Origin: Chiridota heheva
Lineage: Eukaryota > Echinodermata > Holothuroidea > Apodida > Chiridotidae
Direction of reading: 5' to 3'
Assembly (NCBI GenBank): GCA_020152595.1
Contig: JAIGNY010002073.1
Location: forward strand, 1,661,001-1,725,000
DNA length: 64,000 nucleotides
The notes beneath the pieces were generated by a model. It saw only the letters and a list, made by a program, of their open reading frames with translations. It was not told the DNA's origin and searched no databases. Each line of letters begins with the position of its first letter. The first letter of the stretch is position 1. The position numbers and the translations under genes are program-made. Shown in pieces: positions 1 through 64,000 of this stretch.

Positions 1-1225
1 CCAATATTTTTGCATAACTTGTACTGTTGCAGGCTTCATAGGTAGCCTGTGGTGTACATCTCCTTTATTCCCCAACCGCCGTTTTTGGCCATTTTCGGCC
101 ATTTTCAGCGGTTCAGTTAAAAAACAATTGACCACTATTGACCTTTGAAGTCGCTCATGCACGGTTAATATAAATATTGTGTGGATAAATTGTTTACAGA
201 ACCAATTAATCTCTGAACTGTAAGTGTAGCTTGTATTTAAAATGTATTTCATAGCAAAGAGGAAAGTGGGCATATCTGCATGATTTTTAAGCAGATGTAA
301 AAGTCCGGGAAATACATGTTAAGTCCAGGACTTAACATGTATTTCCCACTAGGCCTAGGCCTAAGTCAATTTGCCTTTAAGTTTAATGCCTTTGTGGGGA
401 CTGACCTTATAAGTTAAACTCCACTGGTTTGGATGGCGTGGTATGGCCCAGCAAGCTGTTGTGTTGTAGCAGTTTGGTACTTCCCTCAGCTGCATTGTCT
501 CAGGTCTAGTGATGCTCATGTGCTGGGCAGAAGATACCCAGTGAATAATTAAAAAATTAACGAAATGTTTAAACTATATAAGTCTTCACAAATCTCATCC
601 TAAAACATCCCCACCCCTCAATTTCTGTCCTTCCCCTGTTTTAATAAGTACCAAATTTAATCACTCTTTTCTGAAACAGTAACAAAACCATACACTTAAT
701 TTAATCAAAATCCAATCATAAGTTATTAAAATGTCTTGATGACAAATAGACAAACAAACAGAGGCAAAAACCTAACCTCCATCCAACTTCATTGGTGGAG
801 GTAATAAAAAGAATAGTGAGAGCTACATTTATTCTTTTTCACCTGGGTTGATGTTAGCGTCGGTGTCCGCCTTTCGGAAGAGTTTCTTTGTTTGGTTAAA
901 GTTTTTGGAGTAGTTTTTTTGTTATGACAATGACATGAAGTAGAAATTGGAATATTTGTGCTGGCATGAAAGAAAAGTCAAATAATAGAGCCTTAGCCAC
1001 AAAAGAATTCAAAATTAAGTGTCTTGGGTATTGAAAAGAAATATAAACAATAAGTTCTTGCTCCAAAATAGAGAAAACAAAAGACTTATGGTAATCTAAC
1101 TTAATCTGCCATAAGTCTCTTGCCTCAAAATAATTATTCTAAATTAAGTGTCTTGTGTATGAGAAGAAATTTAAATGTTAAAGTGCACAAAAGGCTTGTT
1201 CAAAGTAGACAGCCCTATCTGATTT
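1..1225. other. Upstream non-coding DNA
   Basis: AT-rich with no supportable gene. It holds the palindrome at 307-347 and, at about 845-920, a short segment (GCGTCGGTGTCCGCC then TTTGGTTAAAGTTTT) that matches the start of the tandem array near 32300, so it is a fragment of that repeat family. Confidence 0.6.
307..347. repeat. Perfect 20-bp-arm palindrome
   Basis: GGGAAATACATGTTAAGTCC at 307-326 is followed after one base by its exact reverse complement at 328-347. The 41-base hairpin has a one-base spacer. It is followed by TAGGCCTAGGCCTA, also self-complementary. Confidence 0.9.
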
Positions 1226-1257
1226 TTATAGAAACATTAAGTTGAGTATGATTTTAA

Positions 1258-2290
1258 GGGACATGACATGTGGTGGGATGTCATTAGATGGGATTTCATC
1301 TGGAATGTTGGGTAGAAATCTAAAAGATGACAATGATGATTGGAATATTAGTTGGGATGAAGGTGGGATTTTATGTGGTACAGGGTGAAAGTTTATGTAG
1401 GATAGGGGGATGGCATGTGGGACAGTACATTGGATTGCTAGACAGTGTGTTGACATGTTGGACAGGGTGGGTTTTGCACATGGGATTTGGCATGTAGGAC
1501 AGGGTCATGTGGTGGAATGACAAATCTGGATTTTAGGTGTGATTGCATGTAGTACATACATGTACATAGGGTATGGGATGACATTTGGGACAGGTTGGGA
1601 TGGAACTTGGGATTTTATGTTATGTTACTTTACACTTGCATATTTTTTTATGTTGCTTGACCCACTTGTTTTCTTAAATAGTAAACTGGTTTACTATCCA
1701 GGATCTAGTTCTGGGAATGTGTGGGGCTTGGGGAGGGTAGGAGTTAAAGAGGGTATAGGTTGGGGAGGATGTTAGGGCTAAATTACATAATGAAAACTAA
1801 CAGACAAAAAATTTCCATTTTCAAGAATGGTGTAAGATGAATAGATAGTTTGGTACTTGTAGGTAAAGGACTAAAAACATAATTGCATCACGCCACAGGA
1901 TGCTTTGTTTTATTTTTATTTTAAAAGTCAGGGCCTCTCCTTCCTTTGTGGTTCAGTGGTAGCACCAAAAGAGGTGTTTCAGTTAAGTTTGCTTTCATAT
2001 GTTTTCTGAGTTACTGGGGGAGGTAGTAGCCTTGAGCTTGTTTTTTTGTCTTATCTGGGACAAGTCTAAGATATTTTGAGGCTGATATTAAAATGTGAAA
2101 ATCTAAAATAAGGGAAAAGGTAAGTGCATCCTTCAAAGCTCAGTCAATTTGAAATCAACTACAGGTCCTACCATTATCCATTACTGCATACTGTACATCC
2201 TCTAATAAGCCCAATCTCTATGCTAGCTTTGAATAGTCGAGCATGCTGTCCTTCCGACATGTTCTAGTTTCAGTCCTTTTAATAAAACGT
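1258..2290 (+). repeat. Interspersed repeat family A, copy 1
   Basis: About 1 kb that recurs at 33600-34560 and 41222-41990. Shared landmarks in order: ACATGTGGTGGGATG and neighbouring short GGGACAGGGTGG-type subrepeats, a TTGCTTGAC segment, GGATCTAGTTCTGGGAATGTG, AAAAGAGGTGT, TTTTCTGAGTTACTG and TTTGAATAGTCGAGCAT. Open frames on both strands within it follow the subrepeats and have no coding character. Class of element unknown. Confidence 0.75.
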
Positions 2291-2803
2291 TAGAGCAGCA
2301 TGCATACATTAGTTGTTGTGCTCCTTAAAATTTCAAACAGTCAGACCCGACCTGATAAATAAGCAGGTCGAGTCAGACTTTTCCTCTTTATTTTCTTTAT
2401 TCTAAAAACCACAAGTAATTATAATCTAATTCCCTTATCAACAGCCCCATTGTATTCGTTCTACTGGTTGAGCAGTTATTCTAAGTAAGATAAGTGGTCT
2501 CATTATTTGCTACAGTAAGTTTGTGGTCATAATTTACTGGAACAAATTTTTAAGGAAAAGTACAAGTTATGTATGTTATATTTTACAGTTCTTAGATATC
2601 CATTTGACTCTTCTTTGACAATATGGAGATAATATGGACAATTATATAATGTGTAAGAAATCCCTTGCTTTGACTGCATTATACCTTCAACTGCTATCTT
2701 TCCTTTTTTTTTTGATGACTTACATGTAATAGATCAGCTGTCAGCTAAGGGCTAGAGATACACTTCTAAAAATTAGATACTTGCACAGGTTTCTCAGAGC
2801 ATT

Positions 2804-2944
2804 ATGGGTTCAAAAGAATTTGGAGAGCATGTATACAGAGGGAACAACTCCTTTGACTGTGTTGTTGTAGGAGCTGGTATTGAAGGCTCATCCACAGCGT
2901 ACAATTTAGTGAAGAGTGGGTGTAAAACGTTACTCCTTGAGCAA
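2804..2944 (+). CDS. PIPOX: PIPOX exon 1 (start codon, FAD-binding fold)
   Basis: Encodes residues 1-47, starting [19 protein letters not shown] and ending in LLLEQ. The beta-alpha-beta dinucleotide motif [14 protein letters not shown] is complete, with the acidic residue that contacts the FAD ribose at position 46. The exon ends in phase 0 at a strong donor, CAA then GTAAGT. The ATG is chosen because it is the only one in frame ahead of the fold and gives the family's usual short lead. A possible 3' splice site (ttgcacag) lies 15 bases upstream of the ATG, so a non-coding first exon further 5' is possible but not shown. Confidence 0.95.
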
Positions 2945-5900
2945 GTAAGTGATAATTTATTTGTATGATTTTTATGTATTGTGGAGAATTTGAATTAAAA
3001 GAATTTTAAGTGACTAGGCACCTGTTTAGAGGTGCTGTGGCTCAGTGGTTATGGAGTTGTGTTTGTATTCGAAAGGTACCGTTTTCGATTTCCGTTGTGA
3101 GCGCTGCATTGTGTCATTGAGCAAGACACTTTACTTTATATGCTTCAGTCCACTCAGCTGTAAAATAAGTACCAGCACTGCTGGGGAGTTAATCTGCGAT
3201 GGACTAGTGTCCCATCCAGGAGGAGTCATGTACTCTCATCTTTTGCGCCACGGAATTTGGAAATAAGCACCAACTCAATGAGCCTAATGGCTCGGATGGA
3301 TTTATCTTTTTCGGCACCAGTTCATTGTTGGTTAATGGACCATTAACACTCAGATTATCTTTTTGTTCAATTGTTGACTAGAAAGAACATTGAAATTGCT
3401 GCGTATAGCAGGCTATGAGTTTGCTTCAGTTTTGTTAAAAGCTGTACTTAGTTTCTGAGTTATGATGCTGCTGATTAAAATGATAAGAAATGTTTGTTGT
3501 ACAGAATGTACAGTACTTGGCATTGCCAGATTATTATTATTATTTTATTTGGGGAGCACAACAGTTAAGATGAAAAAATAAGGGGCACAAGAAATGACCT
3601 AAAAATACATGCATACAGTAGTGTGCAATGAATGGTATGGGGTTGAGGAGTACACTTAGGGGCCCATGTCAGGTCCATAGATCCTAATGGGTAGGGTTCA
3701 TGTGCAAACCTGGTTGGGATACTTACATGGGAGAAATTCCAGAAAGCTCTGATGATTCCATGTTTCTGTTGATGGCTTAAAATGATGTCAAAAATTTCAA
3801 TGAAGTTTACTTGAAAATACATGCAGTTTCAAAAGTTTAAGTGTTGAGGTATACAAAATTTAATTTACTTTAACACTGTAAACAACAGGCCAAAAGCAAT
3901 GAAAAAGAGTCAAAGGGTGAAAAACAAGCAAAATATCATATTTTGCTGGTACTCTGCTGCTGCCAATGTTCTTGCCAAAGGTTAATGAAAATCAGGTAAA
4001 AATTTGCAAGAATAAGAACATTTTATTCAGACAAAGCACTTTTTTCCTTCTTGGAAATGTTGGGCCCATATTTGCCTTATGCAGAGCAAAGTTAAATTCT
4101 GAGGGTCCTTGGAAACAACCACAAACCAATGGTGACATTGTAATTTATTTTTGCAATAAGATGGTGGAACATGGTGTAAAATTTGGAATGAAAGCACATC
4201 AAAGAGATTAAAACATTAACAAAAAATTGAGTTTTGTTTGTATAAGTCTAAATTTGAACTAATCATAGAAAAAAAGGACAGAAAATATTTGAAATCCAAC
4301 TCATCCATGTTCTTATTATTATTTTCATTTGGGGGCACAGCAAGTTTTTAGGGGGACAAGTGCCCTTGTATTCACCTTAGTGTGAGATAATGTGAATGTG
4401 AGATATGATATATAGGGAGTGTTAAACAGAACAAGATCTTCATATTTATGATTACAATAGTTTTGTTCTTCAAAATTAGTCATTGATCACTAATATAATG
4501 TAATGTCTCTCCTACTTTAGTTAGATTTTGATTGGTTTTTATTAGTTTCTTGAATTTTTTTAGAGTGTATAATATCCTTCAGAATTTTGTGGTGGGGGTT
4601 AAAAAACTTATTCATATGATGAACATCAGAAAATGAGCAATAATTTAACAGGTGAAAGTGGAGAGATTACCCTGCTTGCCCTCCTCCACCGCCCATAACT
4701 CGCCCAAAAATATGGGCAGAGTTAAAAAAAAGAAGGAAAAAAAAGCCCTATGCTTCGTAAAAATCCTTACAAATTCCTCAAAATTGTTGCTACCTGGTTA
4801 CTGTGGAGAAAATGAAGCCCACTGCCCACCAGAGCTTGTGATTGACTGATAGAATACAAAGTTGTCCTGCCTGTTTGTAACAAGTGTGTCAGGCTGGCAA
4901 GGGAAAAAAAATCTCAAATCACACACAAAGCATCAGTGAGAATTAAAAACTAAGCAAAATAAAAGGAACCAACAATCTGAAAATTCAGTGAAGTGTTTTA
5001 ATTTTGTTTGATAGGTGTTCTTGATACTATAAACCCTGAGTGAGCCAGTGTTGGTCGAAAGTGATCTGTGGGAGAAAAAAAAAACAATCTTTCTTTCTGC
5101 CCACCCTCCCTTGCAATTTTTCACAAGAAGGGACAAACAAACAAACAAACAAACAAACGAAATCTGGCCTTATGATAATTGAAACAACTGTAAAATGGAT
5201 GGTTTATAACTTTACTTTCTCTTGTTATTATTTAGATGATTTTGGATAGCTTGTAAAGAAATGTAACTAGTGTGCCTCTAGGTATTTCTTTAACTTCCTC
5301 ATAGTTCCCACCATCTTCAAATGCTTAAAAACTGACCCACATGGAATTGTGTGTTGCCCTAATAAAAATTATGCAGAGCAGTAAAGCACAAGCACAAATG
5401 TACAATAGTAAAGTTGTTGAATACATATTTGACTACAACCACAAGTAACTGAACTTCTTTGAAGCTTTCAAAATATTGAAAGGGAAAACAGTATAGAGGT
5501 CTGACAGTTCATTTGTATAATGACTTTCAAATTGTCATCCAGCATTAATCATTATTCCAAAATTATTCTTAGCTATACATAATCTTAATCTGCAGTATAT
5601 GTCACTTTTGCTGCTAAGCAACAGGCAATTCTTGTAAGATACATCTGCGTAAAAGTCCAGGCTTATCGGAAGATACTGCAATTAAAAATATTGCCCTTGT
5701 AGGACTTACCATTGAATACTGTAATCATGTTTTCTGAAAATTTATTGTCACATGATGTAAACACATCATAACTTACATTTCTTTTGTGGTTTTCATATTT
5801 GAATTTCAGTTGAGTAATTTGATATCTTTTGTTGTACATGTTGCAAATTTGACTGCCATTGGACAAAAGTGTTCAAATGTACTGTGTATTCTTGTACAAA

Positions 5901-8900
5901 TTTGTTTGTCTTAAAAAGTGATTATATAACAAGAAAGCAATTCATGGAGTTGCTAATCTCATCACCTTAAGCATACAGCATAGTGGGGGAAATAGCTAAC
6001 AGGGTCACTATAGATCTGAGACTTGACCCTGTGACCTCAGAGTCTAGGGGACACTAGTTCTGTGGCATTTGACCCCAGATTTATACGACACAAGTTCATG
6101 TACCAAGATATCATTGTGCAACATAGGGTTGGTACAGATCTTGCCCTCTTGGGACTTTAAAGTGGTACTAAATTGTACAAATTAACACATAATTACCTCC
6201 TAAAATTGTATATTTGACCATTGACCCTAACCACCAAAACAATATGTGGGTGATGAGATAACAACATCAGTATTTTTAAAGACTGCTGTTTATATGCAAA
6301 GCAGCAGATTAAGGATTTCATTATATTACATTGATAGCAAACTGTAGTATTATAAACTAACTATTTCAAGTTAATTTTGCTGAGAGCCTTTGGACGTTGT
6401 GTATATTATAGTTATCGTACATTGGTATATTTCAATACACCCAGTCATGTACATTATACTTACTGTACATTGGTTTATTTCAATACACACAGTCATGTAC
6501 ATTATACTTACTATACATTGGTTTGTTTCAATACACCTAGTCATGTACATTATACTTGCTGTACATTGGTTTGTTTCAATACACACAGTCATGTACATTA
6601 TACTTACTGTACATTTGTATGTTTCAATACACCCAGTCATGTACATTATACTTACTGTACATACGTATATTTTAATACACCCAATCATGTACATTATACT
6701 TTACATTGGTTTGTTTCAATGCACCTAGTCATGTACGTTATACTTGCTGTACATTGGTTTGTTTCAATACACACAGTCATGTACATTATACTTACTGTAC
6801 ATTTGTTTGTTTCAATACACACAGTTATGTACATTATACTTACTGTACATTCGTATATTTCAATACACCCAATCATGTACATTATACTTTACATTGGTTT
6901 GTTTCAATACACCTAGTCATGTACATTATACTTGCTGTACATTCGTATGTTTCAATACACACAGTCATGTACATTATACTTAACTGTACATTTGTATGTT
7001 TCAATACACACAGTCATGTACATTATGCTTACTGTACATTCGTATATTTCAATACACCCAATCATGTACATTATTCTTTACATTGGTTTGTTTCAATACA
7101 CCTAGTCATGTACATTATACTTGCTGTACATTTGTATGTTTCAATACACACAGTCATGTACATCATACTTGCTGTACATTGGTATGTTTCAATACACCCA
7201 GTTATGTACATAATGGCACAATGATATTGTATGTTACAATACACCCAGTCATGTACATTGGTATGTTACAATGCACACAGTCATGCAATACAAGGTCACA
7301 TTGATCTTCAAATCTTCTTTGAGTTCTTTTTTGTCTCTTTCACATCATTTGCAGGTGATATCATTATTGATTACTTTCAGAGTTACAATTTTGTTGATAG
7401 ATGGTAAATTTGTCACTCATTGATACAACAATATACCCAAGCAAAGCATTACTTGAATTTTGTCTATAAGTCAAAAATATAATATTTGGCTTGGAAATTT
7501 CCCCTGGCACCCCTCCTACACCCCCTCCTACACTCGCTCCTACACCCCTTCCTACACTTCCTCCTACATCTCCCTCCTACACCCCCTCCTACACCCCCTC
7601 CTACACCCCCCTCTTACCCCCTCCTACATCTCCCTCCTACACCCCTCCTACATCCCCTCCACACCCCCTCCTACATCCTCTTCTACACCCCCTCCTACAC
7701 CCCTCCTACATCCCCTCCCACACCCCTCCTACACCCCCTCCTACACCCCTCCTACACCCCCTCCTACATCCCCTTCCTACACCCCCTCCTACACCCCCTC
7801 CATCCCCCCTCCTACACCCCCTCCTACATCCCCGCCTACATCCCCTCCATACATCCCCCTCCTACATCCCCCTCCTACACCTATGTTGGTGTTGACATGG
7901 ATCCACAAATGTTTAACCAGGGACGTAGCTAGAAGATTTAAATGAGGGAGTGTAGATGTGATTTTTGCCAACAAAATACCTTTAGTAACATTATGTGCCA
8001 TAGGCGGCACCAGGCATGCATAGCATATGAAGGCATTGTATAATACTGTGGGTGATATGAATGGGAATACATCTTGCAAGTTGATAATCTGTGTTAATAA
8101 ATCTCTTTAGGATTGATTAAAATGCACAGCAATAGAGGCCCATTGAGGTAACTCTGAAATTGTGACTTACTGGTTTGTGTGCATACTGTACTTTTTATGG
8201 CTGTTGACGGTGTAAGAATGCTAGTTTTCGTTGATGCTTCTGGTGCACACTGATGTACATGTATTGTGTATTTCTGAAATGCAGTTAGGTCAAATGTCAG
8301 TAGTCAAATATGAAGAGTTCCTGCATATTTCCTGATACCGACCAAAGTAATTCTTAAGAACATGGTATAAAGTTCAAGCCTTGGTATTGACTGTTAACAC
8401 CCATCAAACAACCAAGGTGATGAATGCATACATCTAGTACAGTACATGTATGAATTGTACAATGCAAAGTATTTTGACAAAAAACGTTTTGTATTAAACT
8501 TTTTTTGTAATGCAATTCTATGTACTGTAGGTGTGAAGGTAAGTAAGTTCATCTAAGAACTTACAATCACTGTTAGCTTGTCAAGGTTACATGCTTGAAG
8601 TGAGCTTATTCATTTTTTTTTTGTAAGCTCATAGATGTTTCAATTGTTTGTCTGAATGGACAGCTCAAACTATTTTTGTAATTCTTGAAGTTCCTTCCAT
8701 ACAGTAAGTCTTGATCATGATTGGAAAGTATTCCCGCTAGATTTAAAATTATGATAAAGAATAAAAAGATAAAAAAAGATTTGCATAAAAGAATACGAAG
8801 TCCCACTGTAATATATCACATATTTGCATACAAATTTGCATATTGATGCCTTAGATGTCAAAATCCTGTAAAATTGTAAATTTTTGACTGCTTTTGATGA

Positions 8901-11900
8901 ATTTTTTGCTACTTTTATGATTCTTTATTAATTTTAAAGCAATTTAGCTACATGAATGTTGCCTTTATACGTCCACATACACCATACATATATTTAAGTC
9001 ATTTAGCTACATGAATGTTGCCTTTATACGTCCACATACACCATACATATATTTAAGTCATTTAGCTATATGAATGTTGCCTTTATACGTCCACACACAC
9101 CATACATATATATAAGTCATTTCAGCTGTGATCCCTTGTCTCCAAATGTACATATTTGTTGAATTTTGCTCTTTAAATTGTAACACCAAATACACATACT
9201 GTACTATTAGCTATCTGCATATATGTGAATAATACTTTTGCAAAAAATTGCCAAAAATGCTTCAATATTTCATATAGATTTTAAATTTGTCTGCCTTTCG
9301 TTTAAAATCAAATTGCAGCAAAAGTACAAAATTCCCTATTTATTATACCAATGCTGTGAAGCGATGTGAGATAATAAGAGCTTCATTTCATATTCTACTG
9401 CATGTCGGTTAAAGACTGCCTGTTTAATCAAATATAAAAAACGTGAAAATCTTGAGATTCTTGATTTGGATGTCAAACTTCCCAGAAATGAGGCCAAGCA
9501 CTTAATATCGAACATAGAGAAGGTGCCCAATCTTGATTAAAATCTTTTTGAATACTTTATGAGGCTCGCTCACATTACCAGGTGATTGCAATAGCGGGGA
9601 AGTATTGTCATGACTATTAATTTCATTTACTGTGAGATTGCTATAGAACAATCCATTTGACAATTTGCTATGTCCATTGCCTTCAGAAACATAATCCATT
9701 GCCTTCAGAAACATAATGCAGGTGTTTTAGAGGAAACTCAGGAAAGAAATATAATTGACAGCTGTTTGCTGCATTATTTGACATTCTGCATATGTCAATC
9801 AAGAAGAAAGTCTAGAACATTAAAATTACTTTCTGCTTGTTAAATTGTCGTACTGTATGAGGTGCCCAGTGTGTTTTCAGCTTTCAGATGCAATGCTCTG
9901 AGGCATTTGCAAATGGATAATTTTTATTGCAAGTCTGATACAAGTCAATATTTGTATGGCTTAAGTGTGAAGGAATTTGTGTATCATATAGAAAGACTGT
10001 GCTGCAACTGATCCTCGTATTTGACAGAAAGTAAAGATTAAATGAGGCAGAATAACTTAAGGTTGGAAATGTGGAAGATGTGAATTTCTTTTTATGAATC
10101 AAACAAAGTCTTTGAGGATATGTTTGATTTCATTTGATTATTTGTTGATTGACAAAGTCGGTAGTTCTTGACATAGGCATCAGAAACACGGTGGGGTGGG
10201 GTGGTGCCTGCTTTCAGAAGTGCATGCTGAAGTGTACTTCCCCCCCCCCCCTCCCACACTTTATACATACCATATTTGGAGCACAGTGGCCTAGTGGTTA
10301 AGGCGTCGGGCTCTGGTGTGGAAGGTACTGGATTCGATTCCCGGCCAGGCCAGTGTGTTGTGTCCTTGAGCAAGACACTTTATCTTCATTGCTTCAGTCC
10401 ACCCAGCTGTAATGGGTACCTGTGAGGGCAGTGACAGTGCTATGTGTTTGGAGCCCGGCGCCTGTATATGGCTGCTGATAAAACGGGCTTGTGACTCCCC
10501 AGGGAGTGAGAAAGTTTTCAGGAGAGTTAAGGCCCAGTGACCAGGGTAATAATTGTAAAGCGCTTTGAGACAGTCTAGGACAGTATAAAGCGCTATATAA
10601 GCATTACGATGATTATAAGCATTACGATTATATTTGTGTGTTTTTTACCTTTCAATAATATCTATAAATTAATGAAAGGTGTAGCTTATATACTGCAGTA
10701 GAGGATCCTTTGTATCTGCAACAAAAATATAGGTTTCTCTATTTCTGAAGTGATTGTCAAATGCTTTCCCAATGTTATAATTACAGCCTAATGATTTCCT
10801 GCTGCAGACCATTCCCCTGAATGCATTATATTGTACCTGTATATTTATCGTATGATCCCAGTTGAGCATTCTTACTACAAAATCTTATTATTTCCAAAGA
10901 GTGTCTGAAAGGAATATTCCCTTGAATTTTCTTTTTCATTTATGACCAAGAAGTATTAAAGAAAGAAATTGGTGGAAGAACCATATCTCATTCCCTTTAG
11001 GAGTTCATGCGTTTCAAAGAAAGTGTGTTGGAAGTGTGATGTCATAACTGCAGATCAAAAAAATGTTGATTTATTTCTTTGAAAATAAATTAACCGTATC
11101 TAAATTATTGAAAACAATTTTTGTTTCATTATTGAGGTTGGTATAATGTGCTCTTTACAAGAACCTGCTTTGCCCATCAGATCATGTACCTTACAATACA
11201 AATGAAAGAATTTTTTTAAATATTGTTATCTTGTATCTTCCTTTATGACATCACACTGTACACGGTGAGGTCACTTTTCAACACTCGCACAATCTTTGAA
11301 ATGCAATAACTCCTCAATGGATTAAGATATCAATGTGTGTTTTCACCAATATGTTTCTTTACCAGTCCACTATCATGAAAATGAAATAAATGGAGGCAAA
11401 ACAATAAGTATTTTTTCTATGTGTGTGTTTGGAAAGGGTGGAAGGGGAGGGGGGGGGGGAAGCCAGAATTGAAGTTTGAAACTTTTAGGTTCCAATTCGA
11501 CAGTGTCAGGAACCTACAGTATGCTGGTATGTGTGTGTATTGGCGTACGAGTGTTTGCATTTGTGGGTGTATGTGAGCTTAAGCACTATATATGCATTGG
11601 ATTCAGGTCATATGTGGTATATTGAGAGCCAATGGCCATAAATGTGCTCTATTGTTTGTAGTGGTATTAAGTAGTGGGCGGGCTTAATGTTGAAATGCTC
11701 ATATTTTAACAACTGCATGTCCATTTTGTTTTAAATTTCATACAATTACATGTATGTTGTTAGCTACTAGTGTGTACAACAGTTCATGGTACAAAAATTG
11801 TGAATATCATTAATAAACATAGGGGGCAGGGCTTAATACTGTACGTGGTTTTGTCCAAAGGAGCTTGTAAACACTTATCTCAAGGACAACTCATTATATT

Positions 11901-14900
11901 CAGATCATGTGGTACACATGTAACCCATGATCTGTATATCTACTGTTCTACTGTCTTGTTATTGGTGGTGATTTCATGCATAGTAATTAGTAGACAGGGC
12001 TTAATGTAAAAATCTTAAAGTCATCATGTTTTAACAACTGCATATCAGTTTTTGTTCATATTTGGTGTAATTTTGTTGTCAGCTAGTGTGTTCATGGTTA
12101 TGGTACAGTGTACATGTTGAATTTCATTAAAATGCCAGTGGGGGACGGGGCTAGCCTTAATGTGGTTTTGACAAAAAGAACTTGTAAACACAATATTTCA
12201 AGAATGATTTATATCACATGTGGTACACAGTTAGCCCGTGGTCCATAGAAATACCCTATTGTTTTTGTTGGTGATGTCATGAATATTAACGAGTGAGTGA
12301 TATGATGATGAATGAGGAACTGTAGGTCTGTTTTGCATTATATGTGTTATGATAATGTTATTAGTTATTATGTACATTCATCTGCATGGCTCTATTCTAT
12401 TTAGATGCATGGTTGGCATAGCTTATAAATTTAACATATATCATGATAATAATAATACATTTTTATATAGCGCATTATACCAAACGGTCTCAATGCGCTT
12501 TACATAAACAAATAAACATGAGAAAACCTTAAGATACAAACAGTAAGAGAACAAAAAACCATACTTAAAAAGATAGAAGCAGGATAAAGTTACGAGGTCC
12601 AATGATGGGAACTCATGAAAAGGTGTGTTTTCAATACACTCTTAAAAATATCTAAAGTAGGGGCATTTCTGATGTAGATTGGGAGAATGTTCCAGAGTTT
12701 GGGGGCTGCAGATTGAAAAGAACGTTCACCATAAGTCTTGGTGTTAATTTTTGGCGGCTTTAGGAGAATAGCACTGTTAGATCTGAGTGAGCGAGTTGGT
12801 AATTGTAAGGTGAGTAAGTTGGAAATATAATTTGGAGCAAGACCATGAATGGCTTTGTATGTGAGGGTGAGAAGCTTGTAGTTTATTCTTTCACATATAG
12901 GAAGCCAATGAAGTTGGTGGAGGATGGGTTTAATGTGAAATTTCTTACTTGTAAGAGTAACTAATCTGGCAGCAGTGTTTTGAATGCGCTGGAGCTTTGA
13001 GATTTGTTGAGAAGGAAGTCCAAATAAGATACTGTTGCAACAATCAAGTCTGGATGATACAAATGCGTGAATAAGTGTCTCAGTCGACTTTTGATCAAGA
13101 TATTTATGAATTTGGCTAATTTTTCTGATGGCAAGTGAAGCGGAGCGACATATATTATTTACATGTGGCAACAGTGTAAGCTTATCATCAAAAATAACAC
13201 CCAAGTTTTTAACACAGGAAACAGGACATATACATGAATTACCAATCATAACAGAGGAAACTGGAGTAGTGCTTAGAAAACGTGACGAAATATGAATTAC
13301 TTCAGTTTTACTCTCATTAATAATTAGTTTGTTGTCTGCAATGACTGTTGATATCAAACTTGAAAATCAACCAACATATGAAAGAATGCATTAGAACCAC
13401 TAAATCTGTTGGTTTTCTGGTTAGGGACAGAGGTGTAGAAAAGAAATTTAAAGAATTCCTTCAAAGGAGTCTGTTTATTACATCTTAAATGTATCTCTAT
13501 TAAACCTCTTTTATAATGTACAATGTGTTTGTTGTAACTCCTTTTATATTTGAATTTTCTTTCCCTCTAGTTTGCACTTCCGCATTCCCGGGGTAGCTCA
13601 CATGGTCAGTCAAGGATCACCCGTTATGCATACCCAGAGAAGCACTACGTTAAGATGATGGAAGAAGCCTTTCCAATGTGGGCGGAGCTGGAAAAAGAGA
13701 CAAAAACAACATTGTTTAGGTGCAGTTTTAATTGTTTTAATAAATTGACTAACCTACCACTGGTGCTGCTTACTCTTTACCTTAAAGTAGACTTATGACT
13801 TATAAATAGTATACAACGTCAAAAGAATCACAATCAAAAGTAATTTTTTTCCTGCTTGTATGTTGGTTAATGTAGGGAGATGCTCTAAGAAAAGGAGGAA
13901 ATATGATATGAAAGGAGACAAAATGTTGTTTGGGAATCATAAACTGCCAACTTGGACAATTCGTTGAGAGTTCAATCCACCAGTAACCCTTGGTTTTCCA
14001 TGGTACATTTATCTTATTTTTGCATAGTAACAATTTGAAAATTGTACCAATGTTGAAATGCAAAACAGGAATTGGTTAGTCTTTATCTCAATCAAATTTC
14101 TTTTGGCAGAAATACCGGCTTGCTCATCATGCAGAGACCTCCGTATAACGTTTACAACGAGCGACTTCAGAATGTTATTGCCACAGGTAAACCATACAAG
14201 GAATTAACCACCCAGGAACTCCGACAGCGATATCCTGGGATGAGTCTTCAACCCGACTACAAAGTGTTTCTGGATTTGTCTGCTGGAACGTTAAGGGCAG
14301 ATAAAGGACTAAAATGCTTCCAGGTAAAATGATTAAAGGAGACATAAAGTCAAATATTCTTCCTTGATGTATTACAGAGAATTAAAAAAAAAACTAAATA
14401 CCAAAAACCCCATCATAAAATCTTAATCCATTCTCAAGTTTCTAAGTTTGTTGTAACATGGACACTGCTATTTTGTGTGGAATTCATGCCAGTGATAATA
14501 TAATTTTTCTTTAAAAGTTTCTTTCCAAACTACTTTGACATGAAGTTTTAAAGGCTTGAATCATTAATATCATATATAGATGCAAATTCATAGACCCATG
14601 TAAAGAAATTATGACTTAGTAGAAGGTAGAAAATTTCAAATATTTAAATTTGATAATATTCTTATCTGTACTGGGTATATGACATCATTTTTTAGAGGGT
14701 GTGTGAACAAAATGGCTGCTCTCATGTAAGTTTATAAGAATTAACATTTTGATAAATTAGAAAATATATGCTCAATTGTTTTGCATAATTGAAATTTCTT
14801 CAGAGGACTTATAACTATTTCTATCATATTAAGTAAAGAAAAAGCCAGACTTTTATGTCTCCTTTAAGTATTGTACTGAAGATTGTAGAGAATAGTGGTG

Positions 14901-17900
14901 GTGTTTTTCAGAAAATTTATATCCAGAAGCTGATTTTGTTTTTAAATATACTTCATTAAGTTATTTTGATTTAAACAACAAGATAGTGACAAAGCATTTA
15001 CATGATAGTACAAATCAACACCCATTTGGTAATACTGATTGCTCTTATTTACATTATGTTTATTTCTTTGTCTTTTGTTTGAAAGCAAGAAAAAAAAAAA
15101 TTTCATTTCAAATGAAGAAAGTTAAAAGATTTCTCTTTATATCTTGTATAAAGGATGAATTTAAGAGGAGAGGGGGTATTATTCGTGATGAAGAGAAGGT
15201 GCTTCACATTATTCCGGGGACAGAGGTCACCATCCAGACGACAAAGGGTCAATATTTTGCCAAGAGTATTGTTCTTACTCCTGGTCCTTGGGCTTCCAAG
15301 ATGTTGAAGCCTCTTGGTCTCAATCCTCCTCTGCAGGTAAGAATACACAGTTTTTATTTGACAGAAGATAAAATGAAGTAAAATAAAACAAACTAAAATT
15401 AAATTAAATTAAAAAAATTAGGTTTCAAAATAATCTTTTTATTCAAAATATTGGAAATTGATTAGAGGGTATCCCTATTTGTTTGAAAAAGATTTTGAAA
15501 TCAAGAATATGATTAATCAGGATGATTTCAGGTCTTTAATATTCTTTTCATTAGATCAAAGATATTTTCAAATCATTTATAAAAACATGTTGGAATATTC
15601 TGGAAATGTGAAATCTTCACTCTTTTCTAACTTTAATTTATGTACTGAAATAATTGGTCTGAAAACCACATGTTCAGTTTGCTAAAACAGTGCCAACCAC
15701 AAACAAACAATTACATTTTTCAGGTGGTTCAATTTTAAATTATAAGAAATAGTTGAAATTATACATTTTGATTAATGTATTTAATATTATGTCTGTCGAA
15801 AAATGAGAGAAAAGTGTATGTGTAGTGTCCCATTGTTGGTGATGTTGGTATTTTGTACATATTTTATCATGTTTTTGGACGAGCCTGTTTTCATGACGTA
15901 AGTCAGCCAGATTTTGATGTTGCACGCTCTCTTGCCTTTTGGAGCTTGCTCTGATAAGACGTATTTCAAGCAATAGTTTTTAAACATTAACCTTAACTTA
16001 AAATGATTAATATTAGGGCTGTAAAAACCATCTAACATTAAAGTTTGCTCTCTGGCGTGGTTTTGGGTTTTGCTCGTTTAGAAGCAATTTTACATAGGTT
16101 TTAGGAGCTTCAAGCAATTTATCTTGAAACATCTTTTGCCCTTGGGCATTAACGTAGCATAACTGCATTACCCTAGTATAGGCCTGCCGTAGCGTAACCT
16201 TAGGCCTGTTTAATGCTAGCTTCGGCTCTGTATGTCTATCTCCCTCCACAAAACCTTCACTCTTTGCAATATCTATCTCCCCCAATGCCAACGTTTAACC
16301 AAGCAGCCTTAACAACCTCAACTCTCAGCTCCCCTCCCCCTTTATCCTTCTTGGTGACTTCAACGCCCACAAACCCCTGTCGGGCTCCCAATACCACCAC
16401 CCCCAGAGGCAAGCTCATCGAAAACACTCTTCGACAGCACAGCTTCTCCTTGCTCAACACTAACTCCCCAACCTACCTTCACCCTGCCACAGGATCCCTC
16501 ACCTGTATTGACCTGTCTATCTCTTCCCCCAATCTCCTCCTTGATTTTAGCTGGAAGGTCACTGCTGATCTCTGTGGTAGTGACCATTACTCTCTTCTTA
16601 TACACTCCAACCTTCAAACCCCCACTGACCACACCCCCAATTGGAACCTCGAGAAGGATGACTGGCCCCTTTTCAAAACCCTCTGTGACTCGCACCTCTC
16701 CCTCTATCTCCTCCAGGGTGAGGATCCCATGTCATAACATCATTATCAACATTGCCACCTACTCTATTACCAAAACCTCCAAACCCCCTAACCACCCTCT
16801 CCCCCTCCCGAACCCCTGGTTCTCTGATGACTGCAAAATCGCCATCAAGACAGAAAAAGCGCCCTCAGGAACCTCAAAACTAACCCGACCACCCACAACC
16901 TCAACCTCTTTTGCATCAGCCGAGCCAAAGTCAGGCGCACTATCAAGGACAGTAAAACCAACACTTGGAACAACTTCATCTCTTCTCTCACCACCAACAC
17001 CCCCACTAAGAAGATTTGGAGAACCCAACCATTGCAAATCAATTTTGGGGAAATTTTGGTGAAAAAATGAAAATTACTTATGTTTGGCTCTATTTTACTC
17101 TGAAATCCATCAAAAAAATGACCCCCATTAAAACCGAACGGTTCGAATATGAAAAAGTCAATGGAGTTTTTTCAAATTATATACAAATTACCTCCGTATC
17201 AGTTTGGTATGGTCCCGAAATTATTTATTGAAAATTGCACTTCCAAATCGACAAAAATCATGTTGATCCAGCGTTTAAGTGCTGATAGCTTCTCATCTGG
17301 AGGGCCATGACTGGAGGGCCATGATCGCCAACGCCAATGTCTGTTCCAGACTAGGCACCTAGAGAGAGAGAGCTTCTTATCTAAATTCCTTCTTCAAATA
17401 AAAAAGTGATTAATGTGTGTAGTCTATTCATTCAGAAATTATGAAAGCTTCATGAATTTTAATTTGAAAATAAATGCTATTAATATTATTACTAACGATT
17501 CAACAACTTTATGATACCTGTATTTGATATTATCAAAAATTTCAATATGCAGATTGATTTGCCTTTGATATGATTATTGTTGTTTCGATATCTCTGAAAT
17601 TTGTCATTTTTCATCGCTTACTAGATATATATTTATACATTGTGCATAGGAGGCATTTTCATCGATCAAATTGTTCCATCCGTAAATGCCAAACAATCAA
17701 TTCATGTTTTTTTACGATTTATAATTCATTCTACACTTTCAGTTTTGTTTTTGTGTTCTTTTCATGAAAAGAACATTTTTGATCATTTTTTTGTGAATAA
17801 TTTCTTGTGATGAAATCTTTTTGCTTTTTCTCATTCTTTTATCCAAGTTTAATTTACCAAACATCTATACATGTGTCCCTTTGCCCCACATTTGTTTTTA

Positions 17901-20900
17901 ATAATGTGAATATAGAAAAATACTTACCACTTAATTCTTAGGATAATAAAAAAAAGCAAAGATATTTCTCAGTGTTGCCATGACAACAGGTTGTAATTTT
18001 GCAGCAATTACAAACTTTGAGGATTGTTGAAAGCTAACATAAAGAGTGAAGCTTAGTCTCATGAGTATTGTGCCAAGTGGTTATGAGATTTTAGTAAAGG
18101 GAAATAGATTTTTTTTTAAATTCAATAATGTCCCAGTGTAATCACATTGGTTCAACAGATACTGTACTTTATTTCTAGGTTTGCTTACTTAAGAGAAAAT
18201 GATCTAAAATGTACATAAAGATATTATTTGAAGATACCTAAATTTTATCAATGCATAGTTTTGTTTACTTTTCAATTCGTTTCAATTTTTATTCTTCATT
18301 TTTGTGAAAGCTAACATAAAGAGTGAAGCTTAGTCTCATGAGTATTGTGCCAAGTGGTTATGAGATTTTAGTAAAGGGAAATAGATTTTTTTAAATTCAA
18401 TAATGTCCCAGTGTAATCACATTGGTTCAACAGATACTGTACTTTATTTCTAGGTTTGCTTACTTAAGAGAAAATGATCTAAAATGTACATAAAGATATT
18501 ATTTGAAGATACCTAAATTTTATCAATGCATAGTTTTGTTTACTTTTCAATTCGTTTCAATTTTTATTCTTCATTTTTGTTAGCATTTTTATCATTCCTA
18601 CACTTATATTGGGCATAAATCTATGAAAACATAATGTATGACACGTTATATAATTAATCTCAGTTCATGTAATAAAAATCATAATGCAAATTAAAGTGAA
18701 AAAGCAATGTAACAAATTCCATTTAAATATCAAGTAATACCAGTAATGATTGATGGCATTTAAATAAATGCTAACAAAAAATGCAAACAGCTATTAGTTG
18801 ATTAATTTAAGTGCCTCATATTTTGAAAGATTTATTTGCCATGGACCATTTCTTTTGTGTCATTATGAAAAGTCAAATGCCTCCCATGTATAAAAGTGGG
18901 CAAGATGGAAATTGCTTCTGTAGTTGATAAGTAATATTTATGAAGTATTTAAGAACACATTTATAAAGTAGGGCAGTATCTGAAGATGCCTGAAGAATTA
19001 AAGGGAATCAATTCTTGATTGGATACTGCAAGTTCTGTTGGTGGTGAAATAGATTGAATTGTAAGATGGGTATGAGACAGAATTCCAAATTCTATGAAGA
19101 AGAAATGCTGATTCTGATGAGTTAGTGACAGACAGCAAGAGACAATAGTAGATACGTTATCTGAAAGTCAATTAAAAACATGCAAAAAAACAGCAAATTC
19201 TACCAAAACCAATTAGAAAACTTTCAAGTTTTTTTTTATCAAGGGAATATTAGGGATGTCATCAGTTGGCTTAATCAATTGACTAGATAACAATTTACTT
19301 TGTGAATCCTATTGGACCATAGCCTATGGCCTTTTCTTGTTACTTATTGCTTCAATGATGTAATATTCCCTCTTACTATGCACTTCATAAAGTGGATTAG
19401 TGTGCATTACTGGAAAACTAAATGTGCTTATGAGGGTATGCCTTGATGACACGCTGGAATTGAAACTTGTATCTGGAGTTGCCACATATGAATACACTGC
19501 TCCTTTAAAGTATTGTTTTAGCTAAACAAAATTGTGGCACTTTCAGTGGTCATTTTGTGCATGTCACGTAACAAGTTATGCATTTGATAGTGTTTAGCAC
19601 ATCTAATGGTAAATACACCACAATTTGAAGTGTTTTCAGACTTTGTTGTTCGTGATTGTTGTTAAAGAGAAATACCATCTAACTTACCATGTAAAAAATT
19701 AATGAAAAGGACCTTAACAAAAGTTCTGTGTTACGAAAAAGTTTTCAACAAATCTAAGGTTTGAAATTTTGAATGGAAAGAGGTTTCGCAAGGTTATGTT
19801 CAAGTTCAGATAATTTGATGGTCGTTCCTTTATAAATGAAGTCCATCTAGAATCTGTTTTCATTCAATTTGACCATTACTTTTTTGGCTATGATGTTTGA
19901 AATTTTAAAACTTTCAGGCATCCATAATAGCAATCACATACGCCAAGCTTTAAAATATAAAATAACATTCATTGGCATGCATTTTCCCTTTCATATTGTG
20001 TCATATCTTGGTGTCGTATATACATCTTGGTCAATCAATTAGTAATGCTGCTCATAAAACTTTTAGGCATCCCTAATAGCAATCACATACACCTAGCTTG
20101 AAAATATGAAATAACATTCATTGGCATGCATTTTCCTTTTTATATTGTGTCATATCTTTGTGTCATATATACATCTTGGTCAATCAAATAGTAATGCTGC
20201 TTATGAATAATTCATAGAAAAAAGTAAGCATGTAACCAGATTATAAAAATAATATATTTGAATCCTGAACAGCAAACATTTGAGCTATTTATTAATGAAC
20301 AAGAGCAAAGGGTCATGATGATCATGGTTTATTGTTGTCTTTATAGTCTTCTCATTGTCCTTTCAATTGATCTTCAGCCTCTTCGAATGCAAGTTCTTTA
20401 TTGGAAAACCAAGAGCAACTTCCAGAATATGCCTTGTTTTATTGACGATTCCCTTGGGAAAAAGCATATATATGGGCTAGGTCCGCATGAATATGACAAT
20501 TTATTCAAGGTATTCAGCGGTAAATATGATAGCATGTGTAAAAAAATTTTTGTGAAGGTGCTTACTAAAACTTCTATTTATTTTTTGGGTGCTGGATCAT
20601 TAATACTATCTGCTAACACAACCACACATTAACAGTCTTATTTTTTTTTTACTCTTCAATTAACACAGGTCATAATTGTAGAAACGTGTATAGTAACAAA
20701 TTATTTCAATTACACTGGGTGTATTATGGAATACTTACTTCCAATGTACACCTATTACTATTAATTCACATATTCCTAGAGCACAATGTCACCTATGACT
20801 CAAACCAAATCTTATTTTCTCATTCCTGATATTGTTATGAGACTGTTTTTTTACTTGCAATTTTGTACGTTTCAAAATTGAGAATTCTTTAACCATCTCA

Positions 20901-23900
20901 GTTGTATTTAATTTGACTGTTAAAATGTCGTTTATTGACCCTATGAAAATAAGTAGGGTCATACTATAGGCAAAGTTTCGGAAAAGCTTAAATCAGGAAG
21001 TTTTTCAGTGGAAAAATATTTTAAAGCTTTTCTCATTGTGAAATAATTAAAATTTCCTAGTTAGGTGGGTTTTATGCCTGATTTTTATTTTTTTTAATGT
21101 ATTTTTTATTTTGTTGAACCTAATTTCAGTGAAATATAACTGAACATTCATGATAATAAATCAAAATTATTATACAAATGATATTTCTTTTGAAAGATGA
21201 TATCAGATATTTATGACTGTAACATTTCTATCATACTGTGATGAGTGATTATCTGGTAGATGCACATCCCATACACATTGTAGTTTTTTAAGTTATTCTA
21301 TATACAGTATTCTAGCACCTCAACACACATTCAAACCAATTCTTAGTTCTCAAAATAATCATCTTTGAATCACAGCAAGCTTTCATCAGAGATGGTTTTA
21401 ATCTGAAACTGACACCAGTTACTTTTTGATTCAAATGCTGTTGCTCGTGATGCCCGTTGATGCTCATGAGGCTTAAGTCATTAGCATGAATGAATTTTGA
21501 TTCCTCGAAGGGCTGGAATGAACTGTTGTGATAAAAGACAAAATTATAACATGTATGATGCATTTCAACATAAGATAGCAATTAATGGTAAGTGCAGAGT
21601 GTGCTGGGAGACAGGGAGTGATGGTATGTGATATTTAGATTTCAGCAAGATCTGTCATTTAATATTTGTGAAAATGCACAGCAAATGTTAAGGGATTGTA
21701 AGAAGTGAATATTTTTAAGCTCAGCAGGATATGATGCTTATTGCTGGTCTATGCAAAGTATTGTATAGTAGGTTTATCATGGAAATATAGCATGGATCTT
21801 TCAGTTCAATAATTCCCCTGGAGTTAATGGCTAGGTGTCATTGAACTGTGTTTGTTAAGAAAGGTTCTATGATGTCATGGTATGCTGTGATTTATGTGTA
21901 TCAATTTGTATGTGCTGTTGTGAACCCATTAAAAGTAACTTTTGTTTTCTCTTGTGATATTTTTTGAAGATTGGATTTCTTCACATCACTTTTGAAACAT
22001 GAGTTGTAGTGATGTGACACATTGATGAAAAGTAATCAAGGGTAATGAAAACATATTGTAACATTATCACCATATTTGTTATGAACAAATGTTGCAGTAA
22101 TTTGCATTATGCAAACAATAGGTTTTCCTTCATTTGTCTTTCATTGTAAGTATTTTGATTGAAAAGTATAAGATGTATTAAATATCAGTGATAATTTTCA
22201 GTGCAAAGCAATGAGCTACTTAAATATTTCAAATGAAGAATTGTTGAAAATTGTGTGTAGTTTCTTAAAATATACCTATGGTTGGTACCTGTATCTATGA
22301 TAGTGTTTTGCTATTCATATCACTACAAAGAGAAGGAAACTGGAAAAAGACATCTCCAACCAAGTTTGTTTTATATTTGTGGTTAATTTTCAAATGGATT
22401 TAATATTTCTTGTATCTTTTCATTGATGTATGGTATTCTAGATACACTTATTTCCACATACCCACACTTTGCTGCAAATTGATCATGACATCTTATCTCA
22501 TGAAACACATCAGTACCTACCGAACAACAGCTCCGACAAGTCTTTCAAATGCACCTAAAGTTGCTATTGAATGAAAATACTGTTGGTTACTGTTTGGGAA
22601 TCTGAATTAATTAGCTGTTTTTGAAAAATGCATGGAGCTTGATTAGACAGGTACATTTAAAATGCTATTTTTTTCTCTCTTCATTTCTTCATAACAAGAC
22701 ATGGAAGTTACATGTGTGTTACTGGGAGGAGGGTTATGGTGATTTTCATAACATGCCATGTATCGTGGATGACACCCAGGGAAAGAAGCAGTTTTATGGT
22801 CTGCCAGTTCATGAATTCCCAAAGCTTTTCAAGGTAGACCTAGACAAAGACCCTTCTCCCCTGCCCTAAGAATGATTTTTATCCTGATAAGTGTCAATCA
22901 TGACAATAAGTGTACCACTTGATGTAGTGCATGGTAGACTGAAGTAGAGTTATTTCTGTGTGTGCATTGAATTCCTGCATCTACCAAGCTCCATGTTTCT
23001 TGTCTTAAGTTCGGATATACATCAAATTTGAAGAATTTATGCTAGCTGCTTACAGTATGTTGTGTTATTCTAAAAAGATGAACAACTGAAAAGATAATCA
23101 ACAACAAAGTGGCCCTAAGATCACTGCTGTTGTTTAGTTTGTTTTAGTTGTTTCAGATTATCTTACATTTTTCAAAAATGAAAAAAAAGGTTTCATGCTA
23201 AGTGGTGCTGGTTTAATCAGTTTGAATAATTATGCATGTATTAATTAAATTGCCTTGATTAGTACACAAGTCCTTAACTTTGGTATCTCTTACTATTTGA
23301 GAATTGCTCTTGAATCATATGCCTATATTGTTTGCTGGTTGTCAGTTCAAATTTTCTCCTCTCCAAAAGCAAGTGTCCTTCTACTGAGGGACACCTTGTT
23401 AGATCACACTTTGACAACAGTTTTCTAACAAGCTGTGTATGTCTGTTTTATAGCTTGTTTATAAATAACCTGTGAATATAATCTAAGAATTGGTTTGAAT
23501 TGAACACTACACAGCTTTTTCCTTCCTGTTGCAAAAGCTATCTTTTTCATTTCTTTGTTTGAGTGTCATGTACTGTGTTTGCCATTTAATGTAGCTCTTT
23601 TAGTTTTGAAGTTGTCCATGCATCTTATCAGAACTTTGTTTTGTGTAGCAGCACTCATTCAGTCTTTAGTTGTTAATGTTCTGTCTTTCCCCAGTGAATC
23701 ATAATCTTTAATTTTGTTGCTGTACTGTCTTGTTTGATTTGTGGCTATGCTTTTGTTTTCATATCTAGTGCATTATTAACCTTATTTCTCATTTGGAAAT
23801 ATCATTATCTTCGTATGCTTGGTTAAAAGTGGGAGGAAGAAAATTAGCAGAGAAATAAAAGATTCTAGGTTTTGTAAGAGACAAGAATTCAATTTGTCTT

Positions 23901-26900
23901 ATGAGAAATCTGTTTAGGAGTATTTGTGCTATATATAGCATTGCAAAATCATTTGATGATGATATGTTTAGGAAACTTCACCCAAAGTGTTAAGCTTTTG
24001 TTAACAATTACAGAAAAATAGAATAGAGAATACACATAGTTCTGATTCTCTGTTTTTGTGTGCAACTTTCTCCTGGGACCAAACTTTGTACAAACCAATC
24101 ATATGGTATTTGAATTGTGATGATTTATAACAGAAATGTCACAGCAAGTTTTGAGCTTGCACATACTAGGGCACTTTTTTAAAAAAGATGAAAGAATTGA
24201 AATGAAGTTATTTCATATTTAAAGATCTTGAAGAGCCCTAAGTTGAGAATGTTTCATTTAGCTTTGACATTTTAACAGGCTTTGTGTATTTCAGAACCTG
24301 TGCAAAAAATAAAAAAACAATTCAGTTCTGAGGCAATTTTTTTAAGTCATTTCAGCTGAGCTGAACAACAGCAGCTACTTTCTATTAAACCATGAATTTC
24401 TTCCTCATCATGTGACTAACCAGCTATATTCTAAAAGCTATTTTTATCCGCTTCACTGCTTAAAAATAATTCCTTGTATTTACATGAAAGCCCTCTGAAA
24501 GGTAAGGTTTTTACAGGAAAGATTGAGGTAAGTTACACTCCGCTTCATTCTGGAAGTCTATGCTATGTTTGTTTCCAGTCGTTTTGAAACTTTTAATTCT
24601 TTTCCAGTCTCTCCGAATGAATGTCTATTACTGGAAGGAGAAAAAAGTGCACGAATTTTCGAATTTCCCTTGTGTGATAGATGATTCTACCGAATTATAT
24701 GGTCTACCGCCCCATGAGTATGATGGATTGATGAAGGTATTCCCAATTCAAACAATTCATATTTTGCCAAGTTTATTTGAATGATACGGGTACAGAACTA
24801 TATCAGAAACCAAATAATAGGAGAAAGTGAATTTGCTACATAATGGATTAAGTGTTGTATCAGTTGATAAACTCACTTTATCAAAGAGAGACCTCTGTGG
24901 TCTAGTGGTCATAGCATCAGCTCTGCATGATGGAGATCCTTGGTTCAATCAGGGGTGGGGCTTGTGATGTTTATTTGTACTTTGTATAACAACTTTACCC
25001 ACCCTCTACCAATAAATGCTATGTCAACATCTGCTTGACAAAATTTGATAGTCTTATGATTGGGGGGCAAAATACTAGATTTTTGTTGATTGAGGGGGCA
25101 AGTAACACTAATGAAAATTATTGGAGGGCACTTGCCCCTCCTTTCGACCTGCCACTAGCTTTAATCCCTAGTGGGTCTTCATTCACCATGGTGAATCATA
25201 GTTTCTATGAAACGATCCTGCTAGGCTCTCAGGCTTCAATTTCTCCATAAATTTTGTAATAGCCAAGGTCATCATGTTGAGAAAAAGATGCAAATCCTTA
25301 AACTACCAACCTACCCGATTTAAGCAGATAAACTCATTATTCTTTAAAGTTTATCCATTTCTCCCAGTGCAAAACAGTGTCTTGTATACACTGCAAAATT
25401 TTCAATTATTGAAGAAATGAAGGTATGGTTTTGTAGTAAAGGATGCTGAAATGCTCCTCAGGGGTAGACAATTATTATTTGAATACTTTCATATCCTGTG
25501 AAGAAAATTCAATTTATTTTACTAGCTGTTTGCAAGGGTAGATCCATGGGTGATTTTTGGGGGGCCATCCCCCCTCCCCCCAAACAAATAAATATAATTC
25601 AAAAAAATAAAATGATAATAAATATAATAATAATAATTATTTAATATAATAATAATAAATAAATATAATAATAATAACAATAATAGTAACAATAATAATG
25701 GCAATAATAATAAATATACTAATAATAATAACAATAATAATAATAATATTATTAATGATAAGTCAGGTTTACAAAATGTCCTTAGGTAGGCCATGGATTT
25801 GTATGTATATTATACATGTTTGAATTCAGGACAACGGTATTTTCCCTAATTTTTCTATGTTATTTGAGTATTCATTAAATTAATTATCATTCATTAGCAT
25901 TACTTTAGTATTACTTTAGTGATTTGTTCTCCCATTCAATTACATATGTGCCACCGATGCTATACACTGTTTTTTTATATGGTTTTGTGTAATACGAATA
26001 GACCTAACTTATGGGAAAATGGATTTTTCATACTATCTCCGATGGTTGGCAGAGTGGATGGCATAGGAAAAAGTATAATAAAAATATAAAATATGTTATC
26101 AAAATGGAATATTTTGAACCTACAAAATGCCCCAAATTAATTGCCCATGGACAATAACAATCTGGTGTGACCAATTTTGGCCCCCAAAAATCACCCTTGG
26201 CTGTTTGCATACAATATCGATTTTTGCAGTAAGCGTTATCTTTAAATTCAAATAAATACCCATATTGAATGGAGGAAAGGGGTGGTACTCAACCTTTACA
26301 TCATATATGGATGACTTAAGGTCTTCATGACGCCATCTGTACTTTTTGGTAGCTATTGGTGTGGGAATGCTGAGTAATAACAAATATATTAAAAGGATTT
26401 ATTATACACTGCTGTGTTATATGTGAGTTCCTATCCATGATTAAAACTTATGTCATTTATGGGAATTACATCCATGCTGGCCATCTTTAGGAATTCTATG
26501 CCAACCATTGCCAGCTTCAGCATCTACATCTTTTGTTAAGGTACTTGAATTCACAAGTAACCTTTTGGGCCCTAACATAATTTTGACAGGTTTGAAGTAC
26601 GATGGCCATTCTGCTCGATTTTTTTCTGTGGAGTTAGTCATGTATAATGAATGTAAGTAGTCAAGAGTGCTAGTATTGGAGGATGAATTATTGACCGCTA
26701 ACACCTGTAGATTGCAGCAGTGAACGTTTATGCTAAAAATTCTGAGCAAACACATTAATGGGGAGCACGGTATTCATACACATATATATTGCAGACATAC
26801 TGTACCACTTACTACTGCACCTTATTATATCCCTCTCTGGAAGTACTAAGCACATGTATTAATTGGAATTATAATAGCATGTTGTTTTTGTGAAAGATAT

Positions 26901-29900
26901 TTGATCACCCTGAAAGTAAATATTTTTCCCTTAATGCTGTAGTATATAAAGTGCATGTGCTGAATATGCTTCCCAGTGAATATGCTGCCCAGCATTGCTC
27001 TGGCATAATTGCATTCAGGATTTTAAGCCACAAGTAGAAGAGCGATATTGAAGGCTTTTAAGAAATTGATTATTTATTGAATAACCACTGAAAAATTCAA
27101 ACTGAAGTTTGAAATATGACATGGTTTTTAAAATTTGTTTGTTTTTAGCTGTGCTACCATCATGGAAGCACCGTAGATCCAGATGAAAGGGATAAAGGCA
27201 TGGATGGACCACAAAAAGACGTTGAACTGGTTCGTGATTACATCAGACATAACTTCCCAGGATTAGAGGACAAACCTGCCATCGTTGAGACATGCATGTA
27301 CACTGTAAGGCACTGTTAATGTCTCAAATAAGATTCACTAGTGAAACTGAAAGGCTTAGTGATGCATAAACAGGCTTTTTGTTTTATTGCTAATTAAAAC
27401 AAAAATGAATTCTTTGAAGAGCAATCTTCAATTTCGTAAAAAGAATTGTTTCTGAGGCAAAGTTTGAAGTTTTGTACTTCAAAGTCAAACATTGGTAACT
27501 CTTAACATCTTTTCCATTTAGAATAAAGGGGATACTCAAGTTAAGAAAAATCTTTGTCATATGGTTGTTCATAAGAAAATGATGAACAATGCATATGATG
27601 ACTTATTTCAGAATATTTTCTAAAATGGGCATTAAAAATCCCAAAAGGATATACTTGTGATTTGTGTTTGTAATAGATGCTAATTTTGCTTTTCGATTTG
27701 ACCGAACTACAGAAAATTGTAGAAACAGTGCAGTAAATTTCCAGTGAATATGTCTTTAATGTTTTTTGCAACTGTTATTTATGTGGAAAAAGAAAATGAA
27801 TATCAATTTTTCCATTAAGGAAATTAAAGCAAATCATTGATTAAACAGCTGTGGTGAAATATTTCTGTGAAACTTTCATTTTGATAATTGGAAGCGAGAC
27901 ATAAATGCTAAGGCATTCAGGCTGCAATCAAAATGATGAAAAAATGAATAATGTTTGTAATTTTTGTATGTTCTTTGTACGTCTGTAAGTCTTTTCATTA
28001 ACTAGAGCTCATAGTATTGATTGTTGTATTATTTTATTTTAGGCAGTAATTTCCATAATTAAAAAAAAAAGGATTTTTTTACAGAATTAAATGCAGCTAT
28101 TTCAATATTTTTCAGTAGATAAATATGATATTTTTTCATGGCAGGGAATAAAGAATTTATGTCCTTTAATGGAGAAATTTCTAAACTATACAATGTACTG
28201 TTTAAACTGTCATGAATTGGACAACTAACATGTTTCCATAAATACAAATTTTTGTGTCAAAAAAAAATGAAGTTGAGTGCGAAATTTCCCACACTAACAC
28301 CAAACCTGAAATTGTTTGCATATTTCATTACTATTAAGGAATTTTATATCTTTATGGGTCCGTGGTTGCATAGCAGTTAGGCTTAGAAAGAGGTCAACAA
28401 TCTTGATACTGTTTTTAAGACTGTTTGCTTCTTCACTTGGTTGGAAATGTGACCGGAGGTCATCAGACCGCATAGCAACAACGCGCATTCACCGCGCATT
28501 GGAGTGAAAACAAAGCGATCAGCTATGTTTGCTTACATGCCACACGTACCGTACATAGTAAACGCATACAAACTTGCCCACGTGTGTCGTGCAAAGGTTT
28601 GTTTTCACTCCAGAAAATGACATCATCTCCTGGATGTGATAGAGCACCAACCATTGATAGACCTAAAACTTCAAATAAGTAAAAATTTGAGTAATTTGCA
28701 TATTTTAATGCAATAATATGCAACTTTCTGAAAATATCTACCATATTTGCATTAATAGCAGTCCCCTCTAATTAAAGGATAATGTGTATCAATTTGTAGT
28801 GAAGTAAAAATTCTTATTTTTGTTCAAGGCTGTTATGCAACATTTAAATTAGTCTGAACAAATACCAATATGTTCCTAATAGCGTGTCGTTTTTCCATAT
28901 CAGTATCATATTGTACAGTAACTTTAAAGGGTTCACACAGAGTAAATGTGTTTGAATACATAGAGGCAACATAACTGAAGTGCTTTAAACCTTTTGAAAA
29001 CCAGGTAAATATTGAACAAAACCATTGAGCAAAATCTATTAGTAATTTGTCAGCTTTCCAATTTTAATGTATTACTACAACTTGTTGATATTTATTATGT
29101 ATGACTGGGCATGCTTGTTATTTTCTTATTTTAGTTCCTGGTTTTTTGTTCCGATGCTACTAGCATTAGGACCTATCCGGTGTGCTTGTCGTGTGTGTGT
29201 GTGTATAAGTGTTACGTCTTGCATGTAAACATGATATCTCAAGAATGGTGCATTGGATTCAAGTCATATGGTCCGAAGATGTGCCCTATTGTTTTTGATA
29301 ATGATGTCATGCATATTAAGGAGTCGGCTAGGCGTAATATACAAATTATGAAATATTCATATTTCAACAACTATTTGTCCATTTCGTTTCATATTTTGTA
29401 TACTAATATTAGTTAGTGTTCATATGGTCATCGTATAAAAACTATGAATCTCATTAATATGCGTAGTGGGCAAGATGTAATGTGATTTTGTCAAATAGAG
29501 CTTGTAAACAAGAAATATGCAGGACGACATATTGGATTTATGTCATATGTGGTACACAGGTAGCCCATGGTCCTCAGATGTGCTCTATTAATTTTAGTGA
29601 TGATGTCCTGCATATTATTGCGTGGGCGGGGCTTTATGTAAATTTGTTGAAATGCTCATTTTCAAACAACCATTTGTCCATTTTGTTTCATATTTCATAT
29701 AACAATGTTGTTAGCTAGTGTTTACATGCTCCTGGTGTAAAAAAAAAATTGAATCATTAATATGCATAGTGGGTGGGGCTGAATGTGATTTTGCTAAATA
29801 AGCTCCTTAAACCTCAAATCTCCAGAATGACACATTGTGTTTATGTCATATATGGTACATTTCTTACTGAGTCATAGTCCGCAGATGTGTCCTATTGTTT

Positions 29901-32900
29901 TTGGTGATGATGTCACGCATTTTAATGAGTGGACCGGGCCTAATGTAAAAGTCTTGAAATGCTCATTTTTTAACAACCTCCTATTCGTTTTGTTTCCATA
30001 TTTGGCATAATTTTGATCTTAGCTAGTGTGTATGTGTTAATGGCTTAAAAACATTGAACATCATCAATATGTGTAGTGGGCTGGGCTTAATATGATTTTT
30101 CTGAAAAGAACTTATAAACACATTATCTCAAGAATGATAAGCTGCATTCATGTCATATGTAATACACAGATAGTCCATGGTCTGTAGATTTATCCTATTG
30201 TTTCTGGTGGTGATGTCATGCATATTGAGTAGGCAGGCTTAATGTAAAAATCTTAAAAGTCATATTTTAACAACTGCATGTTTGTTTTATTTCATATTTG
30301 GTTTAATTATGATGCCAGCTGGTTTGTTTATGCTCATGGTATAAAATTGTTGAATTTCATTAACATGCACAGTGGGTGGTGCTTAATGTAGCTTTGCTGG
30401 AAAGAACTTGTAAACATAATATCTAAAGAATGATAAACTGGATTCATGTCATATCTTGTACACAGATAGCACATGATTCGTATATGTGCCCTGTTGGTTT
30501 TGGTGGTGATGTCTTGCATATCAATTAGTCAGTGGGCTTAATCTAAAAATCTTCAAATGCTCATATTTTAAGAAATACATGTTTGTTTTGATTCATACTT
30601 AGTACATTTATGGTTTTAGATAGTGCATACATATTCATGGTATAAAATTGTTGAATATCATTAATATACATAGTGCATGTATATTACCGGTATACAAAAA
30701 ATAATATTGTGGCTAAATATGGTATTGCTTAAAAATCTTGTAAACACAGTAACTGTAGGACAGTACATTGGACACAGGCCATATGTGGTACACAGATAAT
30801 CCATTATCTATTTGCATGCCCTATTGTTTTTGGTGGTGATGTCATGCATATTACTAAGTGGGGAGGAGTGCCAATATAAAAAAAACAAATCTTGAAAAAG
30901 TGATAAATTGATAACAACCATATGCCTGTTAGCATCATACTTGCAAGTTGTTTGTCAGTTATTGTGTACATGCTTGTTGACAACAGGTTCTATCACCAAT
31001 ATGCATGCCTTAATGTGAAAATGCTCCAAAAAAAACTTATAAACACATCACACACATATCATATGTTGTACACAGATGATTTATGATCCATATACTAGTA
31101 TGTGACTTGTTTGTGTTGGTAGTGATGTCATGTAGGTGGGGCATTATGTAAAATTCTTCAAAACAGTGATAAATGTGCAACCCAAGGGCATACTGCTGAA
31201 ATAGATGTAATTGGGTAGCGTGAAGGAGGTTTTGCCAACTTAAAGTGAAACTATGGTGTCTGAGGTCATGCTGTAGTACCTTGCTAATATACATCGTCCT
31301 TTTATTAAGCTTATAGTCAACAGGTGGCCTGCAGTGGAGTCGTCATAGTTTTTGGATTTGATACCAAATTTAATAAACCCATGCTATGGAAAAAATATTT
31401 TTTAGAAGCTAGAAAATTTGAAGTAGATTATTAAGAAATACATTAATATTGTAATCTGTACTGGGTGTATGATGTCATTTTTGAGAGGGCATATGAACAA
31501 AATGGCCGCTCCCATGTAAGTTTATATTGACAGAATTAATGTTTTAATGAATAAGATAAATTTGATGAATTGTTTTGTATGATGTGAACTTTCTGTAGAT
31601 GACTTATAATTATAATTTCTATCGTAATAAATTGATTGATCTTCCTGGTATTTAGTGCTTTTTTGAATTGCTTGCAGGCATCCATTGATCTTTATTAGAA
31701 GTAAGGTACATCATACTTAACAAATTCCAAATGGATTTGAACCAAGAATGGTGTAATTTATAGCCAAAAAGTGACACCTTTAAGCTCCTTTGATACCAAA
31801 GAGGCATAGTGTGTAATATATATATATAGTAGGTGTTACTGTTTCTAAACTTAAAGCAAAGTATTTAAACTAATAGAAGTAAAGAAACAGAATACTGGTT
31901 TTTATTTTTGATTCAGGTGACTCCGGATTGGGAAGTCATTTTGGACACACACCCGGTGTATCCTAACATTGTCATTGGTTGCGGGTTTTCAGGTAAGTCC
32001 ATTCTAACTTTTGTCTTTGCAGTTTTTTTTTGTTTTTTTTAGTTATGTTTTTAGCTCAACCAACACAGAGTGTTGTGTTGAGGTTATAAAATTGTACAAG
32101 AATTTCACTTACAATTTTGTAACCTTTTTTTTGTTTTGAAACCTGGTCTTGAAATTTTGGCTCATAGAAGATGGTATCTTCTATACTAATTCTTGTATTT
32201 TGTTAGGTGTGAATCATTGAAATTTTGTAGTTATGGCTACTAAAAGGTGCAATTTTAGCTCGATCATTCGAAGAATAGTAGAGCTATTCTACTACCTCCG
32301 GCGTCAGCGTTTGGTAAAGTTTTGGTTAAAGTTTTCATAACATGAATGGTGTACATTCATGTGACTTGGCATATGGGTACAGAACATGGCACTGTTGAAA
32401 TGAGCATGATTGGAGGGTTGTGTGTGCATACTAACTAGCTTATTTGCATAACAATGAGAATGTTTGTCAGATTAAAGTTTTGGTTAAAGTTTTCATAACA
32501 TGAATGGTGTACATTCATGTGACTTGGCATATGGGTACAGGACATGGGTACTGTTCAAATGAGCATGATTGGAGGGTTGTGTGTGCATACTAACTAGCTT
32601 ATTTGCATAACAATGAAAATATTTGTCAGGTTAAAGTTTTGGTTAAAGTTTTAATAACATGAATGACATACATTCATGTGACTTGGCATAGGGGTAGAGG
32701 ACATGGGTACTGTTCAAATGAGCATGATTGGGGGGTTCTGTGGGCATACTAATTAGCTTATTTGCATAACAATGAAAATATTTGTATCTATGATATCTCT
32801 TGAATTAAAGTGGGAGTGGAGATTTTGTTTACACAAATAAACATGTGAAGACCATTGCTACACTTAATGGTGAGGTGTAATGTGCATAATAATTAGGCTA

Positions 32901-35900
32901 TTTGCATAACAATAGACTTTTGCATAAAATATTTAACCCTAAGTAATAACTTGGTACTTGTTACAGGGGTAGAGAACATGGGTACTGTTCAACTGAGCAT
33001 GATTTGTGGTTGTGTGTGCATACTAATTAGCTTATTTGCATAACAATGAAAATAATTGTATCTATGATATCTCTTAAATCAAAGTGGAAGTGGGGATTTT
33101 GTTTTACACAAATGATCATACATGTGAAGAACATTGTCTAGACTCAATGGTGAGGTGTAGTGTGCATATTAAGTAGGTTATTTGCATAACAATCAACTTG
33201 CATACAAAATATTTAACCTGAGATAATAACTTGCTATTTGGTTCAGTGGTAGAGTGCATTGGTACTGGTCAGTTGAGCATGATTGGGGGGATTGTGTGTG
33301 CATACTAATTAGCCTATTTGCATAGCAATGAAAATATTTGTTTATGTGGTATCTTTTGAATTAAAGTGGGTATGATGGTTTTGCTTAAACAAACAATCAT
33401 ACAGTATATGTGAAGAGCATTGTTCACACTTAATGGTGAGGTTTAATGTGCATTTGCTGCAATATGTTTGACCTGAGATCAAAAAAAGTATATGGCTTAT
33501 GACTTACTAACTTCACATTTCTAGTTTTGTAATGATATTGACAGGGGTTTGAGAAATATAAACAATAAGCAGAATGTGGGGTAGAAGATGACATGATGAT
33601 AAAGTAGCTGAAGGAATTAGGACGAGGTCATGTGGGACAGGGTGCGGTGGGATGTTGGTCAGGATGTGTTGGCATGTTAGACAGGGTGGATTGGCATGTA
33701 GAACAGGGTGGTTTGGCATGTGGAACAGGATGAATTGGCATTTAGAACAGGGTGGGTTGGCATGTGAAACAGGGTGGGTTGACATGTGGGACAGGGGGAA
33801 TGGCATGTGGTGGGATGTAATATGGATTTCAGTTGTGATGGCATGTGGGTCATGCGAGTGGTGGAATGACATACAGTATCTTGTTTGCAGGTGTGATTGT
33901 ATGGAATATAGATGTGGGATGACATTTGGGACAGGTTGAGATAGTATGTGGGACAGTCTGGAGTATGCATTATTAGTGGTATGGGAATTTGTATCGTTTC
34001 CAATGTCTAGTTTGTCATACGTTAAGCAATATTGTTTTGCATAATTTTGCTTTAATGTTATTGTACATTTTTCATGCTGCTTGACTTTGCTTGACACACA
34101 TATTTTTCTAAATTGGAAGTTGTATTACAATCCAGGATGTAGCTCTGGGAATGTGTAGGGGCTGGGGGAGGGTACAGGTTGGAAAAGGGGGTTAAATGGC
34201 ATTCTTTCATTGACATTGGCAAGTCAGGGCCTCTCCTGTCTTTGTTATTCAATTGATAAAACTAAAAGAGGTGTACTTATAAAGACTGAGAGGTTGTACA
34301 TGTTTTCTGAGTTACTGCGTGGGTGAGGTAACCTTGAGCTTTTTTGTCCTAAAATGTCTGGGAAAACTCAAAAGATATTTTGAAGCTTGCAGTGCAAATG
34401 AAAATGTAAGTGCATCTTTCAAAGCTCAATTAATTTGAAATCCTCTGCCCCTACTACCCTATATGCTTCCCTTTAAAAGTCCATTCTTTATACTAGCTTT
34501 GAATAGTCGATCATACTGTCCTTTCCTACAGTTCTAGTTTCATACTTGTAGAGAGTTTTGGAGATAATCCATGTGTCATGTTTCACACAAGCTCCCCTTA
34601 TGCATTTTCTTTCACGATCGAACTGCTCATTGTGCATGAATAAGCATCAAGTAATTAAGCAACAGACCACTTTTGTATATGATCCATTGTTTATTTGAAA
34701 CAGATCATATTTGGGAATTCCTTAAATCCCTTATCTCAATAGATATTGTTTCCAGTAATGATACTTATTCTTGTTCCAATTGCAAGTGCAACTTTGTATA
34801 AAACTTTATTGAAAATAAAATATCTATATGGACGGGTAAATTGTGTTTAATTTGACTTGAGCTTAACTGGAAGAAAATATGTTACAAAACATGAAAAACA
34901 CATTTTCATCAGAATCTGTAAAAATTTGACCAATTTACATCATTTTTGGTTCCGATGCGATAGCATCAGGAATCTTTGAGAGGCGTATGTGTGAATGTAT
35001 GGATGTATGTATGTGTTTGGCGCCAAGCTTGTAAACACGATATCTAAAAAACGGTCATGTGAATCCATATCGTATTTGGTACACAGGTAGCCCATGGTTT
35101 GTAGATGTGCCCTATAGTTTTTGGTGATGATGTCATGCATATTAATGAGAGAGGCGGGCTTAATGTACAAACCTTGAAATGCACATTTTTCAACAAGTGT
35201 ATGTCCGTTTTGTTTCATATTTGGTATAAAAATGTTGTTAGCTGCTGTCCTCATGCACATGGTATAAAAACATTGAATCTTATTATCATGCGCAGTAAGT
35301 GGGGCGAAAGTGGTTTTGCCAAATAAAGATGATAAACACAAAATCTCCAGAACGACAGGTTGGATTGTAAGCTTGTAAACACGATATCTAAAAAACAGTC
35401 ATGTGGCTTTATATCATATTTGGTACACAGGTAGCCCATGGTTCGTAGATGTGCCCTATTGTTTTTGGTGATGATGTCATGCATATTAATGAGAGGGGCG
35501 GGCTTAATGTACAAATCTTGAAATGCACATTTTTCAACAACCGTATGTCTGTTTTGTTTCATATTTGGTATGAAAATGTTGTTAGCTGGTGTCCACATGC
35601 ACATGGTATAAAAACATTGAATCTCATTATTATGCGCAGTGGGCGGGGCTGAAAGTGGTTTTGCCAAATAAAGATGATAAACACAAAATCTCCAGAATGA
35701 CAGTTCGGATTTATGTCATATGTGATACACATGTAGCACATGGTTCATAGATGCACCCTATTGTTTTTGGTGATTATGTCATGCATATTAATGAGTGGGT
35801 GGGGCTTAATGTACACTTCTTGAAATACATATTTCAACAAAACTATGCCTGTTTTGTTTTGTATTTTGTATGATAATGTTGTTAGCTGGTGTCCACATGC

Positions 35901-38139
35901 GCATGGTATAAAAAACGTTGAATCTTATTCTTATGCCAAATAAAGCTTGTAAACACAAAATCTCCAAAATGACAGTTGGATTTATGTTTATTGATCTGCA
36001 TGGTGGGTGTGGCTTATGAATAAATATCATGGAACAAATATTTCATGATATGCAACGACATGACAGTAAATACAAATTTTGCAAATCAAGCAGCTTATGA
36101 AAAAGCATTGGAACAGCAAAAGCTTTCGGTTGTGATTTCTTTTCTGACTTGCTGTAATAAACAATGGAAATTTTATTTAAATTTTGTGACATAGCAACCA
36201 TAAAACCTATCAATCTCGTTGATATAACAAACAATATCTTCTCAATAAAAACATGGTAAATTATTTTAAAAAAGTGGGAACTTGATATCAATATTCTTCA
36301 TCATGCCATCTTTCTCTTTTATTGACAACAAATCACCACCACAGGCTGGACACTCAAAAACTGTACTCAAAATTTAAAGGGTTTGAGTTATATCTTGTAA
36401 GTTATGCATTCCCCTTAGTAGTCAAATCCAACCACACAAATAACCAATGTAAGTTGCATTCCAGATTGTGCCTAATTTTACTTCACTGCAATTACAACAT
36501 GCCAATGTTCCGGCAACTGTGCCACGTTAAATTTTCAATGACTATGACGCCACTATTTGTAGGTATAATGCAAACTGCAGCTTTGCACACTTGATTTAAA
36601 CCCAGGACTCTGAACTAATACTAGCATTACTGTTTATTTACTTATATGATTTCAACAAAATACATTTCGTAAAACCCTTCCTTTTTAATCTGCAATAGTT
36701 TTCAGAATGCTGCATTTTCCTTTTAGCAGAGATTTAAATTTGTTGCAAATGTATTACTACTTAGGTAATGGAATCTTCTTATCAAGGGTAATAAATCATC
36801 GGTACTCAAAAAGGTGCTACCTTTTGCACAATCGTCTCACAAAGTAAAACGTTCTCAAGTCTTGAAGGCTGGACCCAGCCATCATGACGACAGCAAGTGG
36901 TAAAACCAATCAAGAATTATTACTTCTAATCCAATATGACGAGCTCTGAGTGAGAGATCCTAATTGAAGACCTGGAAAAAACCCACAGTTCTGGCGGTTT
37001 TAACCGTGGGAAAACAGGAGTTCACAGGAACAATTTTTTTTCTTCATTATTTTTATTTTTATTTTTTGAGTAAACAACAGAATATGTTGTAAAAAGTAAA
37101 GGTTTCGGCCACAATTTTTCGGGCTTATTGCTATAAGAACGCCCCCTTGTAATTCCAACTCTGCCCATATGTTTTGCTTGGACCAAATGGAAATTCAAAC
37201 CTATGAACATCCTAATTAGAATGTGGATACTCAGTGGATTGTATTTACCAGATGATTGTGATTACAAGAGATATACATCTGTTCTTAATTTTATTCTCTC
37301 ATAATTTGATCAGTCATGCTTGTTTACTGGAAAATAAAGTAAGAGTTGATAAAGACAACACAACATATTTGTGCAACTATAGATGTCATTTTGATGATGT
37401 ATTAGAAGTGTTGCTTCAGTGCCTTTTATCATTTTAAAGGGCGAGTTCAGTGGCCATACATGTCCAGGGTGTTTGATAGAAGATGAAAATATAAACAAAA
37501 CTGTGAAGAGAAAGTGTTGATATCTTTTTTCAGTGAGGAGAAATTGAATTCTACAGTTGTGGCAAATTTGTATGAAAATGACTGTGGAAGAATGTTTTTG
37601 TAAAAGATTGGTGTCATGCCATGACTTTTTGAACACTGGTAATGTATTGTTTTATTGAAGATTAATTAACTTTTTTTATTAATTGAAAATGATTTTCCTA
37701 AATATCTCCTGCTGGTATTTTATGGATTCTTCTCTATACCTTTTGTGACATACAGTATCCAATAGTTGTATGCTATGAAATCTCAGGAAAATGCAATAAA
37801 ATGACAATGACTTGAGGAGTATGAGGATGTAATGGTTGCTACTCGTCAAATGAGACTAAAAACTTGAGCAACTCAAGAGAATTTTATTTGCTTTCCTCAC
37901 CAATTTATTTATTTCTGTATCCTCTTTTATATAAAGTGAACTTTCTGGATCTATGGAGTAAACCTTTACATAAAGTCTGTTTTCCTTTGTTTTCATTGGC
38001 AGGTCATGGCTTCAAGTTAGCTCCGGTTGTCGGCAAAATCCTGAGTGAGTTAGCCAGAGGTCAACCATCTTCATTCGATATCTCAGCTGTCAGTATTCAA
38101 CGATTTCCCAATGTATTACAGGTCGATTCAAATCTTTGA
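2804..38139 (+). CDS. PIPOX: Peroxisomal sarcosine/pipecolate oxidase, complete spliced gene
   Basis: FAD-dependent amine oxidase expected to oxidise sarcosine, L-pipecolate or similar N-methyl or cyclic imino acids with O2, giving H2O2, in peroxisomes. Joining 2804-2944, 13571-13719, 14110-14323, 15154-15336, one of three exon-5 copies, 27149-27304, 31917-31992 and 38003-38139 gives an unbroken frame of about 395 residues; vertebrate PIPOX is about 390. Visible signatures in order: N-terminal FAD dinucleotide fold GAGIEG (residues 23-28) ending in an acidic Glu; [11 protein letters not shown] (52-62), the family's substrate/flavin loop; TPGPW; YGL...K in exon 5; YHH; ETCMYT with Cys322, matching the Cys that carries covalent FAD in this family; GCGFSGHGFK near the C-terminus. 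The last three residues, SNL, resemble a weak peroxisomal PTS1. Splice joins are GT-AG throughout. The family is certain; the preferred substrate cannot be read from sequence. Confidence 0.95.
3030..3312 (+). mobile_element. tRNA-derived SINE, type 1
   Basis: A tRNA-like head with a Pol III A box (GTGGCTCAGTGGTTATGG) and a degenerate B box (GTTTTCGATTTCC) is followed by a core module at 3112-3163 containing TTGAGCAAGACACTTTA, then a body ending near GGCTCGGATGGATTTA. The core is shared with the SINE at 10278-10632, but the 3' part differs. It lies in PIPOX intron 1. Confidence 0.8.
3532..6370. other. PIPOX intron 1, non-coding
   Basis: No gene seen. Two short related segments (about 3532-3600 and 4312-4375) both read a TTATTATTATTTT-rich lead, then ATTTGGGG(G) and GCACA. 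An (ACAA)n microsatellite of about seven units lies at 5131-5158. The remaining open frames are short and lack coding features. Confidence 0.6.
6412..7290. repeat. 48-bp minisatellite, about 18 units
   Basis: The unit is roughly TGTACATTGGTTTGTTTCAA then TACACACAGTCATGTACATT then ATACTTGC. TTTCAATACAC recurs every 48 bases over most of the tract; some units are shortened. Because 48 is divisible by three, open frames persist in several frames on both strands; they are not genes. TGTACA palindromes recur in each unit. Confidence 0.95.
7500..7885. repeat. Pyrimidine-rich CCTCCTACAC minisatellite
   Basis: Irregular tandem units of CCCCCTCCTACAC and CCCCTCCTACATC, almost wholly pyrimidine on the plus strand apart from single A bases. 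The complementary strand has repeated runs of three to five G and could form G-quadruplex or triplex structures. The apparent Pro/Ser/Thr-rich frames are artefacts of the repeat. Confidence 0.9.
7886..8935. other. PIPOX intron 1, non-coding
   Basis: No gene seen. Near 7921, GGGACGTAGCTAGAAG resembles one terminal-repeat half of a hAT-type MITE (CAGTGGCGTA-like), but no partner was found. Confidence 0.4.
8941..9122. repeat. 59-bp tandem repeat, three copies
   Basis: ATTTAGCTACATGAATGTTG followed by CCTTTATACGTCCACA recurs at 8942, 9001 and 9060, almost unchanged. It is a recent local triplication in intron 1. Confidence 0.93.
9123..10277. other. PIPOX intron 1, non-coding
   Basis: Nothing recognised beyond a C-run (10241-10252). 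A short direct repeat, ATAATCCATTGCCTTCAG-like, is doubled near 9660-9716. Confidence 0.5.
10278..10632 (+). mobile_element. tRNA-derived SINE, type 2, with LINE-like tail
   Basis: The head has a good A box (GTGGCCTAGTGGTTAAGGCG) and B box (GGATTCGATTCCC). The core at 10361-10412 matches the type 1 SINE at about 45 of 52 positions. The 3' tail (TGTAAAGCGCTTTGAGACAG ... TATAAAGCGCTATATAAGC) matches the 3' end of the LINE fragment at 12441-13357. It is too diverged in the stem regions to be a functional tRNA. Confidence 0.88.
11540..12300 (+). repeat. Array of the ~300-bp repeat unit (family B), 2-3 units
   Basis: The units carry the family landmarks: GTGGTACACA-like, TTGTTTTTGGTGGTGAT-like, GTCATGCATA, GTGGGCGGGGCTTAATGT and CTTGTAAACAC. 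Other arrays lie at 29200-31300, 34945-36125, 46440-47120, 48480-48720 and inside 49600-51229. Confidence 0.85.
12441..13357 (-). mobile_element. 5'-truncated non-LTR retrotransposon (L2/CR1-like) 3' fragment
   Basis: The minus-strand frame 13357-12590 (255 residues) encodes the C-terminal part of a LINE polyprotein: [16 protein letters not shown] follows where the catalytic YADD would be, then [44 protein letters not shown] and [18 protein letters not shown]. These are the standard post-RT motifs of the CR1/L2/Rex1 group. The frame is intact, so the insertion is fairly young, but the endonuclease and most of the RT are missing. The 3' tail ends in (ATT)n and carries AAGCGCATTGAGAC. Confidence 0.9.
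13571..13719 (+). CDS. PIPOX: PIPOX exon 2 (substrate/flavin loop)
   Basis: Begins [15 protein letters not shown] directly after a pyrimidine-tract acceptor (ttccctctag) and continues through [19 protein letters not shown] to TLF plus two bases of an Arg codon. The His and Arg residues of [11 protein letters not shown] correspond to active-site His and Arg residues of bacterial monomeric sarcosine oxidase. The donor is AG|GTGCAG. Length is 149 bases, leaving phase 2, completed by the first base of exon 3. Confidence 0.95.
14110..14323 (+). CDS. PIPOX: PIPOX exon 3
   Basis: The first base completes an Arg codon; the frame then reads [20 protein letters not shown] through to [11 protein letters not shown] (71 codons), ending in phase 0 at CAG|GTAAAA. 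The NTGLL start and the Y.A..L-like helix before the second FAD-contacting strand match the family. The donor sits only nine bases ahead of a TTAA-flanked MITE. Confidence 0.95.
14333..14867. mobile_element. TTAA-flanked MITE in PIPOX intron 3
   Basis: TTAA then AGGAGACATAAAGTC at the left end mirrors GACTTTTATGTCTCCT then TTAA at the right end. About 535 bases with no coding capacity. TTAA duplication is typical of piggyBac-type transposition, though the terminal bases are not the classical CCC. The internal segment around ATCTGTACTGGGTATATGAC recurs at 31362-31625. Confidence 0.8.
15154..15336 (+). CDS. PIPOX: PIPOX exon 4
   Basis: 61 codons, phase 0 at both ends, reading [16 protein letters not shown] through [19 protein letters not shown] to PPLQ. 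The TPGPW stretch is the conserved flavin-contact segment of the family (A/T-GPW). The acceptor is aaag and the donor is CAG|GTAAGA. Its last codons lead directly into any of the three exon-5 copies. Confidence 0.95.
16205..17040 (+). mobile_element. Degraded LINE endonuclease region (I/Jockey-like)
   Basis: GC-richer than its surroundings. In shifting plus-strand frames it reads [14 protein letters not shown], then [17 protein letters not shown] (the GDFNAH motif of APE-type LINE endonucleases), then [34 protein letters not shown] and CGSDHYSLL, and finally [15 protein letters not shown] and [19 protein letters not shown]. Frameshifts separate the segments, and both the 5' end and all of the RT are missing. 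It lies in PIPOX intron 4. Confidence 0.85.
17041..18028. other. PIPOX intron 4, non-coding, with a consensus X-box
   Basis: No gene seen. GTTGCCATGACAAC at 17974-17987 is a full match to the RFX-factor X-box consensus. An enhancer role is only a possibility. Confidence 0.4.
18029..18580. repeat. 277-bp tandem duplication, nearly identical copies
   Basis: GAAAGCTAACATAAAGAGTG begins both 18029 and 18306. The copies read the same throughout except for a T run of nine against seven. Such identity in an intron implies a very recent duplication, or an assembly artefact. Confidence 0.95.
18581..19386. other. PIPOX intron 4, non-coding
   Basis: AT-rich; nothing recognised before the decayed exon-5 copy. 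Confidence 0.5.
19387..19510 (+). pseudogene. Decayed fourth copy of PIPOX exon 5
   Basis: Reading 19387-19443 gives [19 protein letters not shown], which keeps the x-x-K/R/W-hydrophobic-x-V-x-Y-W-K-T-K ... M-P pattern of exons 5a-5c in the right spacing; a stop follows at the conserved Cys. Downstream, GATGAC (the DD pair) and then CCACAT..GAATAC and CTTTAAAG match the HEY...K end, with small indels. The acceptor AG is gone (ttc precedes the copy) and the donor has lost its G (AAG|TATTG). It lies upstream of 5a in the same intron. By eye this is a dead exon; an alignment score would settle it. Confidence 0.7.
19906..20215. repeat. 149-bp direct duplication, diverged
   Basis: CATTCATTGGCATGCATTTT, ATATACATCTTGGTCAATCA and AGTAATGCTGCT each occur twice, 149 bases apart, with scattered substitutions. 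It lies just upstream of exon 5a and is older than the 18029 duplication. Confidence 0.88.
20378..20509 (+). CDS. PIPOX: PIPOX alternative exon 5a
   Basis: 44 codons, phase 0 to phase 0, with acceptor gatcttcag and donor AAG|GTATTC. Reads [44 protein letters not shown]. It occupies the position of the single vertebrate segment between PLQ and the YHHG motif. The Tyr of IYGL and the final Lys correspond to the active-site Tyr and O2-activating Lys of monomeric sarcosine oxidase. Open frame, intact splice sites and conserved motifs argue that it is used. Transcript evidence is not available here. Confidence 0.9.
20510..22698. other. Intron between PIPOX exons 5a and 5b
   Basis: No gene or recognised repeat. 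The length (about 2.2 kb) excludes steric hindrance between 5a and 5b as the reason for exclusive use. Confidence 0.6.
22699..22833 (+). CDS. PIPOX: PIPOX alternative exon 5b
   Basis: 45 codons, phase 0 to phase 0, reading [45 protein letters not shown]. The acceptor follows a long pyrimidine tract but ends aacaag, a weaker AAG site; the donor is AAG|GTAGAC. It shares YW, NMPC, DD, GKK, YGL, HE and LFK with exon 5a and differs at many other places. It has the most divergent N-terminal strand of the three. Confidence 0.88.
22834..24607. other. Intron between PIPOX exons 5b and 5c
   Basis: No gene or recognised repeat. About 1.8 kb, AT-rich. Confidence 0.6.
24608..24736 (+). CDS. PIPOX: PIPOX alternative exon 5c
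   Basis: 43 codons, phase 0 to phase 0, with a strong acceptor (cttttccag) and donor AAG|GTATTC, the same donor hexamer as exon 5a. Reads [43 protein letters not shown]. The opening SLRMNV and ending YDGLMK are the closest of the three to the vertebrate segment as I know it. It is two residues shorter around DDST, lacking the GKK of 5a and 5b. Confidence 0.9.
24885..24960 (+). mobile_element. Fragment of a tRNA-like SINE head
   Basis: CTCTGTGGTCTAGTGGTCAT resembles an A box and TTGGTTCAATCAG a B box at tRNA-like spacing. The anticodon arm does not pair well and the 3' body is absent, so this looks like a truncated SINE rather than a tRNA gene. Confidence 0.5.
25600..25760. repeat. AAT/ATA-type trinucleotide microsatellite
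   Basis: About 160 bases built almost only of AATAATAAT/ATAATAATA runs with occasional C and G. The Leu/Tyr-rich minus-strand frame is an artefact of the repeat. Confidence 0.95.
25761..27148. other. PIPOX intron 5, non-coding
   Basis: No gene seen. Open frames on the minus strand near 26120-26755 show no domain or splice logic. Confidence 0.5.
27149..27304 (+). CDS. PIPOX: PIPOX exon 6 (covalent-flavin Cys)
   Basis: 52 codons, phase 0 to phase 0, acceptor tttttag, donor ACT|GTAAGG. Reads [20 protein letters not shown] through [14 protein letters not shown] to IVETCMYT. The first His of YHH matches an active-site His of monomeric sarcosine oxidase. Cys322 in TCMYT matches the residue carrying 8-alpha-S-cysteinyl FAD in the family. 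The exon boundary falls immediately after the catalytic Lys supplied by exon 5. Confidence 0.95.
27305..29130. other. PIPOX intron 6, first part
   Basis: No gene seen. GGAGTGAAAACAAA at 28501 and TTTGTTTTCACTCC at 28598-28611 form an inverted repeat about 110 bases long, MITE-like but without a clear target duplication. Confidence 0.5.
29135..31300 (+). repeat. Array of family B ~300-bp units, about seven copies
   Basis: Matching landmarks recur at about 29232, 29518, 29823, 30129, 30423, 30748 and 31040, spaced roughly 290-325 bases. Each unit reads, in order, an AAGAATG..CATTGGATT segment, GTACACAG, CCTATTGTTTTTGGTG, GATGATGTCATGCATATTAA, GTGGGCGGGGCTTAATGT and GTATAAAAACATTGAA-like. The left edge has TTGTTCCGATGCTACTAGCA, a copy of the terminal motif of the composite elements. 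Confidence 0.9.
31362..31625. mobile_element. Partial second copy of the TTAA MITE
   Basis: ATCTGTACTGGGTGTATGA, AGAGGGCATATGAACAAAAT and GGCCGCTCCCATGTAAG match the interior of the element at 14333-14867, in the same order and orientation. The terminal repeats were not found. It lies in intron 6, about 290 bases before exon 7. Confidence 0.7.
31917..31992 (+). CDS. PIPOX: PIPOX exon 7
   Basis: 25 codons plus one base, reading [17 protein letters not shown] then IVIGCGFS and the first base of Gly. Acceptor attcag, donor CAG|GTAAGT. D-THP-YPN-IVIG-GFSG is the conserved C-terminal flavin-domain strand of the DAO/sarcosine oxidase family; Cys replaces the usual Ala in G-A-GFSG. Confidence 0.94.
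32240..33480 (+). repeat. Tandem array, ~158-bp unit with diverged later units
   Basis: TTTTGGTTAAAGTTTT recurs at 32321, 32478 and 32637, followed each time by AACATGAATG, ACATTCATGTGACTTGGCAT and CTAGCTTATTTGCATAACAA. Later units (about 32760-33460) keep GAGCATGATT and TTTGCATAACAAT but are rearranged. The array starts with GTAGAGCTATTCTACTACCT and GGCGTCAGCG, part of which recurs near 845. Intron 7. Confidence 0.88.
33600..34560 (+). repeat. Interspersed repeat family A, copy 2
   Basis: The 5' part is an array of about 22-base GGCATGTGGAACAGGGTGG-type units (33640-33800). The remainder matches copies at 1258 and 41222, including ATTACAATCCAGGATGTAG and TTTGAATAGTCGATCAT. Confidence 0.82.
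34945..36125. mobile_element. Composite inverted-end element carrying family B units
   Basis: The left end reads TTTTGGTTCCGATGCGATAG and the right end ATGAAAAAGCATTGGAACAG, roughly inverted. Between them lie three to four family B units (from about 35041, 35384, 35690 and 35960). Right-arm neighbour ATATTTCATGATATGCAACG also occurs beside the right arm of the element at 49600-51229, so these are the same family. Confidence 0.65.
36126..38002. other. PIPOX intron 7, last part
   Basis: No gene recognised. Short open frames only. GGCGAGTTCAGTGGCCATAC near 37441 loosely resembles the terminus of the foldback element at 47185. Confidence 0.45.
38003..38139 (+). CDS. PIPOX: PIPOX exon 8 (terminal exon, stop TGA)
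   Basis: Begins by completing Gly, then [19 protein letters not shown], and ends [11 protein letters not shown] with a TGA at 38137. The Lys of GHGFK corresponds to another active-site Lys of the bacterial enzyme. The C-terminal SNL resembles the peroxisomal tripeptide S-[KRH]-L but with Asn in the middle. A CAG|GTC at the end could look like a donor, but the in-frame stop and the family length favour termination here. No AATAAA signal is visible in the next kilobase. Confidence 0.94.
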
Positions 38140-38354
38140 TGCGTTTACAAGGAATTTTCTCTTTGTCATGTAGTCATGGTTACTGAATTTGTTGGTTTAT
38201 CTCTATTTTTATGGGCAGAATTGAACAATTGTTTAATTTTAATTTTGTAGTTCAATTTTCATTTCAATTGTTTATTTTTGCAAGGTTTTATTCAATTTTC
38301 ATGTCTATCTTCCAGCTTGTAATTTGTATCATTTCTTGAAATTTCGATCATACA

Positions 38355-39560
38355 GCAATAATGATAATAATACAGATTTGTAATGCGCACATGTCCACTT
38401 GGCAGAGTGCTTAAGGCGCATAAAAACAAATATAGTATAGAACATAACAAGTATAGTACATAACAAGAGACAATATCACATAGCATAATTAAGGGAGATC
38501 ATCAAAAGCCATAGTCATCAGATAAGTTTTAAGGTCCTTCTTACATACTTGGGGCAAGTCTGAGTTATGAGGTTATTTATTCCAAATACATGGAGCTGCA
38601 ACAGCAAAAGATCTTTCCCCCCATACCCGATTAGCTTTAGATTCTTTGAGAAGGGACAAATTGCGAGAACGAAGATTACGAGTTGGATTATATTTGACAA
38701 GGAGATTATTAACACAATTGTAGGAGCACAATTATTCAGATATTTATAGACAAAAAGCATAAGTTTAAAAAGTATTTCTGTAAGTGATGGGAAGCCAGTG
38801 AAGTTCCTTCAAAATTGGGGTGATGTGGCAAGACTTCTTGCAGCTGTGTTCTGTAATTTTTGAAGTGGAATGATACTTTTCTTGGGTAGTCCGTACAACA
38901 TGGCATTTCCATTGTTAAGGCGTGAGGTGACAAAGGCATGGAGTAACTGTACATTTGCGCTGATAGTTAGGTACTTGCGTAACCTGCCAATATTCCTCAG
39001 ATGAAATGAGGAAGAGCAGACAATATAAAAAAAAAGGGGCTTTTAAGTCATCGAATAATCAAATATTACACCGAGGTTCCAGGCTTGAAAAGATGGGGGT
39101 ATCTCTGAGTTGCCAATTTTAATACAAGGTATTGTTATTTTTGAAAATTGGTGAGAAGAGCTGAAGAGCATAAATTCAGTTTTCATGTAATTCATTTTAA
39201 GATATTTGTGTTCATCCAATCACGAATGACTTGAATACATGTGTCTAATATGGAGATGCAGGAGGCAGTATCATCTTGAGAAGAATTAAAGGAACATAGA
39301 GCTGTGTATCACCTGCATAAACGTGTTAGCTTAAGGTTGTATTGTAGAATAATGTCAGGAATTGGTAGTGTGTATACAGTAAATAACTCAGGGCCAAGCA
39401 CTGATCCTTGGGAAATTCCATAGCTAAGGGTAACTGGCCTGGAGGTGGCATCACCAATACGGACTTGTTGTGGTCTGTTAGCAAGATATGACTGGAACCA
39501 TTTAAGAGCACAGTTATTAATTCCCAAACAATATTCCATAGGTAACACAAAGTATGTAAT
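38355..39560 (-). mobile_element. LINE relic (L2/CR1-like RT and 3' end)
   Basis: On the minus strand, around 39548-39309: NCALKWFQSYLANRPQQVRI then SYGISQGSVLGPELFTVYT, the RT finger/palm segment including the QGSVLGP motif. At 38760-38518, KYLNNCAP and a frameshifted GERSFAVAAP-like segment give the C-terminal domain. The 3' end (38355-38420) holds ATTATTATC and GCGCAT motifs. Several frameshifts; inactive. It begins about 215 bases past the PIPOX stop codon. Confidence 0.88.
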
Positions 39561-41220
39561 TTAATACATTGCATTAATTTGGAAATCATATTCAATATAT
39601 TGTCATTTTATTTTAAGGTGCTTTGTAATTTATCTGCCTCAGTGTGACAGTTAGTCTCCATATCTGTTGGCCTGAAAGTTAAGTCCTTCAGAAGGATATA
39701 TATTTTGAAATATAATGTATCAAGGGAAAATGCACAAAATGTTCACGTTTCTTCTTATGTTTTGATTCCATATTGGAGTTACAGATATTGGTCCAGGGTC
39801 ACAAATAGAGTCCAGCATGAAATTATGAATTGGAGATATTAAACACAAAGTATTGATATCGCTTAAAAACATATATTTATGTTTCTTTGAATGATATGGG
39901 CTCTAAATTGCACTGTCAAAGAAGCCAATCAGTGAGCTCCATGATATATTATTTTTGTTTTTGTCCAATCAGGACATATCAGTGTTTTTGTACAAGATAT
40001 TCAAGATGATAACATTTGGGATAATGGAGTTTGAAAATTTCATATTCTTGAACTTTTGTTTCTGGACACGTTTTAGGGTCTTTTCAACACTTGCACTTTT
40101 TAAAGGTTTTGTTGCAAGAACGATTTTCATTTCATTTAAATCTGGTCTTGGAAAATGGCACCAAAAGCAGGCAACACTGGAAAATGTTGCTACAGTAAGA
40201 TAATGCTGAAGAAAAGAAGATACCTTTTCATAAAAAATTGTGAGACGTAAGACAAAATTAACATAATTTGGTGCTTACAACACTTTCAAAGTTCGACTAT
40301 GAGAGAAGAAAAAACCATTCCTATTTGTTTTTTCATGATCAAACTATTTTTTGCTCTTGAATTTTCAGCTCATATGTACATTTCACTCAAACGTTTGGTA
40401 ATTCTTTGTCTGAAGTTATATGTAGTTGTTTTGCTGTGTAGTATCATCATTAATCTGTTTGATCAGAATCCTTGCCATGATTAAGTCATTTCAACTGATT
40501 TAAACAAAGATGTATTTGAATGAGTTTTAAATGTCAAGTGCTTCAGTTATTTTCTGGTTTTTATTTGTGTACCATTAATCCTTTATGTAAATAGTCAACC
40601 TAATTTCTTTTATAATTATTAGGTTTGACATACCAAATATTGCAAAAATGCAAATATGCTTGGGTTTAGAATTATTACCAAGATAACCAAGAATTATTGC
40701 CTGAGCAAACAAACTGATTATAAGCTAAATGTCATGTTTTAATTCTATATGGATTAATTTGCTTGCTGTTAGTATTAGGGAATCTAGTGTACATGTAAAT
40801 AATGTATAACTGAAGGAGAATTAATTACATGGTGTGGTAGATTTTGCTAACTTTGCATAAGTGTAATAGCTTGTTCTTAGTTATTGCTCATGGTTCTATG
40901 TAACATTTTGCTTATGAAGGGAATCAGTCTTGAAAAAATGACACCAGAAGCAGGCAACGCTGTAAATTGTTGCTTAAGTAAGAAGTTGCCGAAGAAAAGC
41001 AGATACCTTTCTTATTAAATATTGAGAGATATAAGACAAAATGAACACATTTTGGTGCTTCCCACTCAGCTCAGATAGAAGTTTGAAAAATGAGAAAAGA
41101 AAATTGTTTAATGTCAAGGTTATGTTTTCGCCTCTGTTTGTCTTCAAGAATTGATGATTGGATGTGGATGAAATTTGGTGTGTGGTTTTGTTTTTGCTTA
41201 AGGAAGAAGTGATTAGAATT
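39561..41220. other. Intergenic DNA with a ~170-bp direct repeat
   Basis: Segments at 40146-40320 and 40928-41105 match (CACCAAAAGCAGGCAACACT against CACCAGAAGCAGGCAACGCT, then GAAGAAAAG.AGATACCTTT and ATTTGGTGCTT). They are 782 bases apart with moderate divergence. No gene seen. Confidence 0.75.
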
Positions 41221-41221
41221 T

Positions 41222-41990
41222 AAAACAGGGTGGGTCGACATGTGGGACAGGGTGGAATGGCATGTGGTGGGATGTCATCTGTATTTCAGTTGTGATGACA
41301 TGTGGGTCATGCAAGTGGTGGAATGACATACAGTATATATCTGGTTTTCAGGTGTGATTGCATGGAGTATAGACATGGGATGACATTTGGGACAGCTTGG
41401 AATGTGGGACAGTCTGGAATATGCATTATTAGCAGTGAGGGGATTTGTATAATTTCCAATGTCTAGTTTGATATACCTTAAGCAATATTGCTTCGCATGA
41501 TTTTGCTTTAATGTTATTGTACATTTTTTCATGTTGCTTGACTTTGCTTGACACACATTTTTTCTTAAATTGGAAGCTGTATTACAATCCAAGATGTAGT
41601 TCTGGGAATGTGTAGGGGTTGGGTACAAGTTGGAAAGGCCTTCCCTTTCTTTGTTGTTCAATTGATAGAACTAAAAGAGGTGTTATAGTTATAAAGACTG
41701 CTAGGTTTTACATTTTTTCTGAGTTACTGCATGGGTTAAGTTACCTTGAAATCCTTTTTGGGGGGTTTGAAATATGTGGGAAAAGTCAAACGAAATTTTG
41801 AAGCTTGTAAAATATTGTGAAATTTATCAATGAAAATGAAATGTGAGTGCATCTTTCAAAGCTCAAGTAATTTGAAATCCTCTGCCCCTACTACCCTATA
41901 TACTTCCCTCTATAAGCCCATTCTCTATACTAGCTTTGAATAGTCGAGCATATTGTCCTTCTGACAGTTCATGTTTATCGAGCATTTTGT
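41222..41990 (+). repeat. Interspersed repeat family A, copy 3
   Basis: Matches copies at 1258 and 33600 from GACATGTGGGACAGGGTGG through ATTACAATCCAAGATGTAG to TTTGAATAGTCGAGCAT, with a shorter subrepeat array. Confidence 0.82.
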
Positions 41991-43075
41991 AATACATTTA
42001 GGTAGGCAATTTATGTATTAGTCAAGGTACAGAAATCAAAAGAATTTCTAAAAATGTGGAAATTTTAGAGACATGAACAAAAGAGATATGGGATTAATAT
42101 TTATCAAAATTTAGTAGAAGCGAAAGCCAGGAATTTTTCAGTGATTGTATATGTGAAGATAATTGGGTAATTAGAAAACTATAGCAATTTTATCAAACAT
42201 ACTAACAATTATTAAAATATCATATTATAAGTTTAAGTCTTCCTTACAGATTTCTGATTATTATTTGATATGAGCATTGTTTATTTATGATCATGAAGAA
42301 GGAAATTCACTTAATATTTGAGTTTCAGAATAGATCTTGGTCATTTTTGTGAAAGTTTGAAACGGGTGTCTGGGTTGTGTTAGCTTGGTTATATTGATCT
42401 ATGGTTTTGCTTCTGAATTATATATCATACTAGCACCCTCTATTTACATTCTGAACTTGAATGAAACTATGGCTGAGGTCATGGTAGACATAAACTTGCA
42501 TATATCACTGAACAAATAAGGAAATGAAAAAAAATGATGTGTCAGTCATGAACTGCACTTGATAGCAATATTTCATGTTCTATTACACAATCATTAGAGA
42601 TTCTCTTCAAAGGAATTTTTTTCTTTTTCAATTTGGACAATTTTTCTTTCTCTATTTACAAAATAAATCAAGCTTTGCAATGTATAACTGATAATGTTGA
42701 ATGTAATTTTGGGAATGGGATGGAGAATGATATACTTTAGTATATGGAGTGCTTTTCTATTTCTGAGCTTCATTCAACCTTTGATACAGTGAACTGAAAT
42801 CTTTATTTAATATATGAAAATAATCCTCAATTTGGCCAGGATTTTGATCAGTTTTTGTTGGTAAAAAGCTTTAATGCATTTCTTAAAATTACTGCCATTA
42901 AGATTTTAAAAGAATACTGCAATGAAATATCTTACAAGTATTGTGTAATCATTTTTATAAGAGATAATATATTCAACCTTGGTTAATTAATATGACAATC
43001 TGCTTTTTTAATTACTGATACTGTCTGTTTTCCTTGAAAATTTGTTTTGGGAATTTTGGCGTACTTATGTAGTTA
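41991..43075. other. Intergenic, nothing recognised
   Basis: AT-rich sequence with no gene, repeat or regulatory pattern that I can support. Confidence 0.5.
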
Positions 43076-43083
43076 ACGTACAT

Positions 43084-44292
43084 TAGGCTTGGGCGATATA
43101 TCGATATTTCGATATATTTCGATATTGACCTATATCGATATGGCCGATATTGAGTTCAAGGGTCATATCGATATATCGATATTAAGTTTTTCAATAATGT
43201 ACATGAACTATTAAAAAGCTAAACATGACTATCAAACATCCAAGTATTTTTATTAAACAGCCACAAAAAAGTTAATAAATTTCATTTATATTAAAGTTTC
43301 AGGCAGTCAGCTATGATAAAACTTATTAAAACATTAATATTGTGATAACAATTACCCAAAAATCCTTCCATGAACAAAAAACCACTTGATTCGCGGAGTA
43401 CAGAGGCATTGCGCAATACTTCAACTTTTTACTTGATGGCTTACGATGTTCAGACAACAAAAATCATAAGATGTTAAATCCTCAAACATCGTGTTAAGTT
43501 TCCTCAAAAGGAAGACTGAATCTGAATTTTTATATCAAACAATCATTAATTGACAAATTACTAACAAAACTATGAGGTTTTTCTCACTAATTTGTTCGTT
43601 CAGAAAGTCTAAAGTAAACTTGACAGACTTGTCTTGCCAGATCCATCAGATTATGTACAGTGCAGTAACTACATACACCTCACTGTACAGTATTCTACTA
43701 TACTATGTACACACATACCATCTAGGCTATCACTCTTTCTTCAGAGTGACAACACTCGTGCGATGATTGAAGCAGACTAGAAATTGGATAATATGCATCA
43801 TATATGGACTTCTGAATGTCTAGAAGTCCATATAATGCTACCAAAATAATGCCTTTTCAGTACAACTTTTATAAGAAGTAAGTGGGGGTTTAAAATTTTA
43901 AGAAGAATTGGAGCCGATTTTCGTAAGGCATACAGTGTAGGCCTAATACCAGTTCCACAACGTTTTTTTTTTTTTAAGAATATGCTGAGGTCTTAACTTT
44001 TTCAATGTTTCTGTGATTGATTTTTTGAGATAGAAACCATGTAAACAACATTTTTATACATAATGGGTGTTTATTTGAAGATGATATGTATATATTTTGC
44101 AGTGATTTCTGTTAATTTGTACAAAAAGTTTTAACTGACTTTTTTTTGAGCCGAGACAAGATTACCTTGCCCAGAACAGTACATACGACTTACGTATGAC
44201 GTCCTATAATTTGCATATCGATATTTCGATATTATCGATATTTTTCAGGCGATATATCGATATTGCATAATGTTCAATATCGCCCAAGCCTA
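43084..44292. mobile_element. Non-autonomous hAT-type element, 1.2 kb, perfect 8-bp TSD
   Basis: Terminal inverted repeats TAGGCTTGGGCGATAT and ATATCGCCCAAGCCTA (with one extra A near the inner right end) are flanked by the exact 8-base duplication ACGTACAT at 43076-43083 and 44293-44300. An 8-base duplication and a TAGG..GGGCGATAT-type end are typical of hAT transposons. Both subterminal regions (43094-43185 and 44214-44270) are built from ATCGATAT/ATATCGAT repeats. No transposase frame is seen. Confidence 0.92.
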
Positions 44293-44300
44293 ACGTACAT

Positions 44301-45018
44301 ACATTATTGGTGGGAGTTCAGTCAGACCCTGATGCAGGTTTCATGTGTCTCTTTTTAACAAGGGATTTTTATTTATATTATATGGAAAATTTGTTTGATT
44401 TTGGATCAATTTAATAACAAATATGGAAACTAAGTGGGCTAAGTAACTTTCCTCCTGCCCGAGATTATCTACTTTCTTGAATGTTGATCATATTTTTGGT
44501 TTGGAGGGGGTTCATAGTGACACAAACATAGGTGTAGAAGAAGCATGTACCCCACAATATTTCAGTCACCAAATGTTTACAAAGATGGGTTCCCTTCCCC
44601 ATTATGTTAAGGGAACATTATTTTGCTTTTTACTAGTACAGCACTGTTGCATGATGTTATCAGCCCCTACATGAATTGTTGATGTAAGTCCAGTCAGACC
44701 ATGATTTGACTCCACAAGCAATTTAATAAAAATAGGAACATCAATCAATCTCCAAAACATGTTTTTCATGCCTTGAAGACCTGACCCCCTCTCCCCGCCA
44801 CAACTTGCACACACTTTGCACCAATATACTACTAGCCTACTTTAACTCAAAAAACAGTTAAGTTTTCTTTACCATTAAAAAAGCTTATTTCGTGAGGCCG
44901 CAGATCAGTAAACAACAGCAATCACACAACGTGAGCATACAGAAATGGGTTAAAATGAAAGAAATTGTGCCCAAACGTTGATAAATTGTTACATAACTAG
45001 TTTTCTTCCATCATGATG
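44301..45018. other. Intergenic, nothing recognised
   Basis: No gene supported; two short opposing open frames overlap at 44477-44814 without features. Confidence 0.45.
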
Positions 45019-45019
45019 T

Positions 45020-46440
45020 TGGCTGGTTAATGTTGGACCAACATTAGGTTAACGTAGACAGCATACATTGGTCAAACGTTGGCCCAATGTACGTTAGCTC
45101 AAGAATCCTCTAGCTTTTGATGGTGTTGATACAAATAATATCCTTCAGTGTTATTAATACGTCGTTTGAGATTTGTTTTGAATTGACACTATCCATAGCT
45201 AGAGGTAGTTTGGTACTTCCTGGCCTTAGTACCGTCGGACTGTGTTACTCAGTATGGCTGTCATTAGTGATAGCTAGGCTGGCCGTTGTTGACTTGTTTA
45301 GTACCGTTGGACTGTGTTACTCAGTATGGCTGCCATTAGTGATAGCTAGGCTGGCCGTTGTTGACTTGTTTAGTACCGTCGGACTGTGTTACTCAGTATG
45401 GCTGCCATTAGTGATAGCTAGGCTGGCCGTTGTTGACTTGTTTAGTACCGTCGGACTGTGTTACTCAGTATGGCTGCCATTAGTGATAGCTAGGCTGGCC
45501 GTTGTTGACTTGTTTAGTACCGTCGGACTGTGTTACTCAGTATGGCTGCCATTAGTGATAGCTAGGCTGGCCGTTGTTGACTTGTTTAGTACCGTCGGAC
45601 TGTGTTACTCAGTATGACTGCCATTAGTGATAGCTAGGCTGGCCGTTGTTGACTTGTTTAGTACCGTCGGACTGTGTTACTCAGTATGGCTGCCATTAGT
45701 GATAGCTAGGCTGGCCGTTGTTGACTTGTTTAGTACCGTCGGACTGTGTTACTCAGTATGGCTGCCATTAGTGATAGCTAGGCTGGCCGTTGTTGACTTG
45801 TTTAGTACCGTCGGACTGTGTTACTCAGTATGGCTGCCATTAGTGATAGCTAGGCTGGCCGTTGTTGACTTGTTTAGTACCGTCGGACTGTGTTACTCAG
45901 TATGGCTGCCATTAGTGATAGCTAGGCTGGCCGTTGTTGACGTCTTTTGACAAGCTGTAGCCTACGATCAGCTACGAAAAGTTATCTGAGAACTTGACGT
46001 GGTGACAAAACACTGTTTTTGCAGAAATTATAATTATCATAGTAGTATTTGTGTGAAAGTAAACATCTTTAGGCAGACATACATACGATTTTCATGTGAA
46101 TAGAGAATTTCCAATGTGAGTAGGCCTATTTTGTTACGAAAAGTGGCTCTTAACAAAGTGTGTGGAAGCTCTTTCCTTTTTGATTATCACCCGATGTCGG
46201 GTGAGCATTCATATACTTAACCATTACAAAAAGTGTATAGGCTGAGATCGTAATTTCCTCCGACTGTGATGGGGCGCGTAATAACAAACAAATGCAAATT
46301 GTCAAAAAACAACAATTGAATGAAACTGGATACCTTGCCCACTGTCGGAGAATCTCGGAGTAGCCCAACGTATTATTGCCAACACTACGCAATGCCAACG
46401 TAAACATACGTTGCGCCAAAGTTGGCCCAATATAGTGTGT
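45020..46440. mobile_element. Possible element enclosing the 72-bp minisatellite
   Basis: Related motif clusters lie on either side of the minisatellite: CATTGGTCAAACGTTGGCCC at the left (45066-45085) and CGTTGCGCCAAAGTTGGCCC at the right (about 46410-46429), with further CCAACGTA/ACGTTGG words nearby. TTGGCCCAA is self-complementary. This suggests matching ends of one mobile unit, but no target duplication was found. Confidence 0.4.
45227..45944. repeat. 72-bp minisatellite, ten near-identical units
   Basis: TAGTACCGTCGGACTGTGTT begins units at 45227, 45299, 45371, 45443, 45515, 45587, 45659, 45731, 45803 and 45875. I see only three single-base differences across the ten units (one of which creates a TGA in the open frame in unit six). 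The unit is 24 codons long, so it reads open as STVGLCYSVWLPLVIARL then AVVDLF. No start context, splice sites or flanking coding sequence support a gene. Confidence 0.97.
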
Positions 46441-47120
46441 TATATCTGGGATATGTGGTACAAAGATAGCCTGTGGTCCGTAAATGTACCCTATTGTTTT
46501 TGATGTTGATGTCATGCATATTAATGGTAGGGCGGGGCTTAATGTAAAAAGTGCTCATACTTTAACAATCACACGTTTGTTTTGTTTCATATTTAGTATA
46601 TTTATGTTAGCTGGTGTGTATACATTCATGGTATAAAAATGTTGAATTTCGTTATGTGTAGTGGGCAGGGCTTAATAGGGTTTTTCTGAAAAGAGCTTGT
46701 AAACATGGTAAACTGGATTCAGGTCTTGTATGGTTCTCTGATAGCCCACGGTCTGCAGATGTTTCCTATATATTGTGGTGGTGATTCATGCATATAAATG
46801 AATAGGTGGGGCTTAATGTAAAAATAATGAAATGCTGATATTTTAACAATCACTTTCTACTGTGTTTCACATTTGGTATAATTATGGTGTTACCTAATGT
46901 GTACTTGTTCATGGTATAAAAGCGTTGAATGCCATTAATATGTGTAGTGGGCGTGGCTATATATATTTTTGCTGAAAAGAGCTTGTAAAAATGATAAACT
47001 GAATTCAGGTCTTGTATGGTTCTTTGATAGCCCATGGTCTGCAGATGTACTTTATGTTTTGTGGTGGTGATGCATATTAATGAGTGGGCAGGCCTTAAAT
47101 TCATATTAAAATTTGGAGAA
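46440..47120 (+). repeat. Family B ~300-bp units, two copies
   Basis: Contains CCTATTGTTTTTGATGTTGA, GTCATGCATATTAATGG, GGGCGGGGCTTAATGTA and two copies of GATAGCCCA.GGTCTGCAG. Truncated relative to the array at 29135. Confidence 0.82.
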
Positions 47121-47184
47121 AGTGATATGTGTTTTGCATATTACTGGCCATGATAATATTGTCGATTATTTGTGTACATGTTTG

Positions 47185-47745
47185 AAGGATTAGTTCAGTG
47201 GTCAAGCAAATCCATCTTATATGAAAGAGAACTTCAAAAGAAACAAAATGGTAAAGAAAGCATTGCGAACTCTTATTTTGTTGAGATATTTCAGTTTAAA
47301 GTTTGGTATCATTTTTGTAAAAATGACTGAAATTAGACTAGTTGTGATGTCACAGCCTCAGATTCCTCAAAGTCTTTATGTATTTTAAAGAAAGTTTATT
47401 AATTATTTCACTATTTAAATCATTTTTCCTCAACTTTTTTTCAGGTAGTATGTTATATATACCCTTCCTAGATTCAAGTTTACTACTAAGTTTTAAAATA
47501 TTCCATGGTTTTTAAGCCACAAAATCGCAGGACAAATTATGATAAAGTACATAAAGACTTTCAGGAATCTGAGGCTATGACATCACAACTAGTTTGATTT
47601 CAGTTGTTTCTACACAAATGATACCAAAATTTAAACCTAAATATATCCTTAACGGAATAATATTTTTGAATGCTTTCATCATTTTGTTTCTTTTGAAATC
47701 CTCTTTCATATAAGATAAACATGTCTGACCTCTGAACTAATCCTT
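47185..47745. mobile_element. Foldback MITE with ~230-bp inverted arms
   Basis: AAGGATTAGTTCAG at the left end and CTGAACTAATCCTT at the right end are exact inverses. Homology continues inward for about 230 bases per arm (for example ATCTTATATGAAAGAG against CTCTTTCATATAAGAT, and TAGTTGTGATGTCACAGCC against GGCTATGACATCACAACTA). No coding sequence. The target duplication is not clear, so the superfamily is open. Confidence 0.9.
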
Positions 47746-47799
47746 TAATTTATCAGCAGACGCCATTAACATGCATGGTAAACACTGTATCTCATGAAC

Positions 47800-48450
47800 G
47801 TTGTGTCAGCAAGGACCGCACAGACGGGGAGACGGAAGAGGGGGAGAGGAAGGGGACTTGAGCTTTATAGAGAACAAAAATATGGTATGACCTGAGAGGA
47901 TTTCTCCTTCCCAGCTTTCACGGCTGACTGTTAAAATTGGGGAATCATAAACATATAATTGAAGCAAGTGGTCAAATTTAGGAACGTTTGGTCAAATTAT
48001 TTGAAATTTCGGAGAAATATGTCAACATATTTCCCACAAATTGAAATAAAGTTCCTCAAATTTCCTTAAAAATTGCCTAAAAATCTTGAAAATTTCAAGA
48101 AAATTGCCAAAAATGAAGGCAACTTCCTCAAATTCAAAGAAAATTTCCCGAAAACGGAAGATAAAATAGAAAGATAATTTGGTAAAATTATTTGGAATTC
48201 TGGTTAAATTTGTCAGCAAATTACCCTAAAATTGAAAATAAGTTAATCGCCTACAAATTTAATAAATTTCCCAAATATTGAAGGAAATTGCCAAAAATGA
48301 AGGAAATTTTCTTTAAATTTCCTGAAAGTGTAGGTAAAATTGAATGAAAAGCTGGTAAAATAAACCGAAATGAACAAAATTTTCCGAAAATTGTCAAACA
48401 ATTCACCGAAATTGTCACTAAGGAAAGTACCTGAAAATAAAAAGAATCAT
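47800..48450. repeat. Low-complexity AAATTTCC/GGAAATTT repeat region
   Basis: Loose repetition of TTTCC.AAAAT/GGAAATTT words. A similar stretch occurs at about 61090-61260, where it is accompanied by TCCC(C)AATT runs. Probably two diverged copies of one repeat in opposite orientation. Confidence 0.5.
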
Positions 48451-48479
48451 CCAGAAAATTGCTTATATTTTAAAAACTA

Positions 48480-48720
48480 CCACCGCTTTGTTTGATATGT
48501 GGTATAAATATGTTGTTAGCTGGTATGAATAACGTTGAAACATTAACATACATAGTGGGCGGGGCTTAATATTATTTTGCTGAAAAGAACTTGTAAACGC
48601 CGTAACTCAAGGACAATATATTAGATACAGGTCATATGTGGTACACAGATAACCCATGGTTCATTTGTAATGTTCTGTTAGTGGTGATGTCGTGTAAATT
48701 ATTGGAGGGGGAGGGGGTGA
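48480..48720 (+). repeat. Family B unit, partial
   Basis: GGTATAAATATGTTGTTAGC, ATAGTGGGCGGGGCTTAATA and GTCATATGTGGTACACAGAT match the family B unit. Confidence 0.75.
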
Positions 48721-48922
48721 GAGGGGGTAATGTGAAATGAAATCTTGAAAAAGTAATAAATTTATTGCAACCGTATGTCTGTTCGCATCAATCTTGCATG
48801 TTAAAATTGTCAACTATTGTACATATGCCTCCTTTTTCTCCAAAATAATTTCTATAATGTAAATATAAGGTCAAAATTGGTTCTACAATCATCCAATCAG
48901 TATTAGGCATGAAAGTAAATCA

Positions 48923-48978
48923 TAATGAGATAGTGACATCATAATGAGATAGTGACATCATAATGAGGTGAGTGACAT
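48923..48978. repeat. 19-bp tandem repeat, three copies
   Basis: CATAATGAGATAGTGACAT repeats three times, the last with an extra GTG, just before the TA tract. Confidence 0.85.
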
Positions 48979-49012
48979 TCCATATCCATTCAGGAAGGCC
49001 AAATAATATTAA

Positions 49013-49015
<3 letters not shown>

Positions 49016-49071
<56 letters not shown>

Positions 49072-49132
49072 ATATATATATATATCTATATCTATATCTA
49101 TATATATATCTATATATATATACATATATATA

Positions 49133-49203
<71 letters not shown>

Positions 49204-49206
49204 ATA

Positions 49207-49280
<74 letters not shown>
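49016..49280. repeat. Long (TA)n tract
   Basis: About 265 bases of TA dinucleotide broken only by occasional TC or CA. Fully self-complementary and cruciform-prone. The poly-Tyr/Ile frames on both strands are artefacts. Confidence 0.98.
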
Positions 49281-49282
<2 letters not shown>

Positions 49283-49599
49283 TTGTTCAAAATGGGGCTA
49301 TAATGAAGGTTGTTGAAGAGCTGTGACATATCACTAACCTCAGCAAAGTGATTCATTTTATTCAAAAAAAATCAGGACAGGTAAAAGTGAATGGTTTATG
49401 CCATAAAGCCCTGGGAATATCATTAGATGGAAATGATGTTTTCACATAGGCAGGTTATTCAGGAAGGTCATATGATTATGTAATTAAAGGAATATTCCTA
49501 TAGTTTTACATGTAATGCATGAAAATGACAATTTAAACTGAACCTTTTTTTTGTGGTGTTGATCTTCTCTTTATATTCATTCTATATATTAACCAGAAC

Positions 49600-51229
49600 C
49601 AAAAGGTTTTGTGGTTCCGATGCTTTTTTTTACAAGCTGATTAATTTGAAAAATTTGTATTAAATGTCACGTTATTGCATCATAAAATGTTTGTTCCATG
49701 ATATATATCTATGTCACACCCACCATGCAGATCAATAAAAATGTTGACAACATTAGCATTTGCACAATAATTAACAACATTGCCATAGCACGTATGATGC
49801 AAAAAAGGTTGCTCATTTATCCTATTTCAAGAATTTGTCAGTAATTCCCACCTTACGCCACTTACTCATTAATATTCATGACATCACTACCACAACATTG
49901 GAACATACTGTATGTACATACCATGTCACATTTGTGTACCTGCTATAGCATACATCTGGTATATCGTTCATGAGATACAGTGTGGTGTTTACATCATTTA
50001 GCACTTTCACATTAAGCCACGCCTACCATGCATATTAATGACATCTGCTGCTGATAACATAAGCATGTACACAATAACCAACAAAATTATCATGCCCAAT
50101 ATGATGCAAAACGGATATACAGTTGCTCATTTATCACTTTTTCAATATTTTCTCTTTAAGCCCCGCCCCCTTATTGATACGCATGATATCACTACTACAA
50201 AAATAATAATAATAATAATTAGGGCACATTTGCAGACCATGGGCTATCCGTGTACCAAATATGAGTTTACCATTCTTAAGATACTGCGTTTAACAAAACC
50301 ATATTAAGCCCCACCCACTATGCATATTAATGATATTCAACTTTTTTACATCATGAACATGTATATAGAACTAAGAAACTCATTAATTAATAAATATCTT
50401 CAAAGAGATAGACTAACTGAAGTGAAGGTAATTAATATCATGAAGTTATCAGGCACTAGCAAACAAAACTATTATGTTAACCACTTAATGACTCCTTGAC
50501 CCATATAAAAACCACAGTTCCATGAATCCTGGGGTGGGTAGACACGCCATTGCACCACAACTGGTTATCAAAGGCCGTGGACATTGACTTGGTTGTCGAT
50601 GTTATGTCTGTCCGTACGTCGCACCGGTGTTCTCGTCCGGGTCGTATTAAGCGTTTCGTGATAGCATTTGTACTACCATAACCGAATACGCAGGCGACGA
50701 CCCCGTCATTGTAAATGTGTGTTCAACTCTCTCTCTCAAGGATCAGAAAAGATTATTCCTAGAAAATTGTAAAGAAGATAAATGGATGCTCAGATAATGG
50801 GAATATGTAAACTGACAAGGAATGGCAAGATGTTTATAACAGAAACTTCAAAATTAAATAATTTACCCCAGGAGGGATAACTTTGGAGTTAAAAGAGGAC
50901 AGAGTACAGAGCTTTTAAATGTCTAAGTTTATCAGTGAAGTCAATGACCATATCTATTAATGTGAAAATCTTGAAATGCTCATATTTTAACAATCACATG
51001 TCTGTTTTGTTTCGTATTATGATTTTAGCTAGTTTGTACATATTCATTTTATATTTTAAAAAAACATTGAATTTCATTAAAACGCATAGTGGGCCTCCCG
51101 GGGCTTAATATAATTTTGCTAAAAGAGCTTGTAAACACGATACCTGAAATATTTCATGATATGCAATGACAACACTTAATACAAAATCAATCGGCATGAA
51201 AAAAGCATCAGAACCACCAAACCTTTTGT
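49600..51229. mobile_element. Composite TIR element with opposing family B arrays and nested SINE
   Basis: Left end CAAAAGGTTTTGTGGTTCC then GATGCTTTTTT; right end AAAAAAGCATC then AGAACCACCAAACCTTTTG: inverted arms of about 29 bases with two mismatches. Between them, family B units run in minus orientation (about 49700-50360) and plus orientation (about 50930-51150), and a SINE is inserted at 50520-50745. No transposase is seen. The target duplication is not clear. Confidence 0.75.
50520..50745 (+). mobile_element. SINE family C, copy 1
   Basis: CACAACTGGTTATCAAAGGC, GTGGACATTGACTTGGTTGT, CGATGTTATGTCTGTCCGTA and GGTCGTATTAAGCGTTTCGT match the copies at 52379, 63425 and 63700. Only the end of the tRNA-like head (CATGAATCCTGGGGTGGGTA) is present. 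It is nested inside the composite element. Confidence 0.85.
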
Positions 51230-51639
51230 TTCCGGCTACTTTTTCTGCCCCACGCCCCCTCCTCCTCCTCCCCCAACTTTAAAAATTGTTCCGCAATCCC
51301 TGCAGGGTCAGACCTATCAGTCAAACCCCAAACTCGACTTAATGATGCATTTGACTGTTTGACGTCATTCTCTTCGAGACAAGCCCCGGCAGCCCGGTCA
51401 TTTTTGACGAGTTGTGATTTCATTGTGGAATATGTGCCTTAACTTCAGCAGTCTGCAAAAGCAAATCCGTTCAGATCAGGGTTGTGTTTAAAGAAGGCTT
51501 GGGCTTGTTATTGTGATAATGGGAAAATAACAACTTGATTATATTTTTTGGTGCTTTTTGTGGTAATTTGGCCATTAAAAGGGAGTACATTGAATTTGTT
51601 TTTTGCCGTGCACTGACGGTTTTGAATTATAAGTGAGGT

Positions 51640-51870
51640 TTATTCTGGAAGATTAAAAGATGCCCCACATTTTGATGTCAAACCAAGGTTGCCATTTGCT
51701 ATCCCTAGATACCAAATTTGGTATTCGCCAAAGTTAGTAACGGATATTATTTCTGGGTACCAAACTAATAATTTGGTATCATTGGGCATAAATTTGGTAT
51801 CGAAGCCTGGCATAAATTTGGTACCAAAAAACATATGATACAATTTTTTTTTACACATTTGACTCAATTT
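51640..51870. repeat. TTTGGTA(C/T)C-rich segment
   Basis: The word AAATTTGGTATC or AATTTGGTACC recurs about six times in 150 bases. Irregular; function unknown. Confidence 0.5.
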
Positions 51871-52378
51871 TCACTCAGATAAAGGGTGATTTAATGAAAA
51901 GATTTGAATAATACAAGACAAGACAATTTTTGCGGGTTTCAGTACAATTTATTTGTTAAACTCTTATATCTGAACATATCATCACAGTGAAGAAAATTTC
52001 GAAAAGGAATACAACTATCATAACATAATTCATAAAGCATAATTGTTCGTAATTAAAAGTTAAACATTTTAAACTTACAAACAGAAAAAAGCGAAAGACT
52101 CGAAATATTTTGAGAGGATTCCGGATACAAGAAAAAGTTAAACAAGAAGATGCAAATGACAAGATGCAAAACACACAATACCAAGTTTAAAGAGTTGGTA
52201 TTATTGTAAATCGTATTGCTAAACGTGCCTGTACGTGCCTCTTTAAATCAGGTACGTGCGGGTGGCAGAACTAGGTAATCAGGCTGCGTTCAGCAACCAA
52301 TGAAATCGTTTGCCATCCATTGATCACAACTTCAGTGCAGTACGTATATATACACAAGGGGACAAGGTTTGTTGGGAC

Positions 52379-52579
52379 GCCAGTGCGCCACAACTGGTTA
52401 TCAATCGCCGTGGACATTGACTTGGTTGTCGATGTTATGTCTGTCCGTACGTCGTACCTGTGTTCTCGTCCGGGTCGTATTAAGCGCTTCGTGATAGCAT
52501 TGTTACTATCATGAGCGATTACGCAGGTGACGACCCCGTCATTGTAATTGTGTGTACACTCGTCGGCGGCGTCGGCGTC
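52379..52579 (+). mobile_element. SINE family C, copy 2, with 13-bp target duplication
   Basis: A 5'-truncated copy bounded by exact direct repeats GGTTTGTTGGGAC at 52366-52378 and 52580-52592. The 3' end is a short GTCGGCGGCGTCGGCGTC run, comparable to the GTCGTCGTC ends of the copies at 63425 and 63700. This defines the element's 3' end as a GTC-type simple repeat. Confidence 0.92.
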
Positions 52580-52592
52580 GGTTTGTTGGGAC

Positions 52593-55025
52593 AAAATCAA
52601 ATATCTTCCTAAGCCGCTGAATACTGTGTATACACTATAATGTTGTTACACATGTTTGTTGGGATATTATTTTTTTATTAATCAATAAATTAAAGAAATT
52701 TTCTTCTTAGCACATTCCCCCATGCCCACTTTCTTTACAAATAGGTCTTGAATATTTAGGTCATATTTTTATAGGTTTGTTAGGACAAAAATCAAATCCG
52801 CTTACCCCCTAATTTGCTTTGAAATATCTTCTTTCGCCGCTCAGTTGAAGTGGGGTCCATCCGGGACTTTGAACGTCCAAAAAATGTTACTTTTGAAAAA
52901 CATGTACTTTATACACAAACAAACACCCTCTTTAAAAATGATAAAAGTATTTAATTTGTTTTTAAATAGGAAAAGTGCTATTTCATGTAGAGACAAAAAG
53001 CGACCTTTATCTGTTTATCAAATCTGTTTATCAGAGATCCCAGGAAAATTGATGTTGATAGAGAGAAAAAGTTCCCCTTCAAATGTTGGTACGCTTTCCT
53101 TTTTCAAGGAGATATATCTGATCTTTTCATTAAATGATTTTGAACACGAAAATCGTCCTAAAAGAGAATCAACTTGTGAAATTTTGACAAACTTAAAACT
53201 TGTAAAAACTCGCCAGAGTGTGGGAGCTACATAATTGATTTGGGGTCTTTCAAATTCTAAAAAATTTCCCTTCATGATATCTTTATTGAAGAAAGATAGC
53301 AATCATCACCGTAAAAGAGGAACCTCGTGATTGCTTGTGCGATTTCTGGCTGACTGATATTACCAATATTCACCCATAAAACAACGGTGAGTTTACACCA
53401 GATTTATGCTACTGCATAACATTTTTATACTTATTTATATTGTTTATAATTTGTGAGAACCCTTCCGGCTTTGCTTGTGAACTTCTCTAATTTTCATTAG
53501 TGGGGCATCTGTGATTTGGGCCACGTAAAAAAACTTGTCATTGAAATCTATGTGGTTTGTTTTGTTTATGTTTACCGAGTTTCCTTTATTTGATGTAAAA
53601 AATGAATAACCGTTAAATTCTTCAGTTTGGGACCAAGATAGGGAGGTGAGCTTCTTAATATGAGATTACTTTTAAGGAGTTTAAAGCTAAACATGCTTCT
53701 GCATGAGAAGCACTATGGAGTTTCTGTATGGATTTGTTCGCTTAACTTTGTAGAAGGTGTTGGAAAGTGGTTGTACCATTCTGATTGGGTACCAGACCTC
53801 TGTCCTCGCCAGACCATCCAAGTATAACTGAAGTAGCCGGTCTTTGTAAACAAATTGTGACCATTCTCTATGCTAATGCAGGAAAAACTCCATTCGGTTT
53901 TTGCTCAATTTATTTGTCAAAGCAGTAAAGCTTTTAGGAGGAATTTGCTCATCGGAAGTTGTGGGGAGCAGAAGGAAGGGGAGGGCCGGGGGGTGCGCAC
54001 ATAGTTACAAAACGGTAATTATCTACCCAAAGGGGAATCATAAATCACACTAATAAAGGCATCCTACCAAAGATAAGAATGTCCAACTTGTTACTAAGAG
54101 TTCATCGTCACTTTAGGCTTACTGCTCCAAAAAGGCACTTGTTACAATTGGGATTGCAAATTGTCAAAGCTGCAGGTTAGGGTATAGGTAATTGAAAGAA
54201 TACAATCCGATATACTGCTGTATAGGCCTACCAAGAGCTTAGATTTGTATATAAACAAAAAGACATGGTATGTTGTGTGGCCACTTGTAATATTTATTTC
54301 GTCCAAATGTAAAAGAAAATTGAAAGGTGCGCACCTCAAAATTTACAGGATAATTTACAATATATAAACAATATACAAGTATGAATACAAAGATCATACA
54401 TAATTAAATGTAAACTGTTCTCTCTATATCAAAATTTCCATCATATTATTACACCTACGAAATGGTTAAGTAGAATTGTTCATGCATCTATTCATGAATA
54501 ATTCAAAGGCAATCTTCAAATGATTTTATACATTAAGGGGAAATTGTCTGCCTTTCAGATGAGTAATTGGCATTAATGGTCAAGATATGGTTAGGGCTTG
54601 TTTTCATTGAAACTCAAAAAATGATTTGACAGTTCAAGAACATTATAGCAATAAAGTATTAAACTTCTATGTAGTAACTCTTAAAGAATATAATAATGCA
54701 ATTTCAATAACACTTCTATTTATCCCTCTCTCTAAAAACAACCCCGCGACCCGGAACCATTACGTGATAGTATCAAGGAATACACCTTTCATATACTATA
54801 AATTGCGATGAATGTATTTTTGCCCTTATAAATCTGATCGTATTGCTATATCTTCTCTCCGTCTGATTTCTTACGAACCAAGATATAATTTTTTCATCAA
54901 GTTTTACACTGAAAAGTGCCAGGATAAACGACTACCAACGATGAAACCCACCCCGGCACGTTTACCTTCCTCAAATTCAAGTCTCTAAAGGATCTTAGAG
55001 TCTAGTTCCAGTTTTTAATGTCACT
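52593..55025. other. Intergenic DNA before the secreted-protein gene
   Basis: TTTGTTGGGA and TTTGTTAGGACAAAAATCAA words recur at 52593-52800, suggesting the SINE landed in an older repeat. An open frame of 129 codons at 52845-53234 has no recognised domain and is overlapped by one on the other strand. 54293 holds a candidate poly(A) signal for the minus-strand gene. Otherwise nothing recognised. Confidence 0.5.
54293..54298 (-). terminator. Candidate polyadenylation signal of the secreted-protein gene
   Basis: TTTATT on the plus strand reads AATAAA on the minus strand, about 730 bases past the stop codon of the two-domain secreted protein. It is the first canonical hexamer I found downstream. 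AT-rich DNA makes chance occurrence likely. Confidence 0.3.
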
Positions 55026-55519
55026 TCAAGAATTGTTAAAGATACGACTAATTGCAACACATACAAGCATAATAACCACACTAAAATGCGCTAAACCGGC
55101 TCCGCATGTCACTGACATACAGACTGTCCTATCCAGGGTATTACCATCGAATTTCCAGTAAGCGCTAGCATGAGGGGCAATGGTGGCGCACAGGTATTCA
55201 AAGTCATCACAGTCGACATCAGTAAGGTCATAGTTAGCAGCTACTCCAGCTAAGGTAATTGATCCACCATTCTGAAGATCTTTTGTAAGCTGAGCGGACA
55301 AAATTGTGGCACTTGACACGGAGGCAACAGGGTTACTTCCGGAGTCGGATGCAGACAGGAATGTTGTTACTTTCCAGTTTTGGGTACCGACGATGTCATC
55401 ACTTGAAGAGGTACTGGACAAACCAACATCGAACTCTACGGCTTGACCGCCTCCGACGTTCAAGGTGCCGTCATCTGGGTTAGTGATGGTGAGGGAGTCG
55501 ACGCCAACATCAGCAGTGG
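55026..55519 (-). CDS. Secreted protein exon 3 (domain 2, anchor, stop)
   Basis: Starts (A)TADVGVDSLTITNPDD after acceptor aattttag and ends FNNS then stop at 55026. The four-Cys pattern DVDCDDFEYLC ... CMSVTC repeats that of exon 2. A 19-residue hydrophobic stretch near the end suggests a GPI signal or membrane span. The exon upstream region also reads open as MIDCRLIIAFIVLILATADVG, a signal-like peptide, so an alternative start inside the preceding intron (55565) could give a one-domain secreted isoform; the splice join is preferred. Confidence 0.87.
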
Positions 55520-56962
55520 CTAAAATTAAAACAATGAACGCAATAATTAATCTACAGTCAATCATTTTTTAGTTGCAAAATTACAATGGCGTTTTAAAAA
55601 TATGGTTATATCCTAAAAACCTTTTTGATATATGTTGCTTTGTAATTTTGAACGACAAATATTTTTTTATTTTAAATATTTTTATATTTTTTTTATTTCT
55701 AATTAATTTAATTAAAATAACCTCTTGATACATTTTACTGTGTAATTTTAAGAGCTGCAGGATAAAAAAGTAAAATAATCTATTTTCCTCTTATCTGATT
55801 ATTTTATCTTTCTCATAATCCTGGATGAAGTCTGTTTTTGTCGATGAACAAATTAAATTCATGTTTTATTTGATATACGTATAAGTATACTCAGATAATA
55901 TGAATAATATTAATAATAAACTTAGTATTAGGATTGAAATTTCGGTTGACCTTTGAATTTTCTTTAACCTTGAAATCCACAAACGACGCAAAAATACTTG
56001 TTAAGATATCATGATATGAAACTCACCTTTACAACGAAGATCAATACAGATAGAAGCGTTGCTGTAGTCAACTCCGGACCATGTGACACCTGGGTATGGA
56101 ATAAGAGCCAAGCAAAAGTATGGGTAGAGGGTACCGTTTCCACAGTCAACATCGGTAAGATTGAGATCCAAGGACAAGCCGGACCATGTGACAGATGTAT
56201 CGTCAGTGAGGTTGGTTGTATGCTGGTCCAAAGTGAGATTCACGCTGCCGAGGCCAACCAATGAGTTGGCGCTGTCATCTACTGATGATGCAGCTCCACC
56301 AAGCATGAATCTTGTTGATGCATGAGAGGCTTCGATGGCACTTGCTGCCCCATCGACGGGTGTGAACGTGAAATCAAATGTAACCACACTTATCTCCCCT
56401 CCAACCACGTCATCAGGAGAACTTATACTTGCAGAGTCAACATCTATGTATCCGCAAGCTGTGGAAAAATACAAGATATTGATAAATTTGTTCATGCACG
56501 CAAACTTTTGGGAAGGAAAGATGAAAATGAAAAAAAAATGTTTATTTTTGATATTGAATATGACGGTGAGGTCTTTAGTTGTATAACATTTCAACAAAAA
56601 TTTGATGGAAAAATAATGATTCCTAAAGACCATTTAATAGGCCCACCATTTCGTTTGTCGATGGTTCATGTAAATACTAAAAATATGTTTTTAGAAAAGA
56701 TCATATCAAACAATCAATCATTCACGTACGTAACTGTTCAGATCCCGCGGCCTTTTATTCTAGCAGGTAAGTTAAATATGTCAAATTGCTTGCCTCTAGT
56801 AAAATTGTTAATCAATTTTTAAAAAATTTACCAGATTATTCTGCTAACCAACATATTTACGTTATCATTCGTGTCTTAAAAGTTATAATATATTAATAAA
56901 TTACCTGCAAGTCTCATTAGCACAGCCACAATGACGAGTGAAAGGGTTCTTCTTGATTCCAT
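55026..56962 (-). CDS. Secreted/cell-surface protein with two four-Cys domains
   Basis: Joining 56962-56905, 56458-56027 and 55519-55026 on the minus strand gives an open frame of 327 residues with GT-AG introns, both in phase 1. Visible parts are a signal peptide (MESRRTLSLVIVAVLMRLA); domain 1 (exon 2, about 144 residues); domain 2 (exon 3, about 140 residues); and a hydrophobic C-terminus (LAHFSVVIMLVCVAISRIF) followed by NNS, consistent with a GPI-anchor signal or one membrane span. The two domains are homologous: both open VDS-hydrophobic-x-I-S/T-x-PDD and close DVDC...C...C...C. Domain 1 has several N-glycosylation sequons (NLT, NGT, NAS). I do not recognise the family. Role as an extracellular adhesion or recognition protein is inference. 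Confidence 0.85.
56027..56458 (-). CDS. Secreted protein exon 2 (domain 1)
   Basis: 432 bases, phase 1 to phase 1. Starts (A)CGYIDVDSASISSPDD after acceptor ttttccacag and ends ASICIDLRCK at donor AAAG|GTGAGT. The closing motif DVDCGNGTLYPYFC ... CIDLRC holds four Cys. Many Ser, Thr, Asp and Gly residues and several N-x-T/S sequons suit an extracellular beta-rich domain. The symmetric phase-1 boundaries allow this exon to be duplicated or skipped without frameshift. Confidence 0.87.
56905..56962 (-). CDS. Secreted protein exon 1 (signal peptide)
   Basis: Encodes MESRRTLSLVIVAVLMRLA plus the first base of an Ala codon and ends at CAG|GTAATT. The basic start followed by a hydrophobic run is a typical signal peptide. 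On the minus strand the exon opens at about 56997 after a strong pyrimidine-tract acceptor (tttccttttcacag), so at least one non-coding exon probably lies further upstream. Confidence 0.85.
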
Positions 56963-56997
56963 AGCGATACTGCAGTAAGCCAAGTTAGTTCAAAAAT

Positions 56998-58384
56998 CTG
57001 TGAAAAGGAAAAAGAAAATTGTTAAAGCTTATTGCGACATCGATCACTCTTGAAAATGCACATTGTCAAACTGAAAAGATGCTGCAACGTCACTTACAAT
57101 TAAAAAAAAATTATAACAAAATGATTGCAATCTGCATGAAAACTAATCAAAAGAGGAATAGCGGTAAAAGGGTGTTAACAGAAATTTAAAGGAACCTCGC
57201 AAAATTTCCTGTCAGAAAAGTTATATCAAAATGTAAAGCAAAGTGACATTTGCATCATCCAAAAGCTTGGGCATTGCATTGTTCGGAGAGAGGCAACAAA
57301 ATGCGGGAGAGAAATAATCTGCTATTATTCGACTTCACCTTTGTTCCTCTCAGGTACCAGCGGGTGCTATGCAGGGGATTGCAATCGATAACAACAAAAG
57401 TATTAAATCAATGACGTTGATTGTAGTACCCTATATTCACAACAAAGGTTGAGGTTTGTTGTGCACCGCTGTCATGAGAACGGTGACGCGGATGCGCCAT
57501 ATTTTAGCGCGTCTGAAAAGTACGGGATAATTTTTGCCTTTCTTTCTAGAAACGTAAAGCATTGTGAATGAAATATAGTTTTTGTATGAAACTTATCGAA
57601 TGAATGTCAAAATTTCGGCGATATCCAAGTTCTGAGTCAGCAATTATTTTTGGGGAAGGGTGAAGGGTGAGGGGGTATGAGTGAAATTATTTTGTTCGTT
57701 AAATGTTTTACAGAAAGCTTGAAAGCGCAAGTTCTGATATAGATCTTTTTGGTTATAATTATTTCCATTTAGCTAACTTTAGGTTTAAGACAAAATAAGT
57801 GCAATCTAGCATGACTGAAATTACGCGTTTTTATTCATGAAATTACTCTTATTATCACTGCATTTTCCAAATGAACTGAGGTATATTTTATTACAAAAAA
57901 ATCCAAATAAGTATGAATTTTATTATAACATTAATTCATTATATCAAAAGTTTTCTTAATAATTGCAATTTTATTCAGTTTCCTAATATGATTATAATTT
58001 ATTTGAATACATGCAAAAGTGTTTCAATGATATCAATTATAATACTATTATACTAATGTCTTACCTAAATTTAGTTATGTCCTTATCCCGGCTATCGTAA
58101 AATCCTTTAATATTCCTATTGAAGTATCAGTTGATAACAATTAAAATTCGGCAATTGATTTATAAGTTTCCTCGAAGATAAATGTTAAAGAGCTGAGCTA
58201 TTTTTTACTAATATTTCCAACGTGGTTATCTTCCACTGCGTTCTAAAGCAAGAATGGATTGAAGTAATGTTGCTTACACCAGATCCACGCCCTTTATTAT
58301 AATCTTCCCATGTGTTTACTCCCCAAACAAAGGCAACTGTTCCTTGGTTGCTTAGCGCTCGTGATTTACTTGTCCTGGGCCATC
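56998..58384. other. Probable 5' region/intron of the secreted-protein gene
   Basis: On the minus strand, a strong acceptor ends at 56998 and a good donor lies at 58064. The roughly 1.07 kb between them could be an intron in the 5' UTR. No coding sequence recognised. Confidence 0.4.
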
Positions 58385-58470
58385 AATGCACCAATCAACA
58401 CTTGGAGACAGACTTGTTCCCCCACAAATACGTAGTCTTAGTTGCTTGGCAACATTACGTAATGAGACGC
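58385..58470 (-). promoter_or_regulatory. Promoter-like motif cluster upstream of the secreted-protein gene
   Basis: Within 90 bases lie a CCAAT pentamer (near 58391), an RFX X-box-like imperfect palindrome GTTGCTTGGCAAC (58441-58453) and the bZIP-type palindrome ATTACGTAAT (58455-58464). On the minus strand a good splice donor (TTTAG|GTAAGACA, exon end 58065) lies 320 bases downstream and could link a non-coding first exon to the acceptor at 56997. The sites are seen; the assignment is inference. Confidence 0.35.
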
Positions 58471-58984
58471 CTTTCCCGGGTTGCATAGGCAGACAGGGAC
58501 ATCTGTTTAATTTATGCGAATATCATATAACAATCTTTTGAAGAAATTATACATTTCGCTTAATTAGACATAGTAAAAGATGAATCTTTCTCTTGTTATC
58601 TGCTATTCATTAGCATAGTCAAAGTGTTTCATACTGTTATAACATTTTTAAAACAGTTAGATCTTTTAGATTTAATGACATTCAGACATGAGAAAGCTGC
58701 AGTGTTTTGTATATTTTGCAAGCTTTACTTAATTACCTGTTAACAACTAACTGATTAAATCATGAAAGCCTATAGCTTATCCACTTGTCGACGTACTCTT
58801 TTACTAATATTTTTGATTTATGAATTTATTTGAAAGATATTATTTCTGTTTCTCGGCATTTCTTAGTTCCATTTTCCTATTGTATCTTCTTTCTTTTCTT
58901 CCATGCTCTGTATTTGTTGTCCTTCATTTGTGTTACCTTCTTGTTTATTTCAATTCTTTTTTCTTTTCTTCTGTAGCTAATTGT

Positions 58985-59460
58985 TCTTGCTTTCATTATT
59001 TACTTTTCTTCTGTTGGCGTTTTTCATTATTTACTTTTCTTCTGTTGTGTTTATTTTCTTTATTTACACTTACTTTTCTTAGTAAAGTGTTTATTTTCTT
59101 TATTTACACTTACTTTTCTTAGCAATTGTTTATTGTTCTTTATTTACACTTACTTTTCTTAGCAAATTGTTTATTTTTCTTCATTTACCACTTTTCTTTT
59201 CTTAGTAAAGTGTTTATTTTTCTTTATTTGCCACTTGCTTTTCTTAGCTTAGTAAAGTGTTTATTTTTATTTAATTACATTTGCTTTTCTTAGTAAAGTG
59301 TTTATTTTTCTTTATTTATATTTGCTTTTCTTAGCAAATTTTTTTTTTATTTACCACTTGCTTTTCTTAGTAAAGTGTTTTTCTCTCTTTATTTACACTT
59401 ACTTTTCTTAGTAAAGTGTTTATTTTTCTTTATTTACACTTGCTTTTCTTCCTGCAACTT
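58985..59460. repeat. ~40-bp pyrimidine-rich minisatellite, about 11 units
   Basis: Units of AGTAAAGTGTTTATTTTTCT then TTATTTACACTTACTTTTCT, 38-42 bases, with indels. TTTTCTTAG recurs at nearly every boundary and resembles a splice acceptor, but there is no coding context. Confidence 0.92.
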
Positions 59461-61090
59461 CAAACTTTTGATATGTTTGTCTTTGTTTTTCACATGTATT
59501 TCTTTGAATCTGAAAATTTGTTCCTTCTATGATCATTGATTTTATCATATATTGACAGTTTTTTCGATTATATATATTTTTCTTATATTAATTATTTTCT
59601 TTACTTATTTTCGTATATGTTATTTGATTATTCTTTTGTACTCTCTTAGTCTCGCCATTGTTTTATTATCTAATCTGTCTTTACTTCTTTGATATTTTAT
59701 TTATAAGTGTTTATTTAGACTGTCAATGTCATAATGGAATATTTTAAACTAAGATTATATATGCGAACGATCAAAAAAAGTCATGTTGCTATGGTCGTCA
59801 TTATTTGAATGACCAGCGTCAAACATACGTTGAACTTCTTAAAAGAGAGAGAGAGAATACTGATTTCGAAAAGATAGCTATCGTTTACCAATTTTAAAAC
59901 CAATATTCTCAACATAGATCTTCAATTTTTTTGTATTAGTAGGATAGGCCAATACACTGCTATTATGCTATAGGGTTTAAAAAGTTCGAGCAATTAAAAA
60001 TCTTAACGTGAATCTTAGAACTATATCGCACGAGACAGATTCTTTGTTTTTACGATTCATATACTCATTGATATTGATGATAATTTTAGAAATAAATTAT
60101 CATAATGGTATATATGCAGATTTTAGTAATACATTTCTAAACTGGTTTTAAGACCTTTAAAACAGACAAATAACAACTCGTTAAGCTTAGTAATTGCAAG
60201 AAAATTTCCCAAGATTATGAAAATATCACAAATTTTAATCAAGATCTGTTTAAGTTAATAATATAACAGTATTTTGTGTTTCAAGGTCTTAATTACAATA
60301 AAGTATGCATAATTGTATGTATATTTATGACATAAAGACCAATCCTATTAATTTCATTATATATTAACTCATTTAAATACAACCCTCACTCAACGTTCTA
60401 GCAGCAGCTGAATATGATCAAGAGGTTTTGAGTCCATATCAAACCATGGGGAAACAGCATGGTGATTTGAGTGACTGTAATTTAGGAAGGAAATTTAGAG
60501 AATTACATTAACAATTTTGGGCAATGTTCTCTCATACATCACAACTTTTATATAGCCTACATTCAACAGTTTAACTTTGATTACCCAAGTTATTTCTGGT
60601 GAATATAAACCGTCTACCTGTCTATATACATTTAAAAGAAAGGGTATGTATGAGAGTCACGCCTACGGTTTTACCAAATAATTTAAGTTATAGTTCAATA
60701 AATCATATTTTTACTTAACCAACTTCAAGTTGCGAATGGGATAGAATTCCCTCTCTAAATAAATATTGAACACAAAGTGTTTTGTTTCATATACTCTTTA
60801 AATCAATCAAACATATGCAATGCAATAGCGATCACAAGAATTACACAACCGTTCCCGTCCTCGAGGCGTAGCAAGCGTGAAGGGCGGCGGAAATGCCCTA
60901 TGCGACGGTGTCGTATTTAGTGAAGGTCAGGGAAGTTGAACCCTCTCCCGGTGAAGTTCCGTTAGTAAATTATATGTATCGCGGGATATACGTGTTACAT
61001 ATTTGAAAATAAACTGTACAAAATGAATATATCAAGTAAACTACGTCCAATTGGTCAATTATTTTTTTAAATATCCCCAATTTGGTAAAG
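59461..61090. other. AT-rich intergenic DNA
   Basis: Nothing recognised apart from a short GA run (59845-59854). Confidence 0.5.
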
Positions 61091-61868
61091 ATTTTGCCTA
61101 GCGAATTTTCGTAAGAAATACTATTAATAATCTTATTAAGATAAAATGGAAGAAAAATGGTGAAATTATTGAAAATATTACAAACAAATTCAGAAAATTT
61201 CCCCAATTTCCCCAATTTCCCCGAAAACTGCAGGAAATTTCCCAATTAGCAGCCGCAACGTTTGATGCAATTTTCCCGCTTGTCCTATCGGACAATTTTA
61301 GGGCTTCTTTTCCCCTCAGAGGTGACCCTTCCTACTAATGCCTCTACGCCTCCCACGCGTTTTTAAAGATGAAGGACAGTTAGAACGTCACAACATACAT
61401 ACAAAATGGTTCATGTTATGTTTTAACTCTTTGTTCTTTCTTACCTGCCTACTGGCATTTGTAACTTATGTACGCTTTAAATTGAACCCCCACCCTTAAG
61501 ATCCTAAGTGCCAATTCCGTGAAAAAATCCGGATCAACTGGCTGGAAATACCTCAAAGTCATATTTTTATCATTGACTCTTATGAAAAATTACTAGATCT
61601 TGATCAAAAAACTATGCTCCTTTTAAATCGTCGTAGGCTTCTTCATTTTAGGTTGCATTGGCAGAGGTTTAATAAGAAACGTTACAAAAAATAACTTTTG
61701 AAACATAGGTTTGAATATAAATACTAATGAATCAGCATCCACTTAATCATGCCGAGAAGCGCATGGAAGACAATGGTATTTTCTTCTGCGTATACAAGCG
61801 AGCTATTTATACTTTCTCTGATTTGTGGAAGCTCCAGCATCCAGGCCTTTTTTTTACATTTGACATTT

Positions 61869-61958
61869 AGCCCACCAATCACTTCATTTGGCCCACCAGT
61901 CACTTTATTTGGCATACCAGTCACTTCATTTAGCCCACCAATCACTCTATTTGGCCCG
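61869..61958. repeat. 21-bp tandem repeat, four to five units
   Basis: GCCCACCAATCACTTCATTT plus G repeats with small changes. Seven codons per unit, so both strands stay open; no gene is supported. Confidence 0.92.
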
Positions 61959-62188
61959 CCGCGTTTTACACGTTCATATTTTACAAGAGGAAAAGCATTT
62001 TGAAGAGGTACTTTTATCCTTCTTTTGTCATTATGGCCAAATAAACAAAATAGAATAGATAAAATACAGGATCTGTATCTCCATTCCCCAGAACCTCCAC
62101 CTTCCGGTCCACCCGGTGCATGGCCCCGCTTTTACTGCAGGGATTCACTGACTTTGTATACGATGCCATTTTGTCATCAATTGGCTAT

Positions 62189-62336
62189 CAGTGGCGTAAC
62201 TACGGGGGAGGGGGCGTGAGCCGCCCCTTGCTCGGGCCCTATTGGGGGCCGTAAAAATATAACATTATACCTAAAGGCGGGCCCCACTCGCCCCCCTCCC
62301 CCTCGACAAGCCTGTAGGGTCCTAACTACGCCACTG
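62189..62336. mobile_element. Short hAT-type MITE (CAGTGGCGTA ends)
   Basis: CAGTGGCGTAACTACG at the left and CTAACTACGCCACTG at the right are terminal inverted repeats. The flanks TTGGCTAT (62181-62188) and TTAGCCAT (62337-62344) match at six of eight positions, consistent with an aged 8-base target duplication. The interior is GC-rich with G and C runs. CAGTGGCGTA ends are common on animal hAT MITEs. Confidence 0.88.
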
Positions 62337-63424
62337 TTAGCCATCAGTGAACATTCTTTTAAAAAGTCATGGAAAACTCTCATAGCCATGCACGAACCTT
62401 CGTAAATATGCTTACACCCATTTCTTATAATTAAGCTCAACAGAAACCCACATCCACCAGAAATTAATTGCTACTTCCGCTTTTCAATTCGCACCTGAAA
62501 CAGTAAAATATACTGCACCTAAACTTAAAAGTGGTCATTTTCCAGTTTTCAGTTCAAATTTATTATTGGACTATCACACACATCCTTAATGCACAGATGT
62601 CTGTACGTAGGTGACCAGTGAAAAGTCTTTTAAAATGTTTATATACAGAGTAATTCGCAATTGTCTTTAAGTTTTTTAGGTGCATTACCTTTATACAACA
62701 CGTCGATCTGTGAGAGCATATCTTGCTTTCAGTAGACAAATTAATGCATTTTCTTGTTATTATTAGGAATAAAACAATTAACTTTCATCAACTTTTTGAA
62801 ATTCTTCAAGATGTGATTTCATTCACGGAGCTGGCGGCCAATAGTAGGGGCGTTAGTTTTTGTCAATTTATGTAGGTTTTAACAATAGAAATTGCATAAC
62901 ACGGTCTATTTTTACAGAAAATTTCACCTATACCGTGATTAAGCAAAACATCCCAAAAACACGTGCAAATTTCTAGTACTCTGGTCGGGATTTAGTAGCG
63001 TTAATGATATTCCGTACCGCTAGTGCACTAAAGGTATTCGATTTAGTGTGAAACTCAACTTAAATACGCCTTTAGTTTTCGGGCGCCAGCATCTAAAATG
63101 AAAGAGGAAAATTTATCACATCACTCAGATTGAAAGCCTCGAAGAGATTTCCTGTAAAATGGATTATCCTCATTGGCATTGATTGCACGAGTGGTTAATC
63201 CTAATTAAATTCTTCGCAATTTTCTACAAGTTGATTTTCAATGAGTGGATTGTACTCTAGTGTAGGACATTCTCACCACCACATACCTGTGAATTTTGGT
63301 TTTGCAACAATAGAACATAGTCTTAACCCCATCAGTCGACGTCTATCTTTACAAATCAACTAAGAGGCTTAATTCCAATTTTCTGCAAACAGGTAAAAGT
63401 GGCGACTGTCACGGTTTTATCTAC

Positions 63425-63692
63425 CTACTGTGGTGTAGCGGTTATCACACTTTCTACAGACCACGAGACCCTGGGTTCAAGCATGGGTTGGGTAGACACG
63501 CCAGTGCGCCACAACTGGTTATCAAAGGCCGTGGACATTGACTTGGTTGTCGATGTTATGTCTGTTCGTACGTCGTGCCTGTGTTCTCGTCTGACTCGTA
63601 TTAAGCGTTTCGTGATAGCATTGTTACTATCATAACCGAATACGCAGGCGACGACCCCGTCGTTGTAATTGTGTGTTCACTCGTCGTCGGGT
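63425..63692 (+). mobile_element. SINE family C, copy 3 (full length)
   Basis: The tRNA-Val-like head includes an A box (TGGTGTAGCGGTTATCAC) and a B box (GGGTTCAAGCA). The body is CACAACTGGTTATCAAAGGC ... ATACGCAGGCGACGACCCCG, ending in TCGTCGTCGG. The anticodon stem does not pair as a real tRNA, so it is a retroposon. Confidence 0.88.
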
Positions 63693-63704
63693 GGTTCTCA
63701 CATC

Positions 63705-63985
63705 TAATGTGGTGTAGCGCTTATCATACATGTCTACATACCAACGAAGCCCTGGATTTAAGCCTGGGTCGGGTAGGCACGCCAGTGCACCACAACTGGT
63801 TATCAAAGGCCGCGGACATTGACTTGGTTGTTTATGAAATGTCTGTCCGTACGTCGTACCTGTGTTCTCGTCCAGGTCGTATTAAGCGTTTCGTGATAGC
63901 ATTGTCGCTATCATAACTGAATACGCAGGCGACGACCCCGTTATTGTAAATGTGTGTTCACTCGTCGTCGTCGTCGGTTCTCACG
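63705..63985 (+). mobile_element. SINE family C, copy 4 (full length, tandem with copy 3)
   Basis: It begins again with a head (TGGTGTAGCGCTTATCAT, B box GGATTTAAGCC), then the same body, ending CGTCGTCGTCGTCGG. It lies head to tail with copy 3; both are followed by GGTTCTCAC, so the pair may have arisen by local duplication rather than by two insertions. Confidence 0.88.
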
Positions 63986-64000
63986 TCAGTCATGATTTTG

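What the first reader, a model, noticed from the sequence alone, without database searches (positions are those of the whole stretch)
19387..24736. Three interchangeable exon-5 copies in a peroxisomal sarcosine/pipecolate oxidase
Between exon 4 and exon 6 lie three intact, homologous but divergent exons of 132, 135 and 129 bases, each phase 0 at both ends with usable splice sites. Only one is needed to complete the roughly 395-residue enzyme. Vertebrate PIPOX, as I know it, has one such segment. Mutually exclusive use would give three isoforms differing only in a piece of the substrate domain, a compact way to diversify a metabolic oxidase. All three lengths are multiples of three, so double inclusion or skipping would not cause frameshift, and the introns are too long for steric exclusion. 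Some RNA-pairing or factor-based mechanism would be needed.
Basis: partly seen in the sequence, partly recalled or inferred. Interest (0 to 1): 0.85.

Follow-up and report, generated by a model that had tools for sequence, protein, structure and literature searches.

The report
Three swappable exons in an oxidase
A gene for a small-amine-oxidizing enzyme in what looks like an echinoderm carries three intact, old and apparently still selected copies of one exon that builds part of the active site, so splicing could make three versions of the enzyme, although no RNA data were available to show it.

Summary
A peroxisomal sarcosine/pipecolate oxidase-like gene (window + strand, 2804-38139) has three intact, homologous exons between exon 4 and exon 6: 5a 20378-20509 (132 bases), 5b 22699-22833 (135) and 5c 24608-24736 (129). 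All are phase 0/0, GT-AG and stop-free, and any one gives a 394-396-residue enzyme. They are 43-63% identical in protein, but third codon positions are 25-41% identical against 71-83% at second positions: silent sites are near saturation while the protein is kept. A fourth, decayed copy lies upstream at about 19380-19510, a natural negative control; the given start sits on it. The two closest paralogous genes of the genome have one intact exon 5 each. The exon corresponds to MSOX residues 220-265: strands of the substrate-domain sheet, Tyr254 and, as last codon, the oxygen-activating Lys265, kept in all three. Mutually exclusive use is the best inference but is not shown: no host transcript was found, and frame, steric and U12 explanations fail while RNA pairing gave no signal. 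New member of a known kind (tandem exon duplication in an enzyme core, as in coq-2 and Khk).

The parts
2804..2944 (+). exon 1 (start codon, FAD-binding GAGIEGSS motif)
   Evidence: translation and GT donor
13571..13719 (+). exon 2
14110..14323 (+). exon 3
15154..15336 (+). exon 4
19380..19510 (+). decayed fourth exon-5 copy (pseudo-exon, closest to 5b): an 8-base gap breaks the frame and the exon end is one base short of the AAG-GT of the intact copies
20378..20509 (+). exon 5a, 44 codons, ends in the Lys265-equivalent codon
22699..22833 (+). exon 5b, 45 codons, ends in the Lys265-equivalent codon
24608..24736 (+). exon 5c, 43 codons, ends in the Lys265-equivalent codon
27149..27304 (+). exon 6 (His269- and Cys315-equivalents)
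31917..31992 (+). exon 7
38003..38139 (+). exon 8, to the stop codon; C-terminus ...SNL
   Evidence: one search used a start one base late

Best explanation
Exon 5 of a PIPOX-type flavin oxidase was duplicated in tandem at least three times long ago. Three copies have been kept as functional alternative exons and one has died. Each mature mRNA most likely takes exactly one of 5a, 5b or 5c, giving three enzymes that share the FAD-binding part and the flavin-linked cysteine but differ in about 44 residues of the substrate-domain sheet around Tyr254 and Lys265, and so in substrate preference or kinetics. Shown by computation: the exons, their intactness, the constraint on the protein, the residues conserved, one intact exon 5 in the two closest paralogues. 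Inferred: one-at-a-time use (from the protein fold, which is unlikely to tolerate omission or doubling of these strands), choice by splicing factors according to tissue or stage, and the functional difference.
For: Three phase 0/0 GT-AG exons, each completing an uninterrupted enzyme. Codon-position identities 5a-5b 0.59/0.77/0.25, 5a-5c 0.66/0.83/0.41, 5b-5c 0.52/0.71/0.31; in simulations of neutral divergence to the same nucleotide identity, protein identity as high as observed was reached in 0 of 1559-1616 kept runs for each of the six directions. Omega = 1 is rejected on each terminal branch, weakly (2dlnL 4.32, 4.17, 4.23 for 5a, 5b, 5c). Decayed copy as control. Last codon is Lys in all three and in 118 of 120 listed homologues, aligned to MSOX Lys265 for 5c, with 5a and 5b in register with 5c; the Tyr254 counterpart is likewise kept in all three. 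11, 13 and 13 of 16 near-invariant positions kept. In the modelled relative P0001 (mean pLDDT 92.7) residues 220-264 cover most of strand 219-230, strands 240-243 and 251-254 and the start of 262-267; its best PDB matches are sarcosine oxidases, MSOX first.
Against: No protein near-identical to this gene was found, so no transcript of this species with any of the three joins. All lengths are multiples of three and all seven combinations tried stay open, so nothing in the frame enforces exclusion. No docking/selector pairing above control windows. Branch tests are individually marginal, uncorrected, and with branch lengths at or near their bounds. The intact relative P0001 keeps only 9 of the 16 near-invariant positions, so that count is no sharp test.
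Confidence: 0.72

Rival explanations
1. One copy is the working exon and the other two are rarely used or dying copies, as the fourth copy already is.
For: A dead copy exists beside them; no transcripts seen; similar neighbouring exons are often not used exclusively (PMC5740500, passage).
Against: All pairs keep second positions and protein far above neutral expectation at near-saturated silent sites, so no copy is likely to have been free of constraint for long; splice sites, frame, Tyr254 and Lys265 counterparts are kept in all three.
Confidence: 0.15
2. The exons are alternative but not exclusive: some mRNAs carry two or none, perhaps regulated.
For: All seven combinations tried stay in frame; no exclusion mechanism was found.
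Against: Skipping would drop the Lys265 counterpart and several strands of the sheet; double inclusion would insert a second set. Such proteins are unlikely to fold (inference).
Confidence: 0.11
3. Assembly artefact or fragments of tandem whole genes.
For: Intron 4 does contain tandem duplications that look recent (18028-18580, 99% matches; 19906-20201, 92%).
Against: The exon copies are only 52-63% alike in DNA; stretches of 900-930 bases around the copies share only short weak matches; exons 1-4 and 6-8 each occur once in the window.
Confidence: 0.02

Closest known systems
coq-2 exons 6a/6e of C. elegans and helminths (PMC7434440; abstract and one results section read)
   Same: Two mutually exclusive internal exons of 134 nucleotides swap part of an enzyme core by the substrate path, and the splice form governs which quinone is made.
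   Different: Two exons, not three; a polyprenyltransferase; exclusive use supported by RNA sequencing and function by genetics, here neither.
Ketohexokinase exons 3A/3C (PMC6464065; passages read)
   Same: Usually exclusive internal exons of a metabolic enzyme; the C form has greater affinity for fructose; use differs by tissue.
   Different: Two exons, shown by RNA-seq in mouse; a kinase, not a flavin oxidase.
Vertebrate PIPOX and bacterial monomeric sarcosine oxidase (MSOX)
   Same: Same enzyme family: alignment over nearly the whole length at E 2e-59 to MSOX; catalytic residues kept.
   Different: The two closest paralogues of this genome have one intact exon 5; the exon layout of vertebrate PIPOX was not tested; bacterial MSOX has no introns (general knowledge).
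Tandem-exon-duplication mutually exclusive exons in general (PMC5740500, PMC9013439; passages read)
   Same: Neighbouring, similar, same frame, similar length (difference up to 20 residues allowed), GT-AG, no in-frame stop: the prediction criteria in the passages read are met.
   Different: No RNA support, which the human survey used to validate its cases.

Membership tests
Mutually exclusive exon cluster (tandem duplication type) | neighbouring homologous exons of similar length in the same frame with usable splice sites | tested here: met
   criteria from passages of PMC5740500
Mutually exclusive exon cluster (tandem duplication type) | exactly one copy per mature transcript | not testable with these tools
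   no host transcripts
Mutually exclusive exon cluster (tandem duplication type) | exclusion by frame/NMD (one known mechanism, not required) | tested here: not met
   132, 135, 129 bases; seven combinations tried stay open
Mutually exclusive exon cluster (tandem duplication type) | exclusion by steric interference or U2/U12 incompatibility (known mechanisms, not required) | tested here: not met
   introns 2189 and 1774 bases; no U12 donor at any exon, two loose motifs elsewhere in introns
Mutually exclusive exon cluster (tandem duplication type) | competing RNA pairing, docking site and selectors (known mechanism, not required) | tested here: inconclusive
   the best candidates (-25.7 upstream, -28.2 downstream) are equalled by 0.7% and 0.3% of 2112 control windows while up to 1178 windows were scanned; no related genome to test conservation
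PIPOX/MSOX family flavin oxidase | FAD-dependent oxidoreductase fold, homology over nearly the whole length | tested here: met
   PF01266 E 1.1e-47 with 5a, MSOX E 2e-59 with 5c; the model of relative P0001 matches MSOX best. In NCBIfam TIGR01377 is the best match but below its cut-off (404.8 of 479.65 bits), while NF008425, N-methyl-L-tryptophan oxidase, is above its own (281.9, cut-off 257)
PIPOX/MSOX family flavin oxidase | Lys265 (oxygen activation), His269 and the flavin-linked cysteine | tested here: met
   alignment; role of Lys265 from text and reference titles in PMC5459902; His269 from a PDB title; the role of Cys315 is recalled
PIPOX/MSOX family flavin oxidase | peroxisomal targeting signal at the C-terminus | tested here: inconclusive
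   ends in SNL, not the SKL/AKL that several homologues carry
PIPOX/MSOX family flavin oxidase | oxidase activity on sarcosine or pipecolate | not testable with these tools
   needs expressed protein

The most novel reading that the evidence does not exclude
Exon choice switches not only substrate preference but the oxygen chemistry of the enzyme. The closest relative found (P0001, an unnamed assembled sequence that pairs with this gene at 98% support) carries a 5b-like segment whose last residue is Gln instead of the oxygen-activating Lys. If its gene also has other exon-5 copies with Lys, the animal could make an oxidase and an oxygen-insensitive form from one gene by splicing; the three host exons would be an older or different state of the same switch.
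Probability: 0.08. Interest if true: 0.8.

Novelty: new member of a known kind. Interest (0 to 1): 0.52.

Why it matters
Few metabolic enzymes are known (to my knowledge) in which alternative copies of one exon swap part of the active site; coq-2 and Khk show that such swaps can redirect metabolism. A triple set in an amino-acid oxidase would let one animal gene cover several N-methyl or cyclic amino acids, and the junctions are simple to test. Three searches of the held open-access library pairing sarcosine oxidase or PIPOX with exon or splicing terms listed 1, 12 and 0 papers, none of which describes such an arrangement in its title or the start of its abstract (listings only); searches on mutually exclusive exons in echinoderms and sea urchins (listings only) showed none either. 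Most subscription papers are not held.

Tried and rejected
A possible fifth relic in intron 1 (9910-9978) scored 26.5, reached by 26 of 40 simulated sequences: rejected. Competing RNA pairing: no signal above control windows. U12 introns: rejected. U1 duplex energies do not set the three alternative donors apart from the six constitutive ones (-5.7, -6.5, -5.7 against -11.6 to -4.8). Host transcripts: none found (all three searches used; each sees only proteins of 0.55 to 1.75 times the query length). Naming the species by mitochondrial cox1: no match in the assembly. Exon-5 tree with the relative P0001 (12 sequences): 5b+P0001 77% support, but one host clade is not rejected (AU p 0.39), so the duplication is not dated. 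In one search nine of the ten pairwise omega fits failed at their bounds and were dropped; only the tree-based tests and the pair 5a-5c (omega 0.13) stand. P0044 and P0003 (S. purpuratus) differ inside the exon-5 segment; P0044 is flagged low quality by its source, so it was not used.

Full report
What is there. The window belongs to a 1.1-Gb assembly of 3744 contigs. The best protein matches of the gene are an unnamed assembled sequence (P0001, 61%), then Diadema, Strongylocentrotus, Amphiura and Asterias, so the host is most likely an echinoderm; its class was not determined. The gene has eight exon positions on the + strand from 2804 to 38139. With one copy of exon 5 it encodes 394-396 residues without an internal stop: a member of the FAD-dependent DAO family (PF01266, E 1.1e-47), closest among solved structures to monomeric sarcosine oxidase, MSOX (E 2e-59). 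Most of its named animal relatives are called peroxisomal sarcosine oxidase.

The three exons. 5a (20378-20509), 5b (22699-22833) and 5c (24608-24736) lie in order between exons 4 and 6, each phase 0 at both ends, with AG acceptors (CAG, AAG, CAG) and GT donors. Exon 4 itself also uses an AAG acceptor. In a six-frame search of the whole window they match each other at E 3.5e-12 to 7.5e-8; all other matches are at E 0.02 or worse. Each of the other exons finds only itself at a significant level. The introns between the copies are 2189 and 1774 bases long. Stretches of 900-930 bases around the four copies share only short weak matches outside the exons, the best being 75 bases at 71%, E 6e-5, T-rich and out of register, so the duplications look old.

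A dead fourth copy. At about 19380-19510, in front of 5a, there is a fourth copy, closest to 5b. It aligns to 5b from the acceptor region to the end of the exon with a score of 43.6, reached by 0 of 3000 resampled sequences (2 of 3000 for 5a, 216 of 3000 for 5c); among windows of the 64 kb outside the exon-5 copies the best scored 38.5. With a frameshift-tolerant profile it scores 32.3; 1 of 40 simulated 64-kb sequences reaches that. The whole-window tests alone are therefore modest; the end-to-end alignment together with the position carries the case. An 8-base gap in the middle breaks the frame, and the end of the exon is one base short of the AAG-GT of the intact copies. The start given in the finding falls on it. 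It shows what an unconstrained copy in this place looks like.

Selection. Nucleotide identity is 54% (5a-5b), 63% (5a-5c) and 52% (5b-5c). By codon position the identities are 0.59/0.77/0.25, 0.66/0.83/0.41 and 0.52/0.71/0.31: third positions are at or near the random level while second positions are kept. Protein identities over the aligned codons are 48, 63 and 43%. Neutral simulations at matching nucleotide identity never reached them (0 of 1559 to 1616 kept runs in each of six directions); only 5.5-13.4% of those runs were free of stops. A codon-model test with the paralogues as outgroup rejects omega = 1 on each terminal branch only at the nominal 5% level (2dlnL 4.32, 4.17, 4.23), with branch lengths at or near bounds, so the simulation is the stronger argument. 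The intact copies keep 11, 13 and 13 of the 16 positions of the segment that are at least 90% conserved among 120 listed homologues; the relative P0001 keeps 9.

What the exon encodes. The alignment of the 5c form to MSOX places exon 5 at residues 220-265 (counted from the printed alignment). The counterpart of Tyr254 is conserved in all three copies, and the last codon of each, AAG, is the counterpart of Lys265 (5a and 5b by their alignment to 5c). Lys265 is the oxygen-activation site of MSOX (text and reference titles in PMC5459902, passages); PDB titles list Lys265Met, Lys265Arg, Tyr254Ala and Tyr254Gly mutants. In a model of the relative P0001 (mean pLDDT 92.7) the segment, residues 220-264, makes up most of strand 219-230, strands 240-243 and 251-254, and the start of strand 262-267. 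Skipping it would remove the catalytic Lys and these strands; doubling it would insert a second set. This is why one-at-a-time use is the most likely outcome, although all seven combinations tried stay in frame (5a+5c was not among them, but both lengths are multiples of three).

Controls in the same genome. The two closest paralogous genes (contigs C1142 and C3) have an exon 5 with the same phase 0 boundaries and one intact exon 5 each. A frameshift-tolerant scan of the 26 kb and 20 kb held gave second-best scores of 22.4 against 127.0 (C1142) and 31.4 against 122.0 (C3); 2499 bases of the C1142 stretch read N. In the same scan the decayed copy of the window scored 29.8, so the C3 value is in its range, but that place lies upstream of exon 3 of the C3 gene. 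More distant DAO-family genes of the genome were not examined. In a tree of 34 sequences without exon 5 (31 of the 120 listed homologues and three host genes) the host gene pairs with P0001 (98%), and the two paralogues pair with each other elsewhere (100%).

How the choice might be made. Frame, steric and U12 explanations fail on lengths, intron sizes and donors. A scan for a docking site complementary to regions beside all three exons found nothing beyond control windows. What remains is regulation by splicing factors, or RNA pairing that only comparison with related species would reveal. In the human survey of Hatje et al. [quoted passage not shown] this cluster falls in none of these groups.

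What is missing. The full-length search (1574 matches, best 120 listed, best 61% identical) and two searches with exon 4-6 and junction peptides (15 matches, at most 54% identical; and none of 445 candidates) returned no protein that could be this species' own. Expression and exclusive use of the three exons are therefore inference.

Place among known systems. It works like coq-2 in nematodes (mutually exclusive 134-nucleotide exons in the enzyme core; PMC7434440, abstract and one section) and Khk (exons 3A/3C; PMC6464065, passages). It meets the sequence criteria for a predicted mutually exclusive cluster in the passages read, but the RNA criterion could not be tested. New here, as far as my searches reach, are the enzyme family, the number of copies, and the catalytic lysine sitting on the exchangeable exon. 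I rate it a new member of a known kind.

Noticed in passing
P0001 (relative), residues 220-264: The closest relative has a 5b-like segment of 45 residues ending in Gln where 118 of 120 listed homologues have Lys; possible oxygen-insensitive form.
   Followed up: partly
window 18028-18580 and 19906-20201: Two tandem duplications in intron 4, units of 275 (99% matches) and 149 bases (92%), close upstream of exon 5a: local tandem duplication seems to have gone on here until recently.
   Followed up: partly
window 55026-56633, minus strand: Two stop-to-stop frames of 180 and 210 residues that resemble each other (both hold a PDD motif and LTDVDC), one with a hydrophobic start: perhaps a secreted protein with repeated domains.
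   Followed up: no
window 45226-45941 and 6400-7259: Long minisatellites: 9.9 copies of 72 bases at 99%, and 18.2 copies of 48 bases at 85% in intron 1.
   Followed up: no
P0044 against P0003: Two sea urchin (S. purpuratus) models that agree up to the middle of exon 5 and then differ; the source flags P0044 as low quality, but a second exon-5 copy there is worth a look.
   Followed up: no
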